A stretch of 50,004 bases of DNA from Chloroflexota bacterium (GTDB taxonomy: Bacteria > Chloroflexota > Limnocylindria > Limnocylindrales > CSP1-4): NCBI GenBank assembly GCA_003171255.1, contig PMYK01000026.1, positions 15,895 through 65,898 of the forward strand, read 5' to 3'. The number at the start of each line of letters is the position of its first letter. The first letter of the stretch is position 1. The notes beneath the pieces were generated by a model that had not been told where the DNA came from, searched no databases, and saw nothing but the letters and a program-made list of their open reading frames with translations. Made by a program: the position numbers and the translations under genes. Of the stretch, positions 1 to 50,004 are shown one piece after another.

Positions 1-455
<455 letters not shown>

Positions 456-459
<4 letters not shown>

Positions 460-1619
460 CTCAGGAACCTCTCGACGGTTCCGCAACGGTGAGCGGCGTC
501 GGTACTCCCGGCGCCGCCCCAGCCGGGGCCGAAAGCTCCGCCAGCATCAAGTCGGGCAAGCCCGAGGCTGCCGGACCGACCAAGAAGTTCGAGGCGCCCC
601 ATCGCCTGGAGAGGGAGACCTTCTTCACTCATCTGGCGGGCGTGGTAGCGGTGAGCTTCTGGAAGACATCGTCATGGATCGTCGGCCACCTCCCGGCCGG
701 GCCGGTCTACAAGCTCGGAAGCTGGTTCTCGCTGGTCGGCTACGGCGCCAGCCCAATGCGCCGTCACTGGCTGCGCGCCAACTTTGGGCACGTCCTGGGC
801 GTATCGCCCAACGACAAGGCCGCCCACAGACTGGCCAGATCGGCATACCTCAACTATTCCCGGTACATCCTGGAGCTGATGCGGTTGCCATGGATGAAGC
901 GCGAGAAGGTGGATCAGCTTCTCGAGGTCCACAGCCTCGACAAGTTCCTCGAAATCTACCGCGCGTCGAAGGGCCTCGTCCTGGTGGCCGCCCATCTCGG
1001 CAACAACGAGGCGGCGGCGGCAGGCTTCGCCAAGCAAGGGCTGCTCATCAACGTCGTCGGCGACGACAGCTCCTACCCGGAACTGTACGAACTGTTCGAG
1101 CGCCAGCGTGAGAGCTGGGGCGTCAAGATGATCTCCTGGCGCAACCTGCGAGGCGTCTTCGGCGCGCTCCGACGCCACGAAGGTCTGGTACTGCTGGTCG
1201 ATTGGGGCTATCGAGAGGACGGCATCCCGGTGAAGATGTTCGGCTCGTGGACGACGCTGCCCGCCGGTCCGGCGATCCTCGCGGCCAAGCACGGCTCGGC
1301 GATCGTGCCGTTCTCGATCAACCGACTGCCCAACGGAACCTTCCGGGCGGCTTCCGACGAGCCGATCTACGTGCCGTCGAATTCCCCGGCCGACCTCGCG
1401 ATCGCGACACAGAAGATCGCCACCGCCCTGGAGGGCCACATTTCGCCGGCGCCCGAGCAGTGGTACATCTTCAAGCCGATCTGGCCGGCGACGGCCGCGG
1501 AAGAGGCCCAGCTGGAAGCCCGGAACCGTGCGGCGATGGCGAACGACGCCAGGGGCGCGGCCCCGAACGGCGAGTCGGCCCCGAACGGCGACGCGTCGCC
1601 CAGCCTCCGGGAGCGATGA
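456..1619 (+). CDS. LpxL/HtrB-family lipid acyltransferase (first copy)
   Basis: 387-residue membrane-associated acyltransferase of the lysophospholipid acyltransferase-like group that includes LpxL and actinobacterial PatA. These transfer a fatty acyl chain from acyl-CoA or acyl-ACP to a glycolipid. The catalytic HX4E motif is seen as [10 protein letters not shown] around residue 177. Further family features are a hydrophobic stretch near residues 60-85, the segment [17 protein letters not shown] before the acceptor region, and [11 protein letters not shown] near the end. The first 45 residues are a polar, Ala/Gly-rich tail. The GTG start overlaps the inositol synthase stop by four bases and the end overlaps the next gene likewise. 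Context suggests acylation of an inositol mannolipid; the exact acceptor is inferred. Confidence 0.85.
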
Positions 1620-2650
1620 CCGGCCGCGCGTCGCCCGAAGCGAGCGGGGCCGCCGCGTCACGGCGCGGATCCGCCGCGCGTCGGCGCGGGCTTCGACGCC
1701 GGCTCACCGACAATTTGACCGCGCTCCTCGCCATCGGCGCCCTGAAGCTCGTCCTCCACATGCCCGATCGACCGATCTGGGCGCTGACCGATCTCGCGGG
1801 CAGCATCTCGTACCGCACCTCGCGCACCCGACGCGACCGCGCCCGCCGGAATCTCCGGCGCGTCGTCGAGTGGATGGCGGCCACCGGCCAGGGAGCCGAG
1901 TCGTACCGCGCTGCCGCAACGGATCCGAAGGCTCTCGAGGCCCTGGTCAGGTCCGCCTTCAAGAACCACGCCGCCTACAGCGTGGAGCTGGCTCGGGCGC
2001 CGAGGTTCACCGAGAGCTGGGTCAACGAACGACTCGATGTCGAGAACCCAGAAGAGGTCGAGGCGTGGCTGACGCCCGGCCGGGCGTTGATCCTCATCGG
2101 CATGCACTTCGGGGCGATCGAGGTGCCGGGCATCTTCGCCATCCATCACCTGGGCAAGATCGTGAGCCCGATGGAGACCGTCGCCAACGCCCGCATCCAG
2201 CGCTACATCTTCTCGACGCGGGACACCATCGGCATCCGCATCGTGACTCTCGAGGAGGCGGGCGTGGAGTTGCTGGCCGCCCTTCGGCGAAACGAGGCGG
2301 TCGGGCTCGTGGCGGACCGCGACCTCACCGGACGTGGCATCGAGGTCGAGCTGTTCGGGGCCCCGATGAAGATCCCGGCAGGGCCGATCCTGCTGGGCGT
2401 CGAGACCGGCGCGCCGATGTACATGTCGGCCGTGCGGCGGGTCGGCCCGGGCCGCTATCGTGGCGGCGTGCGCCAGCTTGCAACGCCGGTGGGATCGACT
2501 CGGCGGGAGCGCAGTCGGGATCTGGCCCGCCAGGAAGCTCGGCTATTCGAACAATTCATCATGGAAGCACCTGAGCAGTGGCTCGCTCTGTTCCACCCGA
2601 TCTGGCCTGATCTGGAGCAGCCGGCAATGCACGACGGAGACAAATCGTGA
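1616..2650 (+). CDS. LpxL/PatA-family lipid acyltransferase (second copy)
   Basis: 344-residue paralogue of the preceding gene. The HX4E active site reads GMHFGAIEVPG near residue 164. The stretch RRNEAVGLVADRDLTGRGIE corresponds to the conserved region after it, and EQWLALFHPIWP closes the domain. The frame stays open far upstream inside the previous gene, but the ATG at 1616 overlaps the upstream stop (ATGA), as at every other junction here, so it is the preferred start. The N-terminus is Arg/Ala-rich before a hydrophobic segment. Mycobacterial PatA adds a chain to the mannose of phosphatidylinositol mannoside. With PimA-like and inositol synthase neighbours, one of these two copies is a good PatA candidate, though the split of labour is unknown. 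Confidence 0.85.
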   Translation: MTGRASPEASGAAASRRGSAARRRGLRRRLTDNLTALLAIGALKLVLHMPDRPIWALTDLAGSISYRTSRTRRDRARRNLRRVVEWMAATGQGAESYRAAATDPKALEALVRSAFKNHAAYSVELARAPRFTESWVNERLDVENPEEVEAWLTPGRALILIGMHFGAIEVPGIFAIHHLGKIVSPMETVANARIQRYIFSTRDTIGIRIVTLEEAGVELLAALRRNEAVGLVADRDLTGRGIEVELFGAPMKIPAGPILLGVETGAPMYMSAVRRVGPGRYRGGVRQLATPVGSTRRERSRDLARQEARLFEQFIMEAPEQWLALFHPIWPDLEQPAMHDGDKS

Positions 2651-3540
2651 CCTCTGGTGAAACCTCGAGGCTGGGCCAGGCCGACATGCACATCCATTCG
2701 ATCGCCTCGGATGGAACGGCGTCGGCGGCCGAGATCCTCGACTATGTGGAGCGCTGCCTCGATCTGGACGTGATCGCCATCGCCGACCACGAGCGGATCG
2801 AAGGCGCCGTGGAGTGCCAGCGTCTTGCACGCGAGCGCGGCAGCCGGGTGGATGTAGTCGTGGGCGAGGAGGTTACGACCCGGAGCGGTCACCTGCTGGG
2901 CCTCTTTCTCCAGGCCCGCCTCAAGCGGAACCAGCGCGTCGAGACCACCGTGGCCGAGATTCACGAGCAGGGCGGCCTGGCCATCGTGCCCCACCCCTTC
3001 TCCGCTTTCACGCTCGGCATGCGCAAGCACGCCATCATGCGCGTCCACCTGTCGACCGATCGGCTGGTCTACTGGGACGCCCTTGAGGGCTACAACCCAT
3101 CTACCGCCGGTCGATTCGGGCGCGCCGCGACCATACGCCTGGGGGCCGAGCTCGGCCTGCCGATCGTCGGCAACAGCGACAGCCACACCCTCGACACGGT
3201 CGGCGACGGCCGAACGTACTTCCCGGGCTCCTCGGCGGAGGGCTACCGGCGCGCCCTGCTCGACCGAACCACCAGCGGCAGCTGCGCGGACTGGGGCTTG
3301 GTCCGCGAGACGTTCATCTATGGCCGCCAGGTCCGCAAGCAGGTCCGTGACGTGGCTCGCTGGGGCAGGCGCAACCTGCTGAAGGACGATGCGCCCCGCG
3401 ACCTGGGCGTGCCCAGAGAACAGCTCGTTCTGCAGCGACAGGCCGAGTCGGAATACTTCTCCTGTAGGGGCGGCGCTCGGCCAATTGGCGACCTGGCGGA
3501 GCGGGCCGACCGGCGCGAGTTCGAGGAGCCGTCTGCGTGA
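2647..3540 (+). CDS. PHP-domain metal-dependent phosphoesterase
   Basis: 297-residue protein of the polymerase and histidinol phosphatase (PHP) superfamily. Metal ligands are visible in DMHIHSIASDGTASAAEIL (residues 15-33), AIADHERIEG, VVVGEEVTT, the central HPFSAF and the late NSDSHTLDT. This arrangement fits a stand-alone PHP phosphoesterase such as the YciV/RNase AM group or inositol/sugar phosphatases. The last 60 residues are basic and helical. It lies between an acyltransferase and a mannosyltransferase with four-base overlaps at both ends, so it is probably co-translated with lipid genes. A tempting but unproven role is dephosphorylating a phosphoinositol intermediate, since an inositol monophosphatase is not visible here. 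Confidence 0.85.
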   Translation: MTSGETSRLGQADMHIHSIASDGTASAAEILDYVERCLDLDVIAIADHERIEGAVECQRLARERGSRVDVVVGEEVTTRSGHLLGLFLQARLKRNQRVETTVAEIHEQGGLAIVPHPFSAFTLGMRKHAIMRVHLSTDRLVYWDALEGYNPSTAGRFGRAATIRLGAELGLPIVGNSDSHTLDTVGDGRTYFPGSSAEGYRRALLDRTTSGSCADWGLVRETFIYGRQVRKQVRDVARWGRRNLLKDDAPRDLGVPREQLVLQRQAESEYFSCRGGARPIGDLAERADRREFEEPSA

Positions 3541-4727
3541 AGATCGGCCTCGTCACTCCCTACGTCTACCCGCTTCCGGGGGGCGTGAACGAGCACGTCC
3601 GCTTCCTGTATGAGAACCTCCGGCTGCGTGGACACGACGTCCGCATCATCACCAGCAGCCACGGCCTGCAGCGCTCTTCCGAGGGCGACGTTATCCGGAT
3701 CGGGAAGGGCTTCAGCGTCCCGAGCAACGGCTCGGTCGGGACGATCACCCTCTCGCCGCGCTACCTGTCGCAGGTCCAGAAGGTCCTCGATCGCGAGCGG
3801 TTCGACCTGCTCCACTTCCACGAGCCGTTCGTGCCGTTCCTATCGCTCGTGATGCTGCGCCAGTCGACGAGCGTGAACATCGCTACGTTCCACGCATACG
3901 CCGGCTTTTCGCCGGCGATGGAACTCGGCAGCAAGACGCTCCAGGGCTATGCCAGGCGACTCCACGGCCGGATAGCAGTCAGTGCCGCGGCGCGCCACTT
4001 CGTCGATCGCTTCTTCCCCGGCGACTACAAGGTCATCCCCAACGGGGTCGACGTCGGCCGATACCAGCGCGCGGTTCCGGTGGCCCGCTGGCAGGATGGC
4101 TGCCCCAACGTCCTCTTCGTCGGGCGCCTGGAAGATCGCAAGGGTCTGCCGCACCTGCTCAAGGCCTTCCGCCTGCTTCGAAAGGGCGGCGTCGAATGCC
4201 GGCTCCTGGTCGTGGGCTCCGGACCTCAGGAGCGCGAGGCGCGGCGCTACGTCATGACCCGGGGATTGCAGCAAGTGGAATTCCTCGGCCGCGTGAGCGA
4301 CGCGGAGAAGGCTCAGCTCTTCCGCACAGCGGATGTCTTCGTCTCGCCCGCCACCGGTCGCGAGTCGTTCGGAATCGTCCTGCTGGAGGCGATGGCCGCC
4401 GGTGCCCCGATCGTTTGCAGCGATATCCACGGCTACAAGGGTGTGGCCCAGCGCGGCCGCCAGGCAATCCTGGTGCCGCCGCGGGACGCCAAGGCTCTGG
4501 CCGCGGGTATCGAGGAGCTCCTCGCCGACCCGGACCTCCGGGCTCAAATGGGCGCCGCGGGGCAGGAGCGGGCGGCCCAGTTCAGCTGGGAGCAGGTCAC
4601 CGCCAGGGTCGAGGACTACTACGGCTTCGTGATCCGCCGGCTCGCGGCCCAGGGCCAGCTACCGACGGGTTTCCGCGCCGAGGTGCCGCCCGCCCCGCAC
4701 CCCGCCCTGGTCGAGCGCAGGGGCTGA
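3537..4727 (+). CDS. pimA: PimA-like GT4 glycosyltransferase
   Basis: 396-residue GT-B fold enzyme of family GT4. The N-terminal motif PYVYPLPGGVNEHVRFL matches the acceptor-side loop of PimA-type phosphatidylinositol mannosyltransferases. The middle has the C-terminal Rossmann start NVLFVGRLEDRKGLPHLL, and the nucleotide-sugar EX7E motif is GRESFGIVLLEAMAAG (residues about 277-292). PimA moves mannose from GDP-mannose to phosphatidyl-inositol on the inner face of the membrane. It is the last gene of the five-gene overlapping operon beginning with inositol synthase. The GTG start overlaps the PHP gene stop. GT4 membership is secure; the PimA assignment rests on motif likeness plus operon context. 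Confidence 0.82.
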   Translation: MKIGLVTPYVYPLPGGVNEHVRFLYENLRLRGHDVRIITSSHGLQRSSEGDVIRIGKGFSVPSNGSVGTITLSPRYLSQVQKVLDRERFDLLHFHEPFVPFLSLVMLRQSTSVNIATFHAYAGFSPAMELGSKTLQGYARRLHGRIAVSAAARHFVDRFFPGDYKVIPNGVDVGRYQRAVPVARWQDGCPNVLFVGRLEDRKGLPHLLKAFRLLRKGGVECRLLVVGSGPQEREARRYVMTRGLQQVEFLGRVSDAEKAQLFRTADVFVSPATGRESFGIVLLEAMAAGAPIVCSDIHGYKGVAQRGRQAILVPPRDAKALAAGIEELLADPDLRAQMGAAGQERAAQFSWEQVTARVEDYYGFVIRRLAAQGQLPTGFRAEVPPAPHPALVERRG

Positions 4728-4758
4728 GGTCCGCCCCGGCCCAGCGCGAGGGAACCCG

Positions 4759-4775
4759 CAGCCGGTGGCCGGCTC
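4759..4775. terminator. Hairpin between convergent operon ends
   Basis: An inverted repeat agccgg-tgg-ccggct lies in the 46-base gap between the PimA-like gene and the giant glycosyltransferase gene, which converge here. It just touches the latter's stop codon. No clear T-run follows on either strand, so this is only a weak candidate for a shared terminator. Confidence 0.3.
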
Positions 4776-7700
4776 AGAGTATCGGCTTGTCCTTGCGCGA
4801 CGGCCTCGGTGGGACCGGATCGCCCGACGAACCGGCCGACTCCGGCCCTGGGACTGCGGCCACAACCGTGGCCGGCGGGATCTCGGTCGCGCCGGAAAGC
4901 AGCTTCGCCCTGCGGAAACCGATGACTATGCGTCGCTCCCAGGCGGCCCACGCGACGAGCCCCGCCACCAGCAGAGCGAGCATGGTCAGTGCAAGCGGCC
5001 ATGTTCCGATCACCTTGACCGAGGAGGCGGCCTGGAGATTATCCGAGAACTGGAAGCCGTAGAACCAGGTCGGCATGACGCCGTCATAGATGCCCAGGAT
5101 CGCGTTGGGCATGGGCAGAGCCGACAGGTCCGGATAGAGCGCCACGAAGGCGACGATGCCGAAGATGCAGACCCCCAGCACGAACCGGCGGGGGTTGCGG
5201 GCCGTCAGACAAACCACGGCCAGCAGGACGCCCACCAGTAGCATCGCGATCGAGATCAGAGATGGCGGCAGCGGAGCGCGGAACAGGCTGTCACGGGGCC
5301 CGTACTGTCCGAGCCACCACAGCAACACACCTGCCAGCACGACGGGCACGAGCAGCTGGATGACCCAATACCGATCCTCGAGGCCGGCGTTCTGCCGGCG
5401 CTCGAGACGCCACAGGAGCATCGCCAGCGCGGCCAGTGCGAGTACGAGAACGATGCCGATCAGCAGGATCCGCGTCTCGATGTTCACGTCGCCTGTCCCC
5501 GAGCCGCAGATCGTGTTCCCGAAGTAGTCGGTGGTGCTTACACGAGCCAACCCGCACAGCGGATCTTTGAGAAGCCAGATGGCAGCCGGGAACAGCAGCG
5601 CCGCCGCTCCGGCGACCCGGGCGAGCAACCACGTCCGGCGGGACGGTCCGTGCCAAAGCTCGGCCATGAAGTAGGCGAGGGCTAACAGGAAGAACGGTAA
5701 GGCCGTGTAGAAGTGGTACTGGAACGCGGCCCGGTCGATGCGGGACCAGGACAGCCATTGCCAGAAGAAGGCTACGGCGATCAGGGTCAGACCAAGGCTT
5801 CGCCGCTTGAAGGCCTGCCAGCAGATGAAGACCATGGCGACTATCGCCAGCCACCACAGAGCTGGATTGCCGCCGTCGTGGATCCATGAACCGGTGTCAC
5901 TGCCGTAGCCGACGCTCTCGAACCAGACGGGCTTCAGGTCCATTGGCCAGGCCCACCACGGCGACGATGCCGCGTGCGTGGCTCGCAGGTCGTTGTGGTA
6001 GTTGTACATCTGGATGGTCAGATCCCAGAGCGTCTGACCGGTATGCCCAGGCGCTGGCCAGGAATCGTCGCAGCGGCCTTGGGTCGTGTCGAAGTGCCAG
6101 CAGGCGATTGTCGGCAGGGCGCCCGTGGCGTCCGTCTGCGTTTGCCAGGGCATGTCCCAGGGAAGATAGAAGGCGACGTAGATCACGATCGGAAGCAGGA
6201 GCACGCAGGCCGTCATCCATGCGGCGTGGAGGCCGAAGCCCGTGCCCAGACGCAGCCATCCCTCCGGGGCCGGCGATGGCGGGCCGGCGAACCTGGCCGG
6301 GTCGTTGGGTCCGGGCGGCGCGGCCAATGGCCCGAAGCCGAGCGTGCCACCGAACCAGAAAGCGCCTGCGGCCAGAGCGCCGAGGGCCATTCCGCCCAAC
6401 CCGACCTCGATCAGTAGACCGCTGCCCCGCAAGGCGCCGACGAGGCCGGCAAGCGCGCCGACGACGAGCGGCGCCCCGATCGCGAACTGGAATTCCTCGC
6501 GTGTCCAGGCAATCGGGTGATAGGCATTGACGGCGGCCGAGATGGCCGTGGCCGCCAGCATCAGGATGAAGAAGGTGTAGTTCGGAGCCCCGTTGTCCAT
6601 CGTGCCCGGCGACATCGCCAGGCCCGCGCCGAACAGCCCTGCCGCGACTACGGCCGTCACGACACCGATGAAGACCTTGTCGGGTGTGGTTCGTGTCGCC
6701 ATGGCCCAGACAAAGCCGCCCACCACGACGGCAAGGGCGAGCCCAATCAGCAGCAGCACCCCCGCCGGGTTGCCGGTGTTTGGCTCAGTGGTCATCTCGG
6801 CTATGGCCATCCAACCCAGGACGCCGGTGCCGGCAGCCAGACCGAGAATCGTGACCAACCTACCAAGGGCCGACCGCAGGAGGATCAGGATGCCGATGCT
6901 GGCCATGGCATAGACGGCGACCCACTTCGAGGCGAGGGCCAGGCCGAGAACCACGCCGAGGACCGGCATGCCGAGCCAGAAGGCAGCCCGGCTCTTCCAC
7001 ACCTTGAGCCATAGGACGGCGAAGATCAGGTAGGCCAGTAACAGGAACCCACCGACATAGGTGTCGTTCATGGCGATGCGCGATTGGGCGAAGAACATCC
7101 CGTCGGCCAGCGTGAAGAGGGCGACCAGGAGGCCGATCGACCGGCGGCGGAACAGGATCCGGGCCAGGAGATACAGGCAGGCCGCCATCAAGGCGCCGAA
7201 GAGAACTCCGACGATGCGCCAGGAGAAGGCGAACTGACCGACGTCCACGGTGGCCATCGAGCCGGTCGAGGAGAGCGCCATGATCTGCTCGCGGTCGACG
7301 TCCTGCATCGTTGCGGCCGAGTCGAGACCGATGGCAACCGGCTCGAAGGGCAGCCTGGCGTCGGAAAACACCGCGTCACCGTTGGATTCGATTGCGTATA
7401 CCGTCCAGCCCGTACCATCGGGCGTGCGCCCGAGGGCCTGAAAGAGCCTGGTCGCCCGGTCGAACACGACCTTAGTGATGGTGCCCGGCATCTTGTCGAG
7501 GGTCTGGTTGCCGTACCTCACGACGGACCAGGGGGTGGTCGAGGCATCGATCCTGATCAGGAGGATGGATTTGCCCGCGGCAACGTACGAATTCTGGTCG
7601 CCGCGGACGCCCGAACCCGTGAAGTCCGAATAGTTGATTGCAATCGAGGTCGCAGGTTCGTCCGTGGGCAGGGTCGAGGTGACCACCAGGTGGCGCAGGT

Positions 7701-10700
7701 CCAGGGTCCCGAGGCCGCTCGCGTAGGCCACCAGCGCCTGCGGGTCGGAGGTCACGATCTGGAGGTCGGGCAAGTCGCCCTGCGCGATCAAACCCTGGAT
7801 AGAGGTGACCTGGTCGGAGCTGATGGCCCCAACATCGACGGCCTGAGGCAGACCGGCCGTAGATGCGGCGTCGAGGGCGGCCTGGGCCGCGCTGGCGTCG
7901 ATGCCCATGGCAGAGGCGAGCGCCTGAGCCTCGGCCGGGGCCGATGGGGACGTTGTCGGCGTCGTCGGCGTCGTGGTGGGCGTCGTGGTCGATGGATTCC
8001 TGATCAGGGCCGCACCGCCGGTTCCCAGATCGGAGAAGTCCGCCGCTCCTGGGACCAGACCGCGAGCCACGATGGTTCCCCCGCCCTGGCTCAGGTCGAT
8101 CGAGACGATGTTGCCCGTGCCGTCGACGGCCAGGATGAAGGGCGGCGACCCGGTGTACAGGCGGGCAATCGACAGGCCGGCGTCGACATCCATCTCGACA
8201 GGCTGCAACGGCGCGGTCAGGAGGCCGTTCTGGACCTGGTCGAGTGAGTTCGTGTCGATCCGGTATATCCGGCCGCTCGAGGTCCCAACGTAGACCAGCC
8301 CGGTTGGACCCACCTCCGAGAAGGCCGAGGCGCCCGGAATCGAATACGTATGGACGAGACCGCGAGTCTGAAGATCGTAGACGCGAACCTCGGACCCGGT
8401 CGCTGTGAAGAGGCGGTCGCCGTACCGATTGCTCTCGCTGGCCGCATCGGGGTTGTTCGGATCGGCCACCGGCGACGTTGCCGTCCGGGGCTGGACCAGG
8501 GCGTCCTTGACGGTGGCGTCGAGCTCGCCAGTAGCCGTGACCTTGTCGTCGGAGAACAACGTGATCCCGCCGGCGATGGCGTACTTGGCCAGGTGTGGAT
8601 GGGTCCACTCATAGATGTCGTGCGGGATGTTGTAGCGCCAGTCTTGCAGGAACTCGGTCGCGGTCCGGGCGTGGTAGACCTCGTCGAAGTACATCTGCAT
8701 CGGCTCGTCCAAGCGGTACACCCGGATCGACAGGACGGCGATCACGAGCGCCACCACAACCCAGATGTCCTGCCGGGTCAGGCGACCGTGCGGCTCGGAG
8801 TCGAGCGCGGCGGATCTGTCGGGTTGGGTCGAGGGGCGAGCCAGTCGGTGCCACAGTGCCATCACCCAGGCCGGCACGTACCTGGGTCGATCCGCTTCCT
8901 GCCTGTCCTCGGGCCCGTCGGCCCAGCAGTCGTCCCCCTCGGCGAAGTCGCGGTCGTGCCCGCCGCCCGGTCGATCGATCTGGCCCTCGTCGGTGAAGTC
9001 TACGGACTGGGCGGCCGAAACACCCACGGCCGAGGCGGAAAGTACATCGAGATCGTCCGACTCGAGATAGCCATCGGCGGGACCGGCCTCGGCCGCATAG
9101 CCATCGAGAGGCCCGATCATGTACCACCAGCCGCCCGACTCAGGCTCCGACGCGGCCGTCGCGACCTCGCGTTCGAGCGCAGCGACCGCGCGACCACGGA
9201 GCTGCAGGAGCGCCCAGACCATGGCCAGGCCGGTTGTCACGCTGCACAAAGCCACGGGCCAGATGATCCCGTCGAACCACTGGGCGGTCATTATTCCGTG
9301 ACCCCAGTCGTTCAGCGTCCCGGCGAGGGTTCCGTCGCCGGCGGGGATGCCGTTGTACTCGACCAGCACCGCCAGCAGGTTGACCGTGTTGACCACGGCC
9401 AGGATCACGTAGGTCACGCTCCAGCGCCATGAGACCGCAAGCAGGACTGCGCCGAGCCCGAAGAACGGGAACAGGTAGCGCTCGTGGGCCCGGGTTGGGA
9501 CCACGAAGAACGCGATCGCCAGAATGGTCAGGGCCACCAGCAGCGACTGCGCGTCGTCACGCCACGCGGCCCAGACGCTGACCAAGATGAGAACCGTCAG
9601 GAGCAGGCTGTCGCCGAGGACTGCCGCGTAGATGTGCTGGCCTGAGATGCCGAGCAGCCCGACGGCGGCGGCGACGACGGCCCCGACCACGAACGTGCCC
9701 CACAGGCCGCTGAACTCGGCCCTCAGCCACCCGGCGATGCCCGGACCCGCGCTCGCATCGTCCGGATCGACGTCCGTCGCCTCGAGGGGGCTCGCCTCGC
9801 CATGGCTCGACAGCCGGGCGGCGGCGGCCGCCAACAGGAGGAGCGCGGCCGCGATCAGGGCGATGACGATGACGGTCGCGGGAACCGACCCGATGAGATG
9901 GCCCACGCCGCTCTGCCCGGAACTGGCGTCGGTCCAGGGCGAGTCGTGGAGCACCCACCACTGAAGGTCTCGGTCGAGCGCGTTGCCATGTTCATTCGTC
10001 AGCAGGGCCCAGGGGTTGTAGGCGTTCAGCGTCAGGAACGGGTACTCGCCGAACGAGCCGAGCAGGTGGCTGACGATCGAGTCGAAGACCATGCCCGCAG
10101 AGACCACCACTGCGCCGAGGCCCAGCAGGACCGACGTCAATGTCCGCGCGCCCGCCACGGCGAGCGGCAGATACCGTCGCGCAAGCGAGAAGACCCCGAG
10201 GCCGGCTACCAACCCCACCGCTAGCGTGGCGAACCCGGGCGCCGAGGCGACGCGACCGGCGGCCCCGAGAAGGTCGAGGCCGGTGAACGGTATGCAGATC
10301 AGAGCGGCGGTGACCAGACCCGCGCCGAGCGAGCTCAGGATCCGTTCCGGATCGGGCTCGCCGGTCTTTGGCGCAAGCGATCGACGCAGGATGACGAACC
10401 CCACGACGAATCCCAGTATCCCAAGCTGGAGCTTCGTGAGCACGGCGAGGACTGCGAGGGCCGAGGCCGATTCGCGATGGTCCTTCTGGAGCTCGCGCAG
10501 ACCCAGCAGCAGGAAGATCGAGCCGACGGCGTCGGCCTGCCCCCAGATGGCGCTGTTGAACCAGGTTATGGGGTTGACGAGAATGATCAGCGCGGCGATG
10601 AATGCCCGCCGGCTGTTGACGCCAAGCTCGACGGCGAGGAGCCAGACCGTGGCAGCAAGACCCAGGTCGGCGAATATCGGAATCAGCTTCACGCCCTCGC

Positions 10701-11025
10701 CGATGTTGCCTCCGGTCAGGAAACTGACCACGCCAAGCAGCAGCATGTAGACGGGGGGGTAGTCGATGAAGCCGGTCCGATCGTAGAAGCCGATCGAGCC
10801 GTGCTGGGCGATGTCATTGGCCCAGTACTGGAACGAAGACAGGTCGGTCGGGAAGCCAGACCCAGGCAACAGAACGTATGCGATGATGAGGCGGAGGATC
10901 AGACCCAGGGCCAGGAGTACGACGATGGCGGGAATCCCTGTGACGGCACCACTCGTGACGGCACTGCTCGATTCAGCCGGCGCGGGCCCCTGTGGGCTGT
11001 CCTCTCGCGAGCTCGGTCCTGCCAC
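4774..11025 (-). CDS. Giant fused GT-C / protein O-mannosyltransferase
   Basis: 2083-residue polytopic membrane protein made of two glycosyltransferase halves. Residues 1-640 are a GT-C unit with many membrane spans and the loop motif TDLSSFQYWANDIAQ followed by DYPPVYMLLLG. A polar acidic linker (640-740) follows. Residues 745-2083 resemble a PMT/GT39 enzyme: FDEVYHARTATEFLQDW near 778 supplies the acidic pair, and WTHPHLAKYAIAGG resembles the HPPLGK region. Between these and the next span (about 820-1258) sits an inserted, mostly beta, Thr/Ser-rich domain with propeller-like repeats (VYDLQTRGLVHTYS, VYVGTSSGRIYRID). Such enzymes use polyprenyl-phosphate sugars outside the cell. The GTG start has AGGAGG nine bases upstream. 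The fold assignments are by motif reading; substrate is unknown. Confidence 0.8.
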   Translation of the reverse strand: MAGPSSREDSPQGPAPAESSSAVTSGAVTGIPAIVVLLALGLILRLIIAYVLLPGSGFPTDLSSFQYWANDIAQHGSIGFYDRTGFIDYPPVYMLLLGVVSFLTGGNIGEGVKLIPIFADLGLAATVWLLAVELGVNSRRAFIAALIILVNPITWFNSAIWGQADAVGSIFLLLGLRELQKDHRESASALAVLAVLTKLQLGILGFVVGFVILRRSLAPKTGEPDPERILSSLGAGLVTAALICIPFTGLDLLGAAGRVASAPGFATLAVGLVAGLGVFSLARRYLPLAVAGARTLTSVLLGLGAVVVSAGMVFDSIVSHLLGSFGEYPFLTLNAYNPWALLTNEHGNALDRDLQWWVLHDSPWTDASSGQSGVGHLIGSVPATVIVIALIAAALLLLAAAAARLSSHGEASPLEATDVDPDDASAGPGIAGWLRAEFSGLWGTFVVGAVVAAAVGLLGISGQHIYAAVLGDSLLLTVLILVSVWAAWRDDAQSLLVALTILAIAFFVVPTRAHERYLFPFFGLGAVLLAVSWRWSVTYVILAVVNTVNLLAVLVEYNGIPAGDGTLAGTLNDWGHGIMTAQWFDGIIWPVALCSVTTGLAMVWALLQLRGRAVAALEREVATAASEPESGGWWYMIGPLDGYAAEAGPADGYLESDDLDVLSASAVGVSAAQSVDFTDEGQIDRPGGGHDRDFAEGDDCWADGPEDRQEADRPRYVPAWVMALWHRLARPSTQPDRSAALDSEPHGRLTRQDIWVVVALVIAVLSIRVYRLDEPMQMYFDEVYHARTATEFLQDWRYNIPHDIYEWTHPHLAKYAIAGGITLFSDDKVTATGELDATVKDALVQPRTATSPVADPNNPDAASESNRYGDRLFTATGSEVRVYDLQTRGLVHTYSIPGASAFSEVGPTGLVYVGTSSGRIYRIDTNSLDQVQNGLLTAPLQPVEMDVDAGLSIARLYTGSPPFILAVDGTGNIVSIDLSQGGGTIVARGLVPGAADFSDLGTGGAALIRNPSTTTPTTTPTTPTTSPSAPAEAQALASAMGIDASAAQAALDAASTAGLPQAVDVGAISSDQVTSIQGLIAQGDLPDLQIVTSDPQALVAYASGLGTLDLRHLVVTSTLPTDEPATSIAINYSDFTGSGVRGDQNSYVAAGKSILLIRIDASTTPWSVVRYGNQTLDKMPGTITKVVFDRATRLFQALGRTPDGTGWTVYAIESNGDAVFSDARLPFEPVAIGLDSAATMQDVDREQIMALSSTGSMATVDVGQFAFSWRIVGVLFGALMAACLYLLARILFRRRSIGLLVALFTLADGMFFAQSRIAMNDTYVGGFLLLAYLIFAVLWLKVWKSRAAFWLGMPVLGVVLGLALASKWVAVYAMASIGILILLRSALGRLVTILGLAAGTGVLGWMAIAEMTTEPNTGNPAGVLLLIGLALAVVVGGFVWAMATRTTPDKVFIGVVTAVVAAGLFGAGLAMSPGTMDNGAPNYTFFILMLAATAISAAVNAYHPIAWTREEFQFAIGAPLVVGALAGLVGALRGSGLLIEVGLGGMALGALAAGAFWFGGTLGFGPLAAPPGPNDPARFAGPPSPAPEGWLRLGTGFGLHAAWMTACVLLLPIVIYVAFYLPWDMPWQTQTDATGALPTIACWHFDTTQGRCDDSWPAPGHTGQTLWDLTIQMYNYHNDLRATHAASSPWWAWPMDLKPVWFESVGYGSDTGSWIHDGGNPALWWLAIVAMVFICWQAFKRRSLGLTLIAVAFFWQWLSWSRIDRAAFQYHFYTALPFFLLALAYFMAELWHGPSRRTWLLARVAGAAALLFPAAIWLLKDPLCGLARVSTTDYFGNTICGSGTGDVNIETRILLIGIVLVLALAALAMLLWRLERRQNAGLEDRYWVIQLLVPVVLAGVLLWWLGQYGPRDSLFRAPLPPSLISIAMLLVGVLLAVVCLTARNPRRFVLGVCIFGIVAFVALYPDLSALPMPNAILGIYDGVMPTWFYGFQFSDNLQAASSVKVIGTWPLALTMLALLVAGLVAWAAWERRIVIGFRRAKLLSGATEIPPATVVAAVPGPESAGSSGDPVPPRPSRKDKPIL

Positions 11026-11054
11026 CCGTTACGGCCTCCTGGGCGAGCGCTGAG

Positions 11055-12890
11055 GTGGAGCGGAGTATAACCCAGGCTGCCGGCGGCGACGGCACGCCGG
11101 GCCTGAAAGCGGAAGATCCGCCCGGCGCGGAGTCATTGTCGGAGCAGGCCACCGACCCGCTAGATCTGGCGAGCCTGCGACATATGTGGTGGGGCATCGG
11201 ACTCGTCGTCCTATGCCTGGTCGCTTATTACGTCAGCCAGCCGAACGGCAACAACCTGTACCTGCACTTCGTTCTTCAGGCACAGGCCTGGCTCGACGGC
11301 CACACCGCCATTCCGATGCCCCAGTACCAGGACGTGATGCCGACCTACAACTCGGCCGGTCAGGCGACGGGCTACGGCATCATTCCCTTCCCGCCTCTCC
11401 CGGCGTGGGTGCTGCTGCCCTTCGTCTCGATCTGGCACCTCGCCACCAACCAGCATCTGCTGGCCACGATCTTCGCCGCCATCGACGTAGGCATCGCGTA
11501 CTGGATGCTGGGCCACCTGCCGGTGCGTCACAGCATTCGCCTGCTCACCTCGCTCTTCCTCGGGCTCGGCACCGTCCTGTGGTACACGGCGGCCATCGGC
11601 TCGACCTGGTTCTGGGCCCACATCGTGGCCGTCGGCTGTCTCCTCCTGTCCGTCGGCCTGGCCCTCGCCGCCGATGGCGACGCCGCCGAACCTCGACCGC
11701 TCAGGAGCGTCGCCACGGCCGTGCGCCGGTACAGCTGGCCCGGCGGCTGGTCGTCCGTGGGCTTGCTGGTCGCCCTCGGCGCGATCGGCGAGATGCTCTT
11801 CGTTCTGGCGGGTGCCGGCACGTCGGCCGCGGCGCTCGCCGCGGTAGGGATCCTGCTGTGCGTGCTCGCCGTCGCGCTTGCGGTCGTCGTCGCCGGGCGG
11901 CCCGGGGTCCTCGTGCCCTTTGTCGTGGCGGTCGCGATCGTCGGCGGCTTGCCGGTTGTCCTGCTCGCAGGCGCTCAGTCGCAGGCCACGATCGTGGTCA
12001 TCGATGCCGTCCTGGTCGTGCTGATAGTCGGTCTGTGGTGGCTGAGCGGTCGCGAGGGCGGACGCGCCGACAGAGCGCTGACATCGCTCTCGGCCGCCGT
12101 GTCCAGCCCCGAAGCGCTGCAGGTGGCCGCCGGGATCATGTTCGGGCTGGCGGTCACCGCACGACTCACGATCCTGTTGGGCTTCCCGTTCCTGATCCTC
12201 GTCGGCGGTGGTGGCACGTGGTTGCGGCGAGCGATGCTGGCCGGGGCCGGCGCGGCCGTGCCCCTCGTGACTCTGCTGGTCGTCACCTACGCCACCAGCG
12301 GCCACCTCTTCAACCCGGCCTACGACTACCTCTACCACGTGGAGCTCGGCGAGTACGGCGGTGTCCTCAACTACAACCCGGCCTGGTCGATCACGGACAT
12401 CCGCTACATCCCCCAGAACCTGGGGATCATGCTGTTCGGGATGCCGCGGATCCTGCCCAACTTCGCGAGCGTCTACCCGGGCGACGGCGGCACGCCGCTG
12501 TGCGTGGCCAGCTCCACCCGTGGCCTCTTCGACGCCGGCTGCCCGCTGGCGATCCCCGAGGCGACGGGCACGAGCCTCATTCTGTCGAGCCCGGCCTTCC
12601 TGCTTGCGCCACTCGCCTGGCGGCCGATACGGCGGCTGAGCATCGACCGGGCGACCGCCGGCGCTACCATCGCCGTGGTGGCCATCGCCACCGCGAATCT
12701 CATGCACTTCAGCCAGGGCTGGGTCCAGTTCGGCTACCGTTTCAGCAACGACTTCGTTCCGTTCGCGCTGATCCTGGTTGCCCTCGGCGCCAGCCGGCTG
12801 GGCCGCCTGTGGCCCGTGGTCCTGCTCGTGGCCGCGTCCATCGCGATCAACTTCTGGGGAACTACGTGGGGAGTGATGCTTGGCTGGTGA
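11055..12890 (+). CDS. Polytopic membrane protein, GT-C glycosyltransferase-like
   Basis: About 611 residues with roughly a dozen hydrophobic spans. The first span (WGIGLVVLCLVAYYVS) is followed by a large outer loop, NLYLHFVLQAQAWLDGHTAI and later FPPLPAWVLLP. This is the layout of GT-C glycosyltransferases, which carry an acidic/aromatic loop after the first span. No single named family could be assigned. The start is uncertain: GTG at 10992 would overlap the divergent gene, GTG at 11055 is chosen, and ATG at 11184 just before the first span is possible. The end overlaps the next gene by 11 bases. With the following GT117 and GT2 genes it forms a three-gene outer-face glycosylation operon. 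Function is inferred from context. Confidence 0.65.
   Translation: MERSITQAAGGDGTPGLKAEDPPGAESLSEQATDPLDLASLRHMWWGIGLVVLCLVAYYVSQPNGNNLYLHFVLQAQAWLDGHTAIPMPQYQDVMPTYNSAGQATGYGIIPFPPLPAWVLLPFVSIWHLATNQHLLATIFAAIDVGIAYWMLGHLPVRHSIRLLTSLFLGLGTVLWYTAAIGSTWFWAHIVAVGCLLLSVGLALAADGDAAEPRPLRSVATAVRRYSWPGGWSSVGLLVALGAIGEMLFVLAGAGTSAAALAAVGILLCVLAVALAVVVAGRPGVLVPFVVAVAIVGGLPVVLLAGAQSQATIVVIDAVLVVLIVGLWWLSGREGGRADRALTSLSAAVSSPEALQVAAGIMFGLAVTARLTILLGFPFLILVGGGGTWLRRAMLAGAGAAVPLVTLLVVTYATSGHLFNPAYDYLYHVELGEYGGVLNYNPAWSITDIRYIPQNLGIMLFGMPRILPNFASVYPGDGGTPLCVASSTRGLFDAGCPLAIPEATGTSLILSSPAFLLAPLAWRPIRRLSIDRATAGATIAVVAIATANLMHFSQGWVQFGYRFSNDFVPFALILVALGASRLGRLWPVVLLVAASIAINFWGTTWGVMLGW
11064..11069 (-). promoter_or_regulatory. 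-10 element (TATACT) for the giant glycosyltransferase gene
   Basis: TATACT on the minus strand, preceded by GGGT, lies about 40 bases before the GTG at 11025, with AGGAGG between. No good -35 hexamer is seen. It sits inside the 5' part of the divergent plus-strand gene if that gene starts at 11055. Confidence 0.4.
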
Positions 12891-14640
12891 ACGATTGAGC
12901 AGGCTCCGACAGGTGCCGGCACGGCTCATGGGGCGTCTCACCGATCCTGCCACTCTTCGGGCATTGGCCGCGCCGGCGGTAGCGGCCGGGCTGACGCTCG
13001 CGTTCGTCATCCCGACCCTCGCTCCGGGTGTGGCGAGCTGGGACACGGCCGAGTTCCAGACCGTCGGTCCGGTCCTGGGGACGGCCCACCCCACCGGCTA
13101 TCCGAGCTACGTGATCCTGGGCTGGCTGGCCTCGATCGTGCTCCAGCCATTCGGCGATCCGGCCTTCCGGATGAACCTGCTGCAGGCCATCCTGGCGGCG
13201 CTGGCGGTGGCGGGGACCGTTGGCATAGTGCAGGTGCTGACGGGCCGGCGCCTGATCGCCCTGGCCACCGGCATGATGCTGGCCTGCAGCCAGCTCTTCT
13301 GGCGGCTCTCTACCCACGCCGACCCTCACATGTTCCACGTCGCCCTGGTGGCGGTCCTCTTCGTCGTTCTGCTGACGTGGGATATCCGACGCCACAGCGA
13401 CGACCCCGACACAGTGATGCACGCCGACCGCTGGCTGGTCGTGGCGGCGTTCGTCTTTGCGGTCGCAATCGCCAACCACTCTCTGGCGCTGCTGCTGCCG
13501 CCCGCGATCGGGCTCTTCGTCCTGGCTGCGGACTGGCGGGTCATCCTCCGCCCTCGGACGATCGTGGCTTGCGTCGCCGTCTTGATCGCAGCGACCGTCG
13601 CCCTGTTCGCCGAGTTGCCCATTCGGGCGGCCATGAACGCCCCGCTCGTGTATGGGCATCCGGACACGTGGAGCGGATTCCAGTATGTGGTCCTGGCCGA
13701 GCAGTTCCGGGGCAGCCTGTCGGATCCGTTCGGCGACCTGCCGACCAAGATGGTTCAGGTCAGGGATCTCCTGGCCGGCTGGCTCGGTCCTCTTGGCTTG
13801 CTGGCCGCGGTGGGCCTCGGCACGAGCATCGTGCGGCGCCCACGCTACCTCATCCTGGGCGGGCTCTCGGCCCTGGCGACATGCGTCTTCGCGGCCTCGT
13901 ATGCCAACGCAGACATCGAGCGCTACTACCTCGTGCCGCTGCTCGTGGCCTTCACGTTGATCGGCCTTGGGGCCGCCGACATCGTCGCACTGGCCGGCTG
14001 GATTGCCTCGGAACTGGTGGGGTCGCTGACCACACGGGCGACGGCGACGGCGACGGCGACGGCCGATGCACTGACCGAACCTGCTGGCCCGGATGCAGCG
14101 GACTCCGAGATGGCTGCGGACTCGACTCGGGCGTCCGGCGCGGGCGGCTGGGTCGGCTGGTTTGTCCTGGTCGGCGAGTTGCTAGTCGCCGCGGCGATCC
14201 TGGTCTCGACGGTCAGTGTGGTGCCGGCGCGTCAGCTCCCCCAGGGTGGCGACAACCCGGGCGGCGTGAGCGAGGTGAACAACACCTGGGACTCGGTCTG
14301 GTTGCAGGCAGTCCTGGCTCCGGCCGATCACGGCGGCCTGCCCAAGGACTCGGTGATCGTGAGCTGGTGGAGCACCTCCACGACACTCTGGTATGGCCAG
14401 AAGGTGCTCGGACTCCGGCCCGACATATACATCGTGGACGATCGGACTCGCCTGGACGACAACCTGGGTGACGTTCAGGATGTATTCAATCGGTTCCTGG
14501 GTAATAGGCCGGTCTTCACGATACGGCTGGACGGCGGCGTCGACGGAATGGTCGCGCTGGGTCAGGAGTTCGACATGCAGACGTACGTTCTCGGGAACGG
14601 CGTCACCATAAGCCAGGTTCTAGGTCGAAAGGGAAGCTAG
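12880..14640 (+). CDS. GT117 (DUF2723) family membrane glycosyltransferase
   Basis: 586-residue membrane protein. The signature SWDTAEFQTVGPVLGTAHPT followed by GYPSYVILG, close after the first membrane span (residues about 48-75), is the hallmark of the DUF2723/GT117 family. Members of that family O-mannosylate proteins in Bacteroidetes and related bacteria. About ten spans follow, then a soluble C-terminal domain from about residue 460. A short simple Ala-Thr run (encoded by repeated acggcg near 14040) lies in the loop before the last span. The start is TTG at 12880, overlapping the previous stop, with GGGGAG six bases upstream. It probably uses a polyprenyl-phosphate sugar made by the downstream GT2 enzyme. 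Confidence 0.82.
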   Translation: MAGERLSRLRQVPARLMGRLTDPATLRALAAPAVAAGLTLAFVIPTLAPGVASWDTAEFQTVGPVLGTAHPTGYPSYVILGWLASIVLQPFGDPAFRMNLLQAILAALAVAGTVGIVQVLTGRRLIALATGMMLACSQLFWRLSTHADPHMFHVALVAVLFVVLLTWDIRRHSDDPDTVMHADRWLVVAAFVFAVAIANHSLALLLPPAIGLFVLAADWRVILRPRTIVACVAVLIAATVALFAELPIRAAMNAPLVYGHPDTWSGFQYVVLAEQFRGSLSDPFGDLPTKMVQVRDLLAGWLGPLGLLAAVGLGTSIVRRPRYLILGGLSALATCVFAASYANADIERYYLVPLLVAFTLIGLGAADIVALAGWIASELVGSLTTRATATATATADALTEPAGPDAADSEMAADSTRASGAGGWVGWFVLVGELLVAAAILVSTVSVVPARQLPQGGDNPGGVSEVNNTWDSVWLQAVLAPADHGGLPKDSVIVSWWSTSTTLWYGQKVLGLRPDIYIVDDRTRLDDNLGDVQDVFNRFLGNRPVFTIRLDGGVDGMVALGQEFDMQTYVLGNGVTISQVLGRKGS

Positions 14641-15443
14641 TGAGCGCAGGCGCAAGTCCGATCAGCACAAGCGGGGCGTCGGGATCGACCGCCAGGCGCG
14701 TCAAGGAACTCTCCTTCTTCTTTCCTGCCCACAACGAAGAGGCCAATCTCGAGGCCCTGGTCGACGAAGCTCTGGGCGCCCTGCCGGCGCTGGCCGAGAA
14801 GTTCGAGATCATCGCCGTCGACGACGGCTCGCGCGACCGAACGCCGGCCATCGCGGACGCCCTTGCGGCCAAGCATCCCGCTGAGTTCCGGGTCGTCCAC
14901 CACCCGGTCAACCTGGGCTACGGAGCAGCCCTACGGTCGGGGTTCCAGGCCGCCCAATTCGACCTGGTCGCCTTCATCGATGGCGACCGCCAGTTCAAGG
15001 TGGCCGACGTGGGCCGGCTGACCGAGCGGCTTGCTGCGGCCGACGCCCCGGACGTGGTCCTCGGCTATCGACTCAAGCGAGCCGACCCGCTGATCCGGCG
15101 CTGGTACGCGCGCGTCTACCGCCTCTCGAACCGCATCTTCTTCGGGGTTCGGGTCCGCGACATCGACTGCGCCTGCAAGCTGTTCAAGCGTGAAGCACTG
15201 ACGTCCATCCACGTCTCCTCGGGCGGCGCCTTCTTCACAGCCGAGCTGCTGATCAAGCTCCGCTTCGAAGGCCGCAAGCTTGCCGAGGTCGGCGTGCCGC
15301 ACTATCCGAGAACCGCCGGATCACCCACCGGGGCCAAACCAAAGGTGGTATTCCGGGCCGTCCGCGATTTCTGGGCGCTCCGGTTCCGGCTCTGGTTCAG
15401 GCGCAATGGGGCAATGGAGCTGGGCGAGCCGATCCTTGGTTAG
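14640..15443 (+). CDS. DPM1-like GT2 polyprenyl-phosphate sugar synthase
   Basis: 267-residue GT-A fold enzyme of family GT2. The N-terminal core has FFFPAHNEEANLEALVDEAL, the nucleotide-binding IIAVDDGSRDRTP, NLGYGAALRSGF and the metal-site FIDGDRQF. This series is typical of dolichyl/polyprenyl-phosphate mannose synthases (DPM1) and close relatives such as ArnC-like enzymes. There is no C-terminal membrane pair, so it would act as a peripheral protein on the inner face. The GTG start overlaps the upstream TAG by one base. The operon context supplies two GT-C type users of the lipid-linked sugar, and the opposite strand two more. The sugar is likely mannose but this is inferred. Confidence 0.85.
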   Translation: MSAGASPISTSGASGSTARRVKELSFFFPAHNEEANLEALVDEALGALPALAEKFEIIAVDDGSRDRTPAIADALAAKHPAEFRVVHHPVNLGYGAALRSGFQAAQFDLVAFIDGDRQFKVADVGRLTERLAAADAPDVVLGYRLKRADPLIRRWYARVYRLSNRIFFGVRVRDIDCACKLFKREALTSIHVSSGGAFFTAELLIKLRFEGRKLAEVGVPHYPRTAGSPTGAKPKVVFRAVRDFWALRFRLWFRRNGAMELGEPILG

Positions 15444-15513
15444 CCCGGCAACGAAGGCATCGGCCGGCTGACACAACCGCCACGGAGCCCGCTCGCCGGC
15501 TGACCGGTGAGCG

Positions 15514-16038
15514 TCAGGATGAAGGCGTCCGATCCGAGCCGGGTCCTTCGCGGAAGCCCTCTTCGGGATCGACATTCAGCGAGTTGACGAACTCGCGGAA
15601 GACCTCGAGCTTCTCGTCGACCTGGGTATCGGGCTCGACACCAGCTCGATCGAGGACCTCGATCGAAGCGAATATCCGGACGCCGGTCCGGACGGCCAGG
15701 GCGAGCGCATCGGACGGCCGAGCGTCGATGGTGTACGTTCGCCCGTCCTGCTCCAGCTCGAGGGTGGCGTGGAACGTCTCCTCGGCCAGGCTCGAGACGA
15801 TGACTCGCCGCAACTTGATCCCGAACTCGGCCAGGGTGGCTGCAAACAAGTCGTGCGTCAGGGGCCGCTCGGGCGTGACGCCCTGTAGCCGCGTGGCGAT
15901 GGCATTGGCTTCCCAGGGTCCGATCCAGATTGGGAGGTACCGCTCGCGTTCGGTCTCCTTCAGCAGGACCACATGCTGGCTGGACAGCATGTGCACCCGA
16001 ACGCTCTCGACCACGACCTCGGCGAGCGACTCAGCCAT
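15514..16038 (-). CDS. DUF151 bifunctional nuclease family protein
   Basis: 174-residue cytoplasmic protein of the DUF151 family, whose members include plant and bacterial bifunctional nucleases. The domain covers residues 5-150, with LLKETERERYLPIWIG, EANAIATRLQG, RPLTHDL and RPSDALALAVRTGVRIF, the last being the most conserved block. The tail (after residue 150) is acidic and then basic, without known motifs. The gene is convergent with the GT2 gene; the 70 bases between them contain no convincing terminator. A GATAAT lies six bases before the ATG, suggesting a leaderless transcript. The molecular role in bacteria is poorly defined. Confidence 0.88.
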   Translation of the reverse strand: MAESLAEVVVESVRVHMLSSQHVVLLKETERERYLPIWIGPWEANAIATRLQGVTPERPLTHDLFAATLAEFGIKLRRVIVSSLAEETFHATLELEQDGRTYTIDARPSDALALAVRTGVRIFASIEVLDRAGVEPDTQVDEKLEVFREFVNSLNVDPEEGFREGPGSDRTPSS

Positions 16039-16044
16039 TGACCG

Positions 16045-16050
16045 ATTATC
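16045..16050 (-). promoter_or_regulatory. -10 element of a probable leaderless promoter
   Basis: GATAAT, preceded by TGG, ends six bases before the ATG of the DUF151 gene. That would place transcription start at or next to the start codon. No ribosome binding site fits in this gap. No -35 match is seen. Confidence 0.4.
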
Positions 16051-16080
16051 CCACTCCCGGCGCGGGGTCGCGGCCGGGCT

Positions 16081-18369
16081 TCAGGGCTTCTTGCTAGGCG
16101 AGGCGGCGGCCGACTGCGGGGCGGCCGACTGCGAGGCGGCCGACTGCGAGGCGCTCGCACTGCTCGAGGCCGAGGAAGCCGCGGTGGCCAGCGGATTGAG
16201 CGAGGCCTTCATCAGGTTGCCGGCCTCGGTCCAGTACAGGGTTGGGTTGATGCCGCCGGTGTCGGTCGTGACGAACATCCCGGTCAGCGCGGTGAACCAC
16301 GGCGTAGTGGCCGGAACCATGTACTGCCCGACGATGCTGCCGTCGCTCTTCTTGATCGCGACCACGCGCCGGTTCTGGTTGTCGTAGGCGTAGAAGGTGC
16401 CCTGATCCTGAGCCGGGTCATCGGCGGTCAGGCGCTTGTAGAAGGGCGCCTGGGGTCGAATCAGCGTGTCCGGCAACTTGTCGACCGTCCAGCCCTTGAC
16501 TGCCTGACCAAGGACGTATTGGGTGATAGTTCCCCCGGCGACCAGGTAGATCTTGCCGTCGACGTACATGTCGTCGACGTTCGAGAGGTCCTGGGTAACG
16601 CTCAGGTAGTTGGAGCCGCCCTGCAGCGGGTAGCCGCTGCCGTCAGGCGCGGGCGGATACTTGCGTATCTGCTTCATGCCGGGAACCACGATGTAGAAGT
16701 TGTACTGGTTCTGGTTCGCGTTGGTTACGAAGGTGCCCATCGCCCGCGCGTTGATGCCCCAGTTCTGGTTGTCGGGGATGTTGACCTTGATCAGCGAACC
16801 ATTGCCGTTCTTGCTACTTGCGGCCGGGTGCCAACGCCACAGAGAGTTGAACGTGTCCAGAACGAGGACGTCGGTTCCGCCAGTGCCGAGCAGGCGGGGA
16901 TTGCCGACGATGCCGCCCCCCACCAGCGGCTCCTGACTGACGGCAACCACGGCGAGCTTTGCGGATGTCTGAAGACTGACCCAGTAGACCTCGTTGACGG
17001 TGCTGTCGAGGACGTAGGCCGCTCCGTCGGGACCGAGCACCAGCCCTTCCAAATCATCGGTCGCGAATGAGACAACGATCTGGGGGTCGACGACCGTAAC
17101 GTGGTAGAACCGGTCGAGCCCCGAGATGACCCGACTCTGCAGATCGGCCATCTGGGCGGGCGTGTAACCATTCTTCTCGGCGATCTGGATCTGAGCATAG
17201 GCGTCTGTCAGGTACTCCGAGGCCGTGTGGGGATCGGTCGTCAGGAGGTCGGGGACTCTGCCGTAGACGGCGTTGACGTCCGCCTCGACCTTCGCATAGG
17301 CCTGCTGGGCCGTCTCCTGCTGGGTGGTGTTGTCGGAATGGCTTGCGCCCGACAGGAACCACATGCTGGTCCCCACGACGGCAATTACCAACAGGAGGCC
17401 GACGACCGCGACGGCTGCCCGCTGCTGGCGTTCGCGATGGACGGTCATCGGCGTAACCCGACCGCGCGACATGGCGCGCTGCGGCATCCGGTCGAAAAGG
17501 CTGTAGACGCCTCGTCGCAGCCATGAGTCGGCCGCGATCTGCGCATGCCGGGCCGAAGTCTGCATTGCCGCAACGCCACCTACCACCGTGTCGGCCAGCG
17601 GGATCGGTGAGCGATCAGGAGCACCCGCCATCGAGTCGCCGGGCCAGACCGGCTTCAGTGGGGCGGCCTTGTGGGTGGATGCCACCTCTGTGGCCTCGAT
17701 GAACAGCACGCCGTCGCCGCCGGTGCTGCCAAGGCTGCCCGACCCGAACTGGCGGTGTATCTCCTCAACGGCCGCCTGGGGGTGGAGCTGCAAGACCGCG
17801 TCCTGGATCGGACCGAGGCCGATGCGCTGGGTCACGTTGGGCGACATCAGGATCAGGCAGTCGCCCGCGACGATTTCCCCATGCCACACCTCGGGCCCGT
17901 CGATGTCCTCGGCCGGAAGGCCGCTCTCGGGGCTCGCGTCGGGGAGCGTCAGGAGCCGAGCCTGACGGAGCAGATACGCCTCGGCCGGGCCGATGGTGGC
18001 CACGTAAAGCTCGTTGCCCCGGATCACGGCCAGGGCCAGGCCAATCGGACCGGACCCGCCTGCGGCCACCCCTGGCCTATCGGATGAGTGGAGGAGCACT
18101 TTGTTGGCGGCCCGAACGGCCTTCCTGAGGCACACGGAGATACCGGCCGATAGGTCGTAGTAATAGTCGTCACGGATTCGCTCGGCCACGAGCTTGGTGG
18201 CCACGCGCAGCTTGCGCCCGCCAGCCCCCGTGACGAGCAGGTAGAGGCTCCCCTTCGTGCGCGAAGTCGAACCGATGTTGGGCTCGACCACGACAACCGT
18301 GTCGGCTGAGTCGGGCAAGCGTTGTGACTCGGCAATGACGCCGAGGTTCATGTGAAGGCGGACTGCCAT
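16081..18369 (-). CDS. PP2C-like domain, membrane span and beta-propeller protein
   Basis: 762 residues in three parts. Residues 1-240 look like a PP2C-type phosphatase fold: SLYLLVTGAGGRKLRVATKL, then GLALAVIRGNELYVATIGPA and GDCLILMSPNVTQRIG, matching the strand order of PP2C. The usual metal-binding DGxGG and late DN/GD aspartates are not seen (TGAGG stands in place), so it may be inactive. A linker leads to one membrane span (VAVVGLLLVIAVVGTSMWFL, about 316-340). Beyond it, about 345-420 is helical and 420-745 has propeller-like repeats (LEGLVLGPDGAAYVLD, VYWVSLQT). The tail is Ala/Ser/Gln low complexity. It lies downstream of dciA. A sensor role across the membrane is inferred. Confidence 0.65.
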   Translation of the reverse strand: MAVRLHMNLGVIAESQRLPDSADTVVVVEPNIGSTSRTKGSLYLLVTGAGGRKLRVATKLVAERIRDDYYYDLSAGISVCLRKAVRAANKVLLHSSDRPGVAAGGSGPIGLALAVIRGNELYVATIGPAEAYLLRQARLLTLPDASPESGLPAEDIDGPEVWHGEIVAGDCLILMSPNVTQRIGLGPIQDAVLQLHPQAAVEEIHRQFGSGSLGSTGGDGVLFIEATEVASTHKAAPLKPVWPGDSMAGAPDRSPIPLADTVVGGVAAMQTSARHAQIAADSWLRRGVYSLFDRMPQRAMSRGRVTPMTVHRERQQRAAVAVVGLLLVIAVVGTSMWFLSGASHSDNTTQQETAQQAYAKVEADVNAVYGRVPDLLTTDPHTASEYLTDAYAQIQIAEKNGYTPAQMADLQSRVISGLDRFYHVTVVDPQIVVSFATDDLEGLVLGPDGAAYVLDSTVNEVYWVSLQTSAKLAVVAVSQEPLVGGGIVGNPRLLGTGGTDVLVLDTFNSLWRWHPAASSKNGNGSLIKVNIPDNQNWGINARAMGTFVTNANQNQYNFYIVVPGMKQIRKYPPAPDGSGYPLQGGSNYLSVTQDLSNVDDMYVDGKIYLVAGGTITQYVLGQAVKGWTVDKLPDTLIRPQAPFYKRLTADDPAQDQGTFYAYDNQNRRVVAIKKSDGSIVGQYMVPATTPWFTALTGMFVTTDTGGINPTLYWTEAGNLMKASLNPLATAASSASSSASASQSAASQSAAPQSAAASPSKKP
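16106..16150 (-). repeat. Three tandem 15-base units encoding Ser-Gln-Ala-rich tail
   Basis: Three consecutive copies of a 15-base unit (plus-strand form gcggccgactgcgag, first copy with one change) lie near the 3' end of the PP2C-like/propeller gene and encode its Ala/Ser/Gln repeats. Confidence 0.8.
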
Positions 18370-18451
18370 TGGCGGCTGCTAGCGGCGGGACGGATGTCGC
18401 CTGTGGTGGCCGGTCGCATCCCGGCGGCCGGAGCGGCTTTCGCAGGTGGGG

Positions 18452-18457
18452 ATTATA
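18452..18457 (-). promoter_or_regulatory. Consensus -10 (TATAAT) upstream of the PP2C-like gene
   Basis: A perfect TATAAT on the minus strand overlaps the TAA stop of the dciA-like gene. It lies about 80 bases before the ATG of the PP2C-like gene. No -35 of quality is present, but it suggests that gene is not only read through from recF-dciA. Confidence 0.45.
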
Positions 18458-18830
18458 CGTGTCGCGTGCTTACCCGGAGCTGACGGATGGGCGTACCAGC
18501 TGTGCCGCGCAGCGCGGCCAGGAGCTCCGATGAGCGCAGACGTATCTCCTGGGCCACGATCGGTTCGTCCGCCTCGATGGTCGCGACGCCGTGGCTCAGA
18601 CCGGCCAGACGGCACGCCCCGACCGCCGCCGGGACCCGCTCGGACAGGACCTCGAGCCACGCTGCTGCGGCCCGGGCTTGTTCCAGTTGTTCTTCGAGAC
18701 CGAACTCTCGCGCCGTCTGGGGAAGCAGGTCGGCAATCCGCTCCAGGCCGCGGGGCTTCTTGTCGGGATCACGGCTCATGGGGCGGATCCTAGGCTTGTC
18801 GTCACCCGGCCGCCTCGTGGATCCGCTCAT
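18453..18830 (-). CDS. dciA: DUF721 / DciA-like replicative helicase loader
   Basis: 125-residue protein of the DUF721 family, to which the DnaB helicase loader/operator DciA belongs. The conserved C-terminal part is seen: RAAAAWLEVLSERVPAA and the strand-rich HGVATIEADEPIVAQEI, then LRSSELLAALRG. The first 35 residues are polar and basic. The frame is open further upstream inside recF, but the ATG at 18830 overlaps the recF stop (ATGA) and gives the expected size. Position straight after dnaA-dnaN-recF is the standard location of DUF721 genes in many phyla. It would help place DnaB at the origin; no DnaC-type loader is seen here. Confidence 0.82.
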   Translation of the reverse strand: MSGSTRRPGDDKPRIRPMSRDPDKKPRGLERIADLLPQTAREFGLEEQLEQARAAAAWLEVLSERVPAAVGACRLAGLSHGVATIEADEPIVAQEIRLRSSELLAALRGTAGTPIRQLRVSTRHV

Positions 18831-20092
18831 GCGTCGCCCTCCAGGACTCGCGCGCCGCCGTCTCCGTCCGGGACGACCCGCCACGCCCGAGCCCGGCGGC
18901 GCAGGTCGGCGTCGATGTCGTTCGGGTCCGTGGTCGTGATGAGAGCCTGGGGCAGCTCGGCGATGCGCCGCACCAGATGGGCGCGGCGTGCCGGATCCAG
19001 CTCGCTGAAGACATCGTCGAGGAGCAGCAGCGGCGGTCGGTCGTCGAGGGCTGTCAGTAGATCGAGCTCCGCGAGCTTGAGGGCCAGAATGGCCGTCCGC
19101 TGTTGCCCGCGGGACGAGAAGGTGGCCAGGTCGCGCCCGCCAAGGCAGAACACCAGGTCGTCGCGGTGTGGGCCAATCAGGGTCGCACCGTTCCAGGCCT
19201 CTTTTTCCGCGGTCTCGCGCAGCCGTCGGGTGAGGGCGTCGCGCGGTGATTCTCCGGGAAGTGGCGCCGCGTTCGAGACGTAGCCCAACGTCAACCGCTC
19301 CTCGTCCGGGGCGATCTCGCGATGGGCGGCCGCGAGTGGCTCCGCCAGAAGGTCGAGCAGGCGGAGTCGCGCCGTCACGATCGCGGCCCCGGACGCGAGA
19401 AAGGGCTCGTCCCAGAGCCGAAGCTGGTCGGGGTCCGCCTCGCCTTCGCGGATGGCCCTCAGCAGGCTGTTGCGCTGCTGGAGGGCTCGGCCGTAGGTTG
19501 CCGCGTCCGCCAGGTAGCCGTGGTCGTGCGGCGCCGTCAGGCCGTCCAGGGCGGCCCTGCGGAGTGCCGGGGGGCCAATGACCAGGAGCATCTCTTCGGG
19601 CGCGAACAGAACTGTCCGCAGGTGCTCCGCCAGCACGCCCGGTCGTCGCGGGACGCCGTTGACCTGGATCTTCTTGCGGCCCCCGGCCTGCAGGGTCAAC
19701 TCCAGGGTCACGCCCGGCGCGACTGCTCCGACGACGCCCTCGTACGCGACGGCGGCCTCTCCCCCGGAACCCTCCACGGAGTCTTGGGGTATCGGGGAGG
19801 ACGCCGGCCTGGGTACAACCACCCGCTCCATGAGGCCCTCGATCCTCAGGAAGTCGGCGTTCCAGCGGATCATCTCGGCGTCTGTCGTGGTCCGGTGCGA
19901 CCGGCCAAGCGCCAGCAGGACTATGGCCTCCAGAAGTGTCGTCTTTCCGGCGGCGTTAGGGCCCCACACGAGTTGAGGGCCCGGCCCGAACTCGATGTCC
20001 AGCGCGGCATAGGACCGGAGATTCCGGATGGCCAGAGAGCGAAGGAGCGTCGCCGGTCTGCCGAGAGACGCGGCGGCGCGAGCGTCGGAGAT
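18827..20092 (-). CDS. recF: DNA repair/recombination ATPase RecF, unusual start
   Basis: SMC-like ABC ATPase that, with RecO and RecR, loads RecA on gapped DNA. Seen are the Walker A GPNAAGKTTLLEA, the signature SRGQQRTAILALKLAEL and Walker B LLLLDDVFSELD. The frame upstream of Walker A encodes the conserved first strand (LRSLAIRNLRSYAALDIEF), so the GTG at 19969 is too late. No ATG, GTG or TTG exists between that GTG and the dnaN stop. The chosen start is ATC at 20092, six bases after an AGGAG, giving 421 residues. CTG at 20035 or ACG at 20050 are alternatives without such a site. Identity is certain, the start is not. Confidence 0.88.
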   Translation of the reverse strand: MSDARAAASLGRPATLLRSLAIRNLRSYAALDIEFGPGPQLVWGPNAAGKTTLLEAIVLLALGRSHRTTTDAEMIRWNADFLRIEGLMERVVVPRPASSPIPQDSVEGSGGEAAVAYEGVVGAVAPGVTLELTLQAGGRKKIQVNGVPRRPGVLAEHLRTVLFAPEEMLLVIGPPALRRAALDGLTAPHDHGYLADAATYGRALQQRNSLLRAIREGEADPDQLRLWDEPFLASGAAIVTARLRLLDLLAEPLAAAHREIAPDEERLTLGYVSNAAPLPGESPRDALTRRLRETAEKEAWNGATLIGPHRDDLVFCLGGRDLATFSSRGQQRTAILALKLAELDLLTALDDRPPLLLLDDVFSELDPARRAHLVRRIAELPQALITTTDPNDIDADLRRRARAWRVVPDGDGGARVLEGDA

Positions 20093-20101
20093 CTGCGGCT
20101 C

Positions 20102-21220
20102 CTAGGAGGTCGTCTTGACGGGCATGACGACGTGCACGTACTGCCCGTCGTCGACCGGTCGGAAGACGCCCGGCGAGAGCGGTCCATTCAGCTCGATCGA
20201 GAACTGATCGGCGCTGACGTTCGCCAGGACGTCGAGCAGGTACCGGGCATTGAAGGCGATCGTCGTGCCGTCGCCTTCGACCTTCGCTTCGACGTCGCTC
20301 TTGTTGTCGCCCACGTCGGCCGCGGCGCTGACCGTCACGCCGAGATCGGCGTCCTTGCCGACGTGGAGCTTAACGATGTTGGCCGACGAGCTGGCAATGA
20401 GGCTGGCCACTCGGACTGCAGCCAGCAGCTGGTCGCGGTCGACTGTCGCCTTCGTGGTAAAGCCCTTCGGCAAAACCTGCTGGTAGTTCGGGAACTGGCC
20501 GTCGATCAGCCGGCTGACCAGGTCGATGCCTTCGAGGTGGAAGATGATCTGGTTGCGGGTCGGCGACAGCACGATGTCGACCGGCTCGTCTGTGTCGGAT
20601 AGGATGCGCGACAGCTCGTGCAGCGAGCGAGCGGGGACGACGACGCTCGTCTCCTCGACCGGGTCGAGCACGGTGATGGTCTTGACCGCGATGCGGTAGT
20701 TGTCCGCCGCGGCGAGGGTCAACTTGTCACCCTCGAACTTGGCCAGGACGCCGGTCAGAATCGGCCGCGCCTCATCTGTGGCGGCAGCGAACACGACCTC
20801 ACCGAGGGCCTGGCGAAGGACGTTCTGAGGCACACGCGTGGTCGGCCGCTCGCCGGCAGTCGGGATTGCCGGAAACTCCTCCGCATCGATACCTTTGACG
20901 TGGGTCTCGAAATGGCCGGCCTGGATATGAAGCGTCTCCTGGGCCTGCATCTCGAGATCGACACGCTCATTGGCCGGAAGTCCGGCAACGATGTCCGTCA
21001 ACAGCCGCGCCGGAACGGTCATCGAACCGGCTGTGTCGATCTTCCCGGGAACCCAGTAGGTCATCCCGATCTCGAGGTTCGTGGCGGTCAGCTTGAGACC
21101 GGCGTCCTCCGTCCGAAGGAGAACGTTGTTCAGGACGGGCAGGGTGCTCCGGGTCGAGACGGCACGACTGACAACCTGGAGACCCCGAGCCAGGTTCTCC
21201 TGCATGACAGAGAGTTTCAC
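20102..21220 (-). CDS. dnaN: DNA polymerase III sliding clamp (beta subunit)
   Basis: 372-residue clamp that encircles DNA and tethers the replicative polymerase. Three repeated clamp domains are recognisable: domain 1 begins MKLSVMQENLARGL-like with VSRAVSTRSTLPVLNNVLL, domain 2 contains LRQALGEVVFAAATDEARPI, and domain 3 begins DGQFPNYQQVLPKGF and ends VHVVMPVKTTS. The last block is the typical C-terminal protein-binding pocket of clamps (MPVR/K). GTG at 21220 is chosen because the family begins MKL/MKF there; GTG at 21232 or further upstream is possible, and AGGGGAG lies 11 bases ahead. It is between oriC and recF, as in most bacteria. Confidence 0.95.
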   Translation of the reverse strand: MKLSVMQENLARGLQVVSRAVSTRSTLPVLNNVLLRTEDAGLKLTATNLEIGMTYWVPGKIDTAGSMTVPARLLTDIVAGLPANERVDLEMQAQETLHIQAGHFETHVKGIDAEEFPAIPTAGERPTTRVPQNVLRQALGEVVFAAATDEARPILTGVLAKFEGDKLTLAAADNYRIAVKTITVLDPVEETSVVVPARSLHELSRILSDTDEPVDIVLSPTRNQIIFHLEGIDLVSRLIDGQFPNYQQVLPKGFTTKATVDRDQLLAAVRVASLIASSSANIVKLHVGKDADLGVTVSAAADVGDNKSDVEAKVEGDGTTIAFNARYLLDVLANVSADQFSIELNGPLSPGVFRPVDDGQYVHVVMPVKTTS

Positions 21221-21279
21221 GGTTTGGTTCACTCCCCTGAGGCCGGGCAAAAGTGAGCGGTAGATCGGCGGAACGGGTG

Positions 21280-21884
21280 ACGGTCGGTGATCCTACTCCA
21301 AGTGGATTGTCTATCTATCTTCTCTTCCCGTCATCACCGTAATAATGGTGTGGACACTGTGGGTCCGCCGCTTGGTCACGCACGATTCGGACGTGGACGA
21401 ATCAGGAGGGTACGTGGACGAACTGCTCCAAAGTGGGGATGGACACCCATGAGCAGGTGGATGAGTTGCCACCCGGCGATCGAGCGGGCCGCCAGAGTGC
21501 CCGATCTGTCCACGGTCCGTATCGCCCCAGACGGCGGCTATCTCCACAACGAAAGGATGTTGTCCACAGAATTGGGGTGTTTATCCACCACAAGGACTGA
21601 AAATGGCAGTGAGTGAGGCAACCGATCCACTGGCAGACGGTAGCATTCCGCGCCGATCCGTATCCGTGGGAGTGGTCCTCGACCCCTCGATGGATCGGCT
21701 GACCTGGTGAGCTGGTGGCCACAATCGCGGGAGTTTGTGAGCTCGGCCTGTCGGCTCGGGAGGTGCGACGGGGTGATTTCCGGTCCGATCTCGGGGCCTT
21801 TCTAGGAATCGGCTTTTCGAACAGCTTCCGTGTGGGCGAAGAGCAAGGGAGCAGCGAAGCGATCGGCCGCCCGAACGCCGGCCC
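21280..21884. other. Putative replication origin oriC between dnaN and dnaA
   Basis: About 600 bases without a convincing gene between dnaA and dnaN. It contains DnaA-box-like sites: TTGTCCACA at 21560-21568, TTATCCACC at 21581-21589, and a reverse-strand GTGTCCACA at 21350-21358. Weaker TCCAC cores lie at 21392-21400, 21413-21421 and 21506-21514, and ATCTCCACA at 21540-21548. The stretch 21300-21350 is the most AT-rich part of this GC-rich segment and could be the unwinding element. The region from about 21620 to 21884 holds no further clear boxes and probably contains dnaN upstream signals. Position and box clustering make it a strong candidate; unwinding site and promoters are inferred. 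Confidence 0.75.
21560..21589 (+). promoter_or_regulatory. Pair of DnaA boxes
   Basis: TTGTCCACA (21560-21568) and TTATCCACC (21581-21589) lie in the same direction, spaced 21 bases start to start, about two helical turns. Both differ by a single base from the TTATCCACA consensus. Confidence 0.7.
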
Positions 21885-23261
21885 CTAATCGGCGTAGATC
21901 AGCTCGCGGACGGCGGCCAGCTCCCGCCGTAGCTCATCGTTGATGCCCATCTCGCGATTGATCTTGTCGCAGGCGTGCAACACCGTGGAATGGTCGCGGC
22001 CGCCGAGCTCGGCCCCGATGCGCAGCAGGGAGACGTCCGTCTCCTCGCGCATCAGGAACATTGCGATCTGGCGCGGCACCACGATCGCCTTATCCCGCTT
22101 CTGGCCCTTCAAGGCGTCGATCTGCACGCCGTAGTAGTCGGACACGGCGCGGGTTATTCGCTCGGGCGTGACCTGCCGCTTCTTCGGGTTGTATAGAACG
22201 TTCGACAGGACGGCTTGTGCCAGCTCGATCGTGATCGGCACCGCGCCCATGCTCGCGTAGGCAACGATCCGATTGAGCGCGCCCTCGAGCTCGCGGATGT
22301 TGCTGACGACCTTGCGGGCGATGAACTCGAGCACATCCGAGCTGACCGGGACGGCTTGCTCCTCCGCTTTGGCCCGGAGGATCGCGATTCGCGTCTCGAG
22401 GTCCGGCGCCGTCAGGTCCGCGATGAGCCCCCACTCGAACCGGCTTCGAAGCCTCTCCTCGAGTGTCAGGATCGCCTTCGGCGGCCGATCGGACGACAGT
22501 ACGATCTGCTTGCCGTCCTCATGGATCGCGTTGAAGGTATGGAAGAACTCTTCCTGGGTTCGTTCCTTGTCCGCGATGAACTGGATGTCGTCGATCAGGA
22601 GCAGGTCGATGCGCCGGTAGCGGGCCCGGAAGTCGTCGATCTTGCCCTGCTGGATGCTGGTGATGAATTCGTTCGTGAACTTTTCGCTGGTGGCATAGAC
22701 GACGCGTTTGCGCGGGAACCTGGCGATGACCGCGTTGCCGATCGCATGCATTAGGTGGGTCTTGCCCAGGCCCACACCGCCGTACAGGAAGAGCGGGTTG
22801 TAGGCGTGGCCAGGCCGCTCCGCCACTGACAGGCTAGCCGCGTGGGCCAGGCGGTTGGCCGAACCGACGATGAAGTTCGAGAACGTGTAGCGCGGGTTGA
22901 TGTTGGTGGACGCGCCCTCAGGAGCTCCCACCCGTGTCGCCTCAAGGCGAACCGGGTGCACGGCCGCCGGCGCGACCATCCCGGCCGCCGCGCCGTTGGC
23001 AACGCTCATCTCGCCGGCCGCCTTGACTACGAACTCCACCTGGACGCTGTAGCCAACGATGCGGGCCAGCGTCTGTGAAATCAGCGACCGGTAGCGGGTC
23101 TCCAGCCAATCCTTGGCGAAACCGTTGGGCACGGCGATTCTGAACCGGTTCTCGTCGACGTCGACGAGAACGGTGTCACGTAGCCAGGTTTCAAAGTTCG
23201 CCGGAGAAAGGGAGACCTGAAGCTCTCCCAGAGCCGCGCGCCAGACTTGCTTCGCGTCCAT
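21885..23261 (-). CDS. dnaA: Chromosomal replication initiator DnaA
   Basis: 458-residue AAA+ ATPase that binds DnaA boxes and melts the origin. Domain I is residues 1-80 (VWRAALGELQVSLSPANFETWL). A short variable linker, about 85-115, is much shorter than in actinobacteria. The AAA+ domain starts at NPRYTFSNFIVGSANRLAHA, with Walker A LYGGVGLGKTHLMHA, Walker B LLLIDDIQFIADKERTQ and sensor segments. Domain IV, the DNA-binding part, ends with the signature GGRDHSTVLHACDKI. The ATG at 23261 is well supported because domain I begins directly after it. It is transcribed away from rpmH and towards oriC and dnaN, the common arrangement. DnaA-box-like sites lie downstream rather than in its own upstream region. 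Confidence 0.97.
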   Translation of the reverse strand: MDAKQVWRAALGELQVSLSPANFETWLRDTVLVDVDENRFRIAVPNGFAKDWLETRYRSLISQTLARIVGYSVQVEFVVKAAGEMSVANGAAAGMVAPAAVHPVRLEATRVGAPEGASTNINPRYTFSNFIVGSANRLAHAASLSVAERPGHAYNPLFLYGGVGLGKTHLMHAIGNAVIARFPRKRVVYATSEKFTNEFITSIQQGKIDDFRARYRRIDLLLIDDIQFIADKERTQEEFFHTFNAIHEDGKQIVLSSDRPPKAILTLEERLRSRFEWGLIADLTAPDLETRIAILRAKAEEQAVPVSSDVLEFIARKVVSNIRELEGALNRIVAYASMGAVPITIELAQAVLSNVLYNPKKRQVTPERITRAVSDYYGVQIDALKGQKRDKAIVVPRQIAMFLMREETDVSLLRIGAELGGRDHSTVLHACDKINREMGINDELRRELAAVRELIYAD

Positions 23262-23567
23262 CGAGGCAGGCTTAGTCCTAAAGGCTGAGGTGGATGGCCA
23301 GATTAGTGACGGTCACCTGGTTCCAGTTGCGCCTTGGCGGCGCCGTGAGCCTCTACCGTCCAGGCTCTCTCCGGAGCAGTCTGGCGGTCCTCACGGTTCC
23401 TCCGAGCCCATGCCTAGGGTTGTCTGGCGCCTTGGGCCGACGAAGAATAGCACCGGCCCAGCAGCCTGGGCAAGGCTCTGGATGGTGACGAATCGCATAC
23501 CCCCTGGGAGTATCAGGAGAAACCACCCCCCAGCGGGCCGGACCTCCCTCTCGGAGTCCTCGCATGT
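23262..23567. other. Divergent intergenic region dnaA-rpmH, left part
   Basis: About 300 bases upstream of dnaA without a coding signal. On the minus strand no clean -35/-10 pair for dnaA is recognised; TAATCT near 23303 is only a weak -10 candidate. The sequence is rich in short C-runs near 23500-23535. Nothing else is recognised. Confidence 0.5.
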
Positions 23568-23597
23568 TTGACACTGAGAGTTACAGGTACATATAAT
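23568..23597 (+). promoter_or_regulatory. Consensus sigma-70-type promoter of rpmH operon
   Basis: Perfect -35 TTGACA (23568-23573) and perfect -10 TATAAT (23592-23597), with an 18-base spacer. It lies about 100 bases before rpmH, so the transcript has a leader of about 95 bases. It is the strongest promoter seen in the window and would drive rpmH, rnpA, yidD, yidC and khpB. Confidence 0.88.
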
Positions 23598-23699
23598 CCG
23601 CCGGCAGACGCGCCAAAGCGCTTTCGTGTGCCCGGCGCGTTCGCGTGCCTTTCGGGGTATCCTGGCCCCGAGGCCGAATGGAGAGATACACACCTTCCT

Positions 23700-23834
23700 A
23701 TGAAGCAGACCTATCAGCCCAAGAAGCGGCATCGCGCCAAGGAACATGGTTTCCGCGCCCGAATGAAGACCACCGGGGGGCGCCGCGTATTGGCCGCCCG
23801 CCGCGCTCACGGTCGCAAGAAGCTAACGGTCTGA
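23700..23834 (+). CDS. rpmH: Ribosomal protein bL34
   Basis: 44-residue, very basic 50S subunit protein. The sequence [20 protein letters not shown] leading to [20 protein letters not shown] is the full L34 pattern. The frame is open upstream, but the ATG at 23700 gives the exact family length and N-terminus. No strong ribosome binding site is seen right before it. It is the first gene behind the consensus promoter and next to rnpA, an arrangement conserved across bacteria beside dnaA. Confidence 0.97.
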
Positions 23835-23869
23835 CGACGGACCGCGGCCACAACTCGCCGCGGCTGGTG

Positions 23870-24205
23870 ATGCTCTCCAAGCCGGAGGATTTCGCGGCAC
23901 TGCAGGGGGAGGGAACTGTCAGGTCTCATTCTCTGCTGGTGATCCGAGTTCGAAGGACCGGCCTCGAGGAAACGCGCTTCGGCCTATCGACCGGACGCAA
24001 GCTCGGCGGAGCAGTGGTTCGGAACAGGGTGCGCAGGCGACTGCGAGAGGCTCTAAGGGTGATGGCGCCCTCGTTCCAGCCCGGCTGGGACGTCCTGATC
24101 ATCGCCCGACCGCCTGTCACTGGCGCGGATTTCCAGACTGTGGCGGGTGCGCTGCAGAACCTTCTCCGCCGAGGAGGAGTCATCGGAAGGCGGACCGTCC
24201 CGTGA
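23870..24205 (+). CDS. rnpA: Ribonuclease P protein component
   Basis: 111-residue protein subunit of RNase P, which helps the RNA subunit remove 5' leaders from pre-tRNAs and pre-tmRNA. The family block is present: RFGLSTGRKLGGAVVRNRVR followed by RRLREALR (residues about 44-71), giving the RNR motif. The early part MLSKPEDFAALQGEG corresponds to the usual MLxxxxDFxxL start. The frame is open upstream through the end of rpmH, so ATG at 23870 was chosen by family likeness; GTG at 23867 is adjacent. The tail overlaps the yidD start by four bases. Confidence 0.93.
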   Translation: MLSKPEDFAALQGEGTVRSHSLLVIRVRRTGLEETRFGLSTGRKLGGAVVRNRVRRRLREALRVMAPSFQPGWDVLIIARPPVTGADFQTVAGALQNLLRRGGVIGRRTVP

Positions 24206-24408
24206 AAACGGTCGGCATCGGGTTGATACGGCTCTATCGCCGCCTGTTTGCCTGGCGCCCGTCGGTCTGTCGTTACGAGCCCACCTGTTCGGTCTACACC
24301 GAGCAGGCAATCGCCAAATACGGTCTGCTTCGAGGGAGCTGGATGGGAATGCGTCGAATCGCTCGCTGCCACCCATGGAGTCGTGGTGGCTACGACCCAG
24401 TTCGCTAA
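24202..24408 (+). CDS. yidD: Membrane protein insertion efficiency factor YidD
   Basis: 68-residue member of the YidD/DUF37 family, a small membrane-associated protein that aids insertion of proteins by YidC. Seen are IRLYRRLFAWRPSVCRYEPT followed by CSVYTEQAI, then RIARCHPWSRGGYDPV at the end. These include the three cysteines and the CHP..GGxDPV block of the family. GTG start overlaps the rnpA stop by four bases. The order rpmH-rnpA-yidD-yidC is the classic one. Confidence 0.95.
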   Translation: MKTVGIGLIRLYRRLFAWRPSVCRYEPTCSVYTEQAIAKYGLLRGSWMGMRRIARCHPWSRGGYDPVR

Positions 24409-25648
24409 CGTGACCCCCTCCGGTCGGAAGCCCTCAACGAAGGCCCGGGCGAAAGCCCGCTGGCTCGTCTTGGGGCTATTCATCGCGCTCATGGCCGTTG
24501 CCGTGATCGCGTGCGGGACGGCGCTCGCCGCCGACCCCACCCCAACCGGCCCAGCCGGCGCCGTGGCCACGGCCACGGCCCATGCGACGGCCGCCGGGTC
24601 GGCAGTCGCTTCGCCAACGGCCCCCCCGCAGGCTCTGAAACCGGCCAGCCCCGGCGCAGATCCAATCTCGCTGTTTGCGTGGCTGTTCACCCCTATCTTC
24701 CAGGGCCTGTTCCTGCTGCTTGCCGGGCTCTACGCCTTGACCGGCAACATCCTCGTCGCCATCGTGCTGATGACGCTGGCGATCAGGCTCGTGACGATCC
24801 GTCTGTCGGCCCGGCAGATCGTGTCGCAGAAGCGGATGCAGATCCTCGCGCCCGAGCTGCGTGAGCTGACCAAGGAGCTCCAGCGCCGCTACAAGGGCGA
24901 CCGCCTAGCGGTCTCCCAGGCCACCCAGGAGTTCTACAAGGAACGCGGCGTCAGCCCGACCGCCGGCTGTCTGCCGTCGTTGCTCCAGATGGGCCTGCTC
25001 TTCCCGATGTACTGGGTCATCCGCGACGGCCTCACCAACTTCGACCCGAGCGCGATGCTTCACGTGTTCGGCCTCAACGTGGTTCCGACGATCCATTGCA
25101 ACCCCAATCCGATCGACAAAGCCATCCCGTGCATCAACACAGTCGTAGCCGGGATCAACGTCGGCCAGCCCCAGGTGCTGTTCAATCTGCCTCTTGGCTT
25201 CTTCACCTTGGGCGTCAGCGTTCTGGCCGTGACGGCAGGTCTGCTGCAGTTCGTACAGAGCCGAATGCTCATGCCGCCGGCCGCCGAGAACGATCCGTCG
25301 GCGAGCACGCAGCGCACAATGATGGTCATCTTCCCGTTCTTCTCGATCATCTACGGCGGCTTCCTGCCCGCCGGGCTGTTCCTGTACTGGATCACGACCT
25401 CGGTCTTCTCGATCGTTCAGCAGTTCCTGATTGTTGGGTGGGGGTCGGTGTTCCCGCTTTTCGGCTGGAGCCCATCCTTTACCCAGAACCACACCCCAAG
25501 GTTCCCGGTCACCATGCCCGCGCCAGTGATTTCAGGTAAGTCTCTGGCAGAAACCCGGCGCAAGCCTGAAGAGCGCTCGGCATCGGCGGCCTCAACGGTA
25601 CGGCCCAACACGCACCGGCGTGCTAGCCGACGAGGGAGACGACGCTGA
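24386..25648 (+). CDS. yidC: Membrane protein insertase YidC/Oxa1, lipoprotein type
   Basis: 420-residue insertase of the Gram-positive-like YidC class. The N-terminal hydrophobic stretch ends in a lipobox-like VIAC (Cys about 43), suggesting lipidation after signal cleavage as in Bacillus SpoIIIJ. The core begins at PISLFAWLFTPIFQGLFLL. The conserved groove arginine is in TLAIRLVTIRLSARQ, and GCLPSLLQMGLLFPMYWVI and FPFFSIIYGGFLPAGLFLYW mark later spans. The start is uncertain: GTG at 24386 has GGAG five bases before it and overlaps yidD, while GTG at 24410 follows the yidD stop. The basic tail (last 30 residues) resembles those that touch ribosomes. Confidence 0.93.
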   Translation: MATTQFANVTPSGRKPSTKARAKARWLVLGLFIALMAVAVIACGTALAADPTPTGPAGAVATATAHATAAGSAVASPTAPPQALKPASPGADPISLFAWLFTPIFQGLFLLLAGLYALTGNILVAIVLMTLAIRLVTIRLSARQIVSQKRMQILAPELRELTKELQRRYKGDRLAVSQATQEFYKERGVSPTAGCLPSLLQMGLLFPMYWVIRDGLTNFDPSAMLHVFGLNVVPTIHCNPNPIDKAIPCINTVVAGINVGQPQVLFNLPLGFFTLGVSVLAVTAGLLQFVQSRMLMPPAAENDPSASTQRTMMVIFPFFSIIYGGFLPAGLFLYWITTSVFSIVQQFLIVGWGSVFPLFGWSPSFTQNHTPRFPVTMPAPVISGKSLAETRRKPEERSASAASTVRPNTHRRASRRGRRR

Positions 25649-25649
25649 C

Positions 25650-26702
25650 ATGACTGCCTTTCGCGACGCATACCGCGAATTCACCGGAAAGTCCGTGGAG
25701 GAGGCTCTGCGCGGGGCCCGAGACGAGTTTGGAGTGGGCCTCGACGAGCTCGACTTCGAGATCTTGACCCCGGGCAGCCGGGGCGTCCTGGGCATGGGCG
25801 CCGAGCCCGCCCGGGTTCTGGCCGCCCCTCGGTCCTTGCTAGGTGGCAGCACGCCAAAGCGAGAGGCCGCGGCCCAGGTTCCGCTGCCGGCCCCGAGCCA
25901 TGATCGCGAGGAGCGGCCGCACCATGACCGCGACTTCGGACGCGACCGCGGCCCCTCGGCCGATCGCGGCCCCCGCCCGGCCTGGCGCGACGACCGTGGC
26001 CCCTCGGCCGACCGTGGCCCCTCGGCCGACCGTGGCCCGCGCCCCGGTGGCGACCGTGACCGTGGCCCGCGCCCCGGTGGCGACCGTGGCCCGCGCCCCG
26101 GTGGCGACCGTGACCGTGGCCCGCGCCGTGATAGCGCGCCCCGCCCCCAAACGGGACTGACACCAAAGGAACTCGCTGAGGTCGCGGCCGCCCGTGGCAA
26201 TCCGCACCCCGAGCGGGCAGAGTCGGCTGAGGTCACGCCCGAGGCGATGGCCGCGGCCAAGGAAATCCTCGAGCACATCATGGCCCAACTCGAGTTCAAC
26301 GTCGTGGTCGAGATCAAGGGAGGCGAGACCAACCGCCTCAACGTGGTCGGCGAGGGTGATGAGAAGGAGGCCCTGGGCGCCCTGATCGGCCGCAAGGGCG
26401 AGCGGCTGTCCGCGCTGCAACACCTCGTCAATCTGCTTCTGTCCAAGCGCGTCGGCGAGTGGACCCGAATCCTGGTTGATGTCGAGGACTACCGCGGCCG
26501 TCGCGAGCACCAGCTGCGCGATCTAGCCAACCGTGCCGCAGAGCGTGTAGTCGAGACGGGCAAGATGCTCCAGCTGGAGCCGATGCCTGCCCTCGAGCGC
26601 CGCTGGATTCATCTGGCGCTGCGTGATCACGAGCGCGTTGCCACCCAATCGATTGGCGAGGAGCCCAATCGACGCGTGGTCGTGCTCCCGCGCGAAGTCT
26701 GA
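25650..26702 (+). CDS. khpB: KhpB/Jag RNA-binding protein (Jag-N, KH, R3H)
   Basis: 350-residue cytoplasmic RNA-binding protein. Residues 1-55 form the Jag-N domain (FTGKSVEEALRGARDEFGVG and RGVLGMGAEPARV). Residues about 60-170 are a low-complexity Arg/Gly/Pro/Asp linker. A KH domain follows (about 205-280) with GRKG in ALIGRKGERLSALQHLVNL. The R3H domain is at the end (about 285-345), with RRWIHLALRDHERV carrying the R-x3-H. ATG at 25650 follows the yidC stop by one base; GTG at 25620 would add ten residues. In Firmicutes KhpB with KhpA affects cell division and elongation. The long RGG-like linker is unusual for the family. Confidence 0.93.
   Translation: MTAFRDAYREFTGKSVEEALRGARDEFGVGLDELDFEILTPGSRGVLGMGAEPARVLAAPRSLLGGSTPKREAAAQVPLPAPSHDREERPHHDRDFGRDRGPSADRGPRPAWRDDRGPSADRGPSADRGPRPGGDRDRGPRPGGDRGPRPGGDRDRGPRRDSAPRPQTGLTPKELAEVAAARGNPHPERAESAEVTPEAMAAAKEILEHIMAQLEFNVVVEIKGGETNRLNVVGEGDEKEALGALIGRKGERLSALQHLVNLLLSKRVGEWTRILVDVEDYRGRREHQLRDLANRAAERVVETGKMLQLEPMPALERRWIHLALRDHERVATQSIGEEPNRRVVVLPREV
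25935..26125 (+). repeat. Tandem repeats encoding the KhpB Arg-Gly-Pro linker
   Basis: Imperfect tandem units built from gaccgtggcccctcggcc and cgcgccccggtggcgaccgt. They encode repeated DRGPSA and RGPRPGGD peptides. The units keep the reading frame, so copy number could change without breaking the gene. Confidence 0.8.
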
Positions 26703-26933
26703 ATAACATGCTCAGCCGGCGGGTGGCTCTGCCGGCGCAGGGTGCCATCTGGGTAGCTGCCTCTTTGGGGAGGTGACAGATGGTTCCGTTGTGCTCAACG
26801 ATTGGGCAGACGGCGTAACGGGGAGCCGTTGTTGCGCGTCTATCGCGCGGCCGGGAGACAACCGGTCCGTTTGCCCATGCCGAAAGTGACCTTGGCGCCG
26901 AGTTGCCGACCGGCGCAGTAGTAAGGACAAGAC
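26703..26933 (+). promoter_or_regulatory. Leader region of the first VanW gene
   Basis: 231 bases between khpB and the VanW-domain gene. An inverted repeat built on gccggc (26714-26737) directly after khpB could be a terminator, though no T-run follows. GGGGAGGTG followed by ATG at 26780 precedes a 12-codon frame ending at 26818, a possible leader peptide. Small hairpins aacgg/cgtt (26817-26830) and gcgcg/cgcgc (26834-26848) follow. No known riboswitch was recognised. Confidence 0.35.
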
Positions 26934-29096
26934 ATGACCACCGAGCCGCTCGAGCCGTTCGAGCTCAAGGAGCAGAGCAAGGCGTCGGCTAGGACGGCCC
27001 GGTCGGAGTCAGCCGTCACGACTGCTGCCGATGCAATGCCAGTCGAGCTCGCGGACGAGCCCGCTCCGTCAGCTCAGGCGTTCAAGGCGCGCCTGCCGCG
27101 AATGCTCCACCAATCGCGGCCGCAGGGTCTGTCGTTTGCCCCTCGCGATCTCCGGCTGATCAGTTTCGCCGCTGCGTTCGCGGTCGGAGCTGTGGCGACC
27201 CTCTTCCTCCTGTCGGCGGCGGCGTTCGGTTTCTCGAGTGCCTATGACCACCGCGTCCTACCCGGTGTTCGTGCTGGCTCGGTTGACCTTTCGGGCCTGA
27301 CCCACGACGAGGCGATCGCCAAGCTGCAGTCCGGATATGCCTACCTCGGCCAGGGCGAAGTGACCGTCACGACACCGGTCGGCGCGGCCACGATCACCTA
27401 TCAGCAGGCCGGCCGCGGACCTGACGTCGAGGTTATGGCCGATGCGGCCATGGCCGTGGGTCACACCGGCAATCCGATCGCCGATGCCGCCAGCGTGGCT
27501 CACTCGGCGGCCTTCGGCCAGAGCATCCCGGTCGTCGTCCTCGTTGATCCAAATGCTCTGGCTCAGCGGATCCATCAGCTCGTCGGCACGAGTTCGGTGG
27601 CTGCCCAGGACGCCCAGGCTACTGCCAAGGGTGGCAACTTCAGCATCGCGCCGTCGGCACCGGGCCGCGGCATCGACGAGAGGGCGATGGGCTCCGCGAT
27701 CATCGATCAGCTGACCCAGACCGGCGCTCCTGCCGATTTGCAGGCCGGCGGGGGGTTTACTTCGCTGAGCCCCCAGGTCACGGACACGGACGCCCAGAAT
27801 GCGATTGCCAGTGCTCAGAAGATGATCGTCGACGTCAAACTGACATGGTCGTCCAAGCCCGACGCCGCACCGGCGACCTGGAAGCCCTCAACCTGGACGG
27901 TAACCGCGGCCCAGATCCGCGGCTGGATAGTCTTCGGGCTGCGGAACGACGGCACCTACGCACCCGCCGTGGATCCGGCTCAGGTGGAAGCTTACCTGTC
28001 CACCATCTCCGGGAAGGCCAGCATCGCCCCGACGGAGCCCAATGTCACGTGGGACGCTAATGGCAAGCTCGCGAACGTTACAAACGGTAAGGATGGCGTC
28101 GGCATCGATCTCGGTGCCACCACCCAGGCCATCTCGGCTTACCTAGACACGTTGGCCACCGGCGGTAGCGTTGCGGCGAGCGTCGAGGTCGTAACCGGGC
28201 CGATCCACCCGCAGATCGCCAGCATCGACAACGTCGCCAGCATGGTGGTCATCGGCTCCAAGACGATCACGTTCTATCCGGACGTCAGCAACGGCAACGG
28301 CGCGAACATCCGCCAGCCGGCTAAGAACCTCAACGGTCAGGTCGTCGGTCCCGGGCAACCGTTTAGCTTCCTCGAGGCCGTCGGCCCCATCGACATCGCC
28401 CACGGGTTCGCCATGGGCGGCGTCATCGTGGGCGGCAAGAGCCAGCACACCGGCGCCATGGGCGGCGGCATCTGTTCGGCCTCGACGACGATGTTCAACG
28501 CCGCAGCCAACGCCGGCCTTCAGATCGACGAGCGTCATCAGCACTTCTACTACATCAATCGCTACCCGCTCGGTCGGGACGCGACCGTCTACTCGAACGG
28601 CTCGACCACCTGGGACCTGCGCTGGACGAACGACACGCCCTACCCCATCGTGATCCGGGCCTGGGCGACGTACGGTTCGCAGAGTTCGATCACGATTCAG
28701 TTGTGGAGCATGCCGACCAACCGGACGGTGGCGTGGTCGGGCGGGGAACGGGCCGACCCTATCAAGGCCACCGACAATGCCCCGCAGTACGTCAGTACCA
28801 TCAAGCCGGGCGTTACCTACCGAGCCGAGTACCCGACTGACGGTTTCAAGACCTCAGTTACGCGCGTCGTGACCGACGCCACCGGTGCCGTGATCTGGAA
28901 GAACACCTGGGGCTCGGTTTACGGCGTGGTCAACGGACAGTTGCAGATCGGCGGAACTCCGCCCCCGTCTGGCAGCCCGTCGCCCTCTCCGGGCGCCCCC
29001 AGCCCCACTCCGGGAGCACCGACTCCGGTCCCACTCGACACCCCCGTCGCTCCGGTCACGCCCGCGCCATCGGTGCGTCGCCGCCGGGTCAAGTAG
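26934..29096 (+). CDS. VanW-domain membrane-anchored protein (copy 1)
   Basis: 720 residues. A cytoplasmic tail (1-70) leads to one membrane span (AAAFAVGAVATLFLLSAAAF, about 78-98). Two peptidoglycan-binding PG_binding_4-like regions follow outside (about 110-240 and 290-430); the first contains VRAGSVDLSGLTHDEAIAKL. The VanW domain (about 465-590) has PFSFLEAVGPIDIAHGFAMG and TGAMGGGICSASTTMFNAA. The end is Pro/Ser/Thr-rich and finishes with basic RRRRVK. VanW proteins occur with glycopeptide-resistance clusters and YoaR-like cell-wall proteins, but their reaction is unknown. ATG at 26934 has AAGGAC upstream. A second copy lies inverted 2 kb away, with patches of identical DNA. Confidence 0.85.
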   Translation: MTTEPLEPFELKEQSKASARTARSESAVTTAADAMPVELADEPAPSAQAFKARLPRMLHQSRPQGLSFAPRDLRLISFAAAFAVGAVATLFLLSAAAFGFSSAYDHRVLPGVRAGSVDLSGLTHDEAIAKLQSGYAYLGQGEVTVTTPVGAATITYQQAGRGPDVEVMADAAMAVGHTGNPIADAASVAHSAAFGQSIPVVVLVDPNALAQRIHQLVGTSSVAAQDAQATAKGGNFSIAPSAPGRGIDERAMGSAIIDQLTQTGAPADLQAGGGFTSLSPQVTDTDAQNAIASAQKMIVDVKLTWSSKPDAAPATWKPSTWTVTAAQIRGWIVFGLRNDGTYAPAVDPAQVEAYLSTISGKASIAPTEPNVTWDANGKLANVTNGKDGVGIDLGATTQAISAYLDTLATGGSVAASVEVVTGPIHPQIASIDNVASMVVIGSKTITFYPDVSNGNGANIRQPAKNLNGQVVGPGQPFSFLEAVGPIDIAHGFAMGGVIVGGKSQHTGAMGGGICSASTTMFNAAANAGLQIDERHQHFYYINRYPLGRDATVYSNGSTTWDLRWTNDTPYPIVIRAWATYGSQSSITIQLWSMPTNRTVAWSGGERADPIKATDNAPQYVSTIKPGVTYRAEYPTDGFKTSVTRVVTDATGAVIWKNTWGSVYGVVNGQLQIGGTPPPSGSPSPSPGAPSPTPGAPTPVPLDTPVAPVTPAPSVRRRRVK
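27318..27462 (+). repeat. Conversion tract shared by the two VanW genes (copy 1 side)
   Basis: This 145-base stretch matches the reverse complement of 32621-32765 with only two differences. The last 121 bases are identical, including third codon positions. Flanking parts of the genes differ at many positions. Confidence 0.88.
28479..28556 (+). repeat. Second shared tract between the VanW genes (copy 1 side)
   Basis: This 78-base stretch in the VanW domain matches the reverse complement of 31527-31604 with a single difference. Confidence 0.85.
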
Positions 29097-29121
29097 TCCC
29101 GGACCAAGCCTCGTAGTCGAG

Positions 29122-29155
29122 AGAAGCCGGCCTTCGGGCCGGCCTCCTCATTTCG
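29122..29155. terminator. Strong hairpin terminator with TTCG loop
   Basis: GCCGGCC-TTCG-GGCCGGC (29126-29143), followed by ctcctcattt. It lies between the convergent VanW gene and MFS gene and may serve both strands; the T-rich tail is short. Confidence 0.7.
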
Positions 29156-30461
29156 CGGCGTCGACGCGTCTCTCGGCGGGTGGCGATTCGCCCTGTGTCT
29201 CATCGAAGCTGTGCTCGTAGCCCAGCAGCTGCGGGAAGAGACGCACGACGGCTACAAGCCCGGCCAGGCACAACACCCCGCCCGACACCACGGAGAACTG
29301 GGCCCCCGCAACGGCAGCCACCACGGCCGCCTCGGCATCGCCAAGGCGCGGCCCACTCGTGACTACCAGTCCGTGGATCGACGAGACACGTCCGCGGAGA
29401 TGGTCGGGCGTCATCAGCTGGACGATGGAGTTGCGCAGCACCGCGCTGATGACATCGGCCCCGCCGGCGATTGCCAGACAGACCAGTGCCAGCGGGAATG
29501 AGGCTGTCAGCAGGCCGAAGGCGACGATCGCGGCGCCCCAGCCGGCAACTGAAACGACCACGCCACGACCAGGCCGCCGCACTCGACCGACCCAGCCGCT
29601 GAAGGCCGCTCCAACGAGGGCTCCGATTGCCGGCGCGGCGTTCAGCAGACCATAGCCGGCCGCCCCGGTGTTGAAGACCATCAGCGCCAGCTGCGGAAAC
29701 AGAGCGCTGGGCATGCCAAATACCATGGCGTCGAGATCGATGGCGAACGTCGCCAGGACGATGCGTCGATCGCGGGCGAACCGCAGGCCCTCACCGATCG
29801 AGCGCAGGCTCGGCCTGGCCGCCTCCGGATGGGGTGGAATCGGGGCAATCAGGAGCAACGCGGCGAGACTGGCCACGAACGTGGCCACGTCGAAGGCGAA
29901 GGCCGAGGCCACGCCGGAAGTGGCGATGAGCACGCCCGCGAAGACAGGACCCGCCACGGAGACGGTCTGGCCGCTCAGCCAGTTGACCGCGATCGCGGCC
30001 TGAAGCCGCTCACGAGGGACGAGGCGTGGCAGCGCCGAAGCGCGGGCGGGCCCGTCGACGGCGCCGACGCCGGCGGCCACGAACGCGACCACGTACAAGG
30101 CCCAGATGGGCGGGCTCGGTTGAGCGGCGAGCACGGCCAAGCCGACGCTCGACAGCGCCAGCAGGGCCTGCGTGGCGATCAGGAGGCGGCGCCGATCGAC
30201 CGCGTCGGCGATTGCGCCGCCGCCCAGCGAGAAGACGAGGATCGGGACCAGCTGGACGAGGGCGAGCAGGCCAATCGACAGAGAGTTGTGGGTGAGTTGC
30301 CACAACTCGAACGGCAGGGCCACGACCGTGACCTGCCGCCCGAGACCACTGACGAGTTGGCCGAGCCAGATCATCCGGAAGTCGCGGTCACGCTTCACCG
30401 GTTCGAGGTCGACAAGGAGACCCCGGAAGCCCTTACGGTGCCTACCAACCGGTTGAGACAT
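29148..30461 (-). CDS. MFS exporter (EntS-like MFS_3 group)
   Basis: 437-residue major facilitator superfamily transporter with about twelve spans. The first loop motif is GGGAIADAVDRRRLLI (residues about 72-87), a version of the MFS GxxxDRxGRR motif. N-terminal RDFRMIWLGQLVSGLGRQV and AGPVFAGVLIATSGVASAFA are typical of the MFS_3/enterobactin-exporter group. ATG at 30461 is chosen because the upstream open frame runs into tmRNA. The C-terminus is soluble and acidic. Substrate cannot be read from sequence. It lies between tmRNA and the first VanW gene and is oriented like tmRNA, which is about 100 bases upstream. Confidence 0.85.
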   Translation of the reverse strand: MSQPVGRHRKGFRGLLVDLEPVKRDRDFRMIWLGQLVSGLGRQVTVVALPFELWQLTHNSLSIGLLALVQLVPILVFSLGGGAIADAVDRRRLLIATQALLALSSVGLAVLAAQPSPPIWALYVVAFVAAGVGAVDGPARASALPRLVPRERLQAAIAVNWLSGQTVSVAGPVFAGVLIATSGVASAFAFDVATFVASLAALLLIAPIPPHPEAARPSLRSIGEGLRFARDRRIVLATFAIDLDAMVFGMPSALFPQLALMVFNTGAAGYGLLNAAPAIGALVGAAFSGWVGRVRRPGRGVVVSVAGWGAAIVAFGLLTASFPLALVCLAIAGGADVISAVLRNSIVQLMTPDHLRGRVSSIHGLVVTSGPRLGDAEAAVVAAVAGAQFSVVSGGVLCLAGLVAVVRLFPQLLGYEHSFDETQGESPPAERRVDAAK

Positions 30462-30564
30462 GGCCGCAAGGATAGGCGAAGCCGGCTTCAGGCGGCCGTA
30501 GCCGGATGGCTCCCGACCGAGGGGCCCGCCGCAGCTGGGGCCGACCGCCAGCACGACCACGAAT

Positions 30565-30936
30565 TGGTGGAGATGGGGGAGAGTCGAACTCCCCGTCCAG
30601 AAACCATCGCCGGAGACCACTACGAGCGTGTCCGATAGTTTGTCGTCGAACGCTCGGCCGACCATCGGCAACCTGCCGAGCGCTCCAGTCACGTTCCCTT
30701 GCGGGCTTTAGTTCCGACTACGCGACGCTACTCGGAACCGCACCTCCGCTGAATGACGCTTCCGCAGCCCACGGAGGTGAGGCTGTTTCCACGTTCACCT
30801 TACTGCCTAAGCAGCGAGGGCGAAAGCAGACTGGTTGTTGCCAGTTACTTCGTTTGGGCTCCTTTTTACGAGGCCTGGAGACCAACCTCGGCTCGCGTTC
30901 TCCGGTAACCGGCCCCTGTCGAAACCACGCATCCCC
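30565..30936 (-). ncRNA. ssrA: tmRNA (SsrA)
   Basis: 372-base one-piece tmRNA that rescues stalled ribosomes and tags the unfinished protein. The 5' end GGGGATGCGTGGTTTCGACA is the classic opening. The 3' end GTTCGACTCTCCCCATCTCC followed by ACCA gives a T-arm and an acceptor stem pairing GGGGATG with CATCTCC, and CCA is encoded. The tag frame reads GNNQSAFALAA followed by TAG, ending in the ClpXP-type ALAA degron. Resume codon is likely GGC; whether translation resumes there or one codon off is inferred. smpB lies about 2.4 kb upstream on the same strand. Confidence 0.95.
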
Positions 30937-30997
30937 ACAGAGCGGCGTACCGAGCCCGGTGCTTGGCCCAAAAGGGCCGTACGACCGGCGCCCGCGG

Positions 30998-31025
30998 ATT
31001 GTACCTCGCCGACGAATGTGGGCAA
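30998..31025 (-). promoter_or_regulatory. Promoter of tmRNA
   Basis: -10 TACAAT (30998-31003) and -35 TTGCCC (31020-31025), 16 bases apart, on the minus strand. Transcription would start about 55 bases before the mature 5' end, leaving a leader for RNase P to remove. It lies just past the end of the second VanW gene. Confidence 0.6.
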
Positions 31026-31049
31026 AGGCCTGGCGGCTTGCCCCAGGCG

Positions 31050-33146
31050 CTAAGGGCTCGGTTCCGGCGTCGGGATGGGCGCGGGCGTGGGCGCGGGCGT
31101 GGGTGCTGGCGTGGGAGCGGGAGGACTACCGCCGATCTGGAGCTGGCCGTTGACCGCAGTGTAGGAAGAGCCCCACCGGTCGTCGTGGATGACCTTTCCA
31201 GACGAGTCGGTGACGACGCGTTCCACGGCCGTATCGAACCCATTGGTCGCGTACTCGGTCCGGTTAGTGGCGCCGGGAGGCAGGGTGCTGACGTATTCAG
31301 GCGGGTTCTCGCCCGCCTGAACGTTATTGGCCTTGCCGCCGCCGGTCCAGGTCACCGTCCGGCCGAGTGACCAGGTCCAGAGCTGGATCGTAATCGTGCT
31401 GGTTGAGCCGTACGTGGCCCAGGCTCGGATCACGATCGGGTAGGGCGTGTCGTTGGTCCACTTCAGGTCCCATGTCGTCACGCCGTTCGAATACACCGTG
31501 GCATCCCTGCCGATCGGGTAGCGGTAGATGTAGTAGAAGTGCTGATGACGCTCGTCGATCTGGAGGCCGGCGTTGGCTGCGGCGTTGAACATCGTCGTCG
31601 AGGCGGAGCAGATGCCGCCGCCCATTGCGCCGGTGTGGTCGCTCTTGCCGCCCAGGATGACGCCACCCATCGCGAAACCATGGTCGGCATCGATCGGGCC
31701 GACGGCATCCAGGAAGCTAAACAGTTGCCCGGGACCGATCACCTGGCCGTTGAGGTTCGCGGCAGGCTGCCGGATGTTCTTGCCCATGCCGTTGCTCACG
31801 TCCGGATAGAAGGTGGTCGTCCACTGGCCGACGTCCACCATGCTGGCGACGCTGTCGACGGTTGCGATTTGCGGGTGGATAGGTGTCGTCACGACTTCGA
31901 CGCTGGGCCCAACCATGCCGTCAGTGGCGAGTTTGTCCAGGTAGGCTGAAATGGCAGCCGCAGTATCTGCCGGACCGACGCGCGCTCCGTCCAGACCCTT
32001 GATCAGGCTGACCGGCGTGCCGTTTGCGTCCCACAGGACCGATGGCTCGGTCGGGGGGACGCTGTCATTCGTGGTGATGCTCGCCAGGTAGGCTTCGGCG
32101 TCCGGGGCATCGATGGACGGCTTGTAGGTGCCGTCCGCCTCGAGGCCGAAGGTGATCCAGCCGCTTATCTGCGAGGCGCTGATGGTCCAGCTCTGGGGCG
32201 CCCAGGCGGCCGGCGCGGCTTCGGGCTTGGACGACCAGGTCAGATGGACATCGATGTCCATCTTGGCGGCGCGGTCGATCGCGGCCTGGGCGTCCTGGTC
32301 GGTGACTCGCGGGCTCAGCGTCACGAACGTCCCGCCGGCCATCACGTCGGCCGGGGCGCCGGGCTGGGTCAGTTCGGCGACGACGGTCGAATCAAGCGAC
32401 GCCTCGTCAATGCCGCGGCCAGGGACCGATGCCATGACGCTGAAGTGGCTGCCGTTGGCCGTCACCTGTGCGTCAAGGGGCGCCACCAGGCTCGTGGCCA
32501 CGAGCTGGTGGATGCGCTCGGCGATGGCATTGGGATCGACCCGGACAACCACCGCAACGCCCTGGCCGTAGGCGGCGTTGTGGGCCAGGCTGGCGGCGTC
32601 GGCGATCGGATTGCCGGAACGACCCACGGCCATGGCCGCATCGGCCATAACCTCGACGTCAGGTCCGCGGCCGGCCTGCTGATAGGTGATCGTGGCCGCG
32701 CCGACCGGTGTCGTGACGGTCACTTCGCCCTGGCCGAGGTACCCATATCCGGACTGCAGCTTGGCCACCGCCTCGTCGCGAGTCAGGCCTGATAGGTCCA
32801 CGGAACCGGCCCGGACACCGGGTAGGACGCGACTGCTGTACGAACTGGCGACCGCCAGTGCGACGGCGGAGATCAGGACGAGTGCCGCGAAAATGCCGAC
32901 AAGGAACGCGACGGTGAAGCCGACGAGGGCCACCAACCGAGGATGGTTGCGGCTCTGGAACGCGACCCGCGGCCGGCGGAGGCGGGGCAGGAACCTGCGC
33001 CGCGGCCGTAGTTCTGCGGGTACGTCCAGCGGCGCCGTTTCGGGGGCGTGCCAAACCACTGCCTCGGGCTTTTCCCATGGCACTACGGCGAGAGGGACTC
33101 CGTTCTGGCCGTTTCCCTCGTACGGCTCTACTGAGTCGATACTCAT
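31050..33146 (-). CDS. VanW-domain membrane-anchored protein (copy 2)
   Basis: 698-residue paralogue of the gene at 26934-29096, in opposite orientation. One membrane span (LVGFTVAFLVGIFAALVLIS, about 72-91) follows a basic Arg-rich cytoplasmic tail. Two PG_binding_4-like regions come next, the first with VRAGSVDLSGLTRDEAVAKL, then the VanW domain with LFSFLDAVGPIDADHGFAMG and TGAMGGGICSASTTMFNAA. The tail is a repeated PAPT run ending TPEPSP, unlike the basic end of copy 1. ATG at 33146 has AAGGGAA upstream; the frame is open further up but without family likeness. Parts are almost identical in DNA to copy 1. Biochemical role unknown; cell-wall association is likely. Confidence 0.85.
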   Translation of the reverse strand: MSIDSVEPYEGNGQNGVPLAVVPWEKPEAVVWHAPETAPLDVPAELRPRRRFLPRLRRPRVAFQSRNHPRLVALVGFTVAFLVGIFAALVLISAVALAVASSYSSRVLPGVRAGSVDLSGLTRDEAVAKLQSGYGYLGQGEVTVTTPVGAATITYQQAGRGPDVEVMADAAMAVGRSGNPIADAASLAHNAAYGQGVAVVVRVDPNAIAERIHQLVATSLVAPLDAQVTANGSHFSVMASVPGRGIDEASLDSTVVAELTQPGAPADVMAGGTFVTLSPRVTDQDAQAAIDRAAKMDIDVHLTWSSKPEAAPAAWAPQSWTISASQISGWITFGLEADGTYKPSIDAPDAEAYLASITTNDSVPPTEPSVLWDANGTPVSLIKGLDGARVGPADTAAAISAYLDKLATDGMVGPSVEVVTTPIHPQIATVDSVASMVDVGQWTTTFYPDVSNGMGKNIRQPAANLNGQVIGPGQLFSFLDAVGPIDADHGFAMGGVILGGKSDHTGAMGGGICSASTTMFNAAANAGLQIDERHQHFYYIYRYPIGRDATVYSNGVTTWDLKWTNDTPYPIVIRAWATYGSTSTITIQLWTWSLGRTVTWTGGGKANNVQAGENPPEYVSTLPPGATNRTEYATNGFDTAVERVVTDSSGKVIHDDRWGSSYTAVNGQLQIGGSPPAPTPAPTPAPTPAPIPTPEPSP
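31527..31604 (-). repeat. Second shared tract between the VanW genes (copy 2 side)
   Basis: Partner of 28479-28556, inverted, with a single difference over 78 bases. Confidence 0.85.
32621..32765 (-). repeat. Conversion tract shared by the two VanW genes (copy 2 side)
   Basis: Partner of 27318-27462, inverted, with two differences over 145 bases; 121 consecutive bases are identical. Confidence 0.88.
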
Positions 33147-33379
33147 TTGTTCCCTTGTACCACATCGGTTGGCGCACCGTTGGCGAGACGGCGCTACGGT
33201 ACCGAGAACGGCGAGGAAGATCGGAGCCGGCGAGGACCGCTGGAGAACGGTAAGCCGTCCAAGCTCGGCAGCGGCATGGCGCATGGCATCGTGTCAAAGC
33301 CACAATCGTCGCCACCAGCGCCCAAACCGAACGGCGGCCACATGATCCAGACAGCCGTCGCCTTGCCGACGCCCGCTCG

Positions 33380-33853
33380 TCAGCGCCCGCGGTCGCGGCT
33401 CGCGTCGGCGATGGCCCGCTCCACGTCCCGACGGGAGTCACGCTCGGCGATATCGCGCCGGCGGTCGTGTTGATGCTTACCCTTGGCGAGCCCGATCTCG
33501 AGCTTCGCTATACCGCGCGTGGTGATGTACATCTTGAGTGGGACCAGCGTGAGGCCCTTCGCCTTGGTGCGGAACAGCAGGCTCACGATCTGGTCGCGGT
33601 GAACGAGCAGCTTCCGCGGGCGCTTCGGTTCGTGGTTGTAACGGTTGCCGGTGTCCCACGGCTGGATGTTCGCGCCCACCAGCCAAGCCTCGCCCTTCTC
33701 GATGCGCGCGTAGGACTCGGCCAGGCTCACCTTGCCGGCTCGGATCGACTTGATCTCGGTTCCGGTCAGGACGATGCCGGCCTCGAACGAATCCTCGATC
33801 GAGTACTCGTGGCGGGCTCTTCTGTTTTGGGCGACGGTCTTCTCTTCGCCCAT
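33380..33853 (-). CDS. smpB: SsrA-binding protein SmpB
   Basis: 157-residue tmRNA-binding protein needed for trans-translation. The OB-fold core shows RARHEYSIEDSFEAGIVLTG, TEIKSIRAGKVSLAESYARI, and the loop EAWLVGANIQPWDTGNRYNH. RPRKLLVHRDQI and LKMYITTRGIAKLEIGLAKG complete it. The basic C-terminal helix (GKHQHDRRRDIAERDSRRD) mimics the codon-anticodon region. ATG at 33853 has AGGAG nine bases before it. The frame remains open upstream through a (GCGCCA) repeat to an ATG at 33985, but a hairpin and the family length argue against that. Gene order smpB, VanW gene, ssrA on one strand. Confidence 0.96.
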   Translation of the reverse strand: MGEEKTVAQNRRARHEYSIEDSFEAGIVLTGTEIKSIRAGKVSLAESYARIEKGEAWLVGANIQPWDTGNRYNHEPKRPRKLLVHRDQIVSLLFRTKAKGLTLVPLKMYITTRGIAKLEIGLAKGKHQHDRRRDIAERDSRRDVERAIADASRDRGR

Positions 33854-33930
33854 GGCGGTCTCCTGCGTATGGCTCGGGGCTGCTGCGACGAGGTTAGCGG
33901 ACGGGAGGCTTGACGTTGGGCCCGACCCTG

Positions 33931-33984
33931 GCGCCAGCGCCAGCGCCAGCGCCAGCGCCAGCGCCAGCGCCAGCGCCAGCGCCA
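33931..33984 (+). repeat. Hexanucleotide tandem repeat (gcgcca) x9
   Basis: Nine perfect copies of gcgcca, 54 bases, ending 78 bases before smpB. On the minus strand it is (TGGCGC)9, which in the smpB frame would encode Leu-Ala pairs. It lies between the hairpin at 33999-34028 and smpB, so it is in the smpB leader. Confidence 0.9.
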
Positions 33985-33998
33985 ATGCCGGAGACGCA

Positions 33999-34028
33999 CG
34001 AATGCCGGCCCCGAAGGGCCGGCATTCG
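33999..34028 (-). terminator. Long perfect hairpin
   Basis: CGAATGCCGGCCC, loop TTCG on the minus strand, then the 13-base complement. This is the longest perfect stem seen in the window. It lies nine bases after the end of the candidate small frame at 34037-34123. The bases after it on the minus strand are TGCGTC, so there is no T-run, as often in GC-rich genomes. Confidence 0.65.
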
Positions 34029-34036
34029 GTACTGCG

Positions 34037-34123
34037 TTATGACACCACCCGCTGGTGACCGGTCTTTAGACTCCGGCTCCTGGCGAGGTGGTGCAGCGCA
34101 TCGGCAAATCCGACACTGCACAT
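34037..34123 (-). other. Compact transcription unit: candidate small ORF or sRNA
   Basis: Minus-strand unit with a promoter-like pair upstream (34145-34173) and a strong hairpin just after it. At 34134-34122 it carries GAAAGGAGGTGAT, a 13-base perfect complement of the usual 16S rRNA 3' end. Three short frames overlap here. ATG at 34123 gives 28 residues (MCSVGFADALHHL start) but sits only two bases from GGAGG. GTG at 34116 gives 16 residues (MSDLPMRCTTSPGAGV, ending at 34066) at ideal spacing. A third frame from 34121 reads through the hairpin. No family recognised. It may be a peptide gene or a ribosome-binding RNA. Confidence 0.35.
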
Positions 34124-34144
34124 CACCTCCTTTCGTTCGAGGGC

Positions 34145-34173
34145 ATGGTATCGATCGGGCGCGAAAGACGCAA
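34145..34173 (-). promoter_or_regulatory. Candidate promoter of the compact unit
   Basis: -35 TTGCGT (34168-34173) and -10 TACCAT (34145-34150) with a 17-base spacer on the minus strand. Start would fall just before the anti-SD complement. Confidence 0.4.
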
Positions 34174-34256
34174 ACGCCCTTTCGTGTGGGACCTAGCTGC
34201 AGAGCGTGCCGGACCGCCTGGCGCCTCTGGGCGCGGACTGACATGGCCGAATCGAG

Positions 34257-35723
34257 CTAACTTGCCGCTGGGCTCGAAGTCGGGTTCGCGGACGCACCTG
34301 GGGCCGCGGACGCCCCTGGGCTCGCCGCGGCTCCGGACTGAGGCGGGAAGCCCAGCTGCTCGAGCCCCGCGTCGAGGACGGGGTCGGTGCCGGCACGGAC
34401 ATTGTCCGAGCTGATCGGCACGTCGGGCTGGAGGCCCTTGCCCTGGATCCAGACCTTGTCCGGGGTAAGCCAGCGCGCGACGGTCAGATGGATGCCACCA
34501 AAGTTGTTGGATAGTGGCAGCCACTCCTGCACGACGCCCTTGCCGTACGTCTTCGATCCGACCAGCTTGGCTCGCTCGTGGGACTGCAGCGCGGCGGCCA
34601 GGATCTCGGCCGCGGACGCTGTGTTCCCGTCGACGAGCACGACGAGGTGAATTGCGGGGTCGGTGGCACGGCCGTTGGCTCGGGCGGTCAGCTCGGAGGT
34701 CGTGCCGCTGGCGTCCTGCTGGTAAACGATTGTGCCTGACGGAATGAACTCGCTGGCGATCTTGACCGCGTCATCGACGTACCCGCCCAGGTTCCCGCGG
34801 AGGTCGAGGATGATGTTGCGCTGGCCGGCCTGGAGGGCGGCGGCGAGCTTCTGGTCGAATTGCGAGCTGGCGGGCTGGTTGACACCCATCACGTGAAGGT
34901 AGGCGACCGCGCCGTTGGCCAGGGTCTTGGCGTCCACCTCGGGCTGGTTGTAGACCTTGCGCACGACCGACACCTGCATCGACGAGCTGCCGCGAACCAA
35001 GCCGAGCGCCACCGACGTGTCTGTCGGCCCCTTGATCAAGGCGATGGCCTGGTCGATGGTGAGGCCGTCGAGGGAGTTGCCGCCGACCGAAACGATCACG
35101 TCGCCGGCCTTGAGGCCGGCCGCATCGGCGGGCGATCCGGTGATCGGTTGAACGATGGCCATCTCGCAGCCGTTTCCGATGGTCGAGCAGGTCGCCGTCG
35201 AACTCGCGTCGACCGGCTGCAGCTGGACCTGGACGCCGATACCCTGGGCCTGGCCGCCGACGTTGAGCAGCGAGTTCTGGAAGTCGGACGGGCCCTGATA
35301 GTAGGACCACTGGTCGTTGAGGCTCTCCATCATGCCCTTGATGGCCGCCTGGACCAGCTGGTCCTGGCTCGGCTTCGGCGAGCCGGCGAAGTCGTTCTGG
35401 ATCAGTGAGTAGACGTCCCAGAACGGGCCGAAGCGCGTCTCCTCATCGGCCGGCGTTCCGGGCGTCGTGGCGATATGGGCCCCGAGAGAGAAGCCGCCCA
35501 TGAACAGGGCGCTGCCGGCGAGGACCGCGACCAGGATGAGGCTGAAGCGGGACGGCGCAACGCCGCGGGTGCGGCGCGAGCCGTCGCGGCCCCTGCGTTC
35601 CGCTTCTTCGACGCGCTCGTCGGTCCCGGCCATGCCGTCCGGCGTTCGCTCTGGCGTGTGCTCCGCCTCCGGGGCGGAGCTCCCGGATCCGTTCGGACCG
35701 ATCGCGGATGATTCTGTGGGCAT
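34257..35723 (-). CDS. ctpA: C-terminal processing peptidase (S41, PDZ)
   Basis: 488-residue serine protease of the CtpA/Prc family, anchored by one N-terminal span (FSLILVAVLAGSALFMGGFS, about 61-80) and acting outside the membrane. The PDZ domain (about 165-245) contains GSPADAAGLKAGDVIVSVGG. The protease core follows: RNIILDLRGNLGGYVDDAV, the catalytic serine in DGNTASAAEILAAALQS (about 370), and the lysine of GSKTYGKGVVQEWLPL (about 389). The tail is Ala/Ser/Pro-rich. ATG at 35723 is preferred over TTG at 35744. The order ftsE-ftsX-ctp is shared with Bacillus, where FtsEX controls wall hydrolases; a joint role is plausible. Confidence 0.92.
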   Translation of the reverse strand: MPTESSAIGPNGSGSSAPEAEHTPERTPDGMAGTDERVEEAERRGRDGSRRTRGVAPSRFSLILVAVLAGSALFMGGFSLGAHIATTPGTPADEETRFGPFWDVYSLIQNDFAGSPKPSQDQLVQAAIKGMMESLNDQWSYYQGPSDFQNSLLNVGGQAQGIGVQVQLQPVDASSTATCSTIGNGCEMAIVQPITGSPADAAGLKAGDVIVSVGGNSLDGLTIDQAIALIKGPTDTSVALGLVRGSSSMQVSVVRKVYNQPEVDAKTLANGAVAYLHVMGVNQPASSQFDQKLAAALQAGQRNIILDLRGNLGGYVDDAVKIASEFIPSGTIVYQQDASGTTSELTARANGRATDPAIHLVVLVDGNTASAAEILAAALQSHERAKLVGSKTYGKGVVQEWLPLSNNFGGIHLTVARWLTPDKVWIQGKGLQPDVPISSDNVRAGTDPVLDAGLEQLGFPPQSGAAASPGASAAPGASANPTSSPAAS

Positions 35724-35766
35724 GGTGCGAACCTCAGGCAGCAAAGAGACGCGGATCGACCTGCGA

Positions 35767-36648
35767 TCAGCGGATGAGATAGCTCCGAACAGATAGGTAG
35801 GAGCCGAGGACGCCGATTCCGACCCCGGTCCCCAGGACGATCAGGATGAGGTTCTGGCCGACGGTCACGGCCGCCTCAACCGGCAGGACCTGGAAGTAGC
35901 CTGCCAGGAAGGCCGTGATCTGGCCCTGACCGATGAGCAGGAGGCAGATCGTCACGCCCGCCCCTAACAACCCGACGAACGCGCCCTCGAAGATGAACGG
36001 CCAGCGAATGAACGCGTCCGATGCTCCGACGAGCCGCATGATTTCGATCTCGTCCGCTCGAGAGACGACGGCCAGTCGTATCGTGTTCACGATGATGAAC
36101 AGCACGATCAGCCCGACGGCGACGAGGATGGCCGTGCCCCCGGCTCGAAGGATGCCGATCACGGTCAGCATCTGGTCGACCGTCTGCTTGATGTTCAGCA
36201 CCCGATCGACGGCTGGCTGGTTCTTGAGGTAGGTCGCGACATCGAGGTAGTCATTCGGATCGCGCAGGTTGATCTGGAGCGAGGCCGGCAGCGGGTTCGT
36301 CGAGAGGGAGTTGATCACGTCGGCTTCGTCCGGGTGTCGGGCCAGGAAGTCCTGCAGGGCCTTGTCTTTCGACACCGATTCAACGTGTGTTACCTGAGGC
36401 ATTCCCTGAAGGGATGTCGCCAGACCGGCAATGTCCTGCGGTGTGGCCTCATCCTTGAGATAGGCCACGACCTGGACCTCCTGCTGGACGTAATTGAGCG
36501 TGGCGTCGAGGCCGTGCAGGAGGATGATCAGGCCGGACAGCAGGACCAGCATCAGGACCATCGTGGCTGTTGCGGCGAGGCTCATGAGGCCGTTCCGCCA
36601 GAAGCCCAGCCAGGCGCGCCGCAGGCTGAAGCCGATGAAGGCGAACAT
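35767..36648 (-). CDS. ftsX: Cell division protein FtsX
   Basis: 293-residue permease-like partner of FtsE. One span near the N-terminus (LAATATMVLMLVLLSGLIIL) is followed by an outer domain (about 55-165, with VVAYLKDEATPQDIAGLATS). Three further spans lie in the C-terminal half, joined by the cytoplasmic loop RADEIEIMRLVGASDAFIRW, which is the conserved FtsX/MacB-type coupling region. In many bacteria FtsEX activates peptidoglycan hydrolases at the septum. ATG at 36648 directly follows the FtsE stop (no gap), so the pair is co-translated. ctpA follows after 43 bases. Confidence 0.94.
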   Translation of the reverse strand: MFAFIGFSLRRAWLGFWRNGLMSLAATATMVLMLVLLSGLIILLHGLDATLNYVQQEVQVVAYLKDEATPQDIAGLATSLQGMPQVTHVESVSKDKALQDFLARHPDEADVINSLSTNPLPASLQINLRDPNDYLDVATYLKNQPAVDRVLNIKQTVDQMLTVIGILRAGGTAILVAVGLIVLFIIVNTIRLAVVSRADEIEIMRLVGASDAFIRWPFIFEGAFVGLLGAGVTICLLLIGQGQITAFLAGYFQVLPVEAAVTVGQNLILIVLGTGVGIGVLGSYLSVRSYLIR

Positions 36649-37428
36649 TCAGTCCTCGCGGTGATAGGCGGCGCCGACCTGGTCACGCACTATCCGCCCG
36701 TTCTCCAGGGCAACGACCCGCTTGCGCACAGCCGTCACCACCTCGGCGTTGTGGGTCGCCATCAGGACCGTCACCCCCAGCTCGTTGATTCGGAGCAGGA
36801 GCTGGATGATCTCCCAGCTGATCATCGGGTCGAGGTTGCCGGTTGGTTCGTCGGCGATGAACAACCTTGGGTTGTGGACCAGTGCTCGAGCGATTGCAGT
36901 TCGCTGCTGCTCACCACCGGAGAGCTGCGATGGGAGCTGGTCCGCCTGACCGGTGAGGCCCACTACTCGTAGGACCCGATCGACGGCTGGGTCGATTTCG
37001 CGCCGGCGGGCCCCGGTGACCTCCAGCGCGAAGCCGACGTTGTCCCGGACCGTCTTGTTGGGCAAGAGCTTAAAGTCCTGGAAGACGATGCCGATCTTGC
37101 GACGGATCTTGGGCACCTCGCGGCGCTTCAGCCGTCCCAGGTCGCGGCCGTCGAGAAGGACGGCGCCCTTCGTCGGAAGCTCGTCGCGGATCAAGAGCTT
37201 TATCACGGTGGACTTACCGGCGCCGGAGGGCCCGACCAGGAAGACGAAGTCCCCCTCTGGGATGGTCAGATCCACGCCGCGGAGCGCTACTCGGCCGTTT
37301 GGATAGGACTTGGTGACGCCCTGCATGGCCAGCACGATCCGCCCGGGAACTGAATCCGTGGGCCGCTGGCCGGTCGCGCCGGGTCGGCGAATCGGGCTCG
37401 ATGGGGATCCGGTAGGTGCCGCGCTCAC
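36649..37428 (-). CDS. ftsE: Cell division ATP-binding protein FtsE
   Basis: 259-residue ABC ATPase. Walker A GPSGAGKSTVIKLL, Q-loop region GIVFQDFKLLPNKTVRDNVG, signature LSGGEQQRTAIARAL and Walker B PRLFIADEPTGNLD are all visible, and MATHNAEVV gives the H-loop. The text FQDFKLLPNKTVRDNV is characteristic of FtsE rather than other ABC proteins. GTG at 37428 gives a 34-residue Pro/Arg-rich N-terminal tail; ATG at 37326 would start directly at the domain and is an equal alternative. It forms FtsEX with the next gene and lies downstream of prfB, as in Bacillus and many actinobacteria. Confidence 0.94.
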   Translation of the reverse strand: MSAAPTGSPSSPIRRPGATGQRPTDSVPGRIVLAMQGVTKSYPNGRVALRGVDLTIPEGDFVFLVGPSGAGKSTVIKLLIRDELPTKGAVLLDGRDLGRLKRREVPKIRRKIGIVFQDFKLLPNKTVRDNVGFALEVTGARRREIDPAVDRVLRVVGLTGQADQLPSQLSGGEQQRTAIARALVHNPRLFIADEPTGNLDPMISWEIIQLLLRINELGVTVLMATHNAEVVTAVRKRVVALENGRIVRDQVGAAYHRED

Positions 37429-37444
37429 GATGGCAACGAGGCTA

Positions 37445-37462
37445 GCACCGATCGGTCGGTGC
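37445..37462 (-). terminator. Short hairpin after the double-GNAT gene
   Basis: gcaccga-tcgg-tcggtgc, a 7-base stem in the 49-base gap between the double-GNAT gene and ftsE. No T-run on the minus strand. May attenuate read-through into ftsE. Confidence 0.35.
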
Positions 37463-37477
37463 GGTTTGGCTCCGCGT

Positions 37478-38482
37478 TCACAAGAGCGCCAGGCTGGCCG
37501 GGAGATAGCCCTCGAAATGAGCGAATGGCCGGGTCCAGCACAACAAGGCGGGGAAGCCCTCGATGCGGAGGCCGGCCCTCAGGAGCGCGACCATGGCCCG
37601 ATCGTTGCTCCCCGGGACCCAAGCGGACGTCGCTCCGCGCGGGCGGATGACGTGCATCAGATGGCCTAGTACCGGGGCCGTGAGCGTCGGATCGAGAAGA
37701 GCGACCGGACCGAAGCGCCCCGCCTCGGAGCTGTAGCCGTAGCCGATGGCCTGCCCGTCGTCGGACCGATACACGAAGCCGGTGCGGCCGGAGGCCCGGA
37801 GCAGGCCGTGGTCGGCCGGGTGGGCGTAGCCGAGGACGGTCCTGTCGATCGAGTCGAGGGTGGCCGATGTGTCGCTTCGACCGAACGGCTCGGCGCCGAC
37901 ACCGACGGGCAGCCGCGACAGGGCGGACGGATTGGGGGTGCCGACGAGGTTGAGGACGGGAACCCGAGGCACGATCCCGAATCGAGCGTACAGGCCGTTG
38001 GAGACGGGCTGAGCCGAATCGGTGCACATGGCGAGGATCCCGGGACGGTGGTCGGCGACGTCGCGCTCGTCGAGGGCGAGGCTCTGCGTCCGGCCGCCTT
38101 CGGGGCGTTGGGCGTTCGCCTGGCCTGCCGGAAGGGACGGCAGGATCTGTGTCAGGAGGGCGCGACCGATGCCGTGGCCCTGCTCTTCGGGCAGCACATA
38201 GAGCTGTGAGAGAAACCAGACGTGCTCGCGCTGAGCCGCGATCCCAAAGCCGACCACCTTGTCTCGACCGTGCGCGCTGCCGGCAACCGCGGGGCGCACG
38301 GCCACCAGGAACCGTTCCGGGTCGGTGCCGAGCAGATGCTCGAGCAAGGTCAGGAGTGGGTCGAGGTAGGGCGAGGGTAACGGCCGGTTGAGGCGGGCCA
38401 TGTAATCGTCGACGGCGGAATGCCAGACGAGGGCGCATTCGGCCAGCTCGGCATGCCTGGGCGGCCGATACGAGATGGCCAC
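37478..38482 (-). CDS. Double-GNAT acetyltransferase-like protein
   Basis: About 334 residues with two GNAT-like halves. The first half (1-190) has the acetyl-CoA region LSQLYVLPEEQGHGIGRALL, the Q/RxxGxG/A motif of the family, and SNGLYARFGIVPRVPVLNLV, the usual end block. The second half (about 210-334) shows GFVYRSDDGQAIGYGY and a weaker core without a clear binding loop. The pattern fits tandem GNAT proteins such as MshD-like enzymes, but no substrate can be named. GTG at 38482 follows the prfB stop by one base; ATG at 38509 would overlap it. The gene sits between prfB and ftsE, which are usually adjacent. Confidence 0.72.
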   Translation of the reverse strand: MAISYRPPRHAELAECALVWHSAVDDYMARLNRPLPSPYLDPLLTLLEHLLGTDPERFLVAVRPAVAGSAHGRDKVVGFGIAAQREHVWFLSQLYVLPEEQGHGIGRALLTQILPSLPAGQANAQRPEGGRTQSLALDERDVADHRPGILAMCTDSAQPVSNGLYARFGIVPRVPVLNLVGTPNPSALSRLPVGVGAEPFGRSDTSATLDSIDRTVLGYAHPADHGLLRASGRTGFVYRSDDGQAIGYGYSSEAGRFGPVALLDPTLTAPVLGHLMHVIRPRGATSAWVPGSNDRAMVALLRAGLRIEGFPALLCWTRPFAHFEGYLPASLALL

Positions 38483-38483
38483 C

Positions 38484-39615
38484 CTAGCCGGCCGCCGGTC
38501 GAGGCCCATCCGTGCCCACGACGGCGCCCGTCGCCTCGCGCTCGAGCTCGGCCTGCATGAACGTGTCAAGGTCGCCGTCGAGGACTGCCGACGTGTTCCC
38601 CGTCTCCAGTTCCGTGCGGTGGTCCTTGACCATCTGGTAGGGATGCAGGACGTAGCTTCGGATCTGGTTGCCCCAGCCCGCCTCAACGTGTTCGCCGCGC
38701 AGCTTCTTCAACTCGGCCTCGTGCTCTTCCACGGCACGCTGGAGGAGCCGGGCTTGAAGGATCTTTGAGGCCGTTTCCTTGTTCTGTGTCTGCGACCGCT
38801 CGTTCTGGCTCTGGGACACGATGCCGGTGGGTATGTGAGTCAGGCGGACGGCCGAGTCCGTCTTGTTCACGTGCTGACCGCCGGCCCCAGTGGCGCGGAA
38901 TGTGTCCATCCGGATCTCATCCCAGTTCAGTTCGGCCTCGAGGTCGCTCTCGACCTCCGGCAGGACCTCGGCCAGGGCGAAGGTCGTGTGGCGGCGCTTC
39001 TGGGAGTCGAAAGGGCTGATGCGGACGAGCCGGTGGACTCCGCGCTCGGCCTTCATGAAGCCGTAGGCGTATCGACCGTCGATGGCCACCGTGACGCTCT
39101 TGATGCCCGTCTCCTCGCCTTCGGTCTGGTCGAGGATCTCCGTCGCGAAACGGTGACGCTCGGCCCAGCGCAGGTACATGCGAAGGAGCATCTCGGCCCA
39201 GTCGGTGGCTTCGGTCCCGCCGGCCCCGGCGCTGATAGTCAGGAGCGCGTTGCGTTGGTCGTATTCGCCGCCGAAGAGAAGGCCGCGTCGGGCGATGCCG
39301 TACTCGCTCTCGAGCGTGGCGGCTTCGCCGGCGACATCGTCGAGGAGGCGCTGGTCGTCTTCGTCCTGGGCCAGCTCGAGTAGCTCCAGGGTGGATCTGG
39401 CGCGGGATTCGATGTCGCGCCACAGCGCCAGCTCTTCGCGGAGCCCCTCAGCCTCGCGTAGCGCCTTCTTGGCGGAACGCTGGTCGTCCCAGAAGTCCGA
39501 CTCGCCGACGCGCGCGTCCAGATCTGCTAGACGAGTCCCTTTGGCCTCGAGGTCAAAGACGCCCCGAGGTCGCCTGGATCCGCTGGACCAGGTCGCGAAT
39601 CTCGGCCGGCTCCAT
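38484..39615 (-). CDS. prfB: Peptide chain release factor 2 with programmed +1 frameshift
   Basis: Release factor for UGA/UAA stops. Translation starts at ATG 39615, reads 20 codons (MEPAEIRDLVQRIQATSGRL) and meets TGA at 39555-39553. The site is CTT TGA C with GGGG upstream, the classic autoregulatory frameshift. After a +1 shift, reading continues from GAC at 39554 to 38484 (376 residues in all; segments 39615-39556 and 39554-38484). No alternative start codon exists in the second frame before residue 140 or so. RF2 markers are the SPF tripeptide in VRISPFDSQKRRHTTF and GGQ in TGAGGQHVNKTDSAVR. Low RF2 would favour the shift and so raise RF2. The ATG overlaps the stop of the small gene upstream (TAATG). 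Confidence 0.95.
39553..39560 (-). promoter_or_regulatory. RF2 frameshift site
   Basis: CTT TGA C at 39558-39552, with GGGG a few bases ahead as the SD-like stimulator. Same core heptamer as Escherichia coli prfB. Confidence 0.93.
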
Positions 39616-39839
39616 TAGGAGCGGCCTCTCGCATCCTGGAGAAGGATCGGTCGGAGCTCGATGAGGCGCAGCGCGCTCTTGCTCCGGGCGACGACGGGGT
39701 TCACGCAGGGGCAGTAGATGTTGTGGGTGCAGGATCCGCAGTTGCCATCGCAATCGAGGGCAGCCGCATAGCTGCAACCGCGGCAATCACGCTCGCAGGC
39801 GATGAGATCGATGAAAGCCGCTTCCTCGGCCTGCTTCAC
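39615..39839 (-). CDS. Small eight-cysteine protein upstream of prfB
   Basis: 74-residue protein beginning MKQAEEAAFIDLIACERDC (GTG start). Eight cysteines follow the pattern Cx3Cx2C-x7-Cx3Cx2C-x5-CxC (ACERDCRGCS, DCDGNCGSC, IYCPCVN), then a tail of about 25 residues without cysteine. The twin Cx3Cx2C motifs suggest binding of zinc or iron-sulphur clusters. AGGAG lies four to five bases before the GTG, and the TAA overlaps the prfB ATG (TAATG), so translation of the two is probably coupled. The frame is open further upstream to 40028 but without similar quality. No family recognised; it may be missed in automated annotation. Confidence 0.65.
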   Translation of the reverse strand: MKQAEEAAFIDLIACERDCRGCSYAAALDCDGNCGSCTHNIYCPCVNPVVARSKSALRLIELRPILLQDARGRS

Positions 39840-40096
39840 TACTCTCCTCAGTGTGGCGGCAATCGTCCCTCCGCAGGATCGCGACAGGATGACGGGCCCT
39901 GATCGTGACCGACGATGGCCGGAGTATACGGCCTCAATTCGCCCAGGCCAAGAGGTTAAATGCCGTGGTTGCCGGTTAATCTGTGACCTGGAGGCCAACT
40001 CGTTCAGCATTCCGTTGCGCGGGCACACCCGTTTTGCCCGGGGCGCCGCACGGGTCGTGGCTGGGGCGACGATGTGACCGTTGAGGCGAACTAGGA

Positions 40097-40174
40097 CGAT
40101 GCCGCGGCGCCTGCCCCTGACCCTTGATCAGTGCCCGGCCGCAGGGCTCGGTGAGGCCGATGCCGCGGCGCCTG
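40097..40174. repeat. 17-base direct repeat at the end of the YdcF-like gene
   Basis: cgatgccgcggcgcctg occurs at 40097-40113 and again at 40158-40174. The second copy lies in the last codons of the YdcF-like gene (Ala-rich tail) and the first beyond its stop. Confidence 0.7.
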
Positions 40175-40814
40175 TCTGACCGGCCGAGCCCGGGTCTTCG
40201 TTGACGAAGACGTAGAGCCCCATCGCACCCAGCTCGTGGACGAGCGACTTGAAGATCAGGTCCTGATCGATGTCGTCCGGGCTTGTCTCGGTCGGCGAGG
40301 ACCAGGCCTCGATACCTTGGTCCTCAGCCAGGCGCAGGACGCGGAGCATGTGGCTTCGGTCCGAGACGAACAGGGCCGTGTGCAGGCCGTGGGCGTCGAA
40401 GATGGCCCGGACGTGCTGGATCGACTCCAGGGTGCTGCTGCCGGTGTTCTCCATCAGGATGGCCGACTCCGGCACGCCCCTGGCCATGGCGTAGCGGCGA
40501 CCCGTCTCGGCCTCGGTCGTGAGATCGCCCGGCAGGTTGCCCCCGGTGGTGATCAAGAAGGGCGCCTCGCCCTCCTTGTAGAGCTCGATGGCGTGGTCCA
40601 GACGTGCGGCGAGCGCCCCCGACGGCCGGCCGTTGTACTGGGCAGCGCCCAGCACAACGATGGCGTCGACGCTGCGCCGGCCGTCCTGATGGCCGACCTG
40701 CCAGATTCGGAACGTGGTGTAGGCCGTGAGCGCACCGGCGCCCAGGGCGAAGACGATCACGACCAGCAGCAGGTCTCGGAGCCTCTCACGCCAGGTGAGT
40801 CGGGGCCTCGTCAC
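40128..40814 (-). CDS. YdcF/SanA-like DUF218 membrane protein
   Basis: 228 residues: an N-terminal span (LLVVIVFALGAGALTAYTTF), then a DUF218 domain with DAIVVLGAAQYNGRPSGALA, RLDHAIELYKEGEAPFLITT and GGNLPGD, then ENTGSSTLESIQHVRAIF and VSDRSHMLRVLRLAEDQGI. Family members include SanA and YdcF, linked to envelope barrier function; some bind nucleotide. The tail is Ala/Ser/Pro-rich (AAASASPSPAAGH). GTG start at 40814 lies 59 bases after the secA stop, so it may be read from secA. The chemical activity is not known. Confidence 0.85.
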   Translation of the reverse strand: MTRPRLTWRERLRDLLLVVIVFALGAGALTAYTTFRIWQVGHQDGRRSVDAIVVLGAAQYNGRPSGALAARLDHAIELYKEGEAPFLITTGGNLPGDLTTEAETGRRYAMARGVPESAILMENTGSSTLESIQHVRAIFDAHGLHTALFVSDRSHMLRVLRLAEDQGIEAWSSPTETSPDDIDQDLIFKSLVHELGAMGLYVFVNEDPGSAGQTGAAASASPSPAAGH

Positions 40815-40872
40815 CTGCCCGGACCATGCGGGCGTTGCGGCTCCGCGTTTCGGCCCTGGCAGAGCGGCGTCT

Positions 40873-43836
<2,964 letters not shown>

Positions 43837-43958
43837 TGAGGATCACGATCCTTTGCGGCCCGCAGTACGGGCCATAGGCCAGGGCCTCGGCCGAGGCGGC
43901 GACGCCCCTCGGCGTCGGCCGATGACAGCCTCTCGGACTCGCCGATGGCTGGGGCAGA

Positions 43959-43964
43959 AGTATA
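43959..43964 (-). promoter_or_regulatory. -10 element (TATACT) upstream of secA
   Basis: TATACT on the minus strand, about 125 bases before the secA ATG, in a gap without genes. GAGTTG lies 16 bases further up as a weak -35. It lies just after the small membrane gene. Confidence 0.4.
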
Positions 43965-43999
43965 GGCCAGCGAGCGGGTACAACTCTTGCGGGGCCCGA

Positions 44000-44104
44000 C
44001 TAGTGCCAGAAGTGCGACCCGTAGCCCCACAGCAAGAGGACGAGGGTGAGGCCGGCGAGGGCGGCCCAGAAGATGATGGCGGCCGCAGTGGAGGTCGGGT
44101 TCAT
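44000..44104 (-). CDS. Small single-span membrane protein
   Basis: 34-residue peptide MNPTSTAAAIIFWAALAGLT leading to LVLLLWGYGSHFWH: a short outer or inner tail, one hydrophobic span and an aromatic end. GAGGAA lies seven bases before ATG 44104. The frame is open upstream; ATG 44242 with AAGGAG 11 bases ahead would give 80 residues, but the extra part is Arg-rich and looks non-coding. It lies between prs and secA on the same strand. No family recognised; real expression is uncertain. Confidence 0.45.
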   Translation of the reverse strand: MNPTSTAAAIIFWAALAGLTLVLLLWGYGSHFWH

Positions 44105-44293
44105 CTCCGCGTTCCTCAGCGCGGCGACTCGCCAGCGATGAGACCGCAGGCCCTTGCGCCAATCGTCGGCGCGGCCGTTCCCGGGTGGCGGGGTGCCAAC
44201 GAGGCCGCCCCGGCCGTCGGGTCTGTGGAGCTGGAGTGTCATGGCTCGAGCATCTCCTTGCACGCCATCCGGGCTCGCTGGCCGCCGCTCGCG

Positions 44294-45475
44294 TCAGTGC
44301 TGTGGGTTCTCCGAAGCCCGGGCGGCGGCCGAGGCGTCGGCTGAAGTCTCGGCCGACTGATCGGCGTCGGTCGCGTCGGCGGCGGTCGCGTCGGCGTCGG
44401 TCGGTCGGAAGCTCGCGGGACGCCCGTTTCCGCCTGAGGCCGACCGCTCGGCGCCGCCCTCGACATCCCACAGCAGCATTTCCTGGGTGAACTGGACCTC
44501 GCTCGTGAAGAGCGCCCCAACGGACTGGCCGCGGTGGATTCGGACGATCGCTTCGGCGATGAGCGGCGCCAGCGAGCGGACGATGATTTTGCCGCCACGC
44601 TTCTCTGGTGGAATCGGGATCGAGTCGGTGACGACGACCTCACGCAGGCTGGACTCGGCGATGCGCTCTACCGCCAGCCCGGACAGGACGGCGTGGGTGG
44701 CGCAGGCGTACATCTCGGTCACGCCTTCGCGCTCGAGTGCCTCGACGATGTGGATCAGCGTACCGGCGGTGTCGATCTCGTCGTCCACGATGATCGCCCG
44801 CTTGCCGCGGACGTCGCCGATGACATTGAGCACCTCGGTGCGGTCCTGGTTGCCGATGCGCCGCTTCTCCACGATTGCAAGAGGCGCGTCCAGCAGCTCG
44901 GCGAAGGTTCGGGCGCGCTTGGCGAAGCCCAGGTCCGTGACCACCACCAGGTTCTCGATGCTCTTCTGGCGGAAATGGCCGGACAGGAGATGGACGGCGG
45001 TCAGCTCGTCGACGGGGATGTTGAAGAAGCCCTGGATCTGGCCCTGGTGCAGGTCGACAGTGAGGATTCTGTTGGCCCCGGCGACCGTCAGCAGGTCGGC
45101 GATGAGGCGAGCCGTGATCGGAACGCGGGGCTGGTCCTTCTTGTCAGATCGGCCGTAACCGTAGTACGGCACCACGGCGGTGATACGCCCCGCGCTGGCC
45201 CGCTTGAAGGCGTCGATCATGATCAGCAGTTCCATGATCGATGTGTTGACCGGCCGCGACGTGGGCTGGATCAGGAAGACGTCCTTCTCACGGGCGTTGT
45301 CGATGATCTTGACGAAGATGTTCTCGTTGGAGAACTCGAAGACATCGGCCCGACCCAGATCCGTGCCCAGGTAGCGGCAGATGTTCTTCGCCAGCTCCGG
45401 GTTGGCGTTCCCGGTGTAGACATCGAACTGGTCTGCCGCTGGCAATGCTGCCTCCCGGGTATCGCTGTCGATCAC
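44294..45475 (-). CDS. prs: Ribose-phosphate pyrophosphokinase (PRPP synthase)
   Basis: 393-residue cytoplasmic enzyme making PRPP from ribose 5-phosphate and ATP for nucleotide, His and Trp synthesis. Blocks seen: [58 protein letters not shown], the metal site [20 protein letters not shown] and the PRPP loop [15 protein letters not shown]. The usual length is about 315; here an acidic Ala/Asp/Ser tail of about 65 residues ([17 protein letters not shown]) follows, probably disordered. GTG at 45475 overlaps the gyrA stop (GTGA), so the two are coupled. Confidence 0.95.
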
Positions 45476-48030
45476 TTTGGCTTCCCGTCGTCGGGCGCGG
45501 GCTCGGTGGCTTCGGAACCATTGTCCGATATGCCATCCCGTTGTGCCAGCCCGGCCCTGAAGGCCGCGATGCCGACCACCTTGTCGCCGGCGTTGAGGCG
45601 CATCACGATCACTCCACGGGCCTGAGACGAGTAGCGGTTGATCGTGTTCGTCTCGGTCCGGACCACCTGACCGCCGGCGCTGATGAGGAGCAACTCCTCG
45701 TCCAGCTCAGTTACCTGCTGAACAGCGGCAACGTCTCCGGTCTTCTTGCCTTCGAGCGAGATCAGCCGGACGCCCTGACTGCCGCGGTGCATCGGACGGA
45801 ACTCTGTCAGCGGCACGCGCTTGCCATAGCCGGTCTCGGTGAGTACCAGCAAGTCGGCGGTGGGCTGGACGACGCTCATGCCGACGACGCGGTCCGTGGG
45901 ACTGGCGAGCCGGATGCCGATGACTCCTGCGGCCGGCCGACCCATCGGTCGAACCTCGTCTTCGGGGAAGCGCGCGATCTTGCCCTGAGCGGTCGCGACG
46001 ATCACGTCGTCCTTGCCTGTGGCGACGTCCACCCAGGCGAGTTCGTCGTCCGCGGCGATGGTGATGGCAATGATCCCGCTGGAGCGGACCTTGTCGAACT
46101 GTTCGAGCGGCGTCTTCTTGACGATTCCGTTGCGGGTGGCCATGACCAGGAACTTGCCGGCCTTGAAGTCCGACAGGGTGATGGTGGCCATCGGCACTTC
46201 GCCCGGCTCCACCTGGACGCCCGGGAGATTGATGATGGCAATCCCCTTGGCCTGGCGGCTGGCGTCGACGATGGTGTGGACCTTGGCCGAGAAGACCCGG
46301 CCACGGTTGGTGAAGAAAAGCGCCCAATCGTGCGTGTTGGCGACGAGGAGGTGCTCGACCGCGTCCTCCTCGCGCGTCACGTGGCCGATGATCCCCTTGC
46401 CGCCTCGAGCCTGGCGGCGGTATGTGGCCACTGGCTGGCGCTTGATGTAGCCGCGCCGGCTGATCGTTACGACGACATCCTCGTCGGCGATCAGGTCCTC
46501 GTCGGTCATCTCACGGCTCGAGTCGTTGGCGATCCGGGTCCGTCGGGCGCCGGCGTACTTGGTCTTGAGCGCGACCAGCTCGTCTTTGATCACGGCGAAG
46601 ATACGCGACGGGTTGGCCAGGATGTCCTCGAGCTCGGCGATGAGCTGGATGACCTCGAGGTACTCGTCCTCGATCTTCTTGCGCTCGAGGGCGGCCAGGC
46701 GAGCCAGGCGCATGTCCAGGATGGCCTGAGCCTGGATCTCGGTCAGGCCGAAGCCGGACATCAGGTTGTTTCGCGCGCGCTCGACGTCGGCCGACTCGCG
46801 GATGGTCCGGATCACCTCGTCGAGGTTGTCCAGGGCGATCTTGAGGCCTTCCAGGATGTGAGCCCGAGCCCGAGCCTTCTCCAGGTCGAATTCGGTCCGG
46901 CGCCTGACGACGTCGCGGCGGAAGTCGATGTAGTGCTGGAGGACGGCCTTGAGCGGCAGCGTCTGCGGCTGGCCGTCGACGAGGGCGAGCATGTTCATGT
47001 TGAACGCCGTCTGCATCGCGGTGTGCTTGAACAGGTTGTTCAGCACGCGGTGCGGGTCGGCGTCGCGCTTGATCTCGATGTAGATGCGCATGCCGTCGCG
47101 GTCCGACTCGTCGCGGAGGTCGGCGATGCCTTCGATCCTCTTGGCGCCCACCATCTCGGCCATTCGCTCGAGCAGGGCGGCCTTGTTCACCATGTACGGC
47201 AGCTCGGTGACGATGATCGCCATGCGCCCGCCGCGGGCCTCCTCGAAGGCGACCTGGGCCCGGACCACCACTCGGCCGCGGCCGTGGGCGTACATCTCAC
47301 GGATCGCGTCGATCGTCTCGTTCTCGCCGGTGATGGGGTTGCGGCGAGTCTCGTAGCGGTACATCGTGCCGCCGGTCGGGAAGTCGGGCCCGGCGATGTA
47401 CTTGCAGAGATCGTCCGAGGTCAGTTCCGGGTCGTCGATCAGAGCCCTGGCCGCGTCGACCACCTCACCGAGGTGGTGGGGCGGGATGTTGGTCGCCATG
47501 CCGACGGCGATTCCGGACGAGCCGTTGACCAGCAGATTTGGGAGCTTGGCCGGGAGGACCAAGGGCTCCTTCTGGGTGCCGTCGTAGTTGTCGATGAAGT
47601 CGACCGTGTTCTTGTCGATGTCGGCCAGCATCTCGGCCGAGATTCCGGTCAGGCGGGCCTCGGTGTAGCGCATGGCGGCCGCGCTGTCGCCGTCGATCGA
47701 GCCGAAGTTACCCTGGCCGTCGACGAGCGGGTACCGCATCGAGAAGTCCTGGGCCAGCCGGACCAGAGCCTCGTAGAGGGCGGCATCGCCATGGGGGTGG
47801 TACTTGCCCATGACCTCGCCGACGATCGCGGCGCACTTGCGGAACGACGAGTTGGACGAGAGGCCCATCTCGCCCATCGTGTAGAGAATCCGCCGGTGCA
47901 CAGGCTTCAAGCCGTCGCGGACGTCGGGCAGCGCTCGCGCCACGATGACGCTCATCGCGTAATCGAGGTAGCTCGTCCGCATCTCGTCTTCGACGCGGAC
48001 GACGCGGACTAGGCCCAGATCGTCGGTCAC
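45472..48030 (-). CDS. gyrA: DNA gyrase subunit A
   Basis: 852-residue breakage-reunion subunit. The N-terminus has [20 protein letters not shown] and [20 protein letters not shown]; the catalytic tyrosine is in [15 protein letters not shown] near residue 130. The coiled segment and six-bladed C-terminal pinwheel follow, with the GyrA box as [11 protein letters not shown], one change from QRRGGKG. This box favours gyrase over topoisomerase IV. GTG at 48030 is the only start giving the expected N-terminus. It is separated from gyrB by two genes, all on one strand with tiny gaps or overlaps. gyrA lies about 25 kb from dnaA. Confidence 0.96.
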
Positions 48031-48036
48031 GGTGAG

Positions 48037-49038
48037 CTATGCCTCCATCTGGCTGTGGGCGGGCCGCGGCGCGGCGCCGGGGGTTGTGGCGTGGTTGAAC
48101 TCGGCGGCGGCCGCGGCGTGCGACGAAGATGGGACGCCCGGCCGGCGCCGGATGCCATCGAGCCGGCCGCGCAGGACGGCCGCGGTCTCCGGGGACAACT
48201 TTGAGAGGCTGTCGCGGACAACCCAGGCGCGGTGGCCGTCGGTGGTGCGGCCGGCCGTCTCTGTCTCTGCTTCGAGGAAGCGCGAGACGGACGGTTGGTC
48301 GAACTGGGCGAGGTTCCGGAGCGCCCATGACAGGGCCTTCTGGACATCGGGCTCGGCGTCGCCGATCAGGCCGCCTATCAAGGCCAGGCTCCGCTCGACG
48401 ACCGCAGGGCTCCTACCGCCGGTAATGCCGCGAACGTGGGGGATTGTGGCGATTGTGGAGCCGACCAGCCGCCGCTCCCACAGTGACTCTGAATAGGCGA
48501 GAAGCTCGATCTCGGCCCAGCGGCGAGGGTCGCGCAGGATGCCCTCGCCGTATGGATGGGCGAGCGTGTCAACGGTGATCCACTCATCCGACTCTCGGGC
48601 GGCGCGGCGGAGAAGCTGCCACGTGCGCTCCGGGTCCGTGGGCAGGAGCCGCCCCAGGTTCCAGATTCCGAACCAGCGGAGCTCGCGCAACTCCTCGCGA
48701 GTCAGCCGATCCATCACGTCAATCAGGAGCGTGGTCGGGGTCTTGCGGGTGCCACGCTTGAAGGCCTTGTCGGCGGCTTCCATCAGAGGCAACCGCACGC
48801 CGAGGATGGGCCCCAGGCCCGGTGCGATGTGGCGCGAGCCGTTCGCGTAGACCGGGTCCGCGAGCTCGCGGAACCCGTCCTTGATCATCGCCACGAACGC
48901 ATCCGGATCCTGGACCAGGTAGGCCAACCGGTCGCCGAGGACGACGGCCCGGTCCTTGTGCGCGGCAACGAACAGATTCGAGGCGACGGTGGTCGCGGAG
49001 GCCGACGGGGCTGGCCTGGCCGCGGTCTCGTACGTCAA
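48037..49038 (-). CDS. AlkD-like DNA alkylation repair HEAT protein
   Basis: 333-residue all-helical protein of the AlkD DNA-alkylation-repair family. Family-like stretches are RWFGIWNLGRLLPTDPERTW, ESDEWITVDTLAHPYG, YSESLWERRLVGSTIATIPH and VQKALSWALRNLAQFDQPSV, the last being the most typical AlkD block. AlkD flips or removes alkylated bases while bound through HEAT repeats; whether this one keeps glycosylase activity cannot be told. It begins with TTG at 49038, overlapping the thioesterase stop, and ends six bases before gyrA. The tail (last 35 residues) is Ala/Pro-rich. Confidence 0.78.
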   Translation of the reverse strand: MTYETAARPAPSASATTVASNLFVAAHKDRAVVLGDRLAYLVQDPDAFVAMIKDGFRELADPVYANGSRHIAPGLGPILGVRLPLMEAADKAFKRGTRKTPTTLLIDVMDRLTREELRELRWFGIWNLGRLLPTDPERTWQLLRRAARESDEWITVDTLAHPYGEGILRDPRRWAEIELLAYSESLWERRLVGSTIATIPHVRGITGGRSPAVVERSLALIGGLIGDAEPDVQKALSWALRNLAQFDQPSVSRFLEAETETAGRTTDGHRAWVVRDSLSKLSPETAAVLRGRLDGIRRRPGVPSSSHAAAAAEFNHATTPGAAPRPAHSQMEA

Positions 49039-49619
49039 GGTTGTTCACCCCCCACCGGGATCTCGGCTGCGGCCTGGGCCGCCGATCGACGAGCGGTTGC
49101 CAGGTCGCCGTAGCGTGCCTCCAGCTCGCGCTTACGGGCCGCATTGACGGTCACGAACGTGGCTTGCGCCGTGGCCAGCTCCGTGCCCGTCTCGGCGTCG
49201 AGGATGGACCCGGCCGTCATTACCAGCCGCCGGCGATCATCCACCACGCGACCGACTGCGCGCACGGGACGCCCGACGAACACCGGCTGCTTGAAGTCCA
49301 CGCTGAGGCGAGCCGTGACGCCCCAGGAGTCGCGCTCGATCAAAGACCACGACATGACCTCGTCGAGGATGGTCGACAGTACGCCGCCGTGGACGACGCC
49401 TTCCCAACCCTGGAAGCGGTCCGGAATGACGAGCTCGGTCCAGCAGCAGCCCGGCTCCAGGTGAAGCTCGAGGTGCAGGCCGGCCTGGTTGAGCTCTCCG
49501 CAGCCGAAGCAGGCGTGGGGCTCGGTCTTGAGGACCACGGCCGCATGCCTCTTGGCCCGGGCAGAGTCGTCGGTGGTCACCGCTGGCTGTGTGGCCTGGG
49601 CCGCGGCTCCGTCAGACAT
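49035..49619 (-). CDS. PaaI-type hotdog thioesterase-like protein
   Basis: 194 residues. The hotdog fold is at about 35-165: [40 protein letters not shown] (the HGG..xxxxDE motif of PaaI-like thioesterases), and [20 protein letters not shown]. Substrates are usually acyl-CoA; none can be named here. The N-terminal 30 residues are Ala/Thr-rich. The ATG at 49619 overlaps the end of gyrB by eight bases. Placement between gyrB and gyrA is unusual and probably just shares their operon. Confidence 0.85.
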
Positions 49620-50004
49620 CGAGGTTCTGGACCTTCCTGGCCTCGGTCTTGATGAAGTCCTTTCGGGGCTCGACGCGCTCGCCCATCAGCATGGTGAAGA
49701 TGGCATCGGCCTCGATCGCGTCGTCCACCTCGGCGCGCAGGAGGGTCCTGGTCTCGGGATTCATCGTCGTGTCCCAGAGCTGGTCGGCGTTCATCTCGCC
49801 GAGGCCCTTAAAGCGCTGGACCGTGACGTTCTTGACGGCCAGCTTCTTGACGATGGCGTCGCGCTCTGCTTCCGACGCGGCATAGTGCGTCACCTTGCCG
49901 GTGCTGACCCGGAAGAGCGGCGGCTGGGCGATGAAGAGATAACCGTTCTCCATCACCTGGGGCATGTGACGGAAGAAGAACGTCAGGAGCAGGGTTCGGA
50001 TGTG
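49612..50004 (-). CDS. gyrB: DNA gyrase subunit B, C-terminal part
   Basis: 130 visible residues at the right edge, open to the window end. [20 protein letters not shown] leading to [11 protein letters not shown], and [20 protein letters not shown] followed by TRTLL, are the hallmark C-terminal TOPRIM-to-end blocks of GyrB/ParE. The end (KVQNLDV) matches the common NLDI/NLDV terminus of gyrase B. It is followed at once by the thioesterase, AlkD-like gene, gyrA and prs. Confidence 0.95.

What the first reader, a model, noticed from the sequence alone, without database searches (positions are those of the whole stretch)
4774..11025. Two glycosyltransferases fused in a 2083-residue protein with a propeller-like insert
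An N-terminal GT-C unit and a C-terminal PMT-like unit occur in a single chain. A beta-rich domain of about 435 residues is inserted between the acidic DE loop region and the next membrane spans. Bacterial PMT enzymes are usually about 500 residues. The fusion may couple two sequential mannose transfers, with the insert acting as a protein-binding platform.
Basis: partly seen in the sequence, partly recalled or inferred. Interest (0 to 1): 0.7.

Follow-up and report, generated by a model that had tools for sequence, protein, structure and literature searches.

The report
Double sugar-transferase fused around a propeller
One giant bacterial membrane protein joins two sugar-transferring enzymes in a single chain and carries a seven-bladed propeller domain at the mouth of one of them; a whole class of uncultured Chloroflexota has kept this arrangement, which suggests they decorate secreted proteins or envelope molecules with sugar chains in a coupled way not described before as far as I could find.

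Summary
Window 4774-11025 (-) is one 2083-aa ORF with three parts. (1) Residues 1-625 are a GT-C unit; its model is nearest to GPI mannosyltransferase I, PIG-U and ALG6. (2) The C-terminal part is a protein O-mannosyltransferase (PMT, GT39) unit with all four catalytic positions known from MtPMT. [quoted passage not shown] It is not an assembly join: 56 of 73 named relatives have both halves in one ORF, and most breaks are contig ends. Every class member examined carries the fusion (one on two contigs), in a conserved locus next to inositol-phosphate synthase, PimA, lipid acyltransferases, a polyprenyl-phosphate-sugar synthase and two more GT-Cs. Outside the class (Limnocylindria, Chloroflexota) PMTs are separate and have a few-residue loop instead of the insert. 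N-unit catalytic-type residues are identical in 58 of 58 members. Best reading: a bifunctional, outward-facing glycosyltransferase that starts an O-linked mannose (PMT) and adds the next sugar (N-unit), with the propeller as acceptor dock. The fusion and insert are established; the reactions and their coupling are inferred. A new variant of a known kind.

The parts
4774..11025 (-). Whole fusion gene, 2083 aa
   Evidence: conserved as one ORF in 56 of 73 named relatives
9151..11025 (-). N-terminal GT-C unit, residues 1-625 (GT87/ALG6/PIG-M-like); putative catalytic Asp61 in the first external loop
   Evidence: AF2 pLDDT 90.2, pTM 0.91; Foldseek top hits GPI-MT-I 9wno, AglB 7e9s, PIG-U 8imx, ALG6 6snh; Pfam GT87 in 25/48, Alg6_Alg8 in 21/48 relatives; D61, D120, Q163, D165, D361, R512, H514, E515 identical in 58/58
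8782..9150 (-). Acidic, poorly conserved linker, residues 626-748, presumably cytoplasmic
   Evidence: alignment A1; topology inferred from the N-in topology of MtPMT (PMC12331936)
8548..8781 (-). PMT TM1 and first external loop, residues 749-826, with DE motif D781-E782 and YEWTHPHLAK
   Evidence: invariant D781, E782, H809, P810, K814; aligned to stand-alone PMT L200
7240..8547 (-). Seven-bladed WD40-like beta-propeller insert, residues 827-1262
   Evidence: AF2 pLDDT 90.8, pTM 0.89; 1428 PDB matches at E<=0.001, listed best ones WD40/G-beta-like propellers; sequence profile vs 1l0q 4.2e-08; exact borders
7771..7944 (-). Small helical piece nested in one propeller blade, residues about 1028-1085; weakly like the dimer/linker region of class B penicillin-binding proteins
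   Evidence: helices in the model; profile A5 vs 4ovd 4.8e-06, 4ye5 1.3e-03
4777..7239 (-). Rest of the PMT unit, residues 1263-2083 (TM2 to C-terminus), with D1321, R1765, F1768 and the HAASSPWWAWPMDLKPVWF block
   Evidence: PF02366 and PF16192; profile vs POMT 9i5k 1.7e-04 and ScPMT1 6p25 2.4e-04; D1321 and R1765 in 68/68, F/Y1768 in 68/68
34..459 (+). C-terminal part of inositol-3-phosphate synthase-like gene (locus context)
   Evidence: NCBIfam TIGR03450 1.8e-40, below cut-off
456..2650 (+). Two PIM/lipid-A-type acyltransferases (456-1619 and 1202-2650; overlapping ORF calls, the second start is probably downstream)
   Evidence: PF03279 1e-33 each; best NCBIfam PIM acyltransferase
3537..4727 (+). 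PimA-like GT4 (phosphatidylinositol mannosyltransferase)
   Evidence: phmmer vs PDB PimA 4n9w 7.6e-61, 2gej 8.8e-61
10992..12890 (+). Divergently transcribed GT-C-like protein (start possibly downstream), related to the third unit of the L053 triple fusion
   Evidence: present in 61 of 71 scanned loci
12880..14640 (+). TMEM260-like GT-C
   Evidence: PF11028 6e-25
14640..15443 (+). GT2, polyprenyl-phosphate-sugar synthase-like: candidate donor supply
   Evidence: phmmer vs ArnC 8vxh 7.3e-15, dolichol-P-mannose synthase 5mlz 2.5e-12

Best explanation
The protein is a bifunctional, outward-facing, polyprenyl-phosphate-sugar-dependent glycosyltransferase. The GT39/PMT unit transfers a first sugar, most likely mannose, to Ser/Thr of proteins crossing the membrane. 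The N-terminal GT87/ALG6/PIG-M-like unit uses the same kind of donor to add the next sugar to that product. The seven-bladed propeller sits on the outer face directly after the catalytic loop of the PMT and holds or orders the acceptor, so that initiation and extension happen on one captured substrate. The neighbouring GT2 supplies the lipid-linked donor. Shown here: architecture, folds, insertion point, conservation, residue identity, locus, and a tree consistent with a single origin. Inferred: activity of both units, mannose as the sugar, shared acceptor, role of the propeller.
For: PMT: two Pfam models above cut-off; MtPMT's four essential residues D74, D176, R441, Y444 (PMC12331936) correspond to D781, D1321, R1765, F1768 (F as in ScPMT1), the last three kept in 68/68 rows including insert-free PMTs (F or Y at 1768). 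N-unit: a GT-C by fold; GT87 and Alg6_Alg8 hits in about half of its relatives; the first-loop Asp, which PIG-U has lost (SSW) and active Gpi14 and ALG6 keep (PMC12653191), is present in 58/58. In actinobacteria GT87 PimE extends PMT-made mannose from the same donor (PMC12757957). Propeller. Coupling: the two halves have travelled together since the base of the class (tree, 97 SH-aLRT; pairwise distances r = 0.90); locus conserved.
Against: No experiment exists. The window's own N-unit has no Pfam hit, and its Foldseek E-values are only 2e-3 to 1e-2, so its sugar and acceptor class are open. The genome has 15 other GT87-like places that could do the extension. PMT-only paralogues with the propeller exist in the genus, so the PMT unit can probably work without the N-unit. 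The PimA/inositol-phosphate synthase locus may point to a glycolipid acceptor for the N-unit.
Confidence: 0.5

Rival explanations
1. Two parallel enzymes sharing a donor pool: the N-unit mannosylates a phosphatidylinositol-based glycolipid (like GPI mannosyltransferase I or PimE on PIMs), while the PMT unit glycosylates proteins; the fusion only co-localises them.
For: Best fold match of the N-unit is GPI-MT-I; the gene sits in a conserved locus with inositol-phosphate synthase, acyltransferases and a PimA-like GT4.
Against: A shared donor alone would not obviously require one chain in every member; PimE itself acts on both PIMs and mannoproteins (own knowledge and PMC12757957), so a lipid role would not exclude the coupled one.
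Confidence: 0.25
2. The whole protein extends an envelope polysaccharide or lipoglycan rather than proteins; the PMT unit has been re-purposed.
For: Two further GT-Cs and a GT2 lie in the same locus; one relative fuses a third GT-C to the chain.
Against: The C-terminal PMT_4TMC block and the Rx2F and HxxSPWW-type motifs of PMTs are retained.
Confidence: 0.15
3. The N-unit is a non-catalytic scaffold, as PIG-U is in GPI transamidase.
For: PIG-U is among the best fold matches and a Pfam hit in 7/48.
Against: First-loop Asp and a dozen other polar residues are identical in 58/58; PIG-U has lost the motif (PMC12653191).
Confidence: 0.07
4. Assembly or binning chimera of two genes.
For: The window is from a fragmented draft genome (55 contigs).
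Against: 56 independent named contigs from many sites carry the same single ORF in the same locus; single clade in the tree.
Confidence: 0.01

Closest known systems
Bacterial PMT, e.g. MtPMT/Rv1002c (GT39)
   Same: DE motif, second catalytic Asp, Rx2F/Y motif, PMT and PMT_4TMC Pfam models
   Different: The known bacterial enzyme is a single unit without a soluble insert (PMC12331936); this one is fused to another GT-C and has a propeller in external loop 1
Eukaryotic Pmt/POMT with MIR domain
   Same: PMT core plus a large soluble beta domain on the outer face
   Different: MIR is a beta-trefoil in loop 4 (PMC12331936); here a beta-propeller in loop 1
PimE / GT87 mannosyltransferases
   Same: Pfam GT87 hits in half of the N-unit relatives; PimE extends PMT-initiated mannose from the same donor (PMC12757957)
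   Different: PimE is a separate protein; the window's own N-unit does not score with the GT87 model
GPI mannosyltransferase I (Gpi14/PIG-M), PIG-U and ALG6
   Same: Among the best fold matches of the N-unit
   Different: Eukaryotic ER proteins; Gpi14 and ALG6 act on lipid acceptors; no fusion, 10-12% identity

Membership tests
GT39 / protein O-mannosyltransferase | Pfam PMT (PF02366) and PMT_4TMC (PF16192) above curated cut-offs | tested here: met
   36.6 vs 22.7 bits and 33.2 vs 32.4 bits
GT39 / protein O-mannosyltransferase | Catalytic D (DE) in loop 1, D in loop 2, Rx2(Y/F) in loop 5 | tested here: met
   D781-E782, D1321, R1765-F1768 (residues from PMC12331936)
GT39 / protein O-mannosyltransferase | Curated equivalog model of bacterial PMT (NF058602) | tested here: not met
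   23.6 bits vs cut-off 800; the 530-position model describes the classical single-unit enzyme. I therefore file it as a divergent GT39 member, not as the equivalog
GT39 / protein O-mannosyltransferase | Transfers mannose from polyprenyl-P-Man to Ser/Thr | not testable with these tools
   needs an assay
GT87 (PimE family) | Pfam GT87 (PF09594) above cut-off | tested here: inconclusive
   25 of 48 N-unit relatives match at E<=0.1 (best 1.1e-06), the window protein does not; in its own genome the model rings at 15 other places
GT-C superfamily (N-unit) | GT-C fold with an acidic catalytic residue in the first outer loop | tested here: met
   D61 in 58/58
WD40/YVTN-type beta-propeller (insert) | Closed multi-bladed four-stranded propeller fold | tested here: met
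   about 31 strands, consistent with seven blades
MIR domain | Beta-trefoil in loop 4 | tested here: not met
   the insert is a propeller in loop 1

The most novel reading that the evidence does not exclude
A single-chain O-glycan synthase: initiation (PMT), chain extension (fused GT-C) and acceptor capture (propeller) in one polypeptide, a class-wide invention of Limnocylindria, and in one paralogue extended further by a third GT-C.
Probability: 0.35. Interest if true: 0.75.

Novelty: new variant of a known kind. Interest (0 to 1): 0.6.

Why it matters
Bacterial protein O-mannosylation is described as a small stand-alone PMT plus separate extending enzymes. A class-wide fusion of initiator and a second transferase, with a large outer domain at a different place from the eukaryotic MIR domain, is a natural experiment on how PMTs select acceptors and how initiation is coupled to extension. 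It makes both questions testable by point mutations in one protein. It also flags a PIM/mannosylation locus in Chloroflexota, a phylum for which I found no paper on such glycosylation.

Tried and rejected
Assembly chimera: rejected. One continuous GT-C fold: rejected (two full sets of motifs; separate confident N-unit model). Long N-terminal extensions in L051, L090, L094, L099 and L121: where read (L051, L094, L121) these are Arg/Gln/Glu/His-rich in-frame upstream sequence overlapping the divergent gene on the other strand, not a domain. Splits in G002/L073, L078, L114 and L127: frames break at different places, so read as sequencing errors or local decay, not a common split form. MIR identity for the insert: no hit. 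phmmer of the whole protein against PDB gave only a chance hit to Tob1; profiles were needed. PHROGs: nothing. Literature searches for this architecture returned nothing that describes it; only open-licence papers were searched. My first homologue filter let in antisense ORFs; it was corrected before any alignment was used.

Full report
OBSERVATION. Pfam finds PMT (PF02366) and PMT_4TMC (PF16192) in the C-terminal part, both above their cut-offs; before residue 1260 only a weak sub-threshold propeller-type hit (SSL_N, E 0.095) appears.

NOT AN ARTEFACT. The window lies in a 2.56-Mb, 55-contig draft genome. Whole-genome searches found the same fused frame in sister species, in the family, in a second family with about 1.1-Mb genomes, and in three further families of the class. 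A scan of one genome for each of 84,980 bacterial and archaeal species gave 73 named loci, all Chloroflexota, two titled Limnocylindrales and one CSP1-4, the reference lineage of this group. Of these 73, 56 carry both halves in one ORF, 11 are cut by contig ends, 4 are split by overlapping frames at different positions and 2 are PMT-only paralogues.

PARTS. (a) N-unit, residues 1-625. AF2 with 48 relatives gives pLDDT 90.2 and pTM 0.91. Foldseek against PDB puts GPI mannosyltransferase I (9wno), AglB, PIG-U and ALG6 first with probability 1.00, but E-values are 2e-3 to 1e-2, so the fold is clear and the closest family is not. Among relatives 25/48 match Pfam GT87 and 21/48 Alg6_Alg8. D61 in the first outer loop and D120, Q163, D165, K198, D361, R512, H514, E515 and R516 are identical in 58/58 fused proteins. 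Active Gpi14 and ALG6 use a first-loop Asp as base; the non-catalytic PIG-U has lost it (PMC12653191).

(b) PMT unit, residues 749-826 and 1263-2083. Profile search hits POMT and ScPMT1. MtPMT needs D74, D176, R441 and Y444 (PMC12331936); the equivalents are D781, D1321, R1765 and F1768. D1321 and R1765 are identical in 68/68 rows, and position 1768 is F or Y in 68/68.

(c) Insert, residues 827-1262. BLASTP against an insert-free PMT from elsewhere in the phylum (L200) gives pieces that abut in L200 at residues 133/134 and leave exactly 436 window residues between them; other insert-free PMTs also pass directly from the loop into the FGWR start of TM2. The insert model has pLDDT 90.8 and pTM 0.89, with 1428 PDB matches at E <= 0.001; the listed best ones are mostly WD40-type seven-bladed propellers such as G-beta and beta'-COP. 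The sequence profile alone reaches a surface-layer propeller (1l0q, 4e-8). In the model the first and last strands could close one blade, as would suit insertion into a loop (inference).

EVOLUTION. In 151 genomes across the phylum, all 18 class members have the N-unit and the PMT; 17 have them in one frame (some cut by contig ends) and one, G161, on two contigs. The insert is present wherever its stretch was read. Outside the class PMTs are 419-755-aa frames; those read lack the insert, and N-unit relatives lie at other places. In a tree of the PMT part all fused forms are one side of a branch (97); PMT-only paralogues sit inside the genus and so probably lost the N-unit. N-unit and PMT-unit distances correlate at r = 0.90 (Mantel p 0.001), as expected for long joint inheritance.

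CONTEXT. The order inositol-phosphate synthase, two acyltransferases, PHP, PimA-like GT4 | fusion | GT-C, TMEM260-like GT-C, GT2, bifunctional nuclease is conserved in most of 71 scanned loci. GT4 matches PimA structures at 8e-61; GT2 matches ArnC and dolichol-P-mannose synthase.

MECHANISM. Both units face outward and use lipid-phosphate sugars if they behave as their families do (established for the families, inferred here). PMT starts O-mannose; in actinobacteria GT87 PimE then extends it from the same donor (PMC12757957, PMC12331936). Joining such a pair in one chain, with a propeller placed just after the catalytic loop, is most simply read as coupled initiation and extension on a docked acceptor. 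The PIM-type neighbourhood keeps a parallel lipid role for the N-unit alive.

LIMITS. No coordinates were available for analysis, so the position of the propeller over the active site is inferred from sequence. The full-length protein could not be modelled. Absence outside Chloroflexota was not tested exhaustively: the named scan kept only the 80 best of 367 relatives. The literature library holds only open-licence papers.

Noticed in passing
L053:1733-9559 (-), genome G024 contig 7: 2608-aa ORF: the same N-unit, propeller and PMT followed by about 1000 further residues of GT-C type, related to the window's neighbour at 10992-12890 (27% identity, 4.6e-13): a possible triple fusion.
   Followed up: partly
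G000 contig 43 (L035:5789-9133 +); also L065, L075: Paralogues with PMT and propeller but no N-unit; short membrane N-terminus instead.
   Followed up: partly
L069, inside 10449-12077 (+): A LysM-like, potentially peptidoglycan-binding stretch lies inside the propeller insert of this relative (sequence; one LysM hit among members), fitting an outside location.
   Followed up: partly
7771-7944: Helical piece nested in the propeller, weakly like the dimer/linker region of class B penicillin-binding proteins; absent from the distant class members examined.
   Followed up: partly
34-4727: Inositol-phosphate synthase, two acyltransferases, PHP and PimA-like genes: a phosphatidylinositol-mannoside-like locus in Chloroflexota.
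   Followed up: partly
20102-48030: Replication-origin-type genes dnaN, dnaA, yidC-like, and further on secA and gyrA; two VanW/PG_binding_4 proteins at 26934-29096 and 31050-33284.
   Followed up: no
own genome G000: 15 GT87-like places in a 2.56-Mb genome; only 2 of 14 well-known control genomes ring at all.
   Followed up: no
16081-18369: 762-aa conserved neighbour with weak PP2C-like hit, no Pfam family, kept beside the locus in 45 of 71 scanned loci.
   Followed up: no
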